DNA of 64,000 bases from Eutreptiella sp. 'Long Island Sound 2002'. Taxonomy: Eukaryota; Euglenozoa; Euglenophyceae; Eutreptiales; Eutreptiaceae. The position numbers and the translations under genes were made by a program. Below, one piece after another: positions 1 through 64,000 of this stretch (position 1 is its first letter; every line of letters begins with the position of its first letter). The DNA lies in the NCBI GenBank assembly GCA_964036045.1, contig OZ038385.1, forward strand, positions 22,891,813 through 22,955,812, read 5' to 3'. The notes beneath the pieces were generated by a model, which worked only from the letters and a program-made list of their open reading frames with translations, ran no database searches and was not told where the DNA came from.

Positions 1-737
1 GTGATCTCCAGTGGTGCTTCTGGAAGGTCTGCCATGTGCTCCCATTGGCACGTCTTGTTTGGCTGCAGTATCCAGATACCGGACTTCAACACCATCAAAA
101 ATACAGGCCACTCCCGATCGGTGCATACACTGAATGCCACACACCTACTGGACCCTTTGATATGACAATCCGCTCGCCACTTGCGCCATGTCTGCATGTG
201 CCGGTCAGATACATGATGTGTAACATGCCAACAGCATGCACCCGACTGGTACGTCTTACAATCCTTACAACGACATTCCTCAAGTCCTGTGACCAAGAGT
301 CTCCGGCTGGGAATGAGCACGTCCAACCCGAAGTATCGCGCCTCACGATACAACGCCCGTCGGACATCTTCGGTGCTCGGAAACACCAGCGATTGCCCCC
401 TCAAATACGCCAAAACACTCGCAAAATGCGCTGGGTCCCGGTCTATGAATGTGTACCCGTCGCACTGGGCCTCGCAGGCAAACTGGCCACTTCCAAGTGC
501 CGACAGCAAATGCGGTCCATGCTGTTGCAACGTGCGGCCTGCGGTGTGGAAGTGCTGGCCTCCAATATCAAGGGTGTAGCAGTCCGACTGCAGTGTGTTG
601 AGCAGTGCAACCTGTTCCTGAAGAGTCTCCCATTCCGCCCGCCTGGCTGCCACTCCCTGGGCCTTGGCTGACAAGTCTGCAATGAGATTGTTGAGCTGCT
701 TCATGAAGCGAGAGTGATTCATGTCATTCATGGCCAT
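1..737 (-). CDS. BTB/T1 (KCTD-like) domain protein, 3' end beyond window
   Basis: The minus strand is open from an ATG at 737-735 to the window edge, about 245 codons with no stop. Residues ~60-150 read as a potassium-channel-tetramerisation (T1/BTB) domain: LDIGGQHFHTAGRTL, then FIDRDPAHFASVLAYLRG, then ALYREARYFGLDVLI. That is the family order of VGG..F.T..., DRDP..F..IL.YLR, and EA.YFG. A short helical, coiled-coil-like stretch (about 55 residues) precedes the domain. A Cys/His-rich segment follows (CRCKDCKTYQSGACWHVTHH), which could bind metal. KCTD proteins usually act as oligomeric adaptors, often for Cullin-3 ligases; that role is inference here. ATGs at 737, 731 and 722 are all in frame, and the frame stays open upstream, so the true start or a splice acceptor could lie higher. 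The protein is incomplete at its C-terminus. Confidence 0.75.
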   Translation of the reverse strand, partial: MAMNDMNHSRFMKQLNNLIADLSAKAQGVAARRAEWETLQEQVALLNTLQSDCYTLDIGGQHFHTAGRTLQQHGPHLLSALGSGQFACEAQCDGYTFIDRDPAHFASVLAYLRGQSLVFPSTEDVRRALYREARYFGLDVLIPSRRLLVTGLEECRCKDCKTYQSGACCWHVTHHVSDRHMQTWRKWRADCHIKGSSRCVAFSVCTDREWPVFLMVLKSGIWILQPNKTCQWEHMADLPEAPLEI

Positions 738-779
738 AAGCAAGGGAGGCTTGGAAAACAATGCGTGTGGGCACAGTTG

Positions 780-1140
780 CAACCAGAGTGGTGCCAACTG
801 GTATCAACAAATCTCAACAGGTCTCAAAAAGCAACAACAGTATCAACCGGTGTCAAAAAGTCTTAAAAGGTCTGAACAACTGCCAATGTCTCAACAAGTG
901 TCAGCAAAGTGTCCATACGCGTCACCAAGTGCCAACAAGTGCCAACAAGTGCCAACAAGTCTCAACCAGTGTCAACAGGTGTCAGCAAGCGTCAATAAGC
1001 CATCGCAACAAGTGTCAACAAGTCTCAGCAGATGTCGGCAAGTCTCAGCACGTCTCAACAAGTCTCCAGTGTCAACATCTCAACCAGTCTCAATGGGCCT
1101 CAATGAGCATCAACAAGTGCCAATGTTTGTTGATGCTTGT
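780..1140. repeat. imperfect short tandem repeat (CAACAAGTGYCAACAAG type)
   Basis: The stretch is built from variants of a roughly 10-13 bp unit such as caacaagtctcaac and gccaacaagt, with three near-perfect tandem copies of gccaacaagt around 930-960. Two overlapping plus-strand frames stay open only because the repeat lacks stops. It lies just upstream of the BTB reading frame. Confidence 0.8.
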
Positions 1141-4100
1141 TAGCCAATGGAATGCACAGACCCCCTTATGGCATTTCATCTTCTTTCATACTACAACTTT
1201 CCACAAGAAGAGAAAACCACTATTCAATCGCCGTTTGGGGTACATGTCCACAAAACTGGGACCAAAGAGGAGGCGCACATTGATCTATTGACATTATCAG
1301 TCTCCACAAAGGAAAAAATACAGCCCTGGCCCATGTGCAAAGTGTGGCACAACCATTCTACTGGCTGACTGGCGGGCTCCAAAGGCACGTAGGCATGCTG
1401 CGGGGCACGCAGCAAGGGAGTGCCTCCCAATGGGTACCCAAAGTGTAAATCTGTTGTTCTTGTCAACACAAGCACCAACGTTTTAATGTGAGTAATTACT
1501 ACCATGGAAAAAATAATTCCCGTTGCATTTCAGTACTTGCAGAACAATTGTTTTACCGACATTCACATAAGGCTTTCAACTTGCAACATACACTGCTCAA
1601 GAATTCCGCTGGGCTGCAAGGGCTCTCTCCTCCAGAGGCTGCCACTCCCAATGTCCTTTTCCAGACCCACTCCACTCCTAATGCAAAGCAGCCATCATTG
1701 CCATCCCACTGCTGCTGCAACACTACTGCCTGCATGTGTGTGGTGGACCAATACCCGATTGAAGTCAGGCGGGGGGGGGGGGGGGGGTGAGGCTCTTCTT
1801 CTAACGGCAAGGCGGTGCCCTTTTCAATCAGTGATCTGCCTTGAAGGTCATGAACCGGGCTACAACAGTCATGGGCCAAGCTCATCAATGTTGCTTTCCT
1901 TCCTCCCAGACATGCCTTCCAACATGGCCGCCCAATCTGCCATCTGCCACCCAAACAAAACACCCATGATTCGAAAGGTCTGCTTCTGTATGATTGCTTG
2001 GATGACATGATGGGCCATACGTCAGTGGCATGTCAGGAGACAATCAAAAACAGGTATCGCTTACATTCAGGCTGCTGTGCAATGGTTGGGGTAGATGGAT
2101 TGCAGCAGTTGGGATAGTTAGGTTGCTGAGTGAGTGTGTGGCTGGTTTGCTCATAGGGTGCTTGGTTGTGGGGACACCCAATCCGCGTTCGCCCATCTGA
2201 TGTATTTGCATTCTGTACCCCATTGTGCCATGCACATGGGCAAAATTCTGCTCCATCTGATGGAAAATTTGACCCAGCACAACCGCACATCTTCTGCATG
2301 GGGCGCTCCCTCTCCAGCCCTGAAAATCAGGGGGACCGGCCAGCAGCTGGCACAGGAGGGCGCACCATACGTTGTAGCGCAATGTGCACAAATTCGGCTG
2401 TTTTGGACCCCCCCCCCAATCTCTTAGGCGTTGCGGCAAAAGGAACGAATCCTAGGGCCAACCACATTGACATACCGTGGGAGGAATAATTTCAGGTATT
2501 TTTTTGGGGGGGGGGCAAATGGGGGGGGGGGGGTACTACTCATTAGAAATGAAGGAAATTTTTGGTATAAGGCCCCTTGCTGTTGCTTCCCAGTGGATGG
2601 TGGCTGTGATTTCTGGGCGGGTTCAGGGCGGTTACTGTTATTTCCTGATGGGCTCTGGATGGTTGCTGTTATTTGAACATGCAACACTTTCCATGTGAAC
2701 GTAGTCAGTCTTGAGGTGCTACAGAGAACACAGTGTCAGATGACACCGCATCTCATCTCTGTGTTGCGCATTCACAGTGCATGTAGCACACAGAAAACCC
2801 TCCCTTCAGCCCGTGTCTGGTGTACACATTTTGGCACATAGCATCCTTCAAATTGAGCGAAATATTTGGTACGAGGGAGGGCTTCGAAATTCATCCACAT
2901 CAATTTTGTCCGCCTACAATTTTTTCCTCCGATAGCCGATGGTAGACGACATGCCTTGGGGTGTTTGTGTCCAACTCCGAGACGTTTGTTTTCCAGCTGT
3001 TGGCCCTTGCACTCTGCACTCTTTTGCTTGTGTCAAGCAGACAAGGCTTTCAGCTTTCTTCTGTGTGTTCCGCTCAGATCTGGAACTGGATGCTGCGTTC
3101 ATTTGTCTACAGTTTGCACAAGAACTTGTGCTGCTGGCCTGTGAGGGTGTTTCAGGATACTGCACCGGGACCCACCCCCGAAAAACATCAAACACGCAAC
3201 TGGCAGGCCAAACAGATGAGTATTTGAAACGCTGGAAGGCAATGGGATTTCCACTGGGTATTTACCCTCACGTGCCCGAGTCAATCACCACCCAGCCGCT
3301 GCTTGTCGCTGGTCTGCCACAAACAAATACCCCCCCCCCCCCCCTGTGTGTGACATTCCGTCTGGTTGATGTTCCTTTACGGGGCAGGGGACAGTCACCC
3401 GTTCTTCCCTTCGCATGTTGCGTCGGGTTGCTGCTTTCTGTCGGCCGCTGCTCTTGCTGGTGTCGTTTCCGCGTTCGCGGAGCCCAGTAGTTGGTGTATT
3501 GGGGCTGTGCTGAATGTGGCATGGTGTGCCGTTTGCGCGTCAGCGGCGCCCAATGGTTGGCATATGGAGGATGTACTGGTTGTTGGCGGGGTCGTTTGAC
3601 TGTTTTTGCTGTCCATGCGCCTCTGTCCACAGGCCGTCCATAGCCTGCCTCGCTTTGTTTCCGCGTGTGTGAGGCCCAGGTGCCCTGCTCCTCCACGCAT
3701 TGTCCCGGCCGTCCACCATATGTCCTTTTCCCCCTCACGGCTGGTCTGCCCCTGATGGGCTCCCGCTCCTGCTGCGCAAACAGCCCATCTGGGCTGCGGG
3801 AGACACCTCCCACCTGATGCCGGTTGAGCAGGGGTTGCCCTGGCACCCGGTAGCGACGAGGCTGGCTGGCCAGGCCATCCCCTTTATTGTCGCTGCCTCC
3901 CATGCGCACGCTCTCCCATCCCCTCCATTCTGGTTCCCTGTTCCCGCTGTTCTGGTTGCCTCTCCTGCCTTGCTGCGCCCCTCCTCCTTGTCTGCTGTGC
4001 TCGCCCTTATCCCTCCTGGTGTGGCTCCCGCGTTTTGTGTGTCTGTGTTGCTCCTCCCCCTGTCTTTTGGCGCTCCTGGGTGCCCCTGTTGCGCACCCAC

Positions 4101-4600
4101 TCCTGTCCCGCCCGCCTGCCCCCCCCATACGAAGATTTCACATCTCCATACAACGTGGACTATCCCGTGCGCGGTTGGCTGGTCATGGCCCTGTTGCCAC
4201 CCCCGTGGCGGGCACCTCCCGGCGCGCGGGGCGCAGCCCCCGCCCTTGTGGAGTACGTGGGCACCTTGCAGAGGGAGGGGGAGTGTTTGCTGATGGCTCG
4301 CTCGGCGTGCGCCGCATTGGGTGGTTGCCGCCGTGCTTGCACTTCCTAGTTCCCTTGTGTATTGTTGTGTGTCCTGTTGGGGCTCGTCTCACTGCCGTGT
4401 GGGGCGGCTCTGTGCCCAGTTGCTTTGGTGCCTGCGTTCCTCCCAATTTCGGGCTCTCCCCCCCCCCCCTTGGGGTGTCCAGCGAACAAAAAAGTCCTCG
4501 AAAAATACGGTCCAAACAGGAGATGAGAGAGGATACCTAATTAATTCGGTACCTAAACCCCATCAGATCCCAAGAAATTACGGTCCGAATGGAAGTGTTC
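1141..4600. other. no recognised gene; homopolymer G/C tracts and GC-rich block
   Basis: I see no coding region I can defend here. Poly-G runs sit at about 1770-1788 and 2505-2533, poly-C runs at about 3331-3344 and 4459-4468. From 3280 to 4480 the base composition is GC-rich, so long open frames occur on both strands at once (for example 4128-3268 on minus and 3700-4293 on plus), which is the mark of composition rather than coding. Three related copies of a TTTCCGCGT...GCGG.GCCCA motif occur near 3465, 3530 and 3655. Confidence 0.6.
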
Positions 4601-5204
4601 TTGCTGTGTCCGGGCACCCAACACGGCAAAGTCCTCGGAGACCCATGCAGCCACTTACCTGCGGAGTGGGGGGTGGGGGGGGGGGGGGGGTTCTAGACCG
4701 GTTCGACTGCGACCCGGGCAGTCCTCCTGACAAAGGAGGAAAGCGGTCGCGTGCACGGACGGGGTATGCGGCCTGCAATCGTGGGTCAAAAAAGTACAGT
4801 GGCCATGCTCATCATTCAAACCCCCTCAAACCCCCTCCCAGGACGGTCTCTCTACACTGCCGACTTCTGCTGGCCCTCAGCAATACAACCGCACACAGCA
4901 CCGCAATGGCGCAAACCCACAAGAAGAAGATGGCTTGATGCGATGCGAACCGAAACCCCAGGCGCCTTCATCGCCGGCGTAGGGGCTGTTGCAGGGGGCA
5001 ACCGTACAAATCGTGCAAACCGCACGTCGTGTGTGCCCCACAGCAATCCAGCCCGGTTTCTGGTGCGACGGTGCCGTCAGACCCGGACCACACATGTACC
5101 CGGATGGTTCATCAACGGTCACCCGGGTGATCTTGACGCCCCAGCGCAGCATCCTTCCGGGTCGCAGGGGTGCCAAAGACACCCCAGCGCCTAGGATGGA
5201 TTAC

Positions 5205-5290
5205 TGTCAGGACTGATGCCCCCACCCGGGTTCGATCTCGTTACCTCCTGATCAGGCGTCATGTGCTATGGCGGCTGACCCACCCAACGT
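5205..5290 (-). repeat. tRNA-like (B-box) sequence, possible SINE head or tRNA relic
   Basis: Read on minus from about 5288, the sequence has a D-arm-like segment (GTCAGCCGCCATAGCACA) and a good internal B-box (GAGATCGAACCCG) at tRNA spacing, but the anticodon stem does not pair well. It may be a tRNA-derived SINE head or a decayed tRNA. A 10-bp direct repeat, ggtccgaatg, occurs near 4583 and 5303 and could mark a target duplication, but it is too short to rely on. Confidence 0.3.
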
Positions 5291-5329
5291 CGTTTCGTCA
5301 TATGGTCCGAATGAGGGTTGAAGGGATTG

Positions 5330-7100
5330 GGTTAGACTGGGGGGGGGGGGGGGGGCTCTTGTCCATTTCCAGCCGCCGCTCCCGCATCACCAGCTGTCCT
5401 GTTTCCTGTGTGCGCTATCTCCCTTCCGCCTGCATCCCCAACGCCAGCATCTGCACAGCCCGTGGACTCTGTGTCCAGACCGCCCCATTGCTCCCTCAGC
5501 CTGCGCCCGCTACGCAGGGCTTGTGCGGGATTTCTCAAAGAATGGCAAGAATGACGTTTCTGTTTCAAGCCAAAGCAACGCCGGACAATGGGCCTCGTGG
5601 AATGATCCCGGCAGGTCTGACGGTGGGGGGGAGGGGGGTCACTGATGGTGCCCCCATAGTACTGAGACTGGGCCCTGCGAGGGGGCCGCCGCACTCCATG
5701 GCTCCCCCCACGGATTTACAGGTACTCCCATTGTCACCAAATGATCACCCCAAGGGTCCGGGGTCTGCAGGTTGTCGGAAGTCGCCCCTTAAATCGCAAT
5801 GTTTCAACAAGCCCATGCCGGTCTGAAAACGGTTGTCCTCACCAATGGGCCTCATTGGGGCGGCGGGGGGGGTCAGGGGTAACCAGAGATAGGGCCCCGG
5901 ACCCCTGCCATTGGTTGGGGGGGAGGACCAGGGTCGGCTCAAAGCATAGTGGCCACAAACGGCCAATCAAGGAACCTCCGCACCCCACCCCACCCCAAAA
6001 GCAGCCCCCCGGGTGCGGGGGGATTGAGGGGTCAAAATCGAGAAATGCATCGGGGGAGGATTAGGTCCCTGGAAATGATGGTGTTACAGGGGGTTAGACA
6101 TCCAATATCACACACGGGGGTAGGCTACGTGAATAAGCCCCAAAAGGGGGGGTGCACATGGCGCCCGTGCCTACGCTTGATCCAACAGCCGCTCTTTGAG
6201 GTGATCTCCGCACCAAAAAACATGAGGGACCCCCGGGCGCCAACAGCCCCCCCAACCCGATTTTTGGGGGAGCTGGTCCAGGGGGATGGGGGGTTGTGGA
6301 GGCAAGCCTCCAAGCGGTAGGCTCGCACTTTCTTTTGGGGGGGGGAGGGGCTGCGGGGATGGAGCGGAAGGGGATGGGGGGTATCCCCCTTTGGGGCGCA
6401 TTCTGGGGGCCTACCATGGGGCACATCAGGCCACGGGCAATACCCACGTCTGAACTTTGGGGTACAGATGAGCCTCGTTGCTTCGGGGCGCTGCCCTACC
6501 CCTGCCCCTGCCCCTGCCCCTGCCCCTGCCCCTGCCCCTGCCCCTGCCCCTGCCCCTGCCCCTACCCCTGCCCCTGTCCCTGTCCCTGCCCCGGCCCCTG
6601 CCCCTGCCCCTGCCCAGTCTGCCCCTGCCCCTCTGCCTCCGCTCCTTCCCTCGCTGCTGCATGGTTTGGCGGCGCGTTCACCGTGAATCGGGTGGCGTGT
6701 GCGAAGCAGCTGCAGGTTTGGATGGTTCTCCTGCAACCGCCCCATGCAAATGCGGGACCGCGACATCGCGGACGGTGAAGCCATGCCACGCCGAACGGAG
6801 GCGGGGTCTCGGCCCTCGTGCGGGCCACGACGCAGTCCCGATGGTGTCACTGGGCCGCAACCCGTTGTGATGGGGGGCAATTGAGACATGGCGCAACGAC
6901 CAACCGCAAATACCTGCTTCAGCGTCACTCACACATCTCTCTAAGTCAACAAATCTCTGGATTGGGGCGAGCCTTCCCTTCGGTTTGATGCGACCCTCCC
7001 CCCCCCGGCACCTAACCTGATCTAATACCGAGGCCTTATGCCAACCGCTCCCCCCCCCACGGCAAATGGCTGGAAACAGTATTTTCTGATGGTGCAGTGC
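5330..7100. other. no recognised gene; G tracts
   Basis: This GC-rich stretch contains a poly-G run at about 5339-5355 and several shorter ones. Long open frames appear on both strands around 6100-6930 but they run through the hexanucleotide repeat. I see no conserved domain. Confidence 0.5.
6494..6640. repeat. (CCCCTG)n microsatellite
   Basis: About 24 units of ccctgc, interrupted by a few ccctac, ccctgt and ccggcc variants toward 6560-6600. The repeat is free of stops in all frames, which creates artificial Pro/Ala, Leu/Pro and Arg/Gly reading frames. Confidence 0.95.
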
Positions 7101-7369
7101 TTGTGCCTCAAAGGCTAGTGTAATGCACAGAATCCTAAGGAATGCAAACTTGCAGCCCAGCGCCCACTGTGAGGTGTCCACGCCAACCCGCCAGCTTCTG
7201 CCGACACTGCACACACAAGCAGGCCCTCCGCTGGGCGGGTCATCGATCGCCGGTGTTCGTGGCGTTCACCGCTGGTGTTGGCGGCGACCTTCGTCACGCC
7301 AAAAGACACAAACGTTCACGCGGACGCTCTCTGCTTCCTGGTCATGGGACCTTCTCTACTTCAAAGGTT

Positions 7370-7530
7370 GGTGGTTGGCGGTTGGTGCGGTTGGCGGTTA
7401 GCGGTTGGTGTAGCTTGGCGGTTGGTGGCCGGCGGTTGGTGGCCGTTGGCAGCGGTTCGGCATTGGCGGTCGGTGGCGGCTGGCAGTCGCCGGTTGGCGA
7501 TTGGCGGTTGGCGGTTGGCGGTCCCTGAGG
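7370..7530. repeat. GGTTGGC-type minisatellite
   Basis: Imperfect repeats of ggttggcggttggtgg occupy this stretch. The unit resembles a G-rich, potentially quadruplex-forming repeat. It lies just 3' of the last ATPase exon, which ends at 7655. Confidence 0.8.
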
Positions 7531-7654
7531 GCTGTCCTTAAGGCCTGTCCTGAGCAAAAACAAAAAACCTGCCTTCTTAAGGACAGCCTTGGCTGGGTCA
7601 CACATTCCACGCCCTCCTCCCCCCCGAACCGCCAGCAGTCCCTCGGCGGCCGAG

Positions 7655-10600
7655 TCATGCAGCCGTCCCTCCGCCGTCCGCCGAGTCCGGTCGTCGCAGC
7701 AGGTCCAGGCGGCGCAGGAACTCGCGCCGCTCTTCGGTCGCCGGAAGGCCGGCGCGCGCGTGGACGAACGTGCCCACGAGCGGAAAGATGGCGATGCGGC
7801 CATTCTCGCGGTAGAAGGGGAAGGGGAACAGCTTGACGACCTCCTCGACCACGTCGGCATTGGCCATGCACTCTGTGAAGTCGTCGGTGCTGATGCTGCA
7901 CCCCTGGTCCGCCGTGCGGAGCAGCGCGCTCCAGAAGCAGTACCTTTGGGTGTTCAGGGCCTCATCTGTGCCTGCGGACGGCAAGGGCAGACCCGTGCGA
8001 CAACGGGACCAGGACGGTCAAATTTACCACTTTACCCCCCCCCCAAAACACAGAAATGCAAATGCAAAAGATTTCGGTACCATCGCAACACCCGAAAAGT
8101 GAGAAAAACTGACGGACAAAAGGAGGGGGGGACGGAGAGGGAGAACGTCGACAAGACTGGGGGCAAATCGCCAGGCTACTCTCGGGCGCCCAATGAGTCT
8201 GCACGGACAGAAAATACACTTCTTCATTTTGAAGGTGGCACATGCGGGCGCACTGAATCCAAATCCAGGACCCTGACTTTGAGGCTGGTCCGGGGTGGGA
8301 GAGGGGGGTGGGGGTGGGAAGCGTGCCTCAAAGCGGTAGGCGGCCGATGCTTGGCAGTGTAGTGTTTCCGCTGCTCGCACTCTTGGGGAGCAGGGGGTTG
8401 GATGAGGTGCAGTCTTGTGGCGATGAACAGCGTCTACATGCCTGAACAACAAGAGATGCATGACAGTGCGCTCTCAGCTGCAGTTACCCAGCCGCAATAA
8501 GGAAATCAAATGCCATGCGGAAGCTTTCGCACGGTAGCGATGATTCCCGGGACAAACCCCTTCCCAAATCGATTTTCGCTGGAGGAAAAAAAATGCGAAA
8601 GCAAACCGATATTCGGCCCTTTTCAGGGTCAGTACCAAATGCTGTTCACACACGCCAGAGTGCTCTTTTTACTCTTGCCAGGTCGCCCGCAGTGGCCAGA
8701 ACAGTTGTGCCGCGTGCGCGCCGCGCGTCAGAATGGCACGAGGGAATGGGAACCTGGTTTGATGAGCTCCAGCCTTCGGAGCCTGAAATGGCGGCAAACC
8801 CCTTCCAAGGCCAGTTGCTTGATGTGCTCGAATCTAGCACACTCCTCCTCAGACGCAACGCACGCCTGCCTCAGCCTCAGGCGGCAGCACGTCTTCTCCA
8901 GTTCAAGAACTCTCCCGCCCGTGTACTTGTCCACCAACTCCGAGACGTACGGTTCCGGAACGCCGGCGTGCTCTAAGTACTCCACAGCCTCTGAGCGACT
9001 GACGTCGGGGATGTGCACAAGCTCCATCCGAGACGTGGCGGGCCTCTTCACAACGTGGTAGAAGTGCGGGCTCTGGGCCATCACGAAAACGACCCGCAGC
9101 GTCCCCTGGCAGCAGGAGTCGTAGGCCCAGTCGTGCAACTTTGCCAAGGTCTCCGGAGGCAGGTACCCGCAGTTGTCAATGATGAGGGAAGGCGTATATC
9201 TGCAGGTGCACAAGGTGCCTAACCACGACACAGGGCAGCACGGGTAGGGGCAAGGGGTCAAAACGCACATCAAGGGCAGGAGGAAGTATGTCTGTCTTTG
9301 CTTTTCATGTGCGCGTGCGTGCGTGCCTGCGTGTCAAAAGGCCCAAGCCACCAGCGCGCCGTGGGGCTCAGGGCGACCTTGCGCCCCATATTCAGGAGGG
9401 ACACCAGCACGGGGCAGCAGGGTCCAGTGTGCAATGCAGGCGCTCCAGGCACGTCCAGGCCGGCGGTGGCTTAGGCCCCCAACAGATCCAGGGCCCTGCA
9501 CGTGTGTTTGCATGCGCGCGCGTGTGTGTAGGGTCGTGAAGGGGTATTGCCATTTTTACCAGGTCTCCCGGATTAGCCTGTATGGCCACTCTGGCGTCCT
9601 CAGGTCGGGTCACTCCCATTGAAGCAGGCCCACTGTACGGGCTCAGGGTGCGTCCCTGTGGTACCCCTCGACCAGTGTGATATGCACTTTAGACCAGAAC
9701 CTGTCTCGCTGCCCCAGGACCACCCTGGAAGTGAGGTGGTGGCTCCGTGGCTTCCGCAGAGCCAGCTCCACGGTAATAGTTCAACGAGCCCGTCATGGCC
9801 ATGTTGCCCCGTGTGTTGTGTGTGTGATGGGGCAATCACAGCTGGTGGTGCTCGCAGCAGCGAGGCGGCATCCATGCCTACTCATTCAGCGACTTTCCCA
9901 GAAAGGATGCCCTTGACGCACGGCTACCGCCGCCCGCCTCCAGGCACGCCCGGGAATCGAATCCACGACCTCTCAGGTGCGAGTCCTACGCTTAGCCCGG
10001 TTGAGTTAGCCGGGGATCCTTGTGTGTAGGGTCGTGAAGCAACGGATACTCGGCTGCCAATATAGCCCCCGTGACACAGGCTATACGGTCACCGCTCAAA
10101 CCAGTGCTGAATGGTACCTTGAGTTTGCCCGTTGGGCTATCGAATGTTGCAGAGGCTGGCATGAGTCAGCTCATCGCCCTCCCTCAGAACCCGGTCAGCG
10201 GTGTGCAGAGGGGGGGGGGTTGGCACAAGGCCTTGGTGGTTGGCTCTGTTGGGGGCCAACCTGTCAGAGGGGGGGGGGGGGGTAGCGAAGGATTTTGCGA
10301 TATTGAATGAGAGGAGGCGCCCACGGTTGAGTGATGGATGAGGAGCTTGGACCGCTCTGCTACATGAGGGCGGGGAGATCCTGGTTCATTCGGCGGGTAA
10401 GCCAAGGGCCTACCTGCTGATGGGTGCCTCGTGGGAACCAATGACCTAACATGACGACCTGGGCAGGCCGGAGCTAATGCATCACAGGGCCCTGCAGTTC
10501 AACCACCTGCTTTTGAGATGTGCAAGCTCTGATGGCAGCACTACAGGACCAAACGTCACCCGCAGCTTTGAAGGCCAAGCCCCATTATTGAGTGGCAAAA

Positions 10601-11250
10601 TTGTTGCATTTGAGTGCCACCAAAAAGGGACGGATCAATACAATGGAGCTCCAGGGCTCCTAAACCCATATTGTGCACAAACTCAGAGGAGAGCGACAAT
10701 GCAACTCAAAAAAACCAATGCAATCACCATTGGTCATCACTGTTAACCACGAAAGTGTGGTAATGGCAGCAAGTCAAGTCACTTGGGGGCAAACTTCTTG
10801 GACAAGATTTTGATGTATCAGAAAGAGTCCATGCACGTGGGCTATCAATTTCAATGTGGTACATCCTCAAACATGATGCATGAAGCATGATGCGCTGCGT
10901 GTCTACGCAGAGCAACAGCAGTACCCCAGATGCTTCTGAGCGCGCTTCGCCACGATCTCGGCGGCGTGGGTCACGCGGAGCAGATCACTCAGCTCGCCAT
11001 CACGGGACTGCATTTCGACGAAGGTGGAGAAGATCTTGCGGACGAGGCCCTTGAACAGCGACACGTCCTCGTCAAAGTGAAAATCAATGGTTCGGGCCAA
11101 GAGCGTCACGAAATCATCCTCAGTGATGTTGGCGGGTAGGCTCATGTATACGGCGCCTTTCACTTTTGCGGCCGCCTGCTGCACAACCCAACTCTTGCCG
11201 CAGCCCTTCGGCCCAACAACAGAGTAGTAAAATGGACCTGACTGGAGGAC
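7655..11250 (-). CDS. P-loop (AAA/STAND-like) ATPase, three exons, N-terminus not found
   Basis: Exons are 11250-10925, 9199-8754 and 7965-7655. The first starts after a cag acceptor and carries a Walker A loop, VVGPKGCGKSWVV. The second carries a Walker B strand, PSLIIDN, followed by sensor-like VVFVMAQS. The third ends in a TGA. Splice ends are CTGGG/GTACTG with CTGCAG/ATATACG, and AAACCAG/GTTCCC with GCACAG/ATGAGG. Both junctions restore a codon in phase, giving HLGYTPSLIID and ELIKPDEALN. About 360 residues are visible. The fold looks like a single ATPase domain followed by a helical or winged-helix C-terminus, as in AAA or archaeal-type ATPases; the substrate is unknown. A first exon probably lies above 11250; an ATG near 11449 begins a short basic peptide, but its splice phase does not fit cleanly. 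Intron 1 contains the SINE at 9542-10020. Confidence 0.8.
9523..9541 (+). repeat. target-site duplication of the SINE (left)
   Basis: TGTGTGTAGGGTCGTGAAG, identical to 10021-10039. Confidence 0.85.
9542..10020 (-). mobile_element. tRNA-derived SINE with 19-bp target duplication
   Basis: On minus, the element opens at 10020-10019 with a tRNA-like head containing an A-box-like segment (GGCTAACTCAACCGGGCTAAG) and a B-box (GGATTCGATTCCC). The anticodon arm has decayed. The 479-bp insertion is bracketed by identical 19-bp direct repeats, and its 3' end is a short A-rich tail (taaaaatgg). Polymerase III promoter boxes at the 5' end and a long target duplication define a SINE. It sits inside the first intron of the ATPase gene. 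Confidence 0.8.
10021..10039 (+). repeat. target-site duplication of the SINE (right)
   Basis: TGTGTGTAGGGTCGTGAAG, identical to 9523-9541. The tRNA-like head of the SINE begins directly next to it. Confidence 0.85.
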
Positions 11251-11259
11251 CTGCGGGCG

Positions 11260-12300
11260 GAACGAAAGATCACAGATGGGGACTGGGTGTGGAAGAACAG
11301 GTTCTGAGACCCCCGCAGGAAGCCTGGGGTATTGCACGTGTGCACAAGAGGCGATCAGCAAAATGCGAAGGAAGAAAATTGGTTCGTCAGTGGCCTACAA
11401 GATCACAGGTGCCTTCCCCCGCTTCATCGCTCGGGTGACGCGGACCATGCTGAGCGCCCACAGGGATCCGCGGTGCTGAGGTCCGGTCGGTTGGGGGGGG
11501 GGGGGGGGGGCTCAAACTGATCTCCACATCACGCTGTTGACTGTACCCCCCCCCCCCCCGCCCGTGCCCAGGAACCGGCAATGTTTGACTGCGGAACCAG
11601 GGGGGGGTTCTTGCACACGCTTTCCCCCCAAAATTCGACCGCGGAACCAGGGGTTGGTTCTTGCGCATGACCGTGGGCAGCGCCGTACCGGCATGTTGCG
11701 CCAGGGCATGCGTGCCCTCTCCTGTCCCACAGTTAACCACATGGACAAATGAACACCAAAGGAGTGAATCTCAGCTGTCTGGGCTGTAGTGTGCCTTCCA
11801 ATGTGCATGGAATGATCTAATGTTCAACTGGTTCGGACGTGTTTAACTGACTTTTGTTTGTTTCCTTGTCAGGGGCTGGTTGCTTTGGGGAAGGGTTTGA
11901 GAGCAGGGGGGAGGGGTTTAAGGTGGATGTGCGCCTGTGACTGACTGATAGCAACATACATGAAATGTTGTCCTGCACACCTGGATGCTGTCCTGCATCC
12001 ACCAGAACCATGAAAAACCCAATACCGTGGTAAAAAAAAGTGGTGCGAGAATTCGACCGCGGAACAAGGGGGCAATTCTTGCGCAAGGTGGTTCCTAGGC
12101 ACGGGGGCGGGGGTACATATGTTGGGGCTATTTTTTCCAATTTTTTTCTTCCGGCGCCTTCAGCAACAAAATCTGATAGTTGCAACATCAGTCCTGCAAC
12201 CCGAGCCTTTCCCAGCCCCTCCTTCAGGGGGGGTCGTCGTCCCCAGGCGCGAACCTTTTTTCCCCTCCCCAGCACCCACCTCTGGCAATTGATCTCGGCT
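11260..12300. other. no recognised gene; three copies of a dispersed motif
   Basis: This lies upstream of the ATPase exons. A motif of the form ttcgaccgcggaaccagggg followed by ttcttgcgca occurs three times, near 11585, 11635 and 12050, with decay between copies. Poly-G (11494-11511) and poly-C (11545-11560) runs are present. Confidence 0.5.
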
Positions 12301-12308
12301 CCCCCAAC

Positions 12309-13044
12309 AGGGATGGATATAACGGGGTGGGTGGGTCCGGCCCGGACCCCCCCACCCCCCCCTTGGTCGCAAAAAAGGTCACGATATTTGGTCACAAAAA
12401 AATGTGACCCACAACCGGCCGTTTTGGGCAGCCCTCTGCCCGTACATGTGCATGGGAGGGGGGGGGGGGATGATGCAACATGGGATACACAGCACATTTG
12501 ACACGCACACTGCGCTGAGTATGGACCATCACGAATGTCGTTCAGGGTCATTCAATGTCATTCACTGTCATCACTTCCAGTGACAAAATTGTCTTGCTCG
12601 CTACAGCTACGACTACTTGACGTCTCATTATCACTGTCACTATCGCTGCCGCTGCCACTTGATGAACCTGTAGTAATAGATGCAAAGGAGGACAAGGAGC
12701 TTGCCCCATGTGACATGTCCGCCAGATTATCATTATATTCACCTGGTGCAGGCATGTGTGCTGTTGTCCTTCCTCCGCCCACCGAAAGGGCCTGAAACAA
12801 CGGCATAAAGAAACAGTGCACAACTACCAGCAGTCACAATAAACCAGCAGTCACAGTAAATTTGCCGTACCGGTGGGGACACACGACATTCCACCGTAGA
12901 CACCTTATTTGGTCACAATATTTTTCGGGTTTGCACTTTCCCACTATGGCCCTTTATATTTTTTGTGACCACTCACAAAAAATGACGCCCCCCCCCTCCC
13001 GGACCCAGACCCCCCAAGTGGCGCCAAAATTATATCCATCCCTA
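12309..13044. mobile_element. MITE-like inverted-repeat element with 9-bp target duplication
   Basis: The ends are a perfect 14-bp inverted repeat, AGGGATGGATATAA at 12309-12322 and its complement at 13030-13043. Similarity extends inward as imperfect arms of about 100 bp that share a GGTCACAAAA-type block. A direct repeat TCCCCCAAC lies at 12300-12308 and 13045-13053. The size (735 bp) and lack of a transposase frame suggest a non-autonomous DNA element; an 8-9 bp duplication is usual for hAT or Mutator families. The interior holds a Ser/Asp-rich open frame on minus (12821-12558) that I do not treat as a gene. Confidence 0.7.
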
Positions 13045-13130
13045 TCCCCCAACAGCAAATCCTCCCTTCTCCAGTGTCTCGTGCTACACGTTGAGGTGCT
13101 CCACTGTTCCTGTAAGAAGAACAAACCTCA

Positions 13131-13308
13131 CGATTTGACTCAAGAGGTTCCTTCTTTTTTTTTTGACTGACTCCAGAAGTTCAAAGAGTACTCAAGACTG
13201 TGCTTGGGAAAGTGGGCGTCTCCAGCATATGATACAGTGGATCCCCGCAACGCGGGGCACATGGTAAAGACCCAGAGTTCACAGATTTGACTCAAGAGGT
13301 TCCTTCTT
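13131..13308. repeat. 25-bp direct repeat, 151 bp apart
   Basis: The sequence atttgactcaagaggttcct with flanking bases occurs near 13133 and again near 13284. It may be the remnant of a duplication or of insertion flanks. Confidence 0.6.
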
Positions 13309-13309
13309 G

Positions 13310-14420
13310 GACCACCGTGGTTGTGAACGAAATCTGCTGCAGGGGAGTGCGCAGGCTGTCAATGACCAAGTTGGTGCATTGTGTGCGCACTGCATGCGCA
13401 TTGCGCGGGCACAGCATGCAGTGCCAACACAACGAAACCTAGCCAGGGAGGAAGGGATGAGACCATGTTGCATTTCGTCATATCGTTGGTGATTGGTGGC
13501 CGTGGCCAAGCACTATCTGTTGTTGTGTGAGTGTATTAGAAGATGGTGGCAGCCTTCTGGGGACATAGGCATTCTGCATTGACTTGATTGGGGCCCAACT
13601 TGTAGCAATATGCAGCACTATGCAGGCCATTACTGATAAACCATGCTACTCACAATTTGTGATGATCCAAGTGTGCGGATGGAGCATCATAATCTAGCAT
13701 CCACCTATAACAAAGAACGTGCAACAAAATCACGTAAAAATGGGCTAAAATGGGGAAATGGGTGGCAATTCAAATGTGCCACATCCCCCATCCACAAGAA
13801 GCGTAAAAAAATCTGTTATGGAACAACCAACTGGTGAAAAAGGCCAAAACTAGGGTTCAAGTTGCTGACATACAAAAGTTTGCACTGCGTGCGCACTGCG
13901 TGCACAGCATTCCCAATGAGATGGCAGATTATAGAACGGGGAGGGGGGGGTACCTAGTCACAAGCCAGATACCAAGTGCCCCACCGACATTTTGGGGTCC
14001 ATGCAGGGCGTGAGTTGCATAATGGCTGGTTGGATACCAGTGCCATCCCTCTGGTAGGATCTGCTTGGTCAAGGTCAAGGGGGGCGGGGACGGGGACGGG
14101 GACGGGGACGGGGGAGGTTTGTGGGCGAGAGTGGCATGTACACCGCCCTGCTATATGGCGTCCAATCGCTGTCAGCGCTGGCAGGCTGCACATGCAGCCA
14201 TTCCCGGGCTGTGAAGTTTGAAAGGTGCTCAACATCCGTAACACAGGGCCAGGGGGTTCCGGGGGGGTGGGGGTAGACCTGAAAATTGAGATTTGCTTCC
14301 CAAGAAATCCTCCTCGAGCACCCTGCTGACCCGAAAAGTTCTAGAAACCGTCCACCGCAGGAGGCAGACTCAATATGCGCTCACAGCTGCACCCTTGTCC
14401 AAGTCACATCACAATGCCAA
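13310..14420. other. no recognised gene
   Basis: Nothing convincing was seen, apart from a short (GGGGAC)n run near 14085-14113. Confidence 0.5.
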
Positions 14421-14428
14421 CTGGTCGT

Positions 14429-14680
14429 TTACTGATGTGGTGCTGTGATACGCTGCGCTGAAACGGTTCCTTGCACCTTGAGCATGCTTAGACTTATTGG
14501 ATGCCTCCTCCCTGTGGCCCCTTGTTGCCCTTCTTCTAAATCGTCATCCATGTAGCTTCCAGTCATGATACCCATGCAGGCGCTTGCGAACTGGCACTGG
14601 GAGTCGACAATCTGCCTCGACAATCTCGCAACCAAATCCTTGAACATGACGGGGCCTTGTACTAGCACAAACTGACTCTG
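14429..14680 (-). CDS. possible terminal exon, unknown protein
   Basis: An open frame follows an acceptor-like ttgcagccag and reads SQFVLVQGPVMFKDLVARL, later GIMTGSYMDDDLEEGQQG, ending at 14429. If the acceptor is the second ag (ccag/AGT), its phase fits the exon at 15620-15321, and both could belong to one minus-strand gene. I do not recognise a family. Confidence 0.3.
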   Translation of the reverse strand, partial: QSQFVLVQGPVMFKDLVARLSRQIVDSQCQFASACMGIMTGSYMDDDLEEGQQGATGRRHPISLSMLKVQGTVSAQRITAPHQ

Positions 14681-15320
14681 GCTGCAAGGGCAACTGTTGA
14701 AGTGGGGGCGGAATACGCATGTTGCTGATTCTGTGAGAGACTTTTGTGAGCTCTGCTCCATGTTTGAAATCGGCCATGGCAGAATACCTCAACGTCCGCC
14801 TGTGCCTCCCAGGATCCCCCCTTCCCAGCCATTGTGTGCGATCGGAGCAGTGGTAATAATACCAGGGGCATTCTACAGCAGATCATTTGGCGTGCGTGTC
14901 CTCACTTACGCTGGTGGCATGGGACCATGATGCCTGCATAGGGCCACAGATTTCCTGAGAACGGCACCTGCCACCTGAGGCTTTGTACCCACAGAAAATA
15001 CTGCCAGGAACAACTCCTTGCCAAGCCACCATTTGGCATCACAGAGAACGTTGTTGTCCACATGGGCACTGCTCAAACTTGTGTGCTGCCTGCAGAACCT
15101 GAAATTGCCTTTCTGAAGAGGGGCCAGATCTCAGATGACATCAAGCAACGCAAGTTCAGCGGGTCCGGAGCGGCCATCCACACAATTGGGGAACAAGAGC
15201 ACAAGACAATGAAAGGGGCGATGGAGGAAAAAAGCGGAAGCATGCAACTGGCTCTCAGTCCTCAGCACCACATGCAGCCAGTACTTGGGTGCGGCAGAGG
15301 GGGGAGGGGGCACAGAATAC

Positions 15321-15620
15321 CTGCACCAGGTATTCCACCAGGGCTTTCCTCTCAATGATATGGTGTGGTGGGCGGATGCGGCCGACCATGCGGGCCTTCA
15401 TGAAGCGGCCCAACATGATCCGCATGCGCAGTGTCGAGTACGCCCAGCTGTACAACGCATGTAGCCCCACTGCAAAGACTGACCCCGCCACCAGCGCTCC
15501 AGAGTACTCTTGGGATATGGCCTCGTTGATCACCTGCAGCATCCGAGGGACGGCAATGCTGCCGATCGCAACGCTACCTAAGCCCCGCAGGGACATGGAG
15601 CCTATTAAACAGACGACCCC
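15321..15620 (-). CDS. internal exon of a putative multi-span membrane protein
   Basis: Exactly 100 codons lie between a clean acceptor (cttttggcag at 15630-15621) and a clean donor (GTGCAG/GTATTC). Two hydrophobic segments are visible: GVVCLIGSMSLRGLGSVAIG and, further on, ALVAGSVFAVGLHALYSWAY. A basic stretch follows (MLGRFMKARMVGRIR). The R.LGSVA.GS pattern is reminiscent of choline-transporter-like (SLC44) proteins, but the match is too short to claim. The exon is phase 0 at both ends and may join the candidate exon near 14680. Confidence 0.5.
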
Positions 15621-15890
15621 CTGCCAAAAGCACAACGGTGTGGAGCCCGTGCCTGGTGTATCCTCCACCGCAACCACAGAGACTCACAGTCCTGTGCAGC
15701 CCTGGAGTACGAAACTGCAGGCCGATGCGCCCGGGATGCCGTGTTCTTCTCAAGCAAAAGATGATGTTTATAAAACGCCGGAACATCGAGGCCATTTCAG
15801 GCATGTGTTTGACAACTGGTTTCTTACCGTATGCTGCTCAGGTACATACAGCGTCATGACCACCAAGGGCCGTTGGATTGGATGTACGTA

Positions 15891-16430
15891 GCATGCTCTG
15901 CCTCTCTCAGCTTCAAGCAACCACAACGAAACTACAAAACTTGCAAACCAGCGAAACCAAACTCACACGCAACGTAAAATGTGTCTACAACTGCTCACTC
16001 GGTATAGCATATTGTGTCCCCAGGCTTTTCTGAGCCATGGAGATCGTTGGGAACGGGTGGGGGGGGGGGGGGATTAAAAGGACCGCCACCCACTTTTTGG
16101 CCTCAGGCACAGCCTGTGGCCTACCAACAATCATGTCCGCAAGGCATTGGAAACGGTAGCATGCTCTGCCTCTCTCAGCTTCAAGCAACCACAACGAAAC
16201 TACAAAACTTGCAAACCAGCGAAACCAAACTCACACGCAACGTAAAATGTGTCTACAACTGCTCACTCGGTATAGCATATTGTGTCCCCAGGCTTTTCTG
16301 AGCCATGGAGATCGTTGGGAACGGGTGGGGGGGGGGGGGGGATTAAAAGGACCGCCACCCACTTTTTGGCCTCAGGCACAGCCTGTGGCCTACCAACAAT
16401 CATGTCCGCAAGGCATTGGAAACGGTACAT
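15891..16430 (+). repeat. 268-bp tandem duplication, two copies
   Basis: The block beginning gcatgctctgcctctctcag at 15891 repeats at 16159 with near identity, including its internal poly-G run (about 16059-16072 and 16327-16342). The second copy ends near 16430. The high identity indicates a recent duplication. Confidence 0.9.
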
Positions 16431-18980
16431 ACGGTACATACGCCGCGCTGGCACCACTCGTCTACAAGGTGCAGTGAGGGAATGGCTAAATACTGCCCAA
16501 AATCAGATCAGGACGTCAGAATACCTAGAGTTTGGTGGTGGTGCTGGGGTATGTGGGGGGATGGGGGGGCTATCACATGGGGGGGCTAATGTTGAGTCAT
16601 TATGGGCGCTTCATCTACACACACCAGCATTGTCCGTCCTAGGGCATGCTTTGGCCCTGAGCTCCAAGGCAGTACAAGAAGAGGCTGGAGCTCATGAAAG
16701 AGCTGAGCTGCAGGAATATCTGCAGACCGATTGTGCCGTTATCCGCTCACGTTCACAGGCCTACCCCCTTCCACCGGTGTGCTTATTCTGCCTCATCGTC
16801 GAGCAGGGCTGGCTGTCAATGTCCTTTCCTTCGCCTCTTTTCGTTCACCTTGCACCTCCGCACCCTGATCTCATACCCCGGAGCCACAACAACTGTGGCG
16901 CACTTCCTGCAAACTCAACAGTCGCAACGTGTTGTGTGAATGCAGACGGGCAAGTCTCTTACACAGAGGGTGTTTGGGCAACAAAACTCTCTCTTGGCTC
17001 GTTGTTTGCCGAGATGATTCCCCAGGCACAAGTTTTGTACATTAGATGGCTTTGCAAATTGAAGCCTGCCCCTCTCCCCTTTGGCATGGCATGCGATCAA
17101 TCAGCCTTCACGCTTCTACACTCGACAATGCAAGATTGCGTGACACTTACGAATGCCTCTCGGCATATGTAAAGGGACCCCTCTGCTAAGCGTCGCCCTG
17201 AGGTAAGGGGGCCAAGATGGGCATCTCATAACTGCGCATTTCCGTCCCTGTGCCCACCGTGTCCACTGTCCATACCCTAGCCGCTGCCTTGACTGCAGAA
17301 ATGAATCGTGATATGAACGAATAGCAGTGCGTGTCGAAGGACACACTTGCCAAAGCGAGGCCACTGCTTACACAGTGCCAACAGTTTTCCAGAACCACTG
17401 GGTGATGGAAGCCGCAAACTAAATTTAAGCAATGGACCTTTGTATTACTGGGGGGGGGGGGGGCATACAGCTTGTGTGGTCTGTCGCCGCCAAGGAGACT
17501 CCACACGCTGTGGTGCGTATACGGTGCATTCTTGTGCTGAACATACTGGCCCATGCCAGTGGGGACGACACGTTTATAGGTCCCGCAATGCCCATTGCTA
17601 CCGGGACACCGCCTTTTAGCAGTAGTATGACCAAAACTGAATAAATTATACACGGTGCAGCACATCACAGGCTCACGGCTACATACTGTGGCTCGGTGAG
17701 GTGTCTTGCACCATTAAACAATCTTCCGCAGAATGCCAACATGTATTGAGGCTCTTCCAGACAACAGGCGGCTAAAACATGTGGCTGGGATTGCCCCTCA
17801 CTTCCGGAGCCCAGGGGTAGGCATGCGGCCAGCCACATTGATCACATGTGAGTCATCTGGGCGGTCTCCTGGGTTGGGCACTTTTCTGGCATGCACCTCA
17901 TGACACGGGCAATCGTCGGAGGAAGAAGCACACGACTCAGTGCACCCTGATGGATGGCACAATGCCGTCGCCATCTTTAAAGTGCGGGTCTTGGAGCCCT
18001 GTTTTCCACAAAATGAATCCCACCGCCCCCCCCTGCACAGAGTGGGTCTCATCCTCGGTGCACCGTGCCCCTCACCTTCTTGCCGGCACATGCTCCGACA
18101 GGTTTATGCTGTCGTACACCAGCCCCTTCCAGGTCCCATGCCCTCGGATACCAGCAAATAACGGGATGCGAGAGGAGTTTTAAGGGCGGCCCAAGCTCTC
18201 GTACTGTCTGCCACTCTCTTTGGTTATGATCTCAGTCGGTCCAGCAAGAATAGCACTGCGCAGAGGTACAACACTTCGCGAATACGCAGGCATGAAACGC
18301 ATACATGTATCTAGGTATGTGTGGCCGTGTCTGACTGCATTACAAGAACAGTGCCTCATTGTCGGCGCAGTCGAATTCAGAGGCTTTGTACGAGCAGCTG
18401 GGAAACACAGCGATCAAGAGGGGGGCAAAAGTGAACCCCACAGCAGCGGCATGCAAACTTTTTGGGGGATCCCGGGAGGGGGGGAGATAAAAGAAGAGTA
18501 CGTTTGCCGGTTGGTACTTCGGGAGGAGGGGGTCTGTTCTGGGTTTTCATGCATAATTGAACTTTCCATCAAATCAAACGCTGGGATTTCGAATGTCAAC
18601 AAGATGGGTAGAATACAAAGGTTGCCGCCCCCCGCATTTCAAAAAGTTGCCAGTGCCCTCGGGGACCACAAGCAAGGCCGAGCAGTTGGCCCGGCGCGGC
18701 AGCGTTTCTCCCAAGGCTGCAGCCCGTTCATTAGCCAGCAGCTTCTGGTGCTTCCAAGTCATACACGCTCACCTTCGGTACGCTGGGGCGTGCGGGTGGG
18801 CTTGGGTGTACTGGGGGCAACGCTCCAACCGACCCATTCCTGCCACCCTCTAAGAGGGCGTGCTGAATGTTCGAAATGAGGGCACTGGGAGGACTGGACC
18901 CGCTCCGGGAACGTGGACGGGTTGTACGCGCCGCGCATGACAACCCGCAGGGGCAACAGTCCGCGACAAAGCGCCCAGGG
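16431..18980. other. mostly unassigned; possible exon at 17365-17186 (minus)
   Basis: On minus, after an acceptor-like gtaagcag, a frame reads SGLALASVSFDTHCYSF and on to PILAPLPQGDA before a stop at 17186. It could be a terminal exon but has no recognised domain. A 296-codon plus-strand frame (16282-17172) starts inside the duplicated repeat and looks accidental. A poly-G run lies at 17451-17462. Confidence 0.3.
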
Positions 18981-19310
18981 TCAATAGAAGCCTGCGCCGG
19001 GCTTCAGCGCATAAGAAGGCACTTTACGAGCATCTTGCAAGGGAAGCGTGTAGGTCCCCATGGCCAGTACACGGCCGTTCAATGAATTGAACGTCTCAGG
19101 GCTGGAGGCCACAATGTACACGGCGGCCCACTGCGTCTTGACGGTGGGACGCCCGCTGCGGGACTTGCGGTGCTGTGTGTACTCCAATTCGCACATCAGA
19201 CAACGCTGCCGATCACTACTGAAGATCCGCTTACTTTCGGGGATGAACATCGTGAGATTGAGGTACAGACCATCCGGGGCTAAGAGCCGACGCATAGCTT
19301 GTTTGGCGGC
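18981..19310 (-). CDS. methyltransferase exon 3 (terminal)
   Basis: The acceptor is ccttgtgcag; the exon has 110 codons including a TGA. It begins AAKQAMRRLLAPDGLYLNLT, the strand-5 LL.pGG region of class-I methyltransferases, and ends with the last strand, WAAVYIVAS, plus a tail. The usual pGG is PDG here. Confidence 0.6.
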   Translation of the reverse strand, partial: AAKQAMRRLLAPDGLYLNLTMFIPESKRIFSSDRQRCLMCELEYTQHRKSRSGRPTVKTQWAAVYIVASSPETFNSLNGRVLAMGTYTLPLQDARKVPSYALKPGAGFY

Positions 19311-19559
19311 CTGCACAAGGAGGTCACAAGGCCAGAAAAAGGGGGTGAACAAGTAATGTGTGGGAGCCATAACATGCCCATGACAAACAAGGGAGTGCTT
19401 AATGGTTGCTAAGCGCATAGGATTGCCATTATGGATTATTTTGTTATTTTCCTGGTGGCAATCATGTATTAGAAAAGAGGAAAGGGGGTGAGGGTCTGGA
19501 ACCCAAAAGATTGTGTACCAAAAATGGCCCAAATCAATTTGTCCTTTTGTAAATTTTTT

Positions 19560-21470
19560 TTTCTTGAGAATCTGGTTCCAAAAGGGGGGGGGGGGGGGCG
19601 GGTCCAGGGGGAGGATCTGCCCTCCCCCTATGGCTGCCGGCCGTTTTGATACATCCTGGTGGCTGCTAGATGGTTATTGTTAATTCTTGGAGGCTTCTGG
19701 ATGGTTCCTGCTATTTCCTGGTGGCTGTTGCGTTAGATGTTGGAGGGCTCTAGATGGAAAAACAACTGCTGCACATGCCAATTGAGCAAATGGGGGAAAC
19801 TTGTATAACCCAAGGATAATGCAAACCACAGCACTTCACACCGAACAGGTCGTAAAGGGCCCGCATGCTCATGGGACGCAGACGTGGTGGGCACTTTGTG
19901 ATGTGAAAATCTCAGTAGAATTGGTTCAAAATTCAAAACACCGGGATGATGAACCAAAGAAACGGCAAAAATGTGCCCTCAAGTCTTCATCAAAAAAGCC
20001 CAGCATATTGCACATAATCTTTGTACAAAATTGACTAAATCAGCTTTCTTGCATGTGGAATGACCCACCCTCGGTAACCCTCCGGCACCATCTTGGGGCC
20101 ACAGTCCCAGAGGAGAGGTTTGGTTGGGCTGGGACATAGCCTCTTCAAGCAGCACAGTGCCCGTGGTAGTGGCCTCTTACCTAACGCATGAATGCCCGGG
20201 GCCCGTGTGGAGGATGATAGAGCACTTTGGTTGGAGTTTTGCCAAACGGGCTCCATTGACTAGACCCTAGAAGAGCTCCTGCGGTGTTGGCTTTCGTAGC
20301 AACCAATGAACGACTCAATTGAGCTTCAAGTGGGCATCAAGGCCTTGCTGGTTTACTACTGCTTTCATGAAATGAGAGTTGCTCACCGTTCCAAGAGTTT
20401 GTGTTCAGATGGCTGCGGGGTGAGGGGAGGTTAGGAAAGTTGGCCGGGGGGGGGGGGGGTCCATGCCGATAGGCATTGCTGAAGAAAGCCAGGAACCAGC
20501 GAAGGGTGGCCTGTGGAATGGGAAGGTGGTGAGGGCAGGATTCCCAAAGAAGCAGAGAGCGGGACCATTTGTGACAGAAAGACTCCCAGGAGATACAAGA
20601 AAAAGGATTGTGCTTCTTTGGCGCGCCAGAGTGTCCAAGTAGTGAACAAGGCTAACCACTCTAGAAGGCCTGCTGGTGCAGTAAGAGAAACTATCGGGTC
20701 GTCACGCAGAAGTTTGTACCGATTGGGGGGATTGGTCAGTGGGGCGAAATGCCTTGTCAATCACGCCAAATGCCCTTGTCAGAATGCCAGGAGTAGAGTG
20801 AGTGCCCAGTTGATTCCAGTTCCCCTTCTATCAGGCACCAGACGCCCAGGGGTTTCCATTTTTTCTGCCGTTCACCTCGCAGCTCCATAGGACCTCGTGG
20901 ACAAAGTCCCTTTGCTTTGGTGGCAGGTTGCACGGTTGTCTCATGAAAAGCTGCCCATATGGCATCTGGTTGCCATCTCTGCAATGGGACGGTGTGTCCA
21001 CTGAAACTAGAACGAGAGTTCTGGCATGGGTGGAAGGTGGGGGGCGGAGCTGCAGGGTTGCTGCTGACCCTGGGGAAGTGTGTGTGGGAAGCTGCACAGC
21101 GCCGGCAAGTCTGAGCTGATGGATGATAGCTGATTGATTGCCAGGTGGGTGCCATGAGACAGAATAGGGCATCGCCCTCAAGAAGTTGACCGACGGTGAA
21201 GACTGCCAACCGAATCAGGCGTGGAGAAAAAAAAGTCAAGAGCTGTTGATTCCGAAACAAAAAGAGCTGGGGCGCTTGGGGAAGGCATGCCAGGTCTCGT
21301 GGGTCGCGCCTCGAGTAGCCCCGCGGGCCAGGTTACGCGCGCTGTGGTTGTCTCCCGCAGGTGTATGTCTTGTCTCCCATGCCCCCATGTTCACCCTTGG
21401 CTGGCCTCATGGGAGTTATGCTGGGCGCTCTGTGTTGTGGTGTCTGCTGCCGAGTGCTGTCGGAAATGCA
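19560..21470. other. intronic/intergenic, no recognised gene
   Basis: The part up to 23075 falls in the second methyltransferase intron. Poly-G runs occur at about 19585-19599 and 20445-20458. A minus-strand frame at 21181-20831 is open but unrecognised. Confidence 0.5.
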
Positions 21471-21728
21471 CTGTACGACGCGTCGGGGTGTCGTACAAGG
21501 CGTCGGGGCCCGACGCGTCGGGAGCGTACAACACGTCGTACAGTGTCGTACAAGGTGTCGGGGCCCGACGCGTCGGGGATGTACGACGTGTGGTACAGTG
21601 TCATACAAGGTGTCGTACAGCACCGACACCGTACGACACAGTACGACACAGTACGACACAGTACGACACAGTACGACACAGTACGACACGGTACGACACA
21701 GTACGACACGGTACGACACACACAGACA
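21470..21728. repeat. GTACGACACA decamer array with GC-palindrome motifs (left block)
   Basis: About ten head-to-tail copies of gtacgacaca lie at 21630-21725. They are preceded by two copies of a longer motif, acaaggtgtcggggcccgac followed by gcgtcgggg. The units are rich in the self-complementary GTAC, GGGCCC and CGACGCGTCG. Confidence 0.9.
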
Positions 21729-21849
21729 TATACATATGTAGACATATAAACACATGTAAATGGAAAAAAAAACAGATTGGTCAGAACGGGGCAAAATGGG
21801 TCCAAATGCGTTTCCATTTTGGTCAAAACAGTCCAAAAGGGGAAACCTC

Positions 21850-22250
21850 AAATATTGGCACCTCGCGTCTTCAACATGCGGACAGTGTCTACAATTAGCA
21901 GGCCGCGTCTACTTGTGGTGCACAGTGTCTACAGACCCCAGACCGCCGTCCCCCTGTGTGCGGGTAAACGATGGCAGCGGACCGTTTTGGGGGGAAGGGG
22001 GCCTTCGGCCCCCTTCCCAAATATTGGCACTTCGCGTCTACAACATGCCGACAATGTCTACAATTAGCAGGCCGCGTCTACTTGTGGTGCACAGTGTCTA
22101 CAAACCCCAGACCGCCCTCCCCCTGTGTGCGGGTAAACAATGGCAGCGGACCGTTTTGGGGGGAAGGGGGCCTTCGGCCCCCTTCCCAAATATTGGCACT
22201 TCGCGTCTAAAACATGCCGACAGTGTCTACAATTAGCAGGCCGCATCTAG
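21850..22250 (+). repeat. 169-bp tandem repeat (2.3 copies) with strong hairpin
   Basis: Copies begin at 21850, 22019 and 22188 with aaatattggcac. Each full unit ends in a perfect 12-bp stem, GGGAAGGGGGCC, loop TTC, and the complementary arm. No reading frame of interest is present. Confidence 0.9.
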
Positions 22251-22254
22251 CAGC

Positions 22255-22610
22255 GTCATACAGTGTCGTACCAGCGTCGTACGACACTGTACGACGCGTC
22301 GTACAGTGTCGTACAGTGTCGTACAGTGTCGTACAGTGTCGTACAGTGTCATATAGTGTCGTACAGTGTCGTACAGTGTCGTACAGTGTCGTACAGTGTC
22401 GTACAGCGTCGTACAGTGTCGTACAGTGTCGTACAGTGTCGTACCAGCGTCGTACGACACTGTACGACGCGTCGTACAGTGTCGTACAGTGTCGTACAGT
22501 GTCGTACAGTGTCGTACAAGGTGTCGGGGCCCGACGCGTCGGGGATGTACGACGCGTCGTACAGTGTCGTACAAGGTGTCGGGGCCCGACGCGTCGTAAA
22601 ATCCCTACTT
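22255..22610. repeat. GTCGTACAGT decamer array (right block)
   Basis: About 25 copies of gtcgtacagt occur. A 60-bp sub-block (gtaccagcgtcgtacgacac onward) is repeated at 22269 and 22441. The block ends with two copies of the same gtgtcggggcccgacgcgtc motif seen in the left block. Relative to the left block the decamers are in the opposite orientation. Confidence 0.9.
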
Positions 22611-23075
22611 CGACAGTTGTGCTGCTGCCCCCGCCCCCGGCCCCAGCTCCTGGGCAGGGCTGGGGGACGGGGGAGGGGGGGGATGGAGACCACAAAGCGG
22701 AGGGCAGGGCGTCAACATGGTCAGGTTGCAGTGTCCGCATAACGCTCTGGCTGCGCCTGCCCCATGGCTTTCATCGCCCTCTGTCCAATGGCCATTGTTG
22801 GGCGGCGTCTCAGTTCACCTCGTGGGCCTTGCCCACCCCTGCTCCCGGAGGGCCGGGGGGGGGGGGGGGGGGATTTAACAGAACCCCCCAACACTAGTAC
22901 CGAAAGTCCGCACTATGTGCACATTGCATGAACGCACAAACCGCCTTCCGTTGGGAGTTGCAGGAGGTGTATTGCAGGTGTTGGCCACCAAGTGTCTCAC
23001 ACCGTCGGGTGTTGCAAGCGTCAGGCCTACTTCCCAAGCAAAAAAACCTGTGGACATGCGTGCGTTGGGACAGAC

Positions 23076-23200
23076 CTTTTTTGCCAGCTGGGGTCCTTGC
23101 AGACGTATTAGGGCATCCAGTGTGGACTTGTCCAAAATAATATCCACCGGGTCCAACGTTACAGAGATGTCAAGCAGGTCAAGGGCAACAACTTTAATAT
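23076..23200 (-). CDS. methyltransferase exon 2
   Basis: The exon is 125 bp, between tttgcatcag and AAAAAG/GTCTGT. It encodes the catalytic-pocket strand DIILDKSTLDALI. Its phases (2 bases in, 0 out) match the neighbouring exons. The donor GTCTGT is weak. Confidence 0.6.
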
Positions 23201-23460
23201 CTGATGCAAAGGACCAACGAGCCATCACACAGAAAATCCAACAAATGCGTGCACACCCAAGTGTTGAGAAAATATGCTGTTTGCCGTTCTTCTTCCACGG
23301 CGATTTCATATGCAATGGGCAAGACTAGGACCCAGCACTGTCCAAGTCGTAAGGCATGATTTAGGTCATGCTGTAACCATTGTTCAGGGTGTTTGGAGTC
23401 ACCTGGTGTACCTGGGCTGGATGGCTAAGCCTTGTGCAATGAGCCACGTGCGCTTTGTGC

Positions 23461-23705
23461 TGCCCTCATTGAGGACGCATACATGACACACTGGCCATTG
23501 TCTTGAACTTTCAGGACGATCTTCCTGAAAACAGGCTGAAAAATGGGTCATTTTCACCTCAAAATGGACCACGGCATGGCACCACGGCATGAGAGACGCC
23601 TCATTGAACACCCATTTGCAATCATTTGGTAGCCCAATCAATGTGGAAGAAGACCAGCCCTCATTGGTGACGCCTACTTGACACACTGGCAATTGTCCTG
23701 AACAG
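23461..23705 (+). repeat. diverged duplication, about 196 bp apart
   Basis: A block of about 50 bp beginning gccctcattg and including tgacacactggc and attgtc occurs at 23461 and 23657 with several differences. Confidence 0.6.
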
Positions 23706-24104
23706 GCCAAAAACGTTCATTTTTGGGCACCAAATTGGTCAAATAGGCTAGATGGCTCAAAAATCAGACAAAACTTGTTTCAGGTGATGTACAGTTGCTC
23801 TGCGTCGTTTTCAGCGATTTGGATGCCAGTTTTGAGCCACGGCGCCTCCAAAAAGACTTTTTACCTGTCTGCTGCTTGCTGCTGCTGTTGCTGCTAGCTG
23901 GTGCTGTTGCCAAAATAAATTGCTCACCCTAAACCCTTTAGAGGGTTGTAAAACCTCCACTGGGTGATCCGCTCGGTAACCAGCATTTATTCGCTATTCC
24001 TCATTGCTAGAAGTGCTGCACCATCACAGTGCAGAGGTTTTAGGGTCATCCCCAGACTCCAAACTGCAGAACAACACCCTACAGAAACTGGGGGCATTTG
24101 GTAA

Positions 24105-24245
24105 AACCTAGTACGCGTTGTAGTAAAACCTAGTAAAATGTAGTAAAACCTAGTAAAAAAAATTTTAAAAAGTTTAAAAAGAGGATTTTTTTAACTAGGG
24201 TAAAAAAAATTTTTTTGAAAAAAAAATTTATTAGGTTACTAGGTA
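24105..24245. repeat. AT-rich low-complexity stretch (AAACCTAGTA units)
   Basis: Short repeats of aaaacctagta run into long A and T homopolymers. Similar ctagtaaaaa sequence recurs near 31800-31890. Confidence 0.7.
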
Positions 24246-24690
24246 GACACAAATTTGGAGTTGAATTTGAACAAAACACACACAGTTTATGGCATCCATT
24301 GGTCAGGTGTGGACCCGCCACTTAGCGGCAACCGCACATGCCGTCACGGCCTTCATCGCCATCTCACTTCTGCCAGCAGTGTGTCTGTCCATTTGCCTAC
24401 CCATGAGGCTCAATGTTCTCTTTCCCACCTCCCTGGATGGGGCGAGAACCAAGGCCTGTCGGTTGTGGGCTTTAGCGCCAGGTCAAGGTTGGCTTTGTAC
24501 GTTTGGGTCTGGGGCGTGCTGAGTTTGGGGCATGGCGTACATACCGGGTACCATGTTTGGGTAGCTTGTGCAGCGGGCTTGCTTGCTGTCGCTGGCCCCT
24601 TTTGGCTACACTCCCTAGACTCAGAAAATTCCCAGGGCACGGGGGCTCACGGTGTGAGTGCTTAAGTGTCAGCCGGTTTGGTCACTGCCA

Positions 24691-24726
24691 CCGTATCACT
24701 TGCCAGGGCCCTGGCAAGTGATACGG
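24691..24726. repeat. 36-bp perfect palindrome
   Basis: The arm CCGTATCACTTGCCAGGG (24691-24708) is followed directly by its exact reverse complement (24709-24726), with no spacer. No recognised gene or mobile-element end is adjacent. Confidence 0.95.
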
Positions 24727-25289
24727 GCCTTAGGATTGAAAAACCCTAGTGGGTACTGGTTGTCATGGAGTTAGTGTCAACATACAACATACATGCTGGG
24801 GTTGAGGAGGGGTGGGGATCCGCGCACCCGTCACTGGGAGAGTTGGCTCATACTCGTTGATCCCTCTGTGTTGTAGGACTGAGTGTCCTCGTCCTCTGCA
24901 GACGCGTCATGGAGCTCTAGGGTGGCACATCTTGAGTTCTCTGTGCTACACCGATAGGTTAATTCTGCGTTTGAGGACGCCAGGCTGTCCGGCATTACAC
25001 CACGGGGGGAGAGGAGGGGGGGGGGGGGGGTGGTGAATCCATAGCCACCAATTTCAAGGCATCAAACAGATTCCTAGACTCGTCGGGTGTCATCGTGGCC
25101 GGGGGGGAGGAGACTGGAAGGTGGTACGCGTCGAGCCTCGTCGCTATGGCGTTTCGTCCGCCCTAGGGCAGCTTGCATCCGGGGTTGGGGGAAAAAGGGC
25201 AGGATACGTGCTTCTCGCAAACAGGACTAGTGTGTATGGGGGGGGGGGGGGGTCCGGTGACTAGACACGCCGGTGTTTGCGCCCCGGCG

Positions 25290-27415
25290 TGCCACCTCAA
25301 TGTCTAGGAGCTCGGGTGTCAGGGGGAAAGGCCGGCGGGGTGTGTCTTCTCCGAAGCCATCCAGCCGAATGGGCATTTGGGTTGGGCCGGTAGGGGGGGG
25401 GGGGGGGGTCAGGCTCCATATCCGGCGGTTCTTGGTAAAACACTTCAATCATAGGGGGTTCCTCTTCCTCTTGCACTATGGGTCCTGTTGAGACATGTCC
25501 TCTGAGGAGGGGCGAGAGGCGGCGTCCCTCATCAGCCAACAAGTCAGCTCGCTCGTTACCCCGGATACCGATGTGCGACGGGACATGCAACCACTGTACT
25601 TCCGACCCTATATCGTCTAGAAGGTCAAGCACCTGGGTCCACAGATCAACATGGTTAGCCAGGCCCGAGGACGTTTGCCATTTGTGGCGCTGGGTGCCCG
25701 CCCCAGCACTCCATCTACAAAACACATGGAGTCCGGGCAGATCACGGACCTCGTCCCTTGAACATGACCGCGCAGCGCCGCAAGAGCTGTCCTCAACCCC
25801 CCCTTGTTATTCGTTTGGGCCTCTTCCGTGGGTAGCGGCTGCGCCACATCCCTTGAGTCCCCAAAGTAGACCCCCACCCTCCCAACCACTAAGTGAAGCT
25901 CCAAGGACCCATCTGGATATATCACGTTCCAGTTCTCTCTCTTGTACCTTTCGATCATCTGTTCAAAATGCTCGCGTAGGGCCCCCTCATGGTCCTGTTT
26001 TCTTGATTTCTTACGTTGCGGGTAGTGCAGTGTAGTGCAAGGGGGGGGGGGGGGGCGTGAGCCCGGCTATTGGGCCCGTGGGTGATCCATCAAGCCATCC
26101 GGCCCATTTAATTGGCACAGCCCATGGAGTAGCGTCGTTATTTCTGAGTGGGGTAGCGTGGGCGAAGGGTGTTCCAACCAGGGCACCAAAGTGTCAATCC
26201 ACAACCAGAGGAAGTGCTTCCATGTGGGTGGGCCTAGCTGTGGGTCGAAGTTTGCCGAGCAGCGGAGGCGCCAGCTGGCGTGCACTGCTGACCACATAAC
26301 TAATCCTAGCAGGGATGAAAGGGAGAGGGAGGGCATGGTATGGAGGATTTCTTCGGGATCATCAGTCGATCCAGCATCCAGGCTCACAGGGCCCATGCAC
26401 TGGCACACTAGGCGGAAAGCCACAGGGAGGAAAAGGCAATGCAGGAGCGCATGTTGTGGGGTTTCGTGCTGACCATCTAGTGGGCACGCCGTTCCGTGGG
26501 GCTGCCATCGAGCCAACCTAGTACCCACAGGCAGCTTAGGCCACAGGGTTTGCTGCATAAAGGTAATGTCAGCATCCAGAAGCTGAACCCTGGTCCACTC
26601 TTTCCATGTCTCTGGGGACTGTCGAGGTGGGACCGGGCGTAGCCGCATCAAGCACCTAAGCATTTGTGTATTGTTCCAATTTGACCACAAGGTAACCTTG
26701 CTTTCCATCATGGGGGGGCAGGGGGTGATTTGTTCCACTGGGGGGGGGGGGGACAAATTTAGGGGCAACATCCTTATAAACCGGCGCCCATGTCCGGGGC
26801 AGGAACTCCATGTCCGTCCCCATGTCCAGGAGCTGCTGGATTGTTTTGACCCCTGCCCTGATCAAGCTCGGAGAGAAGTACAGGTTGGAATTAGTGTCCC
26901 TGAAGAGGGTGGAGTGCCACGGGGATAGTCGTGGGGCTAGCTCTGGTGGTGGGGTGCCCACTGGGGCCGCCTTCCAGAGGAGTGAGAATCCTTTGCACGT
27001 TGTACCCCGGAAGGGCATGGTTTTCCATGGAACCGGGCCTAGTTGCAGCCATGGGAGTTGTATGGGGTCCAGGGGGACACCGAAGGTTGACGCCCATTGT
27101 TGGAAGTGTGTATGGGAAATGGTGGGAACCGACAGCGATTCGTGGCTTGCCATGAGAAAGGGGGTGACATGTTGCCATAGTAGGAAAGTGCGTGGCTGCG
27201 GCAGGTTGTTGCCACCCAGCGCTGGGGGGGACTCAAGGATGGGGAGTGTGAGCCCCGGGCTGCTAGTTCTGAGCGCTGTCCTGTAGACCACAGCCAGTTG
27301 GGCCACCACCACATGTGTTGGCATAGGCACAATTGCCCAGTCCACAAGCCCACGAATGATGGCTCTGGACAGTGACAGTGTGAGAGGTAAATATCCACGT
27401 GCCGGTAACGATGAA
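25290..27415 (-). mobile_element. LINE, 3' half (post-RT region, zinc motif, RNase H), decayed
   Basis: On minus, reading downward, there are a post-RT 'thumb' region (27405-26656) and a zinc-binding CPLDGQHETPQHALLHC motif near 26485-26435. Then comes an RNase H domain: VIYPDGSLE near 25920, and VPSHIGIRGNERADLLADEG near 25600-25540. The parts lie in different frames, and the frame changes fall at or near poly-G runs (26741-26753, 26041-26055, 25393-25408). The 5' half of the same element is inverted and lies at 27420-30330. The exact 3' end was not identified. Confidence 0.75.
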
Positions 27416-27419
27416 TCCT

Positions 27420-30330
27420 TCTGACACGCGCCCATCTCTAGGCAAGGCCGTGAGTTTGCCACTTGGAGGCAACCTGAGAGTTGCCACTTTCAAATGTAAT
27501 GGTACCCTCACCAAGATTGCGGAGGACAACAAGAGACGCAGACGTATTACCCCAATTTTGCGCCACTTTAAGGCTACAGGGGTCCAAATCTTCGCCCTCC
27601 AAGAGCCCCACCTCCCAGTCCCCCTAGATCCCAGTGCAGGTTCCCAGGGCCCATAGGCACAACAGGTGCGAGAGGCAGCGGAAAGAGACGGGTACACAAT
27701 GTTGTCCCGGTTAACCACGGATGGGCTCCGTGGGGGAGTGGTCCTTTTTTGGAATAAGCAATGGGTTTTGACGTGGTCCTGCTCCCTCTCCCCCCGAATC
27801 CTACTGGCTAATATAAAGAATGAGGACGGCTTGTGTGCGACTGTCCTGGCGGCCCACTTTCATCACAGTGAGGCCCAGCGATCAGCCCAAATGCACGAAC
27901 TGCTTGATGTCCTCCCCTCACTTCCGCTCCATGAGCATGTACTGGTCCTTGCGTACCATAATTCGGTTATTGGTTATCCCGGTATAGACTCCAAATCCAT
28001 CTCGGTTAAAGATACCATCCCCCAAGTCGTAAAGGCACGTGACGAAGAGGCAGCAGTGCTGACCTCCCTGGAAGTGTAGGACGCATGGGTATGTGCGTAC
28101 TCCCTGTCCATGGACCCCAATGACCACCATGTGGCCAAAGGATGAAATTGGGGCGCACACACCGTACCCACGGAGCAAACGGACCCGAACCCAAGGGAAG
28201 TGGATGACAAACCTACACCCTCCCCACACAGACGCAGAATAGACAAAATTCACATATATTCATCCCTAGTTCCCATGCTAAGCCACTGCTTCACCCACAG
28301 CTTGGCCTTTTCCGACCACCGTGCAGTCATTGTGGAGCCCCCCCCCCCCCCCCCCCCCCCCCCCCAGCGAACAGGTCTAGCGCAAGGCACGGCTGCCCAC
28401 ATCCTTCCTTACGTGTGAGGAGACCATGGAGCTCTTGACGCATAAACTGTGTGCCATATAGTACCCGGATGGAAACTAGTGGGACAATGCACTGGCAGAG
28501 GTGCGCAGCACGGCCTTCAAGTTTGAAAAAAAACAACAGGCTACCGGGGATCATGGAAGTGGCAGCCCTGCTGCATGACTCTTCGCTGACCAGGACCTCC
28601 ACTGAGGCATAAAAGTTCCTTGCCTAAAAGGGCCTCAGTCCAGCCTCCCCAGCACGAGCCTATGCGATCCTGCGGTCACTGGCTGAGTCACAGCAGGCAA
28701 ACAGAGTAGGAACGGTGTTACTGTTAAAATTGAAAACACTCCTCCACCAAGAGCCAGTATCACCCTACGAGAAAAAACAAGGCAAGTGTCAAATTGCACG
28801 CATGACTAGGGAATTGCAGCATTGTAGGAAACTGACCCAGCTGAGGGACAAGTATGGTACCTTACAGTCATACCCCATTAAAGTTGCATGGGTGCTGAAT
28901 GACCACTGGTCTGGCATAATGAAGGAAGGCCCCAAGACGGTAGAGGAGGGTATTGCGTTTCTTGGCTCCCTACCCCTCCCAAGGTCTCTGCGTAACTGCC
29001 CCCTCTGCTCCTCTGCCGCCTTTCACACGAGCTCGTCTAGACGGCGCTTGAAAAAATGAAACCACGATTGTCGCTAGGAGTTGATGATATCCCAGCAGGG
29101 GTATTCATGAGTATGCCGTCAGTTTTTGTAGACCCCATGTTGCAAGCCATGTCTACCTTCCTCGCTCAAGGGGCTATTCCAACAGCATGGGCCTTGGGGG
29201 TCAGGAACCCGATACCCAAGGACCAGGGCGCCATCTCTATCAACACGCTCCGTCCTCTATGCCTCCAAAACGTCATTTTCAAATGGGCCTCCGCTACCAT
29301 ACTCCTAATGATGGAAGACATAGTGTCTTTCGCCACGCCCCCCCCCCCAACGGAAAGCCTTCATCAAGCACTGGTTAATTTTCGACCACATTTGGAACGT
29401 GCGGGGAGCCTAGGAAGCGATGGACCATGGGGTTTTTCTCTTAGTAGATTTCTCCAAGGCGTATGACAGTGTTTTTCACAGCGACCTGGAGGCCTTCTTC
29501 TGCTTCATTGCCCACCCCCCCATGATGATCGCGCTGCTTATGTCTATGTTCAGGGCCCCTTTGGTCTTCTCGGTAGGGTGGGGCATTGTGCCTGAGGTCC
29601 AGCTCAGGCACAGGGTCAGGAATCAAACAAGGAGACCCTCTGTCTCCTGCTATTTTCGTCATGGTGTGTTATGTCTTGGTACCCATGATCCAGCACATCT
29701 CAGCTGATATTCACGTCTTATTTTATGCCGACGACCTCCTGTTGTACATACCACTGCCACCGGCGCAAACAATCCCGCTACTAGATAAAGTGTTCAATGC
29801 AATTAGGATCTATGGCTATAATGTGGGATCAATTGTGATGTAATGTGAAGATCAATTTAGATAAATCGGCATTCCTACTCAAAGGGTACCGGCACAAGCG
29901 CCTCAGGGAGAGACTGCAGTAGTTTGGTGTCAAAGTGAGACCAAGGGTCAAGTATTTAGGTGTCCTCATGGGGCATGTCTCGTCGGAGGAGGCCTTCGCC
30001 CCAATCTTGGCGAGGGCAGCCACTAGGGCGGCCTTCATGCGCATCCTCCCACTCAGCTTCTCGGAAAGGATAACCCTTTTCCAGGAGTGGATAAACCCAT
30101 GTTCATTTTCGCTGCCAGGGCCTATTGTCCCGCTTACCAGGACAGCGTTGAGTGCAGACTGGGATGTTATGGGTGTGGCGTGGGTTGTGTGTGATTCATT
30201 GTGGAATGCGTCATCTGCGCCGTGGGTAGGTGTTAGCTGAATCATGGGCACACCGTACTTTGGAAGCAGCGTCCATTGATATGGACCATGCCCCTCCCTT
30301 GCGGCCCAAGTGTATAATATGTGCAATCAA
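27420..30330 (+). mobile_element. LINE, inverted 5' half (APE endonuclease and reverse transcriptase), decayed
   Basis: On plus, in order, there is an APE-type endonuclease start (LRVATFKCNGTL... FALQEPHL, 27470-27615), an endonuclease middle (GGVVLFWNK, about 27735), and its end FSDHRAVIVE (near 28310). The reverse transcriptase follows: VDDIPAGVF (29075), LLVDFSKAYDSV (motif A, 29440-29475), GIKQGDPLSPAIF (motif B, 29622-29660), and FYADD (motif C, YADD at 29724-29735). A thumb segment VKYLGVLMGH lies near 29945. Several frameshifts and stops make it a pseudo-element. The endonuclease metal-site residue in GDHNS is changed to AYHNS. This half ends where the minus-strand half at 27415 would begin in an intact element. 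Confidence 0.8.
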
Positions 30331-30566
30331 CATTGGGTGCAGCGCTTGTTGTTGGTTTCCCCAACTCGCACTTTCTTATGCCTCATGTTCGATCCGCTGT
30401 CTAAGAGGCCGTACATAGTGGGTGCAAACACTGAGGAGTTGGCCGATTAAAACTCTATCGCCCCAAGCTACTGGGATTTCGAGGGTCATCCCCTTAGTAG
30501 TCCAGAGCCAAGAACAATGTTGGAGGCTGCAAAAGTTGCATGCCTCATTGCTGACGTCAAGCGAAG

Positions 30567-31361
30567 TCACGAGTGGAAGGAGGTTAGTGTCCTCATGGGC
30601 CACCAGTCCACACAAGTGGCCATCGCAAGCCTGGTTGCGGCAGAAAAGACCACTACGATATTAAAAACAAAGCCAAACCTCCCGAGCAGCCAGGGCAGTT
30701 GACTCCGGCTCAAATCTTGCGGCGCAAGCCAAAATCCCTCCTCCTCCATGCAGCCCCCTCTCCTCATGTCTCGGCTAATCCAATGCAGGCAGTCACAGTA
30801 CTGCCGAACATACTCCACCAGTCGCCCCCACACACCCACCCTTTGCACTAGGCCACAGCCCCCCTCACCCAGCAAAATGTGAATTACATGCAGGCAGTTA
30901 CACCAGTAATACACCACAATCTCGGCATTATTTGTCACGTAAGACTCTGTGTAAACATCTCTCAAATGGCGTGCCTCCAATGTATATGGTTGAGACCCCG
31001 AACTTGGAATGATCACGTCTAGTGGTCGTTCCCAATTGTCACGGAGCAATGACTCAATATCCTGCAATTGGGCCGAAGGGCTTCCTTGGCCATCAGTTAG
31101 GGCATGGCACACTACGGCCAAGATGTCATCTCCACAAACATGCCTCATATTAACCATTCCAGTCAGTGATGGCTGGGTGGTATTAGAACATGGGGGTGGG
31201 GGGACGTCCAATTCCTCCATGGCTAGAGGCGGGCTGGCAGGAGAGGGATTTGGGGACGCAACAGCGGGGAGGCTGCTATTGCCATCTGGGTGTGGCAAAG
31301 TGGGGGGCAAAGCACACGGGGAGGAGGGGGTAGTTTCGGCATGGGATTGCGTGGGATGCAA
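30567..31361 (-). CDS. unrecognised 264-codon frame, Pro-rich N-terminus
   Basis: The frame has a Pro/Ser-rich start, then a more globular-looking part with LQDIESLLRDNWERPLDVII, EARHLRDVYTESYV, and a Cys/Trp-rich C-terminal region. It lies 16 bp downstream of the Cys-rich frame at 31560-31378 on the same strand, so the two may be parts of one old retroelement or gene. I assign no function. Its end overlaps the flank of the inverted LINE half. Confidence 0.25.
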   Translation of the reverse strand: MHPTQSHAETTPSSPCALPPTLPHPDGNSSLPAVASPNPSPASPPLAMEELDVPPPPCSNTTQPSLTGMVNMRHVCGDDILAVVCHALTDGQGSPSAQLQDIESLLRDNWERPLDVIIPSSGSQPYTLEARHLRDVYTESYVTNNAEIVVYYWCNCLHVIHILLGEGGCGLVQRVGVWGRLVEYVRQYCDCLHWISRDMRRGGCMEEEGFWLAPQDLSRSQLPWLLGRFGFVFNIVVVFSAATRLAMATCVDWWPMRTLTSFHS

Positions 31362-31377
31362 GATCTTCCCAACCTAA

Positions 31378-31605
31378 ACCTCAACCTCCCACTTTTGCAA
31401 GACCCATCGCAACTTATCTTTGTCTTTAAACTTACAAGCAGAGCACTCCTCACCTTCCAAACACCACATGCACCCCTCGCAATAGACGCACCATAAGAAA
31501 AATTTCCGATGGCACTGCCCACAAGTGAAAGTGGGGCAGTATAGGTGCATGGAATGCCACCGCTTGCTCCCCGCGGTCCAAGCTCCCGCTTCACAAGGAG
31601 TGCAA
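31378..31605 (-). CDS. Cys-rich zinc-binding-like C-terminal segment
   Basis: This minus-strand frame reads APCPCTPCEAGAW, then HLYCPTFTCGQCHRKFFLWC, VYCEGCMWCLEGEECSACKF, and ends LRWVLQKWEVEV before TAG. Repeated C-x2-C pairs suggest two or more zinc sites. The start is not visible; the segment may be an exon end or part of a retroelement. No family is recognised. Confidence 0.35.
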
Positions 31606-32444
31606 GGGCAAGGGGCTCACTGTCACAGCTACCATCCAATGAGGAATCAAAATCAGAATAAGGGGAACAAAATCAGAAGTGGCTGCCTCACCCCTGCCAT
31701 CTGGGGGGTCCCCGATGCTTCACAGCAGGGGACAAGATCAAAAGTGGCCAACAAGTGGCCCGAAAGTTCTAAAGCCTAGTTCTTTTTTTTTTGGACATTC
31801 TGAAATCTAGCAAAAAAAAAAAAGCTAGCTTCCCGATACCTAGTAAAAACTAGTGAACCTGGTAAATTGTTACCTAGTGAAAAAAAACCCAGAAACTGGT
31901 ACTTGTGTAACCATGTGGTTCATTTCACACTGTGGGTTGATGAAGAAAGCATTTCGTTGTTCATCAAAAAGTCACATGGCAAAATCCCTTTCCTCTTCAG
32001 TGAATCCTCGTACAGATGACGCGTGTTGCAGCCACACGCCATGCCAAAAAGCCAAGCTTTTTTTCAACACTCGCCAAAGAAAATCAGTGCAAAAGGACGA
32101 AAAGTCGAGACGATATAGCATTGGGTGATGAATGGGTATTCAAGCAGTGAACAGGGTCATTCATGCATGCATGCACGTGTGTGGCCGACCTGGATGAGCT
32201 TTGAGGGCTGCACACCTTCCAAGTGGTATGGGGTGGCGTAAAACTTTCCTGGTGCAGCGGTATCCCCCACCTCTTTCCTCTCATTTTCCCAGTGACTGAG
32301 TGATGACTGAGCCATGCTTTGTTCTAATGTGGGGGGCTAGGGGTCTCCTCTACCTTGAGTGGAGGCGCACCGAAAGGTGCTGCACGGAAACACAAAACTA
32401 ATGACCCGCATTTATGTGGCTCCAAGTAAACAGGCTCCTGAAGT

Positions 32445-32927
32445 TCATGGTGGGCAGATGAGGGCAGTCATCCGCAGGCGTCGTCCACACACAGCCCATC
32501 CCTTGTGTTGCATTGGTTTCCAGCTCAACTCGCGTGCCCTGGGTGTTGTCTTTTGGTGCCGCATGCTCAGGGGGAGTATCCGCACTGCGCGCACACCGTG
32601 CGCGCACCGTGTCAGGTATTTGAACAACTTCTCCAGGAGATGGTCTACCGGGAGAGGAGTTGTAGATGCTGTTCGCCTTCCAGCCAGACATGTCCAACAA
32701 GCGATCTCGTCCTGATTGATTTGGCTCGGGTTTCGGCGGAAACAGTTAGTGACGTCGTGTCCTGCTACACCGCACCATGTACACACTCTTATATTGTCAG
32801 CATCAGTGGGATGGTGGACGGGAGCTGAGTCGGTAGCACATCGGCTGGTTGAATGGTCTCTAGATCCATTAAAGGGGGGGGGGGGGATTGGGGGTCCTGC
32901 CAAACCGCAGCTGAACCATCCTCCCAC
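32445..32927 (-). CDS. CCHC zinc-knuckle protein fragment (gag-like)
   Basis: The 160-codon frame contains CTWCGVAGHDVTNC, an exact C-x2-C-x4-H-x4-C knuckle, with a second Cys pair (CWTC) after it. Such knuckles are common in retroelement nucleic-acid-binding proteins. It lies in the first methyltransferase intron on the sense strand. A poly-G run lies just 5' of it (32873-32886), inside the frame's first codons, so the start is doubtful. Confidence 0.4.
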   Translation of the reverse strand: MGGWFSCGLAGPPIPPPPFNGSRDHSTSRCATDSAPVHHPTDADNIRVCTWCGVAGHDVTNCFRRNPSQINQDEIACWTCLAGRRTASTTPLPVDHLLEKLFKYLTRCAHGVRAVRILPLSMRHQKTTPRARELSWKPMQHKGWAVCGRRLRMTALICPP

Positions 32928-33223
32928 CTACATTAGAAAAATTTTCCTCTGGGAAAAATGAAATTTTTGAAAGGGGCCCAAAATTGGACGCTGGTTTCTG
33001 GTACACAAACTTTTTTTGGCCTCAGACCCACCAAACCTCCTCGGGGCTGGGGTGGGTTTTTTGCCACTAAGCAATGGCCTGATGTCCAACCTGACAAACC
33101 TGACTGATGACTAACCTGACAGCCCATACTCCAGAGGGGAAGGGCATGGGAGCAGAGACGCGACCTGGCACATGGTGGTGACACCCTTTCACAGCCTAAG
33201 CCTACCGGGACTAATGAGAGGAC

Positions 33224-33485
33224 CTTCCTGCAAGCCGGAGGACTTTATCAACAGCTTCTGGTAACGCAAAGCATCTGCATCAACGTCACTGACAATTGGC
33301 ACATATCGTTGACTTTTCGTTCTCAAGGCCACCGCAAGCTTTGTGTAGCCAACTCCAACAATCAGAATCCGCACATGTTTCGCTGTAGGCCACGTTGCTG
33401 CAATCACAGAATCCACAAGGGCACAGGTGTCATCGGTGCTGATGAGCCAATCCTCCACTTCTTTGGGACACCAGTGCTGCATAAG
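33224..33485 (-). CDS. class-I SAM methyltransferase (METTL13/EEF1AKMT4-like), exon 1 of those found
   Basis: This exon carries the SAM-binding motif I, ILIVGVGYTKLAVAL, and the acidic strand-2 end IVSDVDADALRYQ. It follows an acceptor-like ttccag and ends at GAAG/GTCCTC, leaving one base. The next exon (23200-23076) supplies the other two, giving LQEDIKVVALDLLD, then the hallmark DIILDKSTLDAL (family: D.VidKGtLDal). The third exon (19310-18981) adds the strand-5 region MRRLLAPDGLYLNLTMF and a stop. All three phases agree, giving about 238 residues, close to the single-domain family size. Relatives methylate lysines of elongation factor 1A or other proteins; the substrate here is inference. 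The gene spans at least 14.5 kb, with introns of 10,023 and 3,765 bp. The first intron hosts the 5'-inverted LINE and many poly-G runs. Motif I has VGVGYTKL in place of the usual GxGxS/G pattern. The true N-terminus may lie in a further upstream exon. Confidence 0.65.
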
Positions 33486-33489
33486 CTGG

Positions 33490-35050
33490 AAATATCGTGA
33501 AAGCAACCGGAAACGTTGATACAACACAAAGATACACACTGTAAGAGGAGAGGTTTCATGGTGCAAGCATGAAACTGAATGGGTTTCTCTTGAAAGTGTT
33601 GCATTTCCATCTCTCATAATCAAGGTCTGAAAAGTGCCCACCTCTAGCATGCGTTGAAAAAAATGAACAGAAATGGGAACAGTGTAGAACTGAGTACAGA
33701 ATCGTGTCACAGTGAGTATACTTAGTTTTACACGACTGTAGTATTATCATAATTGTGGTTGCTGTCGTCATCACCCCACAACCCGTGAAAGGGAGAAGCG
33801 TGCATGCTCTGACCAAGGGAAACCCCCGCTCAGTGTTGCTCGGGACAAAGGCCTAGACAGGGTGGGATGGTTCACCCACCCTAAAGTTCAGCCTGTGTAT
33901 ATGCTGTGTTTTCCAGAGATCATATTTCTTTTGTCCAGTTCATAAGTGTCCAACCTGTGCAAACTGTCCAACGAAAGCTAGGACGCCATGACATCACAGT
34001 AGGGCCATTCCACCCATATGGGTGAGTATTAACCCTAGCTGCTGTTGTTCCAGGATATTGTGAGTACATGCACTGCCACGGCTCACATGTGTACACAGCT
34101 ATTGCCAGTACTTTGTTATCTTCATGTCAAGCTGATGAGAGTGAGATTTCTATTTGCTTGTAACTTTCTTCCCGTCCTTGGGTCTCCTTTGCTGTAGGGG
34201 CCAGCAACTTGTGTGACTCCTGTTGGAAGACACCTGGGTTCTCCCAAGATAAAGCATATAGCATCTTCTAGGGCAAGCATGCCTCCTTGCCAAGCCCTCT
34301 TCCTCCAATACTACAAAGGGACAATGTCTGAGACAGCCACACCATCAACGATGACAATCTAGCAAGTATAACTTTAGTTGTGGCATGCGCTGTGATATTC
34401 TGTGTGTTGGCTGTAGTGTGTTTTGCAGAACTCAGGAGGTGTGTGCACCCCCACCCCCCCGCAGGAGGAAACTGAAAGTCAAGAAAACGGCGGTCAAACG
34501 AGTTTCCTGTGCTTGCAGAAGGCCGTGCTTGTGTGCAAGGCACAGTACGAAAACAAGGAATGTCGCAAAAACCTGCCCATGCCTCACCCCAACCAGAATT
34601 GTCGGAACAGGGCACCATAACACAGTGTGCAAGCCCATCAGGGCATGTGCAGGAGCTGTGGAATAGAAGCCCTTTCAGACGCTGCGCTTCATCTTCCAAC
34701 AAGATGTATGTACCAGCATGCCAGCGATAGTAACCTGAACCATGGCTGAAAATCACATCAAAACAAACAGCATTGGGTTGCCAAGCAAAGTATTGTTCTG
34801 AGCGGAAGGAACTACCACAAGCATGTCCCAGCCCCTCTTTCCCTCTACAACCAGAACACAACCATGTCACGTTAACTTTCTGACTACAAAAGATGTGGCC
34901 AGAAAACCCCAGGAAAACGACGGTCAGACAGGGTCACCGTGCTCAGACAAGCCTGTGCTTGCGCAAACGGGGGGAGTGGTACATGGAGGCAGTCCAGTGG
35001 GCAACATTGAAGGGGGCACAATCAAGGTTGGTACTCATTGACTAAATGAC
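33490..35050. other. no recognised gene
   Basis: A 200-codon minus frame (34870-34268) is open but matches nothing I know. Two diverged copies of a segment with gaaaacg(g/a)cggtca lie near 34485 and 34915. Confidence 0.4.
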
Positions 35051-35052
35051 CC

Positions 35053-35638
35053 TACCCTGCCCCCCCCTTGCAAACTCCCGGGTTAGCGCGTGACGGTCTC
35101 CCGGCTGGGGGGGGGAGACGGTCGCCAAGTGACGGTCTCCCGGGGGGGGGGGGGGAGATTGCAAGGGTATTTCAAGGCAAACTGTGGTACCCTCCACCGA
35201 TGCAAGCAAAGAGAACACGTGTGAAGCGACTTTCGCATTGATGCGGTGCCAATGTGTTTCATCCAACACTAATGTTATTGAGGATCCAAAGGAACGGTGA
35301 AGAACTTCTGGGTACGAGAATAACACACTTTGAACTGTTGCACATGCTCAGTTTGCATGACAGGCATGACTGTACATGGTCACCGGGAGAAAACATCTTG
35401 GGTCTGAAGTAGCAACACAACACACCCATACAACACCTTTGGAGAGAGAATATCACAGAACACACACAGGTGCTTGATTTGTAGTAATGGGAAAGCAATG
35501 CAAGGCCATGCGTAAAGCAGATGGGCAACACAAACCAGCCCACTACATGTTAACTACAAAAACATGGAAGTGACGGTCTCCCGGGTGGGGGGGGGGGGGA
35601 TTGCAAGGGAGGGGAGTTTGCAGGGGGGGGGCAGGGTA
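35053..35638. mobile_element. MITE-like element with C-rich terminal inverted repeats
   Basis: The ends are inverted copies of TACCCTGCCCCCCCC followed by TGCAAACTCCC (35053-35078, complement at 35612-35638; they differ only in homopolymer length). Just inside each end is a GTGACGGTCTCCCGG motif, present three times in all (near 35088, 35128 and 35571), each followed by a G run. No transposase frame or clear target duplication was seen. Confidence 0.5.
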
Positions 35639-36089
35639 CCTTCAGGCGATTCGAACCGTTAGCTTTAAATGCCGCGAAGCCAAATCACGTTGGTGTTCAC
35701 TTTTTTTTTGGCACACCAAGTTCAATGTGAGCTCTCACGCAACAGCCTGGATCAAACAGTAGCGCATATGGTACAAACGAAGGTCCCACATATGCAATGC
35801 AATGTGTCCCGGACTAAACCGACGGATCTCCTCCGTTCACTACTTGCTTTACCTGCCCTCTGCATATGCACCCAGTGAGTGAGTGCCACGCCTTGCAGCA
35901 ATTGTTGTAAAAACTCATATGTACTTGTAGTGTTGGCGCCTTTCACAGAAATTTCGTCCCTTTTCATGTGTCCGCCTCACATCAGCCGATGTCCTGCACC
36001 TGAGCTACGCCCTCTCTCTCATACATTTTTCCTTTCCTTGGGCGGTGCATCCTCCGACTCAGTCATTGGTTCCCTGGTACACCCTCGCG

Positions 36090-36656
36090 GCGCCTCCCTC
36101 GCGCCAGCCAATCCACAGGTCGCAAGGCACCCAAACGGGCCCACGATGACCTCGAGTCACTCTTCGATGATGAGGACTCCGATGATTGCAGGTTTGAGTC
36201 GCTTGTGCCCCATCAGTACCTCCAATCCCTGCGTCCCAAGACCGGCACTAGTCCCGTGCAACCCAACGTTGAGCAATTAGGACGTGCCTGGCACCAGCAA
36301 GGGCAACCCACTGGGCCGGCGTGGTACAGTGACGGCAGCCTGTTGGAAGGGCGCGCCGGCACAAGGGTGGTCAACAGACCTATGCGCATCCAGGCGAGAG
36401 TACCGGGCCCGCAGACAATTTCTAGGGCTCAAATGTACAGCGTGTGTATGGATCACAGCGTGCCTCACCCAACCGGGGGACTCTATCGTGCTTGACAACC
36501 GGGCTGCGGCCCAATGCGTCTCCAAGCCACCCAGCCCACAATCGTCGGACTATGACTTGCACGACGCAACGTACTAGCTTATCTCCACCAAGGCACTCCA
36601 AGTACGTTGGGCGCGCAGGCATCGGGACCCCAAAAAGGCGCATAGCTTGCAAGATT
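36090..36656 (+). mobile_element. LINE copy B: 5' part of the older, interrupted plus-strand copy
   Basis: This is homologous to the end of the reverse transcriptase ORF and the first part of the RNase H domain of copy A (A positions about 39014-38455). It reads ESLVPHQYLQSLRPK, then WHQQGQPTGPAWYSDGSLLE, and so on. It has TGG where copy A has a TAG, but shares A's later TAG after the HDATY segment. It breaks off exactly at the poly(T) end of copy A. The rest of the same copy resumes at 51463. Its own 5' end near 36090 is a truncation. Confidence 0.9.
36642..36656 (+). repeat. target-site duplication of LINE copy A (3' side of A)
   Basis: ATAGCTTGCAAGATT, identical to 51463-51477. It abuts the ten-base poly(T) that is copy A's poly(A) tail read on the plus strand. 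Confidence 0.9.
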
Positions 36657-36878
36657 TTTTTTTTAACTCATGACCGAAGTTCCACCAAGTGTCCATTGAG
36701 AGTACACATAGCAGGTCATGGGTCAGTGACAGGGCCAACTTTGGGTATGGGTTTGGTATGACCTACCCTCACCAAGACGGCTGCGGCGGGGTGGCGGGAG
36801 GAACGAGTCCTGCGCCTTGCCCCACCCTTGTCGCCCCGTTTGCACGGGTATGCGCGTCCTCCCGGACCTCTCGGGGTG
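36657..36878 (-). other. 3' UTR and poly(A) tail of LINE copy A
   Basis: About 220 bp follow the TAA at 36879, ending gagtt plus ten A (read on minus; two may belong to the target). The same UTR and tail are found at 53012-53234 in copy C, which defines the family's 3' end. Confidence 0.85.
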
Positions 36879-38814
36879 TTACAATCCAGTCAAGACAATG
36901 ACATCGCCCATGTCCTCCAGCGGGATTTCCATATCCTGGAGATCACTAGGGACCTCCGGCGTCTCTGTCCTCCGTTTCTTGTGTGTCTCGGGTGGGTTCT
37001 CGTCCCGCAAGCGCTTCATGCGCTGTGCGGTGGCCCCTCGGATGTCCCATCGGGGGTCCGACAAAGTCGTCCGCCGTAAGGCCGTAAGGGTCACTGCGTG
37101 CACTTGGGACATATGCCGCCATTCGGATGCCTCTTCCGCTTGGATGCTGGTGGACAGCGAAACATGTGCCTGCTCCCAACACGAGGATGCCACGGCGAGC
37201 TTGCGCGACACCGCGGACCGCGCCTCGGGGAGGACAGCCGTTCGCCACCGGCGGAAGCGTAGTCGGCGGGAATCCGCCATCCAGGACAAGTGGTAGACCG
37301 CCTGCTGCGCTTCTACATACCACCGCGCCGTGTGTTCCTTGTAGAGGAAGTACGCTTGCCGGCACAAGTGCTCGTGGTGGTGTGCCAAGAAGAGGGACTT
37401 CTGTGTGATGGCTTGCCGGGCGAGTGCCTGTGCCACCTCTTCCAGGCAGAGTCGTGCGGCCTGCATTTGGGCGTGTAGCATGACCCGCCTGGCCTGTGCA
37501 AGGAAAGGTCCGGCATGAATTTCACGAGACTCGCGCGGCGGTGAGGCCGGAGCCTGTGCCGGTGGCGGCGACGGTTCTCTGGGCCGTTTGCGCGGCGGTG
37601 CTACATGGTGGTGCCGGGCCATGGCCTCCAAGACCCACGTGCGCTCGGCAGTGGTGACCGCTTGTGTCAATTGCCACCGAAGTTCCTCCACCGTGGGCGC
37701 AGTATCTGTGAAACGTGGCTCTGATCGCGGCGGGATCGATAGAACACCTCTCACGTGGTTCCAAATGTTGCGGGCCGTAGGTTTAGCTACCTTCGGCAGG
37801 GCCCCAGCAACAAGTGGGACGATGTGCGTGGGCCGCTTATTGCTGACGAAAGTTGGGGCGTGCTGCAGCTTGTCAACGATCCACGCCTGCAATCGCTGGA
37901 ATACGTGGAAGTGCCATGTGGCAACTACCACCCTCCAGTGCGCCTGGACTGGAAGGAAGGATCGTTGAAGGGAGTGTGGGAACTGCAAGCGGGTGCACAT
38001 GCGCAGTTCGTCTGCGGACGCCGTTTGTCGCCACTTGGTTGCCTCCGGTTTCCATGTCTCCCATGCGTCGGTCCAAATGTCCCAAAACCGGGATTCGGAG
38101 GGGCATGACAAGAGGCACTCCTGCACTGCGAGGCCATGGCGCTGTCCACAGCGTGGGCACAGCACCGGCCCGGTTTCCCAGGGTGCCCCATACCCCGGGA
38201 ATTGTCCCCCACAACCATGGACCCCACTTATCTCGGTTGACCGCGCGCAAAGGCAGCCATGACGTCCAATGCGCCTCGGGTACCAGCTTCTGGGGGCGTG
38301 ATTTGATGATCCACTTACGGGCAGGGGACGGCATTACATGGCTGTTCAAGAGGATATCCGCGGGTGATGTGCTGCTCAGACCACGGCAAGGGTGCATGGT
38401 ACTGCCCGCTCGGGCTGCGAGGTCGGCCAATTCGTTGCCAATCCTGTCGTGATAATCTTGCAAACCATGCGCCTTTTTAGGGTCCCGATGCCCACGTGCC
38501 CAACATACTTGGAGTGCCTTGGTGGAGATAAGCTAGTACGTTGCGTCGTGCAAGTCATAGTCCGACGATTGTGGGCTGGGTGGCTTGGAGACGCATCGGG
38601 CCGCAGCCCGGTTGTCAAGCACGATAGAGTCCCCCGGTTGGGTGAGGCACGCCGCAATCCATACACCGTACATTTCAGCCCTAGAAATTGTCTGCGGGCC
38701 CGGTACTCTCGCCTGGATGCGCATAGGTCCGTTGACCACCCTTGTGCCAGCACGCCCTTCCAACAGGCTGCCGTCACTGTACCACGTCGACCCCGTGGGT
38801 TGCCCTTGCTGGTG
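36879..38814 (-). pseudogene. LINE copy A: RNase H, zinc motif and C-terminal domain of pol, broken
   Basis: After the TAG at 38815 the frame continues with RNase H: YSDGSLLEGRAG, AEMYGVW, IVLDNRAAA. After another TAG at 38535-38533 come WARGHRDPKK and HDRIGNELADLAARA, so all four acidic catalytic positions are present but on both sides of a stop. Near 38190 an indel relative to copy C (about 5 bp) shifts the frame. The rest (38165-36879) then reads LCPRCGQRHGLAVQECLLSC (zinc motif) and a long helical domain rich in Ala/Gln/Arg (LHAQMQAARLCLEEVAQALA), ending MGDVIVLTGL and TAA. Copy C shares that TAA. An intact protein would have had pol running to about 1,730 residues. Confidence 0.8.
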
Positions 38815-41800
38815 CTAGGCACGGCCTGCTTGCTCAACGTTGGGTTGCACGGGACTAGTGCCGCTCTTGGCACGCAGGGATTGGAGGTATTGGTGGGGTA
38901 CAAGCGACTCAAACCTGCAATCATCGGAGTCCTCATCATCGAAGAGTGACTCGAGGTCATCGTGGGCCCGTTTGGGTGCCTTTCGACCTGTCGATTGGCT
39001 GGCGCGAGGGAGGCGCCCCATTTCCATACCAAAGGACAGCAAGATTTTGCGGTACTTCTCCACCATGTGTGGGAGATGACCTGAGTTGGTATGCCTCGTC
39101 ATAGGCCTGTGTGGAACTCGCAAGGCCCGTTGGACTAGCTGGATAAGGGCGCATAAACCGGCCCGGGACGCGCTATGGAGGCCCAGTCCCCCTTCAGCGA
39201 CGTCCGTATAGAGGCGGTACTGCAGGTACTTTTCCACGCGTGGAGCCTGAAGGACAAACTCTTCGAAGGCGGTCTCCATGCGGTTGCCCCAACACACATC
39301 CCACATAAAGAGACTCTTATACACCCACCTGGGGATGAGTACGGAATTGACGATTTGTGCCCGCTCAAAGCTTGTCAACGGGAGGATGGTGTATGCGGCT
39401 ACCTGAGCTTGTAGGGCGGCGAAGAGCGCATCCCTAGCCTTACTCCTATAAGCTACACCAGCGATGGTGTGGCCCAAGTAGGTGAACATGGGGTCCTTGA
39501 AGTCGAGGCGATGCTGCCCCCACCAGATGTGCTTTGCCTGCTGGGCACCCCCTAAGGTAGCGCCCGAGGACCGTGGTATGTGGAAGTGATACACTTCTGT
39601 CTTGTTAGGATTGAACTGGATCCCAATCTGGGACCCCCAAGCGGAGAGGTCGGTGAGGAGTTGTTCCAATTCAGAATAATCTTTGACAATGATGGCAATA
39701 TCGTCAACATAAACGAATGTGTCCGGGTACTTGGCGATCAAACGCTTGATCAACAACTCATATACAATAGCGAACAAGAGCGGGGAGCAGGGGCATCTTT
39801 CTTTGACGCCCCGCGTGGGCTTGAAATAAATACGTTCCCCTTGTATGTCCGTGTATGTGTCAGTATGTGCATAGATCGTGCGGAAGGCGTTCACATAGTT
39901 CGGCGGGAGCCCGGCATGGTTCAGGATGGAGAAAATGACCTCGTGGATTGTGGACGGGAAGGCTTTGGCAACATCCAACAAAACAACAAAAGGCTCCCGG
40001 CCCTCCAATTCATGCTCATGGAGGGAGTTGACTAAGTTCGCAGCTTGCTCAGTTGCGGTGTGCAAAGGCCTTGACCCATACTGCCCGGGGCTAGCAACCC
40101 GGTCCACGAGGCGCTGCAGACGGGGCCTGTACAGCTTCATGATAACACGATATATACTGTTGGTCACGGCAATGGGTCGATAATTCTCGGGGCGGTCAGG
40201 ATCCCCTTTCTTGTACATCAACACACACTCAGACCGCAGCCAATGCTGCGGGATATCTCCTGTTCTCCATACTTCCAGCACCCCCTCATACAATGTGTGC
40301 AGCGTATCATCTGGCAGCATACCCAGCAAGCGGTGCGGAACCCCATCAGGGCCCACGGCTTTCTTGCGCTCGCCCATACATGCCCTTTTGAACTCATCGA
40401 AGCTTGGTGGGTCATCAGTCATGTGCCCCTGTGGGATGAGCTGTGGGATGAGTGCTTCAATGGCCGGCATGTCATAGGGGGGGTTGCCACTGAAGTTGGC
40501 CAGCAAAGCGCGCGCCAGGTCCGGACTGGGTTGCTTTTGCGTGGGCTTCAATGGTCCGCGGGTCCAGTTTTTGGTCAAGCGGAAGAATACCCCATCCTTG
40601 CGGAGGGCAGCATGACGCATGGTATAGAGGCGCTTGTTGGCCACTTCGCGCAGCTCCTGCGCGATGCGCTTCTTGACCACTTGGAAGTGTTTGTGCCACT
40701 GTTGTGTGTTAGTTTTGAGACGGGTCCGCTTGGTGCGCTTCCCCTGTCGCATGACGGCCTGCGCCACCGCCTTGAGGACGGCATCAGCGCGTGATACTGC
40801 GTCCATTGGGGTGTCTAGCCCGGCGAGTATGTGTTGTGTCTCCTGCACGGCGGCTCGCTCTTGCCGCACATTCCACTTCTTGGCAGGGTGCGTGGCTTTG
40901 ATGAAGGACTCACAGTCCGTGGAGGTGAGGCCTGTAGTCATTAGGACGAGCCGGTGGTCGGAGGTGGGCATGGCGACAGTATGGTATGTCATGGGGCTAA
41001 CATTCCCCCAGCACCGCGAAGAGACCAGGATGGCATCCAGGCGGTGGCACCCTCTGGTGTGTCCCGCCTGTACAGACCCATCGGGGCATAGTTCGTGCAG
41101 CGGGTCGTATAGACGGCGGTTCAGAAGGTCATCGTGCAAAAACCGACTTGGGGTGCTGCTCCAAATAGAGTCGTTGAAGTTGCCCATGAGTACATTGTAT
41201 TGGTGCGTCTCAACGAAGGCATCTTGCCTCTTCATGGTGGCTGCAGTTTGGAGTCCATAGTAGTTGAGGACCCGTAGTCGTGGCTTGTTGGGAAGCTGCA
41301 AAGTAAGTCCGAGAAAGGTCCCGTCTGGGTCTGCAAAAAGCGAGGCGCGTTGATTGCCGTCCTTGAGCACGAAGTGGTCCATTGTGTTGCGGACCAGGAA
41401 TGCCACCCCATTGATGGTCCCGGACGGGTGTGGGTGATAGTAGATCTGCCACTCGGGGAAGGTTAATGGTGTTGCCGCCTCTATGTTGGGGAAGGTAGGC
41501 TTAACTTCTTGTAAGCCGGCAATGTCGAGGCGCATATCGGACAAGAGCTGTACGATGGTTACCCATCGGTCCCAATCAACCGTGGGGCCCCCAATATTGA
41601 AGGATGCCCACTGGAGGCCATCGCCACTTGGTTGCGTGCAACTGGTAGCAGACTTGACCACTCCCTTGTTCAGTGCAGTATACACGGCTGCCCATTGACC
41701 ACTCGAAGGCCCGGGGTTGAGCTCGATGTCTCCCCCAAGCAACAGTAGAAGGGCTTCCCACGGCCTGTAGGGGCCCAGGTGCCCCCGAAGATACGTCTTA

Positions 41801-42066
41801 GAAACGAGCCAACTGAGAGGCCGCCCCCTGTCCCAGACCCGGTAAATGCGCGCCCCACGGTGTTCCCATCTCATGCCATGGGCCCACCATGTGCGTCGGG
41901 GCGAACGGCGCCTCACCCGTGACGGTCCGACGTACCATGTAATCCCGCGTCCTGCCCCCACTATGACGAGCTCATGAATATCGGGGAGCAATGAATGCCG
42001 CATGACGTGGCTCACGCAACCTTCTACGCAGACGAGGAGGCACAGGACCCACAGGCAGAATCCCAT
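38815..42066 (-). CDS. LINE copy A pol: signal-like start, 2A, APE endonuclease, reverse transcriptase
   Basis: The frame has 1083 codons. Residues 1-20 look like a signal peptide or membrane anchor (GFCLWVLCLLVCVEGC). Residues 107-120 end in LLLLLGGDIELNPGP, a strong 2A motif that would release the first 119 residues. The APE endonuclease follows: WASFNIGG near 142, LQEVKP, GNFND at 295-299 (usual GDFN) and SDHRLV at 369-374. The reverse transcriptase has KAVGPDGVP, RPIAVTNSIYR, LLDVAKAFPST (motif A), GVKERCPCSPLLFA (motif B) and YVDD at 786-789 (motif C). An acidic tail (ESLFDDEDSDD) leads to a TAG that is TGG in copy B, so this stop is a mutation and RNase H was once part of the same protein. 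It copies the element's RNA at a nicked target. Confidence 0.9.
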   Translation of the reverse strand: MGFCLWVLCLLVCVEGCVSHVMRHSLLPDIHELVIVGAGRGITWYVGPSRVRRRSPRRTWWAHGMRWEHRGARIYRVWDRGRPLSWLVSKTYLRGHLGPYRPWEALLLLLGGDIELNPGPSSGQWAAVYTALNKGVVKSATSCTQPSGDGLQWASFNIGGPTVDWDRWVTIVQLLSDMRLDIAGLQEVKPTFPNIEAATPLTFPEWQIYYHPHPSGTINGVAFLVRNTMDHFVLKDGNQRASLFADPDGTFLGLTLQLPNKPRLRVLNYYGLQTAATMKRQDAFVETHQYNVLMGNFNDSIWSSTPSRFLHDDLLNRRLYDPLHELCPDGSVQAGHTRGCHRLDAILVSSRCWGNVSPMTYHTVAMPTSDHRLVLMTTGLTSTDCESFIKATHPAKKWNVRQERAAVQETQHILAGLDTPMDAVSRADAVLKAVAQAVMRQGKRTKRTRLKTNTQQWHKHFQVVKKRIAQELREVANKRLYTMRHAALRKDGVFFRLTKNWTRGPLKPTQKQPSPDLARALLANFSGNPPYDMPAIEALIPQLIPQGHMTDDPPSFDEFKRACMGERKKAVGPDGVPHRLLGMLPDDTLHTLYEGVLEVWRTGDIPQHWLRSECVLMYKKGDPDRPENYRPIAVTNSIYRVIMKLYRPRLQRLVDRVASPGQYGSRPLHTATEQAANLVNSLHEHELEGREPFVVLLDVAKAFPSTIHEVIFSILNHAGLPPNYVNAFRTIYAHTDTYTDIQGERIYFKPTRGVKERCPCSPLLFAIVYELLIKRLIAKYPDTFVYVDDIAIIVKDYSELEQLLTDLSAWGSQIGIQFNPNKTEVYHFHIPRSSGATLGGAQQAKHIWWGQHRLDFKDPMFTYLGHTIAGVAYRSKARDALFAALQAQVAAYTILPLTSFERAQIVNSVLIPRWVYKSLFMWDVCWGNRMETAFEEFVLQAPRVEKYLQYRLYTDVAEGGLGLHSASRAGLCALIQLVQRALRVPHRPMTRHTNSGHLPHMVEKYRKILLSFGMEMGRLPRASQSTGRKAPKRAHDDLESLFDDEDSDDCRFESLVPHQYLQSLRAKSGTSPVQPNVEQAGRA
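41707..41730 (-). other. 2A-type recoding motif 3 (DIELNPGP), upstream of the endonuclease
   Basis: Exact motif with the typical leucine-rich lead-in (LLLLLGG). It is conserved in copy D at 58740-58717. N-terminal 2A motifs after a signal-like segment are known in some animal and trypanosome non-LTR elements and have been linked to dual targeting. Confidence 0.9.
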
Positions 42067-42099
42067 CGTGCCCCCAGACTGGGGTGACTTGCGTGCTGC

Positions 42100-42672
42100 T
42101 TAGGGTACACCCCGCCATGCGGGCGTGGGCGGTTTGGGCTTTACAGTTGGTTTGTGTGCCGGGGCAGCCAGCTGTGGCTTGGAGGCACCGGTCTTGATCT
42201 TAAGGTCGCTGGCGGTGGAGGCCGTAGGTCGGCGCGTGTCCATGCGGAGACGGGCGTCTTGGGCTTCCGTTTTGGCACGCTTCGGTTGGAGGAGAGGATC
42301 CTCTGTATCCCATTGCATCATTTTCTCTTGCGCGTCCATGGCGGGTTCGTGGAGACGTTTCGTCTTGAGGTGCTCTTCATGCAGTTTTGCCATGGCCTCC
42401 TTGGCTCCCAAGAACTTCGCAGCGTACTGGAGGCGATGTGGAAGGCGGACCTGAGAGGAGTCCGGGACCACATCCAACAACATGGAATCAATGCGGTCCC
42501 GGATTAGAGCATCCTGGGTAGAGTCGCCCGTGGTACATTGGAGGACTCCAGTTTTAACCTTGAGAAACTGCCCTGCCGCAAGACCCGCACTTTGGGGGTT
42601 TTCGTAGGTGGCCCTCACATAATGCACGTAAGTGGGTTCCATGTAGAAGCTAGGCTCCTCGGCCAACGTCAA
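42100..42672 (-). CDS. LINE copy A ORF: Lys/Pro-rich 190-aa segment upstream of pol
   Basis: This is in the main frame, beginning directly after a TAG (no ATG). It carries a helical, charged middle (FLGAKEAMAKLHEEHLKTKR) and a basic Pro/Lys tail (PKRAKTEAQ ... KPTVKPKPPTPAW). It ends in TAA, 33 bp before the pol ATG and in the same frame. In copy D that TAA is AAA, but later stops intervene. Nucleic-acid binding is possible from composition only. Confidence 0.5.
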   Translation of the reverse strand: MTLAEEPSFYMEPTYVHYVRATYENPQSAGLAAGQFLKVKTGVLQCTTGDSTQDALIRDRIDSMLLDVVPDSSQVRLPHRLQYAAKFLGAKEAMAKLHEEHLKTKRLHEPAMDAQEKMMQWDTEDPLLQPKRAKTEAQDARLRMDTRRPTASTASDLKIKTGASKPQLAAPAHKPTVKPKPPTPAWRGVP

Positions 42673-42969
42673 CTACCGACCAAAACTGGCGACGGTCACC
42701 CGCAATTCATACTCGGAAACTCCCAGCGATGCTCCCCAAAAGATCTCCGTAGCGTGCGAGCGGTCGGGGTTCGGGAGCAGGGCTCGTGCCTTGACTGCCG
42801 CGTAGCCCCATTTACTCCGTGACACCCCTCCCGACATCATGTCGTTGGTGAGCACGTTTTGCGCTTCGTAATGGTTGATTTGTTTCAACACAGAGGCGAG
42901 TGTAAGGCGGCCTAGGGAGGTCTTGAACTGCACCATCAACCGATAATTGTCGACGGGCTTCATCCCCAC
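42673..42969 (-). CDS. LINE copy A ORF: conserved 98-aa segment between two TAG codons
   Basis: The sequence MGMKPVDNYRLMVQFKTSLG ... EIFWGASLGVSEYELRV lies in the main frame between TAG codons at 42993-42991 and 42675-42673. Copy D (59990-59682) has the same segment with about 13 substitutions and the same two TAGs. It reads like the continuation of the 623-aa protein, not like a separate gene. Confidence 0.5.
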   Translation of the reverse strand: MGMKPVDNYRLMVQFKTSLGRLTLASVLKQINHYEAQNVLTNDMMSGGVSRSKWGYAAVKARALLPNPDRSHATEIFWGASLGVSEYELRVTVASFGR

Positions 42970-42990
42970 AACATGCTCCAGGAGTGTGCC

Positions 42991-44862
42991 CTAAATCAAC
43001 TGGTGATTCTGGCGGAAGTCCCGTATAATATCTTTGTAAGAGGAGATTTTGTCCTCTTTTTCCACCCGAAAGCGCTGACGCACAATCCAGAGCTCGCGTG
43101 CCGATTCATTGATGATGAAGGGGCCCACTAGCTGGTCGTCTTGTTTGTATCTAGCCTCCGCTGCCTCGGCCACCACTCGCGTGGCCTTGGCCACCAGTCG
43201 TCTTGGGAGGCGGACCTCGTATGCCGTGGATTGAGACCGCGACGTGCGTGCCTCCATAGCCCCCATGAACGGGAAGCTATTAGAGGGTAGCTGCATGGCA
43301 ATACCGGTTTGGACCTCCATGTCTGTTTCGTTGAGGAACTTGAACATGCGATGGAGCGTGTTGACTTTCATGGCTTCCGGGAACTCCAAGACAACCGTAT
43401 CCGTGTCCTCCTCAATGGCGAACTTCCCGCCAACTTGTATGTTCCTGTATAAATCATCGTGGTCCATGTTTTGCACGTCCAACTCACGACTCTCAGCGGC
43501 CTCCACAGGTCGCCACTCGGCCGGGTTATCCAACAAGACGCCCATGAGGGGAAGCGGTTCAGCAAATCCGGGGGCAAAGGTTTCATCACCTGTCAACCCA
43601 TCATACTTTGCGTTCACCGTGCCCGTCCACTTTGTGACCCCGGCCAGATATTTGTTGGCTGCACGAAGCGAGGGTCGTTCGACTTGCTCTAGACGCAGTG
43701 TGGCAATGGCCGAGTCCCGGTTTTTGTTGGCCACATACACCATGAGTAGACGCTTACGCGCATGCGCTTTTTGCCCTTGGGCCAGCACATCTACCATTTC
43801 CCGGATGGCGTCGTCCTCCGTACCGCCCCACACCACAGGCGTTGCGTTGGGACTGTTTTGTGCCTCCATGAATCCCTTTTTTGTCCCCTGTTCATCCGGG
43901 AGGACGAGGACTCTGGTCCGATCGGTGAGGTCCCCGTAGTAGGGATCCAAATTTTGGGTGACCTCGGTGTGTAGGATGCACCGTTGTGCATGTATTGGCG
44001 TGGCGTTGTAGAATACGGTGTGGATGCCGTCGCTGCCGTATTCCACTGTGACGTCATAATGGGCGAGGATGTCCTCCGCGACCCTGTGGTCCAGTTGCGT
44101 GCGTCGCGTGTCAAAGAATACCTCACCCGTGGAGTTCAAAATGCGGTGGTGGCAATTCGTGACTTTGCGCTCCGGCCTGGAAGTCAAGTACGACCGCATG
44201 CCCCTCTGGAGCCGCCTAAGTTGCAGGAGGTAAATCCCCAATGCTGGTTCCGTCTGCGTCAATTCTTCTTCCTCCACCCCCGCTACAGCGGGGCGGGTCA
44301 TATACATGGGGGACTGAGGTGCGCCGCCTTCCATGGCTTGGCCGTGTGATTGCACTTGGATGATAGACTCCAACTGGCCATGGACCATGGTGCGCAGCAT
44401 GTCAGACGTGTCGGCGGCGTACGCGGCCGATTCTTCAGTGATGCGTTGTGCCACCGGCACGGGTATTGCCAAGAAGGTGACCTCGGTGTCCGCCACCCAA
44501 GATTGCTGGTGCGACTCCGGAAGTAAGGATTCCACCGCGAAGATGCGGTGGTCCCACCTCTCCGCATTGAGCTTGACGTGTCCTTGGAAAATGAGCCCTA
44601 ACCAACCAGGGTCGGTGGGTTTGGTGAGTGTCATGTCGGGCGGGACCCGAAGGTACACACACTCGTCGAGATGAGCGGTGACCGCCGCCACGACCCACGA
44701 CACCTCGTTGGGGAAGCGGTACTGGCGAATATCGCCCATGGCCTCCTTAAATGCCGCGTTATACAATGCACTGCACGGGCGGTCGAGCCGATAGGGGTCC
44801 AGTGGCCCAAGTGATGGGCAACCATCCAAGGCTGCGCCCATCGCTAGAGGATACAACTCCAT
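42991..44862 (-). CDS. LINE copy A ORF: 623-aa protein of unknown function
   Basis: This is an uninterrupted frame with mixed, globular-looking composition and no low complexity. The start is MELYPLAMGAALDG; the C-terminal part reads KEDKISSYKDIIRDFRQNHQLI before TAG. No motif that I recognise is present. Its C-terminus is conserved in copy D (60099-60000), including the position of the TAG. Beyond the TAG the frame continues (GTLLEHVVGMKP...) and the downstream sequence is also conserved, so the protein may in fact be longer. Its length and composition make it the best candidate for a structural or accessory protein specific to this element. Confidence 0.65.
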   Translation of the reverse strand: MELYPLAMGAALDGCPSLGPLDPYRLDRPCSALYNAAFKEAMGDIRQYRFPNEVSWVVAAVTAHLDECVYLRVPPDMTLTKPTDPGWLGLIFQGHVKLNAERWDHRIFAVESLLPESHQQSWVADTEVTFLAIPVPVAQRITEESAAYAADTSDMLRTMVHGQLESIIQVQSHGQAMEGGAPQSPMYMTRPAVAGVEEEELTQTEPALGIYLLQLRRLQRGMRSYLTSRPERKVTNCHHRILNSTGEVFFDTRRTQLDHRVAEDILAHYDVTVEYGSDGIHTVFYNATPIHAQRCILHTEVTQNLDPYYGDLTDRTRVLVLPDEQGTKKGFMEAQNSPNATPVVWGGTEDDAIREMVDVLAQGQKAHARKRLLMVYVANKNRDSAIATLRLEQVERPSLRAANKYLAGVTKWTGTVNAKYDGLTGDETFAPGFAEPLPLMGVLLDNPAEWRPVEAAESRELDVQNMDHDDLYRNIQVGGKFAIEEDTDTVVLEFPEAMKVNTLHRMFKFLNETDMEVQTGIAMQLPSNSFPFMGAMEARTSRSQSTAYEVRLPRRLVAKATRVVAEAAEARYKQDDQLVGPFIINESARELWIVRQRFRVEKEDKISSYKDIIRDFRQNHQLI

Positions 44863-44895
44863 TGGCTGTGCGCCCTCGATACCTTCAGAGGGATC

Positions 44896-46086
44896 TCATG
44901 TCGGCGTGAACTGGAGTTGCATGGGGTCTAATTCCATGGACTCGAGACCCCGGTGTCCAGGGGACCCAGGTGGCGTGGGGGATGTGGGGCCCGGGTTGCG
45001 CTCCACATCGCCACATTGTACCACCGGAATATGGGAGTTGCGGCGGTAAGGAACTGACATAGGGGGTCCAGGAGGCGGTGGTGGTGGTGGCGGGGGTGCG
45101 GTGGATGATGTCGCTGAGTCGAGTGCATAGCTCAAAATTGCTCGCTTGCTCTCGTAGAAGACCCTCTCTGTCAACCTCAAGAAGTGTTGTAGGTGGCGTG
45201 TACACTCGTGCACATGTAGATCGGCATACGACCCCAGCGGAGTCTCGCGCACCGCGGGGAAGTGCACCTCAAAATGGGACTGGAGGCGTGTCCATTCTGA
45301 ATCCACCACATCTTGCAATATAGTTCGCATGGGGAGTGCGTTGGGGGAGGAAGGGGAGGCCGAGGAAACCCCCCCAGACGAGTGCGTTGGATTGAAGTCC
45401 ACTTCGGGATATTCTGTGTCGAGGTCCATGTAATCTTCGTCTCCGGGCGGGGTCCCTGCGGGGGCGGGGGGTGGTTTTTGGAGGTGCCCTGTGAGTCCAT
45501 GGGATGCGCATCGCCAGGGGCATCCTTGAAGCCGGGGGTCATATGCGCATAGAGTGCACAGCCGGTGCAGCGGGTGACACGGTAGCGGGAACAGCAAGGC
45601 ATCCTCGTAGCACAGAGGGCAACGCTCGAGGTCTTGTCTCAGAACTTCAATGGAGTATTGGCCCCCTCCCGATCCATCAAGCGAAGACACCTCTCCATGT
45701 TCGCCATGGGCCTCCCCGAGCTGAAGCAATGAGGACCTTGGTGAGGCACGAGCTTGCGCATAGGTCGGGAGTTCCTCCGGGCGATAGAGCAGATCGGTAG
45801 GGAGCCATCCCCAGCTGGAGTCACCTTGTGCATCCGTAGGCGGTGGGGGGCCCACATGGCGGTGTAGCAACCCAGCGGGGAGACATCCCCAGTCGGGATG
45901 GGATGAGATATGCAATTGGGTCTTGTTGTCGTTGGACCTCTCCACACTGGTGAACCGGAACTTGCGGCCCATGATTGGCCGTCGGCCGTTGGTCCATGTG
46001 GCAGGCGACGTGGAGCTGCGGGGAGTGTGCAGGCCGTGGTCGCTCGGGTTGCGCCGAGTCCCTCGGTGGCGGTTCGCGTTGTGCAC
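44896..46086 (-). CDS. LINE copy A ORF: RING-like zinc finger, poly-Pro and 2A motif
   Basis: The 396-codon frame is in the main frame. Near residues 155-195 it has a RING-like arrangement: CPLCYEDALLFPLPCHPLHR, then LCTLC, then CPWRC. The order fits C3HC4-type spacing, though the last pair has three residues between cysteines. RING domains often confer E3 ubiquitin-ligase activity; whether this one does is untested. Two similar segments, DWGCLPAGLL and SWGWLPTDLL, precede it. Near the C-terminus a poly-proline run leads to VVQCGDVERNPGP, the second 2A motif. About 30 residues follow before TGA. The next ORF starts 33 bp downstream in the same frame. Confidence 0.6.
   Translation of the reverse strand: MHNANRHRGTRRNPSDHGLHTPRSSTSPATWTNGRRPIMGRKFRFTSVERSNDNKTQLHISSHPDWGCLPAGLLHRHVGPPPPTDAQGDSSWGWLPTDLLYRPEELPTYAQARASPRSSLLQLGEAHGEHGEVSSLDGSGGGQYSIEVLRQDLERCPLCYEDALLFPLPCHPLHRLCTLCAYDPRLQGCPWRCASHGLTGHLQKPPPAPAGTPPGDEDYMDLDTEYPEVDFNPTHSSGGVSSASPSSPNALPMRTILQDVVDSEWTRLQSHFEVHFPAVRETPLGSYADLHVHECTRHLQHFLRLTERVFYESKRAILSYALDSATSSTAPPPPPPPPPGPPMSVPYRRNSHIPVVQCGDVERNPGPTSPTPPGSPGHRGLESMELDPMQLQFTPT
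44986..45009 (-). other. 2A-type recoding motif 2 (DVERNPGP)
   Basis: Exact D-V-E-x-N-P-G-P in the main frame, preceded by VVQCG. It would release the RING-like product from what follows. Confidence 0.8.
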
Positions 46087-47011
46087 ACCCAGTCAAAAAG
46101 GAGGTAGTGCCTGATGCAAGGGTGGATGACGATGCTGCTTCTTGCACGTCAGTTTCAACATCGAGGCCAAGTACCGGTGCCGGTGCCATCCCTTCATTGA
46201 CGTCGAGACCCCAGAGGTGGTCGCCACATGTGCTGCAGCATAGTGAATAGAAATCTCGGATGCCGCATCGTGAACACTGGATGTCTAGACCTCTTGTGGG
46301 GGTCATCGGTGATTTGGGGCTGTGAACCTCGGTGGTGTCCGTCGTTGGGCTAGCCGGGGCGCTCGGGGCAGTTTTGCTGTCCCTAGGTGGTGTGCAGAGC
46401 ACCGCGCCATGCATCTCGCCCGGGAGGGCATTGTGGTCGACATGGCACTGTTGGAGCAGGTGATGGTGGAGTGCCACTAGAGACGAGACCTTTGTATTGA
46501 TGGAAGCCGTGCTGCGCAAAAACTGCGAGATGTCTCCAATAGTGGTGAAGTCATTCCACGGCCGGGCAGGATTGGGTGGTTCCGGGAGTGCTGGTCCTGT
46601 GACCCCGGCCTGTGGCTCCGGCGGATACGTGGTGGTAATGCGTCCGCTTGGATGCCCTAGACCCCGTGACCCTGAGAGAACTTGCTGGGTGGGGTGTGGT
46701 CCCGGGTTGGCCTCTACATCCCCATCTTGTACCACGTCGTGGTGCCACGTTGTTGACTGTGGAGGGGGGGGTGCTGACTGGAACGCCAATCCCATGTAGT
46801 GCAAGGCATGCAAAATTCCCAAGCAGATGCAATTTGATACACGACGAATGTCACCGCGGAGGTCATAAGAACGTGCTGAGTCGTGCTGGTTGTAGTCAAC
46901 ACAATACGACGGATACATGCTGCCTCGAAGTACTCGCCACCTGTATCGAGAGGCGCCCGACCTTTGGAGGGTAGAGGGCGTACACCTGTTACCACCAATA
47001 CCATGAGGCAT
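45821..47011 (-). CDS. LINE copy A ORF (alternate frame): 2A motif and zinc-binding segment
   Basis: This frame carries the first 2A motif (GDVEANPGP, about residue 97), preceded by a hydrophobic stretch (CICLGILHALHYMGLAF) and HHDVVQ. Downstream is a likely zinc site, CSRCGIRDFYSLCCSTCGDH (two C-x2-C pairs). Its last third overlaps the start of the next ORF, which returns to the main frame near 46000. It is either a region between two compensating indels or a product of programmed frameshifting. Without other intact copies I cannot say which. Confidence 0.5.
   Translation of the reverse strand: MPHGIGGNRCTPSTLQRSGASRYRWRVLRGSMYPSYCVDYNQHDSARSYDLRGDIRRVSNCICLGILHALHYMGLAFQSAPPPPQSTTWHHDVVQDGDVEANPGPHPTQQVLSGSRGLGHPSGRITTTYPPEPQAGVTGPALPEPPNPARPWNDFTTIGDISQFLRSTASINTKVSSLVALHHHLLQQCHVDHNALPGEMHGAVLCTPPRDSKTAPSAPASPTTDTTEVHSPKSPMTPTRGLDIQCSRCGIRDFYSLCCSTCGDHLWGLDVNEGMAPAPVLGLDVETDVQEAASSSTLASGTTSFLTGCAQREPPPRDSAQPERPRPAHSPQLHVACHMDQRPTANHGPQVPVHQCGEVQRQQDPIAYLIPSRLGMSPRWVATPPCGPPTAYGCTR
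46697..46720 (-). other. 2A-type recoding motif 1 (DVEANPGP)
   Basis: The motif matches D-(V/I)-E-x-N-P-G-P exactly. Such motifs make the ribosome skip the Gly-Pro bond, separating products without a stop. It is in the alternate frame and preceded by VVQDG. Confidence 0.75.
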
Positions 47012-47910
47012 AGTATAAGACGATGTGATGGAATGAGAACTCGGTGGGGCGGGAGGCGTGGGCCTGCATCCGCTGGCGAAACGGGAGTGAAAGGGGTCAC
47101 CTTAATTACTGCCCGCATGGCATGGCCCTCCCGAGTGGACCCTTCTGCCGCTTGCGACGAGGGCCTCCTCACTCCTGCGAGAACGGAGGACAGTGAGTGA
47201 AGGGGAGAAGCGGCATGGGATACAGCAGGGTGCAAACATGTCTCATGCACCCAAGTTTTCATGTGTCCTGTGTGTGAGCTGGCCTGCGACGAGAAGGAGT
47301 CGTGGAGTGCAACCATGTCCCGGTAGGAGGGAAGGACGGAAGGAATGGCAGCTACCTGCCGGGACTCTCCAGCCCGCAGGAAGCTGACCGACGGGAGGCG
47401 CATGTCTGTTGCGGTGTATGGCGGGGGGATGTCGTCGGCGTGTGGGGGAGGGCTGGGGGGAGGGCCGTTCGGAGGCCGGGTTGCGGGGTGGGGCGCTGAC
47501 AGGGCTGTCGGCGGAGGGGCCGCTGATCGGGGCCGTGCCTGGGGTCGGGGAGCGCGAACTCCCCCTTGCGCGGAGTCCCTCTGTGCCTGTACCGGCACAA
47601 AGGGGTCGATGTCGTCACATTGATCGAGGTCAATCGGACAGCTTGCTGTCCTTTCCTCGCTGCTGGCGGCGGCCGCGCCGTCGTCTCCCGTCGTAGAGGC
47701 GCTCGGCGGAGGTTGCGGGCACGGCTTGGCGGCCCGCGCTGACGGTGTGGTGCGGCGGCGCGCCCCTGTAGGGAGCGGTCGCGAGCCCGATGCCGCCGCC
47801 CGCGCCTGCGTAGTGCCGCGCGTGACGGAAGGCGCACTTGTCGCCTCGGCCATGCCCGGGGCTGGGTGGGGCTGTTGCTGGTGGTAATCCGCCCAGTTGC
47901 GCTCGGCCAT
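46714..47910 (-). CDS. LINE copy A ORF: Pro/Ala/Ser-rich, hydrophobic C-terminal segment
   Basis: This is in the same frame as the preceding ORF. About 270 residues of Pro/Ala/Arg low complexity lead to a globular-looking region (ATDMRLPSVSFLRAGESRQV, SYRDMVALHDSF) and a hydrophobic run (LILCLMVLVVTG). That run resembles the signal-like start of the pol ORF before its 2A motif. The frame then passes, out of register, through the nucleotides that encode the first 2A motif in the alternate frame. A shift of frame somewhere near 46880-47000 is needed to link this ORF to the 2A-containing one. No known domain is recognised. Confidence 0.5.
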   Translation of the reverse strand: MAERNWADYHQQQPHPAPGMAEATSAPSVTRGTTQARAAASGSRPLPTGARRRTTPSARAAKPCPQPPPSASTTGDDGAAAASSEERTASCPIDLDQCDDIDPFVPVQAQRDSAQGGVRAPRPQARPRSAAPPPTALSAPHPATRPPNGPPPSPPPHADDIPPPYTATDMRLPSVSFLRAGESRQVAAIPSVLPSYRDMVALHDSFSSQASSHTGHMKTWVHETCLHPAVSHAASPLHSLSSVLAGVRRPSSQAAEGSTREGHAMRAVIKVTPFTPVSPADAGPRLPPHRVLIPSHRLILCLMVLVVTGVRPLPSKGRAPLDTGGEYFEAACIRRIVLTTTSTTQHVLMTSAVTFVVYQIASAWEFCMPCTTWDWRSSQHPPLHSQQRGTTTWYKMGM

Positions 47911-47943
47911 TTGCTGCCCCCACTCCCTAAGCGTGTCAACCGA

Positions 47944-49392
47944 CTAGCCATAGGAGTCTACAGGACGCGTAGATCCTTGTGGCAAACCCGCTGCTGCCTC
48001 GATCATCCGACAGAGGTTTGCCTTGTCCCGATTGATGGACCGGCGAATGTTGGCTTGCTTCTGGCGTTGAGAGGGTGTCGTGCCGCGGGACGAATGGGGC
48101 GTGGATGGTAGGGGTCCCGAGCCGGTCACCCTTTGGGGCGCTGGAGGGGGCGCGGCGTGGTGCTCCTGGTCTGGGCTGTGTTCTTGTTGCGCTGCGGGTG
48201 CCTGAGGTTCTTGTGGTGGTGGATGCTCGAAGGAGGGATGCTGGCTATGGGGTTGGGTAGCCTGATGATGCTGTGGACCGGAGTACGGGTCGTGTTGGTA
48301 GGGGTGTGTGTGGTTCTGGTGGTAGTTTGCGTGATAATGCTGGTGGGAGTGCGGCGAGGCCAAGTAGGGGTCGTGCTGGTATGGGTGTTGGGTGGGTGGT
48401 TCGGAGGTGTTGTGCGGGGACGGGATGTGCGGGGATTGGTCCGGATGGGAGTGGTAGGGTTGGTGTGTTGGCTGGGTGTAGGACGGATAGTAATACGAAT
48501 AGAAATGTGGGGAATGTGGGTGTGGTTGATATGGCGTCGGGCCCGGGGTTTGTGGCTGCGGGGTTTGTGGTTGCGGGGTTGGTTGCTGGTGGTGTGGTTG
48601 TAGTGACTGGGGCGGTGGGTGCTGCTGTGGTGTATAGTACGGGTATGTGTACGGGTAGGGGTACGGTTGGAGGGGAGGGGGAGGGGGGGAGGGGGGGTGT
48701 CTTTCCAGTTTTTTGCGCTTGTGTTTGTGTTTCTTGTGTTTTTTGGTTTTTGGGTCGCGGCGTGGGGATGAAGAGGTGGAGGCCGTAGAGGTTGTGTCCG
48801 AGGAGGCGGAGGAGTCGGTGTCGGAGGGGCGACGATGTTTGCCCCCCACCGCCGTTCGTGTAAACACGCATGTGGGCGGCGTGGTAGTGGTGGAGTCGGG
48901 GGGTTGCTCCAACTGCCGCCAGTGCACTTCAGATACAGACATCGGCGTCGGATGAGTGCCTGTTGCGAAGAGATCTCGAGGACGGCTAGCTGTGGGCCAC
49001 GCCGGCTTGTCGAAGTGAGCAGGGTCCAGGTAGCCGCCGGCAGCGAGGGCGAGAGGGTCGTCCGTCAAGCCCAACGGGTACGTGGAGACGGGGACCGGGT
49101 GGCTAGACGCAAGGGTCATGCCTGCGGCGTCAAGACTCAATGGTGCGAGGCCGTGGCCTGCTGCACACTGGTCTCCCTGCACTGCTAGAAAGGAAAGAAG
49201 CAGCCCGTCGGCATTAACTAGGTCTCCATATGCATCATGGGCCCCATGCGCCTCGCCATGACTCCCAACCGGGAAAGGGGCCGGTTGCGTGTTGTGCTGA
49301 GGATTGTACCAGGCTGCCATAGTGTCCATATTTTGGCCAGGGGCAGCAAGTACGGTCCAAGGGGAGGGTGCCAGATGTGGCCCAGCGGACAT
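47944..49392 (-). CDS. LINE copy A ORF: Pro/His/Tyr-rich protein with basic motif and LHC-like N-terminus
   Basis: The 482-codon frame is in the same frame as the LHCII remnant and is separated from it only by the TAG at 49468. Its first residues (LAPSPWTVLAAPGQ ... MAAWYNPQ, later YPLGLTDDPLALAAG) echo the LHCII unit start and the PLGLADDP loop, so the two are fused by descent. The middle has a lysine/histidine-rich, nuclear-signal-like KKHKKHKHKRKKLERH. Next come about 200 residues of His/Pro/Tyr/Gln low complexity and a basic tail (SQRQKQANIRRSINRDK). It may act as the RNA-binding ORF1 of the element, which is inference from composition and position. A 70-bp block near 49105-49172 is duplicated near 49430-49505. 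It ends in TAG, and the frame reopens at once into the next ORF. Confidence 0.6.
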   Translation of the reverse strand: MSAGPHLAPSPWTVLAAPGQNMDTMAAWYNPQHNTQPAPFPVGSHGEAHGAHDAYGDLVNADGLLLSFLAVQGDQCAAGHGLAPLSLDAAGMTLASSHPVPVSTYPLGLTDDPLALAAGGYLDPAHFDKPAWPTASRPRDLFATGTHPTPMSVSEVHWRQLEQPPDSTTTTPPTCVFTRTAVGGKHRRPSDTDSSASSDTTSTASTSSSPRRDPKTKKHKKHKHKRKKLERHPPSPPPPPLQPYPYPYTYPYYTPQQHPPPQSLQPHHQQPTPQPQTPQPQTPGPTPYQPHPHSPHFYSYYYPSYTQPTHQPYHSHPDQSPHIPSPHNTSEPPTQHPYQHDPYLASPHSHQHYHANYHQNHTHPYQHDPYSGPQHHQATQPHSQHPSFEHPPPQEPQAPAAQQEHSPDQEHHAAPPPAPQRVTGSGPLPSTPHSSRGTTPSQRQKQANIRRSINRDKANLCRMIEAAAGLPQGSTRPVDSYG

Positions 49393-49467
49393 GACCCCAA
49401 GGGAGCGGGGGCGGGGGGCTGAGCTCGCCAGTGCAGTGCCACGACGCGAGGCTAGTGCCTGCTGCGC

Positions 49468-51315
49468 CTAACAGTGGTGCGAGGCCGTGGCCTGCTGCAC
49501 ACTGAAATACACCTGGGACCGGGACTGGGGCGTGGTCTGGGGCATGTGAAATGGCCCCTGCGTCTGCTTTACAGAGGCCATGGCGGCCAGACAACTGGGG
49601 TTGCCAGGGAACTCACCAGTCAGGTAATAAGGGGCGGAGGTATCGGGGGACGGGCTCAACCACTCATTGCGCTCAGGTCCGTACCAGGCAGTCAAGTTGT
49701 CAGAGACCCGGTCACAAGCGGCTAGCATGGCCTCAGAGGAAGGAGCAACCTGGTCCATCAGAGCAAGGGACAGACTGTAGGACCTGGAGGCGTCAGCTAC
49801 GTGGGTAGCCCTGCTCCCAACTGGGCCCTCACTGGTCACGATGGCCTGGACAGAGAAATCCAGCATGGAGAACATGGCCAAACGTCTTTTCTGGACCTCC
49901 TTAAACTCGGCGAGACCGTTAGGATCGTCGGCCAAACCCAGGGGGTTGAGGGTGCTACCAGGCAGCAAACCAGGATCTTTACTGGCACGGCCAGCCTGGT
50001 TGGCACGGTAGGCATCAGCGGCACCCTGCAACAGCACCTGACAGGTCAAGACGGCAAAAATGGGTGTGTCCTGGATCAGGGAAGGGTTGCTGCTACCCTC
50101 GTGGAAGATCTCAACACCAGTTGGGAACCAGGCAGGCCCGCTGAGCTGGGAACCAGTGAGGTTGGCCAGGATCTGAGGAGCCAAGCAGCCCATAACATCC
50201 AGCAGGGCCCAACGGGCGTGGATCAACTCAGCTTTACGGTACTGCTCCAGGGTGATTTGGTCAGCACCCAGATCAGCAGTGCCCCACCTGTAGTCACCAG
50301 GGTACACACCTGACAGGTAGACAGAAGTGGAACGCTCAGGGTCCAGCCACTCGCTGCAGTCAGAGCCGTACCAGGCAGAAAACTCTGCAGCGTTGTGGCC
50401 ACAGGCGGCAAACATGGCCACAGGGGATGGTGTGACCTGGCCCATCAGAGCGAGGGACAGATCGTTGGCGCCGGGGGCGTGAGCGGTGCAGGCAGCCCAG
50501 TTCCCAGCTGGGCCCTCACCAGGTGCGATGATTTGGACGGCGTACGCCAACATACTGATAATGGCCAAGCGGCCGTTCTTGGTCTCCTTGGCCTTCAACT
50601 CAGTGAGGCTGTCAGGATCTTCAGCCAGGCCCAGAGGATCAAAGGGCCCACCAGGCCGCAGCTTCAGGCCTTCGCTGGCAGGGCCAGCCTGGTTGGCATG
50701 GTAGGCCTGAACGGCACCCGTCAACAGCACCTGACAAGCCAGGACGGCAAGGATGGACTTGGCGTGAAGCAGGGAAGAGTTGTCAAAGTAGTTCAGGTCC
50801 CCCTCTTGGGATATTTGGGAGATTTGGTCACCAGCCTCAGGCCAGACACGCTCGTCGGGCCGGAAACCAGAATACTTGGTAGTCCCACGGGCGTGGATCA
50901 ACTCACCAGGTTACACACCTGTCAGGTAGGTAGAAGTGGGGCGCCCAGAGAATGGGTCCGACCACTTGTTGTAGTCAGGGCCGTACCAGGCGGACAACTC
51001 GGCATCATTGCGGCCGTAGGTAGTGAACTCGTCCGCAGGGGGCGGTGCGAACTGGGCGATGTAGGTGGAGGTCGTTAGCGGGGCTGGGGCTGGGGAAAAG
51101 TTGTTGAGGGCGAACCCGTACGCGTACTCAGTGGAGTCCATCCCTGCCCCGTACCCTCCGTTATACTGGGGCGCCGTGGGGAACATGGCGTCCAACTCGG
51201 TAGCCTTGCGGTCGTAGGCGTTGAACATGGCCACAGGGGATGGAGCGAATTGGGTGACGCAGGCGGAGGTCAACATCGAGGCTGGGACTGGGACTCGGCT
51301 GGCTCTGGGCTGGGA
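49468..51315 (-). pseudogene. degenerate LHCII (chlorophyll a/b-binding) polyprotein
   Basis: One frame, interrupted by TAA at 50913-50911 and closed by TAG at 49470-49468, contains repeated LHCII units. Unit starts resemble one another (FAPSPVAMFNAYDRK, VTPSPVAMFAACG, VAPSSEAMLAACD), each leading into AWYGPD/AWYGSD/AWYGPE. Helix 1 (ELIHARWALLD) is intact in one unit and deleted in the other. Helix 3 reads KETKNGRLAI in one unit and the chlorophyll-ligand-losing EVQKRRLAM in the next. PLGLAEDP/PLGLADDP loops are clear. LHCII trimers harvest light in thylakoids, and in euglenids the precursor is a polyprotein cut in the plastid. No plastid presequence is visible. Damage to ligands and helices says it is not a working antenna gene. 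It lies inside the retroelement insertion, directly after the spliced leader. Confidence 0.85.
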
Positions 51316-51423
51316 CTAGCTCGGGGGCCGGCTGAACCCGGACTTACTACCTATCCTTCTGCGGGCGTGGCCGCTGCAAAGGACTTACCGCCGGGATGTC
51401 GGGTGACAGGTCATGATTGCTGT

Positions 51424-51449
51424 CGAAAAAAAATAGACACTTAGAAAGT
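51424..51449 (-). other. euglenid trans-spliced leader sequence at the 5' end of the insertion
   Basis: On minus the sequence is ACTTTCTAAGTGTCTA followed by eight T and CG. From memory, the 26-nt Euglena leader has G where position 8 is A here, and is otherwise the same. It is followed by ACAGC and an ATG, not by a GT donor. It is therefore the leader as joined to a mature mRNA, not an SL-RNA gene. This shows that the inserted DNA was copied from a trans-spliced RNA that reached its 5' end. Confidence 0.8.
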
Positions 51450-51462
51450 GCTAGCTCAAAAG

Positions 51463-51477
51463 ATAGCTTGCAAGATT
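51463..51477 (+). repeat. target-site duplication of LINE copy A (5' side of A)
   Basis: ATAGCTTGCAAGATT, identical to 36642-36656. Removing 36657-51477 joins copies B and C without gap or overlap. Confidence 0.9.
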
Positions 51478-53234
51478 ATCAAGACAGGATTGGCAACGAA
51501 TTGGTTGACCTCACAGCCCGAGCGGGCAGTATTATGCACCCTTGCCATGGTCTTGGCAGCACATCACCCGCGGATATCCTCTTGAACAACCATGTGATGC
51601 CGTCCCGTACCCGAAAGTGGATCATCAAATCACGCCCCCTGAAGCTGGTACCCGAGGCGCATTGGACGTCATGGCTGCCTTTGTGCGCGGTCAACGGGGA
51701 TAAGACCCATGGCCCATGGTTGTGAGGGACATTGCGATGGCCAGGGTATGGGGCACCCTGGGAAACCGGGCCGGTGCTGTGCCCACGATGTGGGCAGCGC
51801 CCTGGCCTAGCAGTGCAGGAGTGCCTCTTGTCATGCCCCGCCGAGTCCCGGTTTTGGGACATTTGGACCGACGCATGGGAGGCATGGAAACCGGAGGCAA
51901 CCAAGTGGCGGCAAACGGCGTCCACCAACGAACTGCATGTGCACCCACGTGCAGCTCCCGCACTCCCTTCAACGATCCTTCCTTCCAGTCCAGGCGCACT
52001 GGAGGGTGGCAGTTGCCACATGGCACTGCCGCGTATTCTAGCGATTGCACGTGTGGGTCGTTGACAAACCGCAACACACCCCATCTTTCTTCAACAATAA
52101 ACGGCCCACGCACATCGTCCCACCTGTTGCCGGGGCCCCACCCCAGGTAGCTAAACCTACGGCCCGCAACATCTGGAACCACGTGAGAGGTGTTCTATCG
52201 ATCCCGCCGCGATCAGAGCCACGTTTCACCGATACCACGCCCACGGTGGAGGAACTTCGGTGGCAATTGACACAAGCAGTCACCACCGCTGAGCGCACAT
52301 GGGTCTTGTAGGCCATGGCCCGGCACCGCCATGTAGCACCGCCGCGCAAACGGCCCAGAGAACCGTCGCCGCCACCGGCACAGACCCCGGCCTAACCGCC
52401 GCGTGAGTCTCGTGAAATCCATGCCAGCCCTTTCCCGGAGTAGGCAAGGCAGGCCATGCTACACGCCCAAACGCAAGCCGCGCGACTCTGTCTCGAAGAG
52501 GTGGCACAGGCACTCGCCCGGCAAGCCATCAGAGAGAAGTCCCTCTTCTTGGCACACCACCACAAACACTTGTGTCGGCAAGCGTATTTCCTCTATAAGG
52601 AACACACGGCAGGATGGTATGTAGAGGCGCAACAGGAGGTCTACCAATTGTCCTGGATGGCGGACTCCCGCCAACTGCGCATCTGCCAATGGCGCACGGC
52701 AGTCCTCCCCGAGGCGTGGTCCACAGCATTGCGCAAGCTCGCCGCGGCATCCTCATGTTGGGAGCAGGTTCATGTTTCGCTGTCCACCAGCATCCAAGCG
52801 GACGAAGCGTCTGCATGGCGGACCACTTTGTCGGACCCCCGATGGGACATCCAAGGGGCCACTGCATAGCGCATGACGCGCTTGCGGGACGAGAACCCAC
52901 CCGAGACGCACAAGAAACGGAGGGCAGAGGCGCTGGAGATTCCTAGTGATCTCCAGGACATGCAGATCCCGCTCGAGGACATGGGCGACGTCATTGTCTT
53001 GCCTCGATTGTAACACCCCCGAGAGGTCCGGGAGGACATACCCGTGCAAACGGGGCGACAGGGGTGGGGCAAAGCGCAGGAATGGTTCCTCCCGCCACCC
53101 CGCCGCAGCCGTCTTGGTGAGGGTAGGTCATACCAACCCCATAACCAAAGCTGGCCCTGTCAGTGACGCATGACCTGCTATGTGTACTCTCAATGGACAC
53201 TTGGTGGAACTTCAGTCATGAGTTAAAAAAAAAA
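51463..53234 (+). mobile_element. LINE copy C: 3' part of the older plus-strand copy
   Basis: It continues copy B without gap: LQDYQDRIGNELVDLTARAG (RNase H end), then a TGA where copy A has TGG, then ETGPVLCPRCGQRPGLAVQE (zinc motif) and the helical domain with several frameshifts. It ends in the shared TAA near 53012, the shared 3' UTR and ten A at 53225-53234. With B it forms a 5'-truncated copy of about 2.3 kb. No clear target duplication was found for the B+C copy. Confidence 0.9.
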
Positions 53235-53415
53235 TCATGTGGCAGTGCACTTGCAAAAGGGAGAGGTGGTAGCTGTCCCCAGGATGTGTGGTGAGGCCTT
53301 GTGCATTTTGTGGTTGCAGTATAGGCACGTGCACGACGAGTATTGCGCGGAAGAAAATTAGTAGCACGTGTCCGTGTGTAGTCACATTGAAGCCAGCAGC
53401 GGAAAAGAAGAAAAC

Positions 53416-53595
53416 ATGCCCCGCAAATGTCCTATTCCTAGGTGCAGCGCGGCCCTGTGGGTTTTGAACATCAAAACTCACATGGCATGGTGCCATCCCC
53501 CGGTGCCACTGAACACCCATGATTCGACGGAATGGGTTGTAGGTAGTAGGGATGATGCGAAAAAAAAGAGCGAGCCAAGAAAATCCTTGAGGTGA
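53416..53595 (+). CDS. small zinc-finger-like ORF, 59 aa
   Basis: Begins ATG and reads MPRKCPIPRCSAALWVLNIK then THMAWCH, with a C-x4-C ... H-x4-C-H arrangement that could bind zinc. A Lys/Arg-rich C-terminus follows. No neighbouring exon was found; it may be chance or a retroelement piece. Confidence 0.3.
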   Translation: MPRKCPIPRCSAALWVLNIKTHMAWCHPPVPLNTHDSTEWVVGSRDDAKKKSEPRKSLR

Positions 53596-53681
53596 TGAAA
53601 CCCAAGATGAACTTGGAAGGTGGCACAAACCGACGATAGCGAGGGTACGTCTTACTCTGAAGCCTCGCTTGGCCGCTTGGA

Positions 53682-54038
53682 TTAGGAATGGAAACCAGAG
53701 GAGGTTGCAAGCTCCACAGAATCAGGGTATGCAATAGATCCTGATTCGTCCGGTGGTACCGAGAATTCAGCATCTTCCGAAGATGCTAATACCTCTTCTT
53801 CTTCCTTGTTGGCCTGCTGTTCTTCTTCCTCTTCTTCAGGGGTGGAAGTTCTCCCCAAAAAGAAGGCGATGAAGGCCAAGGGCACAAAGCGGCCCATTAC
53901 CACTCCTATGCTTAGTGCTAAGAAGTGATGTACGTCTTGGCGCAAGAAGTAGGCTGCCCTCTCCCTCTCCTTCCCTTGTAGCAACATGCACGTTAGGGCT
54001 GGAAGGCCCACACAATGCCGCAAGGAGGGAGGCCTCAC
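53682..54038 (-). CDS. possible terminal exon: membrane segment and acidic tail
   Basis: The frame reads RERAAYFLRQDVHHFLALSI, a hydrophobic stretch (GRFVPLAFIAFFLG) and then a Glu-rich tail (EEEEEEQQANKEEEEVLASS) to TAA at 53682. One membrane span with an acidic tail is plausible for a C-terminal exon. A second open frame just upstream (54204-53836) would need a frame change. No family is recognised. Confidence 0.35.
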   Translation of the reverse strand: MRPPSLRHCVGLPALTCMLLQGKERERAAYFLRQDVHHFLALSIGVVMGRFVPLAFIAFFLGRTSTPEEEEEEQQANKEEEEVLASSEDAEFSVPPDESGSIAYPDSVELATSSGFHS

Positions 54039-54250
54039 CCGCCAGAGCCTTAAGGGCCTCCCGAGTTGCGTTGGCCGACCAGTATAGTATCACACACACG
54101 CCTTCCTCCCCCCCCCCCCCTGATGCATTTCTCACCCTATGGTGTACTTTGGACCACATGGCAGCCTCGGTGACCCACCAGCCTTGATGCAGTTCTAACC
54201 CCATTATGCATTTCCAACCCCTTTTTTAATTTTGGCACTAGGGGGGGGTT

Positions 54251-54506
54251 TTAATCTAGATATCCTGCTGTACGTGCGTAGCATCTTCTATTACCTCACC
54301 AGCTGAAGCCCCCTCTGGGTCAGGTAGTCTTCATCTACCGGCTGGAGCCCCTTCTGGGCGTCTCGGTTCCGTCTGAACCTGCAGCAACTCTCCGTGTTCC
54401 GTGTGCGTGTGTTCGGCCAGACGTCTTGCCGTCGGACGCATTTCGCGGGCTGACGGACAGTGGTAGCTGGCACTACCTGACCTGACCTGACCTAATCTAG
54501 ATATCC
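54251..54506. mobile_element. possible short SINE or insertion with 14-bp direct repeats
   Basis: taatctagatatcc occurs at about 54251-54264 and 54493-54506. The 228 bp between end in a (tgacc)n run next to the second copy. Flanking direct repeats plus a short tandem tail suggest an inserted element, but no promoter boxes were found. Confidence 0.35.
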
Positions 54507-54705
54507 CATTTTCGAGAACCCCCCCCCCCCTGTTGACGACCATGCCAGATGGTTTGGTTAATGATGGAGGAATGGGTTCGAGTATTCATAGTTGAAGGGG
54601 AAAGGGCCCTTGACTCTCTACCACACCTACTGGAAGGTAGAGGGCAAATGGCCTCCTCCCAACGGATGGGCAGTGGAACTGTAGTATGGAAATGCAGTGT
54701 AGGAG

Positions 54706-55257
54706 TCGCCCTGTTTCCATACCTAAGGACAGCAAGATTTTGCGGTACTTCTCTACCATTTGTGGCTTCCCTTTTTGGTGCCACCGAGACATCTGAAGGC
54801 AGACCAAGTGTCAATTTTTCCATGATATTTCTCTACGCCCCCACTGGTGTATATGGCTGTGGAGCAAACAAGAGATTCCACCTAGGCTCCACGGCCTCGC
54901 ATATTTGTGCTTGTGCGTTTCGGCCTCTTTTGCCCCTGTTGGTATGGCATTCAATAGGCTGAGTAATTGCATGTTCTTTGTCGTAGTGGGCGCTCTCAGC
55001 AACAGTGCACATGTTTTCTTCTGTATCTGTTGCATGATCTTGTCCACCTTGTTGGGTTCTTCCAAAGCTTGTTGGTGGTCACAGCTCCTTGTGCACAAGC
55101 CTTGCTCCCAAATCCTCATACACAGATGACCTGAGTTGGTACGCTTTGTCATAGGCCTGTGTGGAACTCGCAAGGCCCGTTGGACTAGCTGGACAAGGGC
55201 GCATAAACAAGCCCAGGATGCACTATGGAGACCCAGTCCCCCTTCGGCCCTAGCGTT
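54706..55257 (-). mobile_element. LINE fragment F (RT C-terminal region) with a 358-bp insertion
   Basis: Both outer parts (55257-55124 and 54765-54706) match copy A at 39200-39020, reading GGLGLHSASWACLCALVQLV ... TNSGHL and MVEKYRKILLSLGMETG. They are separated by 55123-54766, which is absent from copy A. The insertion begins GTGTAT and ends GGGAAG on the LINE strand, so it has GT-AG ends. Confidence 0.75.
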
Positions 55258-55324
55258 GGCTGCCTGTACATCTGGGTCAGCTCGCACCCACCACCCTCCT
55301 CCCACAGTGCCGGTTAGTCCCTAA

Positions 55325-55480
55325 CACTCGCTCTGCGGGTCTCTCTCTCTCTCTCTCTCGTTCTCTCTCTTTCTCTCTCTCTGGCCCTCCTCCCACTCTC
55401 TCCCTCTCTGTGACCCTGTTTGTGACCCTCTCTGTGGCCCTCTCTGTGACCCGCTCTCGCTCTACCTCCAGAGGGGGAGG
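55325..55480. repeat. CT-rich microsatellite and ctctgtgaccct repeats
   Basis: (TC)n tracts at 55338-55383 grade into repeats of ctctctgtgaccc. Confidence 0.85.
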
Positions 55481-55544
55481 GGGGTACAAAAAAATCGCGC
55501 AAAAATTTTTTCCGGACCACAAAACCTGAAATTTCCTTAAGTGT

Positions 55545-55598
55545 ACTCCACGTGTTTGGGTTTGGAAGTCTACTCCACGTGTTTGGGTTTGGAAGGTG
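55545..55598 (+). repeat. 27-bp tandem duplication
   Basis: actccacgtgtttgggtttg and its next seven bases occur at 55545 and again at 55572. Confidence 0.85.
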
Positions 55599-56144
55599 CA
55601 AGGAGGGTATTTTTCAAGGTAACCATGGATATTTCAGCCGATATGGGTGGTATTTGTGTTTCAAGGCACAAAGACCTGCGGTCTGTTCCGGCTGCAGTGC
55701 AGCGCCACGCCGTGGCCTCTTATCGGCAGGAAAGAGTCCCCGGATAAGGCAATCCACCCTATCTGGGGCGAGAAACCGAACCACCAGCATTGAAAGACAA
55801 GGGTGATTGATGTCCATTTTGGCCGTTCTGCAGGTTGCCCAAGCCTATAGTGGACCCCACAATGTCATGTCCCCATTGCCTTCTCGCATGCTGGTTGATG
55901 GCCGCTACACCACAATGGCTTGCCAACAAAGATTGGTTCACCCCCCGAAAAAAAACCTAGCACCCAATGTAGAAATTTTTTTTCACCATGAGGAATTTTT
56001 TCACTGTGTGCTACTTGAGCTTGCATTGCACCTTCACTTTGCCACATTGTATAACATTGGCACATGAACTACTGCTGAGATAAAAGTAAGTGGGGTTTTT
56101 CTTTTGCATGGCGCCATTGATTTCTCTCCAGTAGGGGGGGACAC

Positions 56145-56575
56145 TTGTTAAATGCAATCGTCAGCCCAGGTTGCAACGTGACATTCTCGCCAATGCAAAC
56201 AGTGTGGCGGAGCAAGCAGCAGCAGCGAAGGCCCTCAAGGCAGGAGACAAAGCAGCCGCATCGGTCATATCAGTTTCAGGAACAACATGATGCAGATGAT
56301 GACCCCGGCGAGGACGAGGACAGCACTAGTCAGAGTAGTAGTAGCAAGACCAACAACAGTAGCCGAAGCAGCGACGATGGCTGGAGCAGCAACAACAGCA
56401 ACATCAACAGTAGCAGCAATAAACAGAGCAAAAGTAGTAGCAACACGCGGGCCGAGAAGCGGAAGAAGAAGCAGATTCTGAAGAAGAAGAAGCACACCAA
56501 AGCGAACATACTAACACACCAACACACGGGGGAGGGGGGTACTGACCACCCCGCCCCCCCCCCCCTGCACGTTGA
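56145..56575 (+). CDS. Gln/Ser/Asn-rich frame with basic tail, doubtful
   Basis: The frame includes an acidic patch (DADDDPGEDEDSTSQ), Ser/Asn runs made of AGC/AAC triplets, and a Lys-rich end (KRKKKQILKKKKHTK). It then runs into poly-C and LINE fragment E, so its stop is borrowed. It may be an exon of a low-complexity nuclear protein or simply a degenerate trinucleotide repeat. Confidence 0.25.
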
Positions 56576-56741
56576 TTGCCGTCCTTGAGCACGAAGTGGT
56601 CCACTGTGTTGCGGACTAGGAATGCCACCCCATTGATAGTCCCGGACGGGTGTGGGTGATAGTAGATCTGCCACTCGGGGAAGGTTAATGTTGTGGCCGC
56701 CTCTATGTTGGGGAAGGTAGGCTTAACTTCCTGTAAGCCAA
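56572..56741 (-). mobile_element. LINE fragment E (endonuclease region)
   Basis: 170 bp nearly identical to copy A 41350-41518; reads LQEVKPTFPNIEAATTLTFP and ends RNTVDHFVLKDGNQ on minus. A poly-C run (as read on plus) directly precedes it. Confidence 0.85.
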
Positions 56742-56749
56742 TAGTATCG

Positions 56750-57700
56750 GCATCTTCCCCTACTTCGATATGGGGAAGCACACAGGAAGCGTCAGACCGG
56801 GCCATGTACAAAAGATCCTGGACACTATGTATAGCAAGAATAAAACAGATTTACTGCGTGCACAACGTACCTGCTCATATATCATCGCACATCATCGCAC
56901 ATCCTACACATGCTACATGTAGGTGCAAACCAAAGAAACGAACAATGAATCGGCTGTCCATAAAGAAGCACAAGGAAAGGGACAACCTTCAACTACTAGC
57001 AGCTGCCGAAGGCGGCACAATCACGCGAGTGTAGGGCTTTGGGCGCTTCCGGGGACGAGACGGCCCATTCCTATGTGGTCCTGTACATGGTGATTGTTGT
57101 TCAGGGGGTTCACAAGGTCCAGGACCCGTATATTCAAATTGAGGTTCTTTCTGCAAGTGCCCATCTGGACCTGTTTTTTCAGACATTCAATAGTACACTG
57201 CACAGAGCCCAAGGCAATGAAGGAAGGCTGTGACAGCAAAGTCAAAAGCGGCTGCACACCAAAATAGGGAAAATCTTTGGAAAGAAAACACGCGACTGTC
57301 GACCATGCCACAGACATGCCACCTGAATCCGTGCATCGCTCATCCCCACTGGCTTCCCAGGGGTTAGTTAGCGCCGCCGGGACTCCACGGATTCAAGTTT
57401 TAGGGAAGGTGGGAGTGGGGCGGTGGCATGCCAAAACAATTGAAAAACAGTTGCCTACTTTATGCGCCACCACTGGTAGAGGTGGGGGTATTTGGGGGTG
57501 GGGGGGTGGGATATCAGCATTGCTATGTTCAGAAAAAGTTTTAAGCCCAGGCAACAGGGAAAACAATGGTGCGTGCGCACCGGTGGCGCTTTGTCTTTTT
57601 TCCAAATGGGGCAGGCCGGACGGCAGAAAACCATGTATTGTAGTTTATAGAAGCAGTGGGATGAAGACTTCTTTAGAAAAATGCATGGTAATTACAAAAA
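56750..57700. other. no recognised gene
   Basis: Short open frames only. Nothing recognisable. Confidence 0.5.
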
Positions 57701-57899
57701 GTGCCCGTGAATTTACAAGTACATTTGACGGGTCATCTTGAAGGCAAAGCCTACACAAACTGCAGGTAATTTTACAGGCACATTTGACGGGTCATCTTGA
57801 AGGCAAAGCCTATACGAACTGCAGGTAATTTTACAGGCACGTTTGACGAGTCATCCTGAAGGCAAAGCCTACACGAACTGCGGGTAATTTTACAGGCAT
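57700..57899 (+). repeat. 59-bp tandem repeat, three copies
   Basis: acatttgacgggtcatcttg starts units at 57721 and 57780; a third, acgtttgacgagtcatcctg, starts at 57839. The third copy is the most diverged. Confidence 0.9.
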
Positions 57900-58082
57900 T
57901 ATGGCAAGGAACGTCAAGAAACTTACACGTGCACGTCTCCGGCAACAAGCATGCATAATCGCGGGTTTTTAACGTGTGCAAATGCACCTGGGGTGCACAG
58001 GTGATTTTCAAATCTACGGAGGCAAGAAAGCATGGTATGAAAATTATGTAGGACGAGCACTACGGTGACATGTGAGAGCTTC

Positions 58083-60099
58083 ACGATGGTGACCGATCGG
58101 TCCCAATCAACCGTGGGGCCCCCAATATTGAAGGATGCCCACCGGAGGTCATCGCCACTTGGTTGCGTGCAAGCAGCAGCACTTTCTTGTACATCAACAC
58201 CACCTTAGACCGCAGCCAATGCCGCGGGATATCACCTCTTCTCCACACTTCCAGCAACCCCTGATATAACGTGTGTCGCGTATCATCTGGCAGCATACCC
58301 AACAAGCGGTGCGGAACCCCATCGGGGCCCACGGCTTTCTTGCACTTGCCCATACATGCCCTTTTGAACTCATCGAAGCTTGGTGGGTCATCAGTCATGT
58401 GCCCCCGTGGGATGAGCTGTGGGATGAGTGCTTCAATGGCCGGCATGTCATAGGGGGGATTGCCAGTGAAGTTGGCTAGCAAAGCGCGCGCCAGGTCCGG
58501 ACTGGGTTGCTTTTGCGCGGGCTTCAATGGTCCGCGGGTCCAGTTTTTGGTCAAGCGAAAGAATACCCCATCTTTGCGGAGGGCGGCATGCTGCATGGTA
58601 TACAGACGCTTGTTGGCCACTTCGTGCACCTTCTGCGTGATGTGCTTCTTGACCACTTCAAACTTGACCAATCCCTTGTTCTGTGCAGTATACACGGCTG
58701 CCCATAGACCACTCGAGGGCCCCGGGTTGAGCTCGATGTCTCCCCCAAGCAACAACAGAAGGGCTTCCCACGGCTTGTCCGGGCCCAGGTGCCCCCGAAG
58801 ATACGTCTTATGGACAAGCCAACTGAAAGGCCGCCCTCTGTCCCAGACCCAGTAAATGCGCGCCCCACGATGTTCCCACCTCATGCCATGGGCCCACCAT
58901 GTGTGCCGGGGCAAACGGCGTCTCACCTGTGATGATCCGATGTGCCATGTGATCCCTCGTCGTGCTCCCACTACAACGAGCTCATGTATAACAAGGGGGA
59001 GTGGATGCCGCATGACGTGGCTCACGCAACCCTCCAGGCAAACGAGGAGGCACAGGACCCACAGGTAGAATCCCATCGTGCCCCTAGACTAGGGTCACTT
59101 GCATGCTGCTTTGGGAACACCCCACCGTGCGGGTGTGGGTAGTTTGGGCTTTACAGGTGGTTTGTGTGCCGGGGCAGCCGCTTGTGGCTTGATGGCACTG
59201 GTCTTGGCCTTAAGATCGCTGGTGGTGTAGGTCGTAGGTCGGCGTGTGTCCGTGCGGAGGCGGGCGTCCTAGGTTTCCGTTTTGGCACGCTTCGGCCGGA
59301 GGAGAGGATCCTCTGTATCCCATTGCATCATTTTCTCTTGCGCGTCCATGACGGGTTCGTGGAGACGTTTCGTCTTGAGGTGCTCTTCATGCAGTTTTGC
59401 CATGGCCTCCTTGGCCCCCAAGAACTTCGCAGCGTACTCGAGGTGGTGTGGAAGGCGGACCTGAGATGAGTCCGGGTCACATCCAACAACATGGAATCAA
59501 TGTGGTCCCGGATTAGAGCATCCTGGGTAGAGTCGCCCGTGGTACATTGGAGGACTCCAATTTTAACCTTAAGGAACGGCCCTGCCGCAAGGCCCGCACT
59601 TTGGGGGTTTTCGTAGGTGGCCCTCACAATATGCACGTAAGTGGGTTCCATGTAGAAGCCAGGCTCCTCGGCCAACGTCAACTAACGACCAAAACTGGCG
59701 ACGGTCACCCGGAATTCATACTTTGAGACTCCTAGCGATGCTCCCCAAAAGATCTCCGTAGCTTGCGAGCGGTCGGGGTTCGGGAGCAGGGCGCGCGCCT
59801 TGACCGCCGTGTAACCCCATTTACCCCCTGACACCCCTCCCGACATCATGTCATTGGTGAGCACGTTTTGCGCCTCGTAATGGTTGATTTGTTTCAACAC
59901 AAAGGCGAGCGTCAGACGGTCTAGGGTCGTCTTGAACTGCACCATCAACCGATGATTGTCGGCGGGCTTCATCCCCACGACATGCTCCATGAGTGTGCCC
60001 TAAATCAACTGGTGAATAATGGCGGAAGTCCCGAATGATATCCTCGTAAGAGGAGATTTTGTCGTCTTTTTCCACCCCAAAAGCGCTCTCGCACAACAC
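58083..60099 (-). mobile_element. LINE copy D: 5'-truncated and internally rearranged
   Basis: In order on minus: the C-terminus of the 623-aa ORF (60099-60001), the conserved 98-aa segment (59990-59682), and the pre-pol segment (59681-59110, frameshifted). Then come the pol start with its 2A motif (59076-58665), a jump to the pre-RT and early RT region (58664-58175, copy A about 40690-40205), and finally a piece of the endonuclease start (58170-58083, copy A about 41645-41557). That last piece belongs upstream. The order suggests template switching during reverse transcription. Both TAG codons flanking the 98-aa segment are shared with copy A. Confidence 0.85.
58717..58740 (-). other. 2A-type motif (DIELNPGP) in LINE copy D
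   Basis: Same motif and lead-in as 41730-41707 in copy A; conserved although the rest of copy D is damaged. Confidence 0.85.
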
Positions 60100-60404
60100 A
60101 TGTAGCCTGGACGCCTAGCATAGAATGGTGTTATCCTCAGCATAAGTGCTACGCTCCCCGCTCCCGAAAATTTTCCAGGGGTGGCGTTTCTTCCACACTT
60201 TGCGGCCCCAAGAAGGACACCCGTTTTTTCCATCCGGGGACCGAGGTCGGCTTGTGCATTGGACCCGATATCGGGGGCTCCTTTGGAGGGCGGAATGCGA
60301 GCAAAAATTTCCGGGCTCCCGCCAGCCTCATCCGTAGAACTTTCCAGGCAACCACCTATTACAGCACAACTTCCGCGCTACTCAATATTCCTAGTGTTGG
60401 TGCC
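60100..60404. other. no recognised gene
   Basis: Unique-looking sequence between LINE copy D and the satellite. No feature seen. Confidence 0.5.
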
Positions 60405-63400
60405 GTTTCTACGTGTGAGACCATCAGCAGGGTCTGGGCACCTGTTTTGAGGTGTGAGACCATCAGCAGTCAGAAATTTCAGGGTCTCGGCACCTGTTTT
60501 GAGGTGTGAGACCATCAGCAGCTAGAAATTTCAGGGTCTGGGCACCTGTGTTGAGGTGTGAGACCATCAGCAGTTAGAAACTTCAGGGTCTGGGCACCTG
60601 TTTTGAGGTGTGAGACCATCAGCAGTTAGAAATTTCAGGGTCTGGGAACTTGTTTTGAGGTGTGAGACCATCAGCAGTTAGAAACTTCAGGGTTTGGGCA
60701 CTTGTTTTGAGGTGTGAGACCATCAGCAGTTAGAAATTTTAGGGTCTGGGCACCTGTTTTGAGGTGTGAGACCATCAGCAGTTAGAAATTTCAGGGTCTG
60801 GGCACCTGTTTTGAGGTGTGAGACCATCAGCAGTTAGAAATTTCAGGGTCTGGGCACCTGTTTTGAGGTGTGAGACCATCAGCAGTCAGAAATTTCAGGG
60901 TCTCGGCACCTGTTTTGAGGTGTGAGACCATCAGCAGCTAGAAATTTCAGGGTCTGGGCACCTGTGTTGAGGTGTGAGACCATCAGCAGTTAGAAACTTC
61001 AGGGTCTGGGCACCTGTTTTGAGGTGTGAGACCATCAGCAGTTAGAAATTTCAGGGTCTGGGAACTTGTTTTGAGGTGTGAGACCATCAGCAGTTAGAAA
61101 CTTCAGGGTTTGGGCACTTGTTTTGAGGTGTGAGACCATCAGCAGTTAGAAATTTTAGGGTCTGGGCACCTGTTTTGAGGTGTGAGACCATCAGCAGTTA
61201 GAAATTTCAGAGTCCGGGCACCTGTTTTGAGGTGTGAGACCATCAGCAGTTAGAAATTTCAGGGTCTGGGCACCTGTTTTGAGGTGTGAGACCATCAGCA
61301 GTTAGAATTTTTAGGGTCTGGGCACCTGTTTTGAGGTGTGAGACCATAAGCAGTTAGAAATTTCAGGGTCTGGGCACCTGTTTTGAGGTGTGAGACCATC
61401 ATCAGTTAGAATTTTTAGGGTCTGGGCACCTGTTTTGAGGTGTGAGACCATCAGCAGTTAGAATTATTAGGGTCTGGGCACGTGTTTTGCGGTGTGAGAC
61501 CATCAGCAGTTAGAAATCTCAGGGTCTGGGCACCTGTTTTGAGGTGTGAGACCATCAGCAGTTAGAAATTTTAGGGTCTGGGCACCTGTTTTGAGGTGTG
61601 AGACCACCAGCAGTTAGAAATTTCAGGGTTTGGGCACCTGTTTTGAGGTGTGCGACCATCACGAGATAGAAATTTCAGGGTCTGGGCACCTGTTTTGAGG
61701 TGTGAGACCATCAGCAGTTAGAAATTTTAGGGTCTGGGCACCTGTTTTGAGGTGTGAGACCATGAGCAGTTAGAAATTTCAGGGTTTGGGCACCTGTTTT
61801 GAGGTGTGAGACCATCAGCAGTTAGAATTTTTAGGGTCTGGGCACCTGTTTTGAGGTGTGAGACCATCAGCAGTTAGAAATCTCAGGGTCTGGGCACTTG
61901 TTTTGAGGTGTGAGACCATCAGCAGTTAGAAATTTCAGGGTCTGGGCACCTGTTTTGAGGTGTGAGACCATCAGCAGTTAGAAATTTCAGGGTCTGGGCA
62001 CCCGTTTTGAGGTGTGAGACCATCAGCAGTTAGAAAGTTTAGGGTCTGGGCACCTGTTTTGAGGTGTGAGACCATCAGCAGTTAAAAATTTCAGGGTCTG
62101 GGCACCTGTTTTGAGGTGTGAGACCATCAGCAGTTAGAAATCTCAGGGTCTGGGCACTTGTTTTGAGGTGTGAGACCATCAGCAGTTAGAAATTTCAGGG
62201 TCTGGGCACCTGTTTTGAGGTGTGAGACCATCAGCAGTTAGAAATTTCAGGGTCTGGGCACCTGTTTTGAGGTGTGAGACCATCAGCAGTTAGAATTTTT
62301 AGGGTCTGGGCACCTGTTTTGAGGTGTGAGACCATCAGCAGTTAGAAATTTCAGGGTCTGGGCACCTGTTTTGAGGTGTGAGACCATCAGCAGTTAGAAA
62401 TTTCAGGGTTTGGGCACTTGTTTTGAGGTGTGAGACCATCAGCAGTTAGAAATTTCAGGGTCTGGGCACCTGTTTTGAGGTGTGAGACCATCAGCAGTTA
62501 GAAATTTCAGGGTCTGGGCACCCGTTTTGAGGTGTGAGACCATCAGCAGTTAGAAAGTTTAGGGTCTGGGCACCTGTTTTGAGGTGTGAGACCATCAGCA
62601 GTTAGAAATTTCAGGGTTTGGGCACCTGTTTTGAGGTGTGAGACCATCAGCAGTTAGAAATCTCAGGGTCTGGGCACCTGTTTTGAGGTGTGAGACCATC
62701 AGCAGTTAGAAATTTCAGGGTCTGGGCACCTGTTTTGAGGTGTGAGACCATCAGCAGTTAGAAATTTCAGGGTCTGGGCACCCGTTTTGAGGTGTGAGAC
62801 CATCAGCAGTTAGAAATTTTAGGGTCTGGGCACCTGATTTGAGGTGTGAGACCATCAGCAGTTAGAAATTTCAGGGTTTGGGCACCTGTTTTGAGGTGTG
62901 AGACCATCAGCAGTTAGAAATTTCAGGGTCTGGGCACCTGTTTTGAGGTGTGAGACCATCAGCAGTTAGAATTTTCAGGGTCTGGGCACGTGTTTTGAGG
63001 TGTGAGACCATCAGCAGTTAGAAATTTCAGTGTCTGGGCACCTGTTTTGAGGTGTGAGACCATCAGCAGTTAGAAATTTCAGGGTCTGAGCACCTGTTTT
63101 GAGGTGTGAGACCATCAGCAGTTAGAAATTTTAGGGTCTGGGCACGTGTTTTGAGGTGTGAGACCATCAGCAGTTAGAATTTTTAGGGTCTGGGCACCTG
63201 TTTTGAGGTGTGAGACCATCAGCAGTTAGAAATTTTAGGGTCTGGGCACCTGATTTGAGCTGTGAGACCATCAGCAGTTAGAAATTTCAGGGTTTGGGCA
63301 CCTGTTTTGAGGTGTGAGACCATCACGAGATAGAAATTTCAGGGTCTGGGCACCTGTTTTGAGGTGTGAGACCATCGGCAGTTAGAAATTTTAGGGTCTG

Positions 63401-64000
63401 GGCACCTGATTTGAGGTGTGAGACCATGAGCAGTTAGAAATTTCAGGGTCTGGGCACCTGTTTTGAGGTGTGAGACCATCAGCAGTTAGAATTTTTAGGG
63501 TGTGGGCACCTGTTTTGAGGTGTGAGACCATCAGCAGTTGGAAATTTCAGGGTCTGGGCACCTGTTTTGAGGTGTGAGACCATCAGCAGTTAGAAATTTC
63601 AGGGTCTGGGCACCTGTTTTGAGGTGTGAGACCATCAGCAGTTAGAAATTTCAGGGTCTGGGCAACTGTTTTGAGGTGTGAGACCATCAGCAGTTAGAAA
63701 TCTCAGGGTCTGGGCACCTGTTTTGAGGTGTGAGACCATCAGCAGTTAGAAATTTCAGGGTCTGGGCACCTGTTTTGAGGTGTGAGACCATCAGCAGTTA
63801 GAAATTTCAGGGTCTGGGCACCTGTTTTGAGGTGTGAGACCATCAGCAGTTAGAAATTTCAGTGTCTGGGCACCTGTTTTGAGGTGTGAGACCATCAGCA
63901 GTTAGAAATTTCAGTGTCTGGGCACCTGTTTTGAGGTGTGAGACCATCAGCAGTTAGAATTTTTAGGGTCTGGGCACCTGTTTTGAGGTGTGAGACCATC
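60405..64000. repeat. 52-bp satellite array, about 69 monomers, open at right edge
   Basis: The monomer contains gaggtgtgagaccatcagca then gttagaaatttcagggtctg then ggcacctgtttt. Most copies differ at 0-5 positions (for example ttcagg or tttagg, cacctg, cacttg or cacccg). Each monomer can form a two-stem hairpin: GGTCT pairs with AGACC and CACCT with AGGTG around the TTTTG loop. Variant patterns recur at multiples of 52 bp: 416 bp near the left end (agcagtcaga at 60465 and 60881) and 520 bp further in (cccgttttga at 62001 and 62521). This indicates higher-order units of 8 and 10 monomers. No coding frame is present. Confidence 0.97.

Follow-up and report, generated by a model that had tools for sequence, protein, structure and literature searches.

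The window, a stretch of 64,000 nucleotides of contig OZ038385.1 of Eutreptiella sp. 'Long Island Sound 2002', carries on its minus strand a single LINE insertion of 14.8 kb (36657-51462). It is bounded by an exact 15-bp target-site duplication (TSD), ATAGCTTGCAAGATT, at 51463-51477 on the 5' side of the element and at 36642-36656 on its 3' side. Read from its 5' end, the insertion is ordered as TSD, 13 extra nucleotides (51450-51462), a spliced leader (SL, 51424-51449), a 5'UTR of 147 nt, coding sequence derived from host antenna (LHC) repeats (51276 to about 49600) and ORF1, all on the minus strand, and it ends in a short poly(A) tail (36657-36664, minus strand). The original prediction had placed the feature at 49468-51477; its extent is corrected here to that of the whole insertion, within which the LHC segment starts at about 51276. 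LTRs are absent, the TSD being the sole repeat found at both ends among the 20 of 22 direct-repeat families listed.

Joined as an empty site, the two flanks gave one HSP of 2374 bp, at 89.4%, with the 3' part of the insertion itself. Since the joined flanks form one alignment, the 15-bp repeat is not coincidental, and the proposal of one insertion bounded by a target duplication holds. Since the sequence they match is the insertion's 3' part, the target was an older, opposite-strand copy of the element's own family, now split into a left part (36089-36656, plus strand, 94% to the 3' part of the insert) and a right part (51468-53232, plus strand, 88%). This older copy matches the insert only from position 12446 and is 5'-truncated. 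A third family copy, broken and rearranged, lies at 54702-60096 on the minus strand. By eye, the flanks of three copies elsewhere in the genome (L011, L014, L016) resemble LINE coding sequence too, hinting that the family inserts in LINE-rich regions or targets LINEs. Elsewhere in the window, the motif GTGACGGTCTCCCGG occurs three times within 35088-35603, each time followed by G runs, and the 3 kb from 61000 to 64000 have a GC content of about 0.47 with a strong, constant GC skew of about 0.30.

A reverse transcriptase domain (RVT_1, 39463-40209, minus strand, Pfam E=9.8e-28) and an APE-type endonuclease domain (Exo_endo_phos, 40954-41607, minus strand, E=2.3e-12) are encoded in one ORF, 38818-42099. 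ORF1 (47947-49470, minus strand) is rich in histidine, proline and basic residues and bears a decayed LHC linker motif at its N-terminus. The claim that this ORF begins with LHCII-like motifs is borne out by a score of 83, which none of 2000 shuffles reached (shuffle maximum 70); in a second copy, L010, the ORF1 N-terminus scores 85 against the LHC linker, again with 0 of 2000 shuffles as high. Three 2A-like motifs were found on the minus strand, DVEANPGP (46697-46720), DVERNPGP (44986-45009) and DIELNPGP (41707-41730), the first in a shifted frame in this copy and the other two in the frame of the reverse transcriptase ORF. The same three occur in L010, and DIELNPGP also at 58740, in the third family copy mentioned above. 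Neither of the two copies read end to end, the window insertion and L010, has an uninterrupted long frame, L010 showing stops, frame shifts and apparently an extra stretch of about 1.9 kb. Scans of viral contigs returned no relatives of the reverse transcriptase ORF, the LHC ORF or the SL.

Copies of the element across the genome

We searched the genome (2.28 Gb in 2205 contigs) with a 2.66-kb query reaching from the SL to ORF1 (48800-51462), which gave 689 candidates, 40 of them scored (at least 96 matches). Besides the window, at least eight places match the query at 92-95%, beginning at its position 9-18 and running through to the end, so that the junction between LHC sequence and LINE, for which further copies had been sought, recurs with the whole SL-LHC-ORF1 arrangement at no fewer than nine places including the window. 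A copy on C14 matches the query only from position 1950 and has no LHC sequence in the 2.06 kb upstream, as in a 5'-truncated copy.

Among seven copies with both ends, four have a TSD, of 15, 13, about 67 (two mismatches) and 10 bp, and none was seen in the other three (L010, L011, L014); L013 and L017 stand outside this count, their 3' end not having been reached. The TSD of about 67 bp, at L015 / L070 (C17:40.89-40.90 Mb), is unusually long. An A-run follows the 3' end in the window and in five of the six other copies read there, L010 having none. With an ORF for reverse transcriptase and endonuclease, variable TSDs, an A-rich 3' end, 5'-truncated copies and no LTRs, the element is an APE-type LINE.

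The 5'UTR was traced with two patterns at up to 3 mismatches. A 35-nt pattern occurs 26 times in the genome and a 29-nt pattern finds the same 26 and one more, 27 in all, with no occurrence of the control in either case (for the 35-nt pattern, its reversed form). The LHC-derived start region is kept in 26 of these 27 occurrences, being absent in L051 and having its ATG changed in L045, and LHC units in sense orientation follow in 25 (none in L051 or L062). L062 carries only the LHC start, while L051 (C10:56.71 Mb) consists of SL and 5'UTR with no LHC on that strand. The upstream flank of L051 contains LHC pieces (67-88% at the amino acid level) on the opposite strand.

By their content of A-like and B-like LHC units the copies fall into three types. 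Type 1 (the window insertion, L010-L017) has the content B-B-A', type 2 (L018, L019, L023, L024, L026) A-..-B-A', and type 3 (L040, L042, L043, L045, L048, L050, L056, L059, L061) arrays of A units; L059 and L038 are one copy and were counted once. A long B array lies at C2:105.92 Mb. Four further places (L028, L030, L031, L034) have other 5'UTRs, yet SL and LHC are present there as well.

The LHC segment and its host source

In the window insertion, about 1.67 kb of LHC repeats lie between the 5'UTR and ORF1, in the orientation of the LINE. The original prediction of LHCII repeats running with the LINE ORFs is confirmed by the alignment of units on the minus strand and by a Pfam match to Chloroa_b-bind (E=2.5e-42, in two stretches within 49471-50910). 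The best solved relative is one of the chains in entry 9vfj, which the available text of PMC12577709 gives as deposited for the Euglena gracilis PSI-LHCI structure. The LHC-derived sequence begins at a putative start ATG (51274-51276, M-LTSAC..), placed by comparison of copies. A linker, as judged against the host units, precedes two B-like units at 50404-51015 (with a stop at 50913) and 49717-50400, each 59% identical to host B at the amino acid level, then comes an A-like unit cut off after 37 residues (49600-49710), and after it the fusion to LINE sequence.

Euglena LHCs are made as polyprotein precursors, as the accessible part of PMC12965295 describes. We found a corresponding host gene, L073 (C17:48.99-49.00 Mb), whose open frame codes for at least 2621 amino acids of a polyprotein in which LHC units of types A and B alternate. 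It has at least five A and at least five B units, and units of the same type differ little or not at all, as concerted evolution would lead one to expect. The start of the LINE ORF, M-LTSACVTQFAPSPVAMF, corresponds to the host A-to-B linker GLTSAYVTQFAPSPVAMF inside this polyprotein; the ORF thus begins at the L073 linker LTSAYVTQFAPSPVAMF, an internal unit junction. Sequence from upstream of the host's first unit is absent next to the LINE SL, in a comparison made with L073 only. Because the LHC start is a linker inside the polyprotein, the L073 mRNA did not supply SL, 5'UTR and LHC sequence in one piece from its 5' end. LHC polyprotein genes of this Euglena kind are the source of the captured units, and the LINE copy differs from the host gene in having no region upstream of the first unit and in variants that show no codon-position bias among copies.

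In DNA, the LINE LHC sequence and the host unit are about 80% identical; divergence is smallest, at about 89% identity, in L063 and in L052, a candidate LINE copy. In a tree that took in 26 of the LINE units found, 19 LINE B units form one group (100/100) apart from the host.

Reading frame and drift of the LHC part

Whether the LHC part is in frame with the LINE ORFs, as had been proposed, has a divided answer. In the window copy it shares the frame of ORF1, but in-frame stops at 50913 and 49470 interrupt that frame and it slips locally at about 49480-49560 relative to L010. The net frame between the LHC stub and the ORF1 motif is the same in 6 of 11 copies compared (L009, L010, L023, L025, L028, L038) and differs in five (L016, L018, L030, L031, L033), a result that speaks against a simple LHC-ORF1 fusion; the slip is located between LHC and ORF1, perhaps in a C-rich run. 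The LHC frame is free of stops over about 462 codons in 4 of 9 type-3 and 3 of 4 type-2 copies, and 2 of 9 type-1 copies also have it without a stop.

We compared a subset of the units found with the host, namely 17 LINE B units, L063, L052 and four type-3 A units. The 17 B units differ from host B by eight distinct older indels of 66, 39, 9, 3, 6, 12, 6 and 24 nt, all multiples of three, the 3-nt indel possibly being a change on the host side; gaps of 1 and 2 nt in the first B unit of L010 were read as the common 3-nt gap. A 36-nt deletion common to three type-1 copies (shared gaps of 2 and 34 nt counted as one, with L013 covered in part there) brings the older indels to nine, all multiples of three. 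Private indels, which postdate insertion, are multiples of three in only two of eight cases (0 of 2 in type 1; 2 of 6 in type 3, with 1, 3, 1, 1, 84 and 1 nt) and behave about as chance would have it. The type-3 count leaves out a 100-nt gap, where L059 has a different start, and the gaps where L042 and L040 leave the array; shared gaps of 20, 6 and 4 nt were re-read as the end of the alignment, at which L042 departs from the array. An indel of 2 nt in L063 is not a multiple of three.

Variants shared between copies are spread evenly over first, second and third codon positions in the LHC part (18/19/20 in type 1, 22/28/24 in type 3), whereas those in ORF1 favour third positions (9/8/22, p=0.0025); singletons are even in both. 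The LHC variants shared within types 1 and 3 therefore lack the codon-position bias by which purifying selection on a functional antenna protein would be recognized. Against the host, the two window units differ from host B by 38/33/46 and 56/37/49, while host A differs from host B by 32/18/46. An excess at third positions is seen for the type-3 A units against host A (26/19/47, 29/22/51, 29/21/46 and 28/25/55) and for L063 against the host (14/24/40), from which it follows that part of this divergence arose under selection, either in the host or early in the element. The type-1 LHC sequence, as read from these comparisons, has drifted while its frame was kept.

The spliced leader and the 5'UTR

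The SL at 51424-51449 (minus strand) matches 25 of 26 letters of the query, which we take to be the SL of Euglena gracilis, and no such match arose in 100 shuffles; the near-perfect euglenid leader that had been reported at the 5' end is thus real. Within the 5'UTR, an upstream ORF of 10 codons, from ATG to TAA (51385-51414, minus strand), was recognized in an alignment of 26 copies, all of which keep its ATG.

An SL or SL remnant precedes the 5'UTR in all 27 occurrences found. Its edit distance is 0-5 in 25 of 26 measured and 7 in one, while a distance of 6 or less was reached at 1 of 1040 control positions. By eye, the flanks upstream of the SL differ between copies. In 25 of the 27 there is a single SL joined directly to the 5'UTR as SL|ACAG, point changes allowed, the exceptions being L042 and L061. 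In L039-L064 the start of the copied SL is often irregular, with bases changed, added or lost, as if the reverse transcriptase had met a modified cap region.

Genome-wide there are 7926 SL-like sites with up to 3 mismatches, and none for the reversed control. The eight of them that were read (L001-L008) resemble SL RNA genes, sharing a common upstream sequence and having GT directly after the SL in seven of eight. Both features are absent from the LINE copies, and a recruited SL-RNA-gene promoter was accordingly rejected as the origin of the element's 5' end.

Discussion

The reading that we regard as probable, on the strength of comparison between copies and host gene, is an old capture of LHC sequence by a LINE that has the SL in its own DNA, at the 5' terminus; the captured part would now be translated as the N-terminal leader of a polyprotein that bears 2A-like motifs. 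An ancestral LINE would have taken up coding sequence from the interior of the host's tandem LHC polyprotein, which became fused upstream of ORF1, and the founding RNA would have been trans-spliced. Translation may proceed from the ATG after the 5'UTR through the LHC part into ORF1, and because this start codon lies upstream of the LHC part, the latter would have been kept open. The long polyprotein with its LHC-derived N-terminus is apparently split by the three 2A-like motifs. The LHC part would be a passive leader that is translated through, its role as an antenna protein presumably gone. Since then the SL would have formed the 5' end of the element's DNA, and re-addition now and then would have left SLs in tandem. 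The original suggestion that the family captured LHCII sequence long ago, as its 5' region and ORF start, gains support from the recurrence of SL-LHC-ORF1 and from the constant SL before the 5'UTR. That antenna sequence might drive the mobile element finds no support, the LHC piece being internal coding sequence. The statement that the copied RNA had been trans-spliced fits the ancestry of the family; for this particular copy it need not hold, as the SL is now DNA in the copies.

The LHC sequence might instead have been taken from host mRNAs more than once, template switching replacing or extending the array at the 5' end. The type-3 arrays bring this to mind, with full A matches of 70-81% at the amino acid level to host A and with A units that group beside host A in the tree, apart from the LINE B units. 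The array of L038 moreover joins LINE sequence at another point (VKQTQGPF), and B units are better preserved in L052, L063 and L081 (in L052 and L081, which are candidate LINE copies, the reading covered the LHC part alone). However, the 5'UTR and the LTSAC/YVTQFAPSPVAMF start are common to types 1-3, types 1 and 2 and L063 have the same A'-to-LINE fusion, with the A-unit stub before ORF1, and a single capture explains the same observations if the alternating B-A array later lost and gained units. We put the chance of repeated capture at somewhat below even.

A second alternative concerns the leader, which might be added afresh in each cycle, transcripts starting in upstream host DNA and being trans-spliced beside the old SL. 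Two copies have two SLs separated by short and unrelated spacers (about 18 nt in L042 and about 15 nt in L031), and these suggest, as far as the sequences can tell, that re-addition also happens. The junction of spacer and SL in L042 has one occurrence in the genome, itself, and no parent copy was found. Against renewal in every cycle stands the single SL with its ACAG join in nearly all copies. Splicing at the next AG would remove ACAG, which was not clearly seen (L061 is ambiguous), and a genome search with the 29-nt pattern at up to 3 mismatches found no copy with a splice acceptor in place of the SL. As the last bases of the SL are CG, the join offers no AG for another seamless splice, and this, with the lack of an acceptor copy, favours an inherited SL as the start of the RNA. 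We hold renewal in each cycle to be possible, though rather improbable. Only tentatively, and with considerable doubt, can the inherited leader be taken further: the host SL may now be heritable LINE DNA, present at the 5' terminus in all 5'-complete copies found and in addition marking or driving the start of the RNA, so that an internal promoter of the Pr77 kind and a splice acceptor would be unneeded, with the captured antenna polyprotein as the N-terminal leader of a 2A-split polyprotein.

It is very unlikely that the LHC part acts by homology, for example through small RNAs against host LHC transcripts as has been proposed for nxf2 in TART-A, given that it is only about 80% identical to the host unit in DNA and that the older indels found keep the frame. 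A one-off 5' template switch, in which copying passed from LINE RNA to an LHC mRNA and ran on to the SL, would account for an SL followed by LHC sequence, but it is contradicted by the start of that sequence at an internal unit junction of L073, by the spread of SL-LHC-ORF1 through the family and by some 20% divergence of the LHC part from the host unit next to an intact TSD, and we give it practically no credence. The notion that 49400-51462 is ordinary host sequence, a pseudogene beside a LINE, draws on the strong LHC similarity and is almost certainly wrong, as the segment is part of the insertion that the TSD bounds and is found again, with ORF1, at places whose flanks differ.

The ingi/L1Tc elements, LINEs with endonuclease and reverse transcriptase, live in hosts that belong to the Euglenozoa, the same phylum, and the present element likewise has endonuclease and reverse transcriptase. 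L1Tc carries a 2A-like sequence, according to the available text of PMC4981915; the present element has three 2A-like motifs and an LHC-derived N-terminus. Trypanosomatid LINEs have a 77-nt Pr77 promoter at their 5' end and unspliced transcripts, in the portion of PMC8190864 available; the 5' terminus of our copies is an SL or SL remnant. TART-A of Drosophila, a LINE family, has captured a fragment of nxf2 in most full-length copies (PMC7785250, available text); that fragment is located in the UTRs, at 93-96% identity, while the LHC sequence here is coding, N-terminal and more diverged. In dinoflagellates, retrogenes have DinoSL copied into DNA by retroposition, with multiple SLs and a proposed promoter role, as the accessible part of PMC6050394 reports. 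Those SL relicts sit on retrocopies of host genes, whereas the element described here, which has the SL as 5' terminus, encodes a reverse transcriptase of its own. Among the titles and abstract openings searched, a coverage that leaves most subscription journals outside, none links a Euglena LINE to LHC or to an SL 5' terminus, and the combination of an SL terminus with an LHC-derived polyprotein start was not found in this literature.

Through many rounds of retrotransposition, a LINE family has carried coding sequence from a host photosynthesis gene at the head of its predicted polyprotein, and a leader of host mRNAs is the end of its 5'-complete copies. This makes it testable how a retroelement maintains its 5' end where the host trans-splices mRNAs, and what becomes of a captured host domain that must stay translatable while its function is not required. 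The family offers a system for studying how elements pick up and carry host genes.
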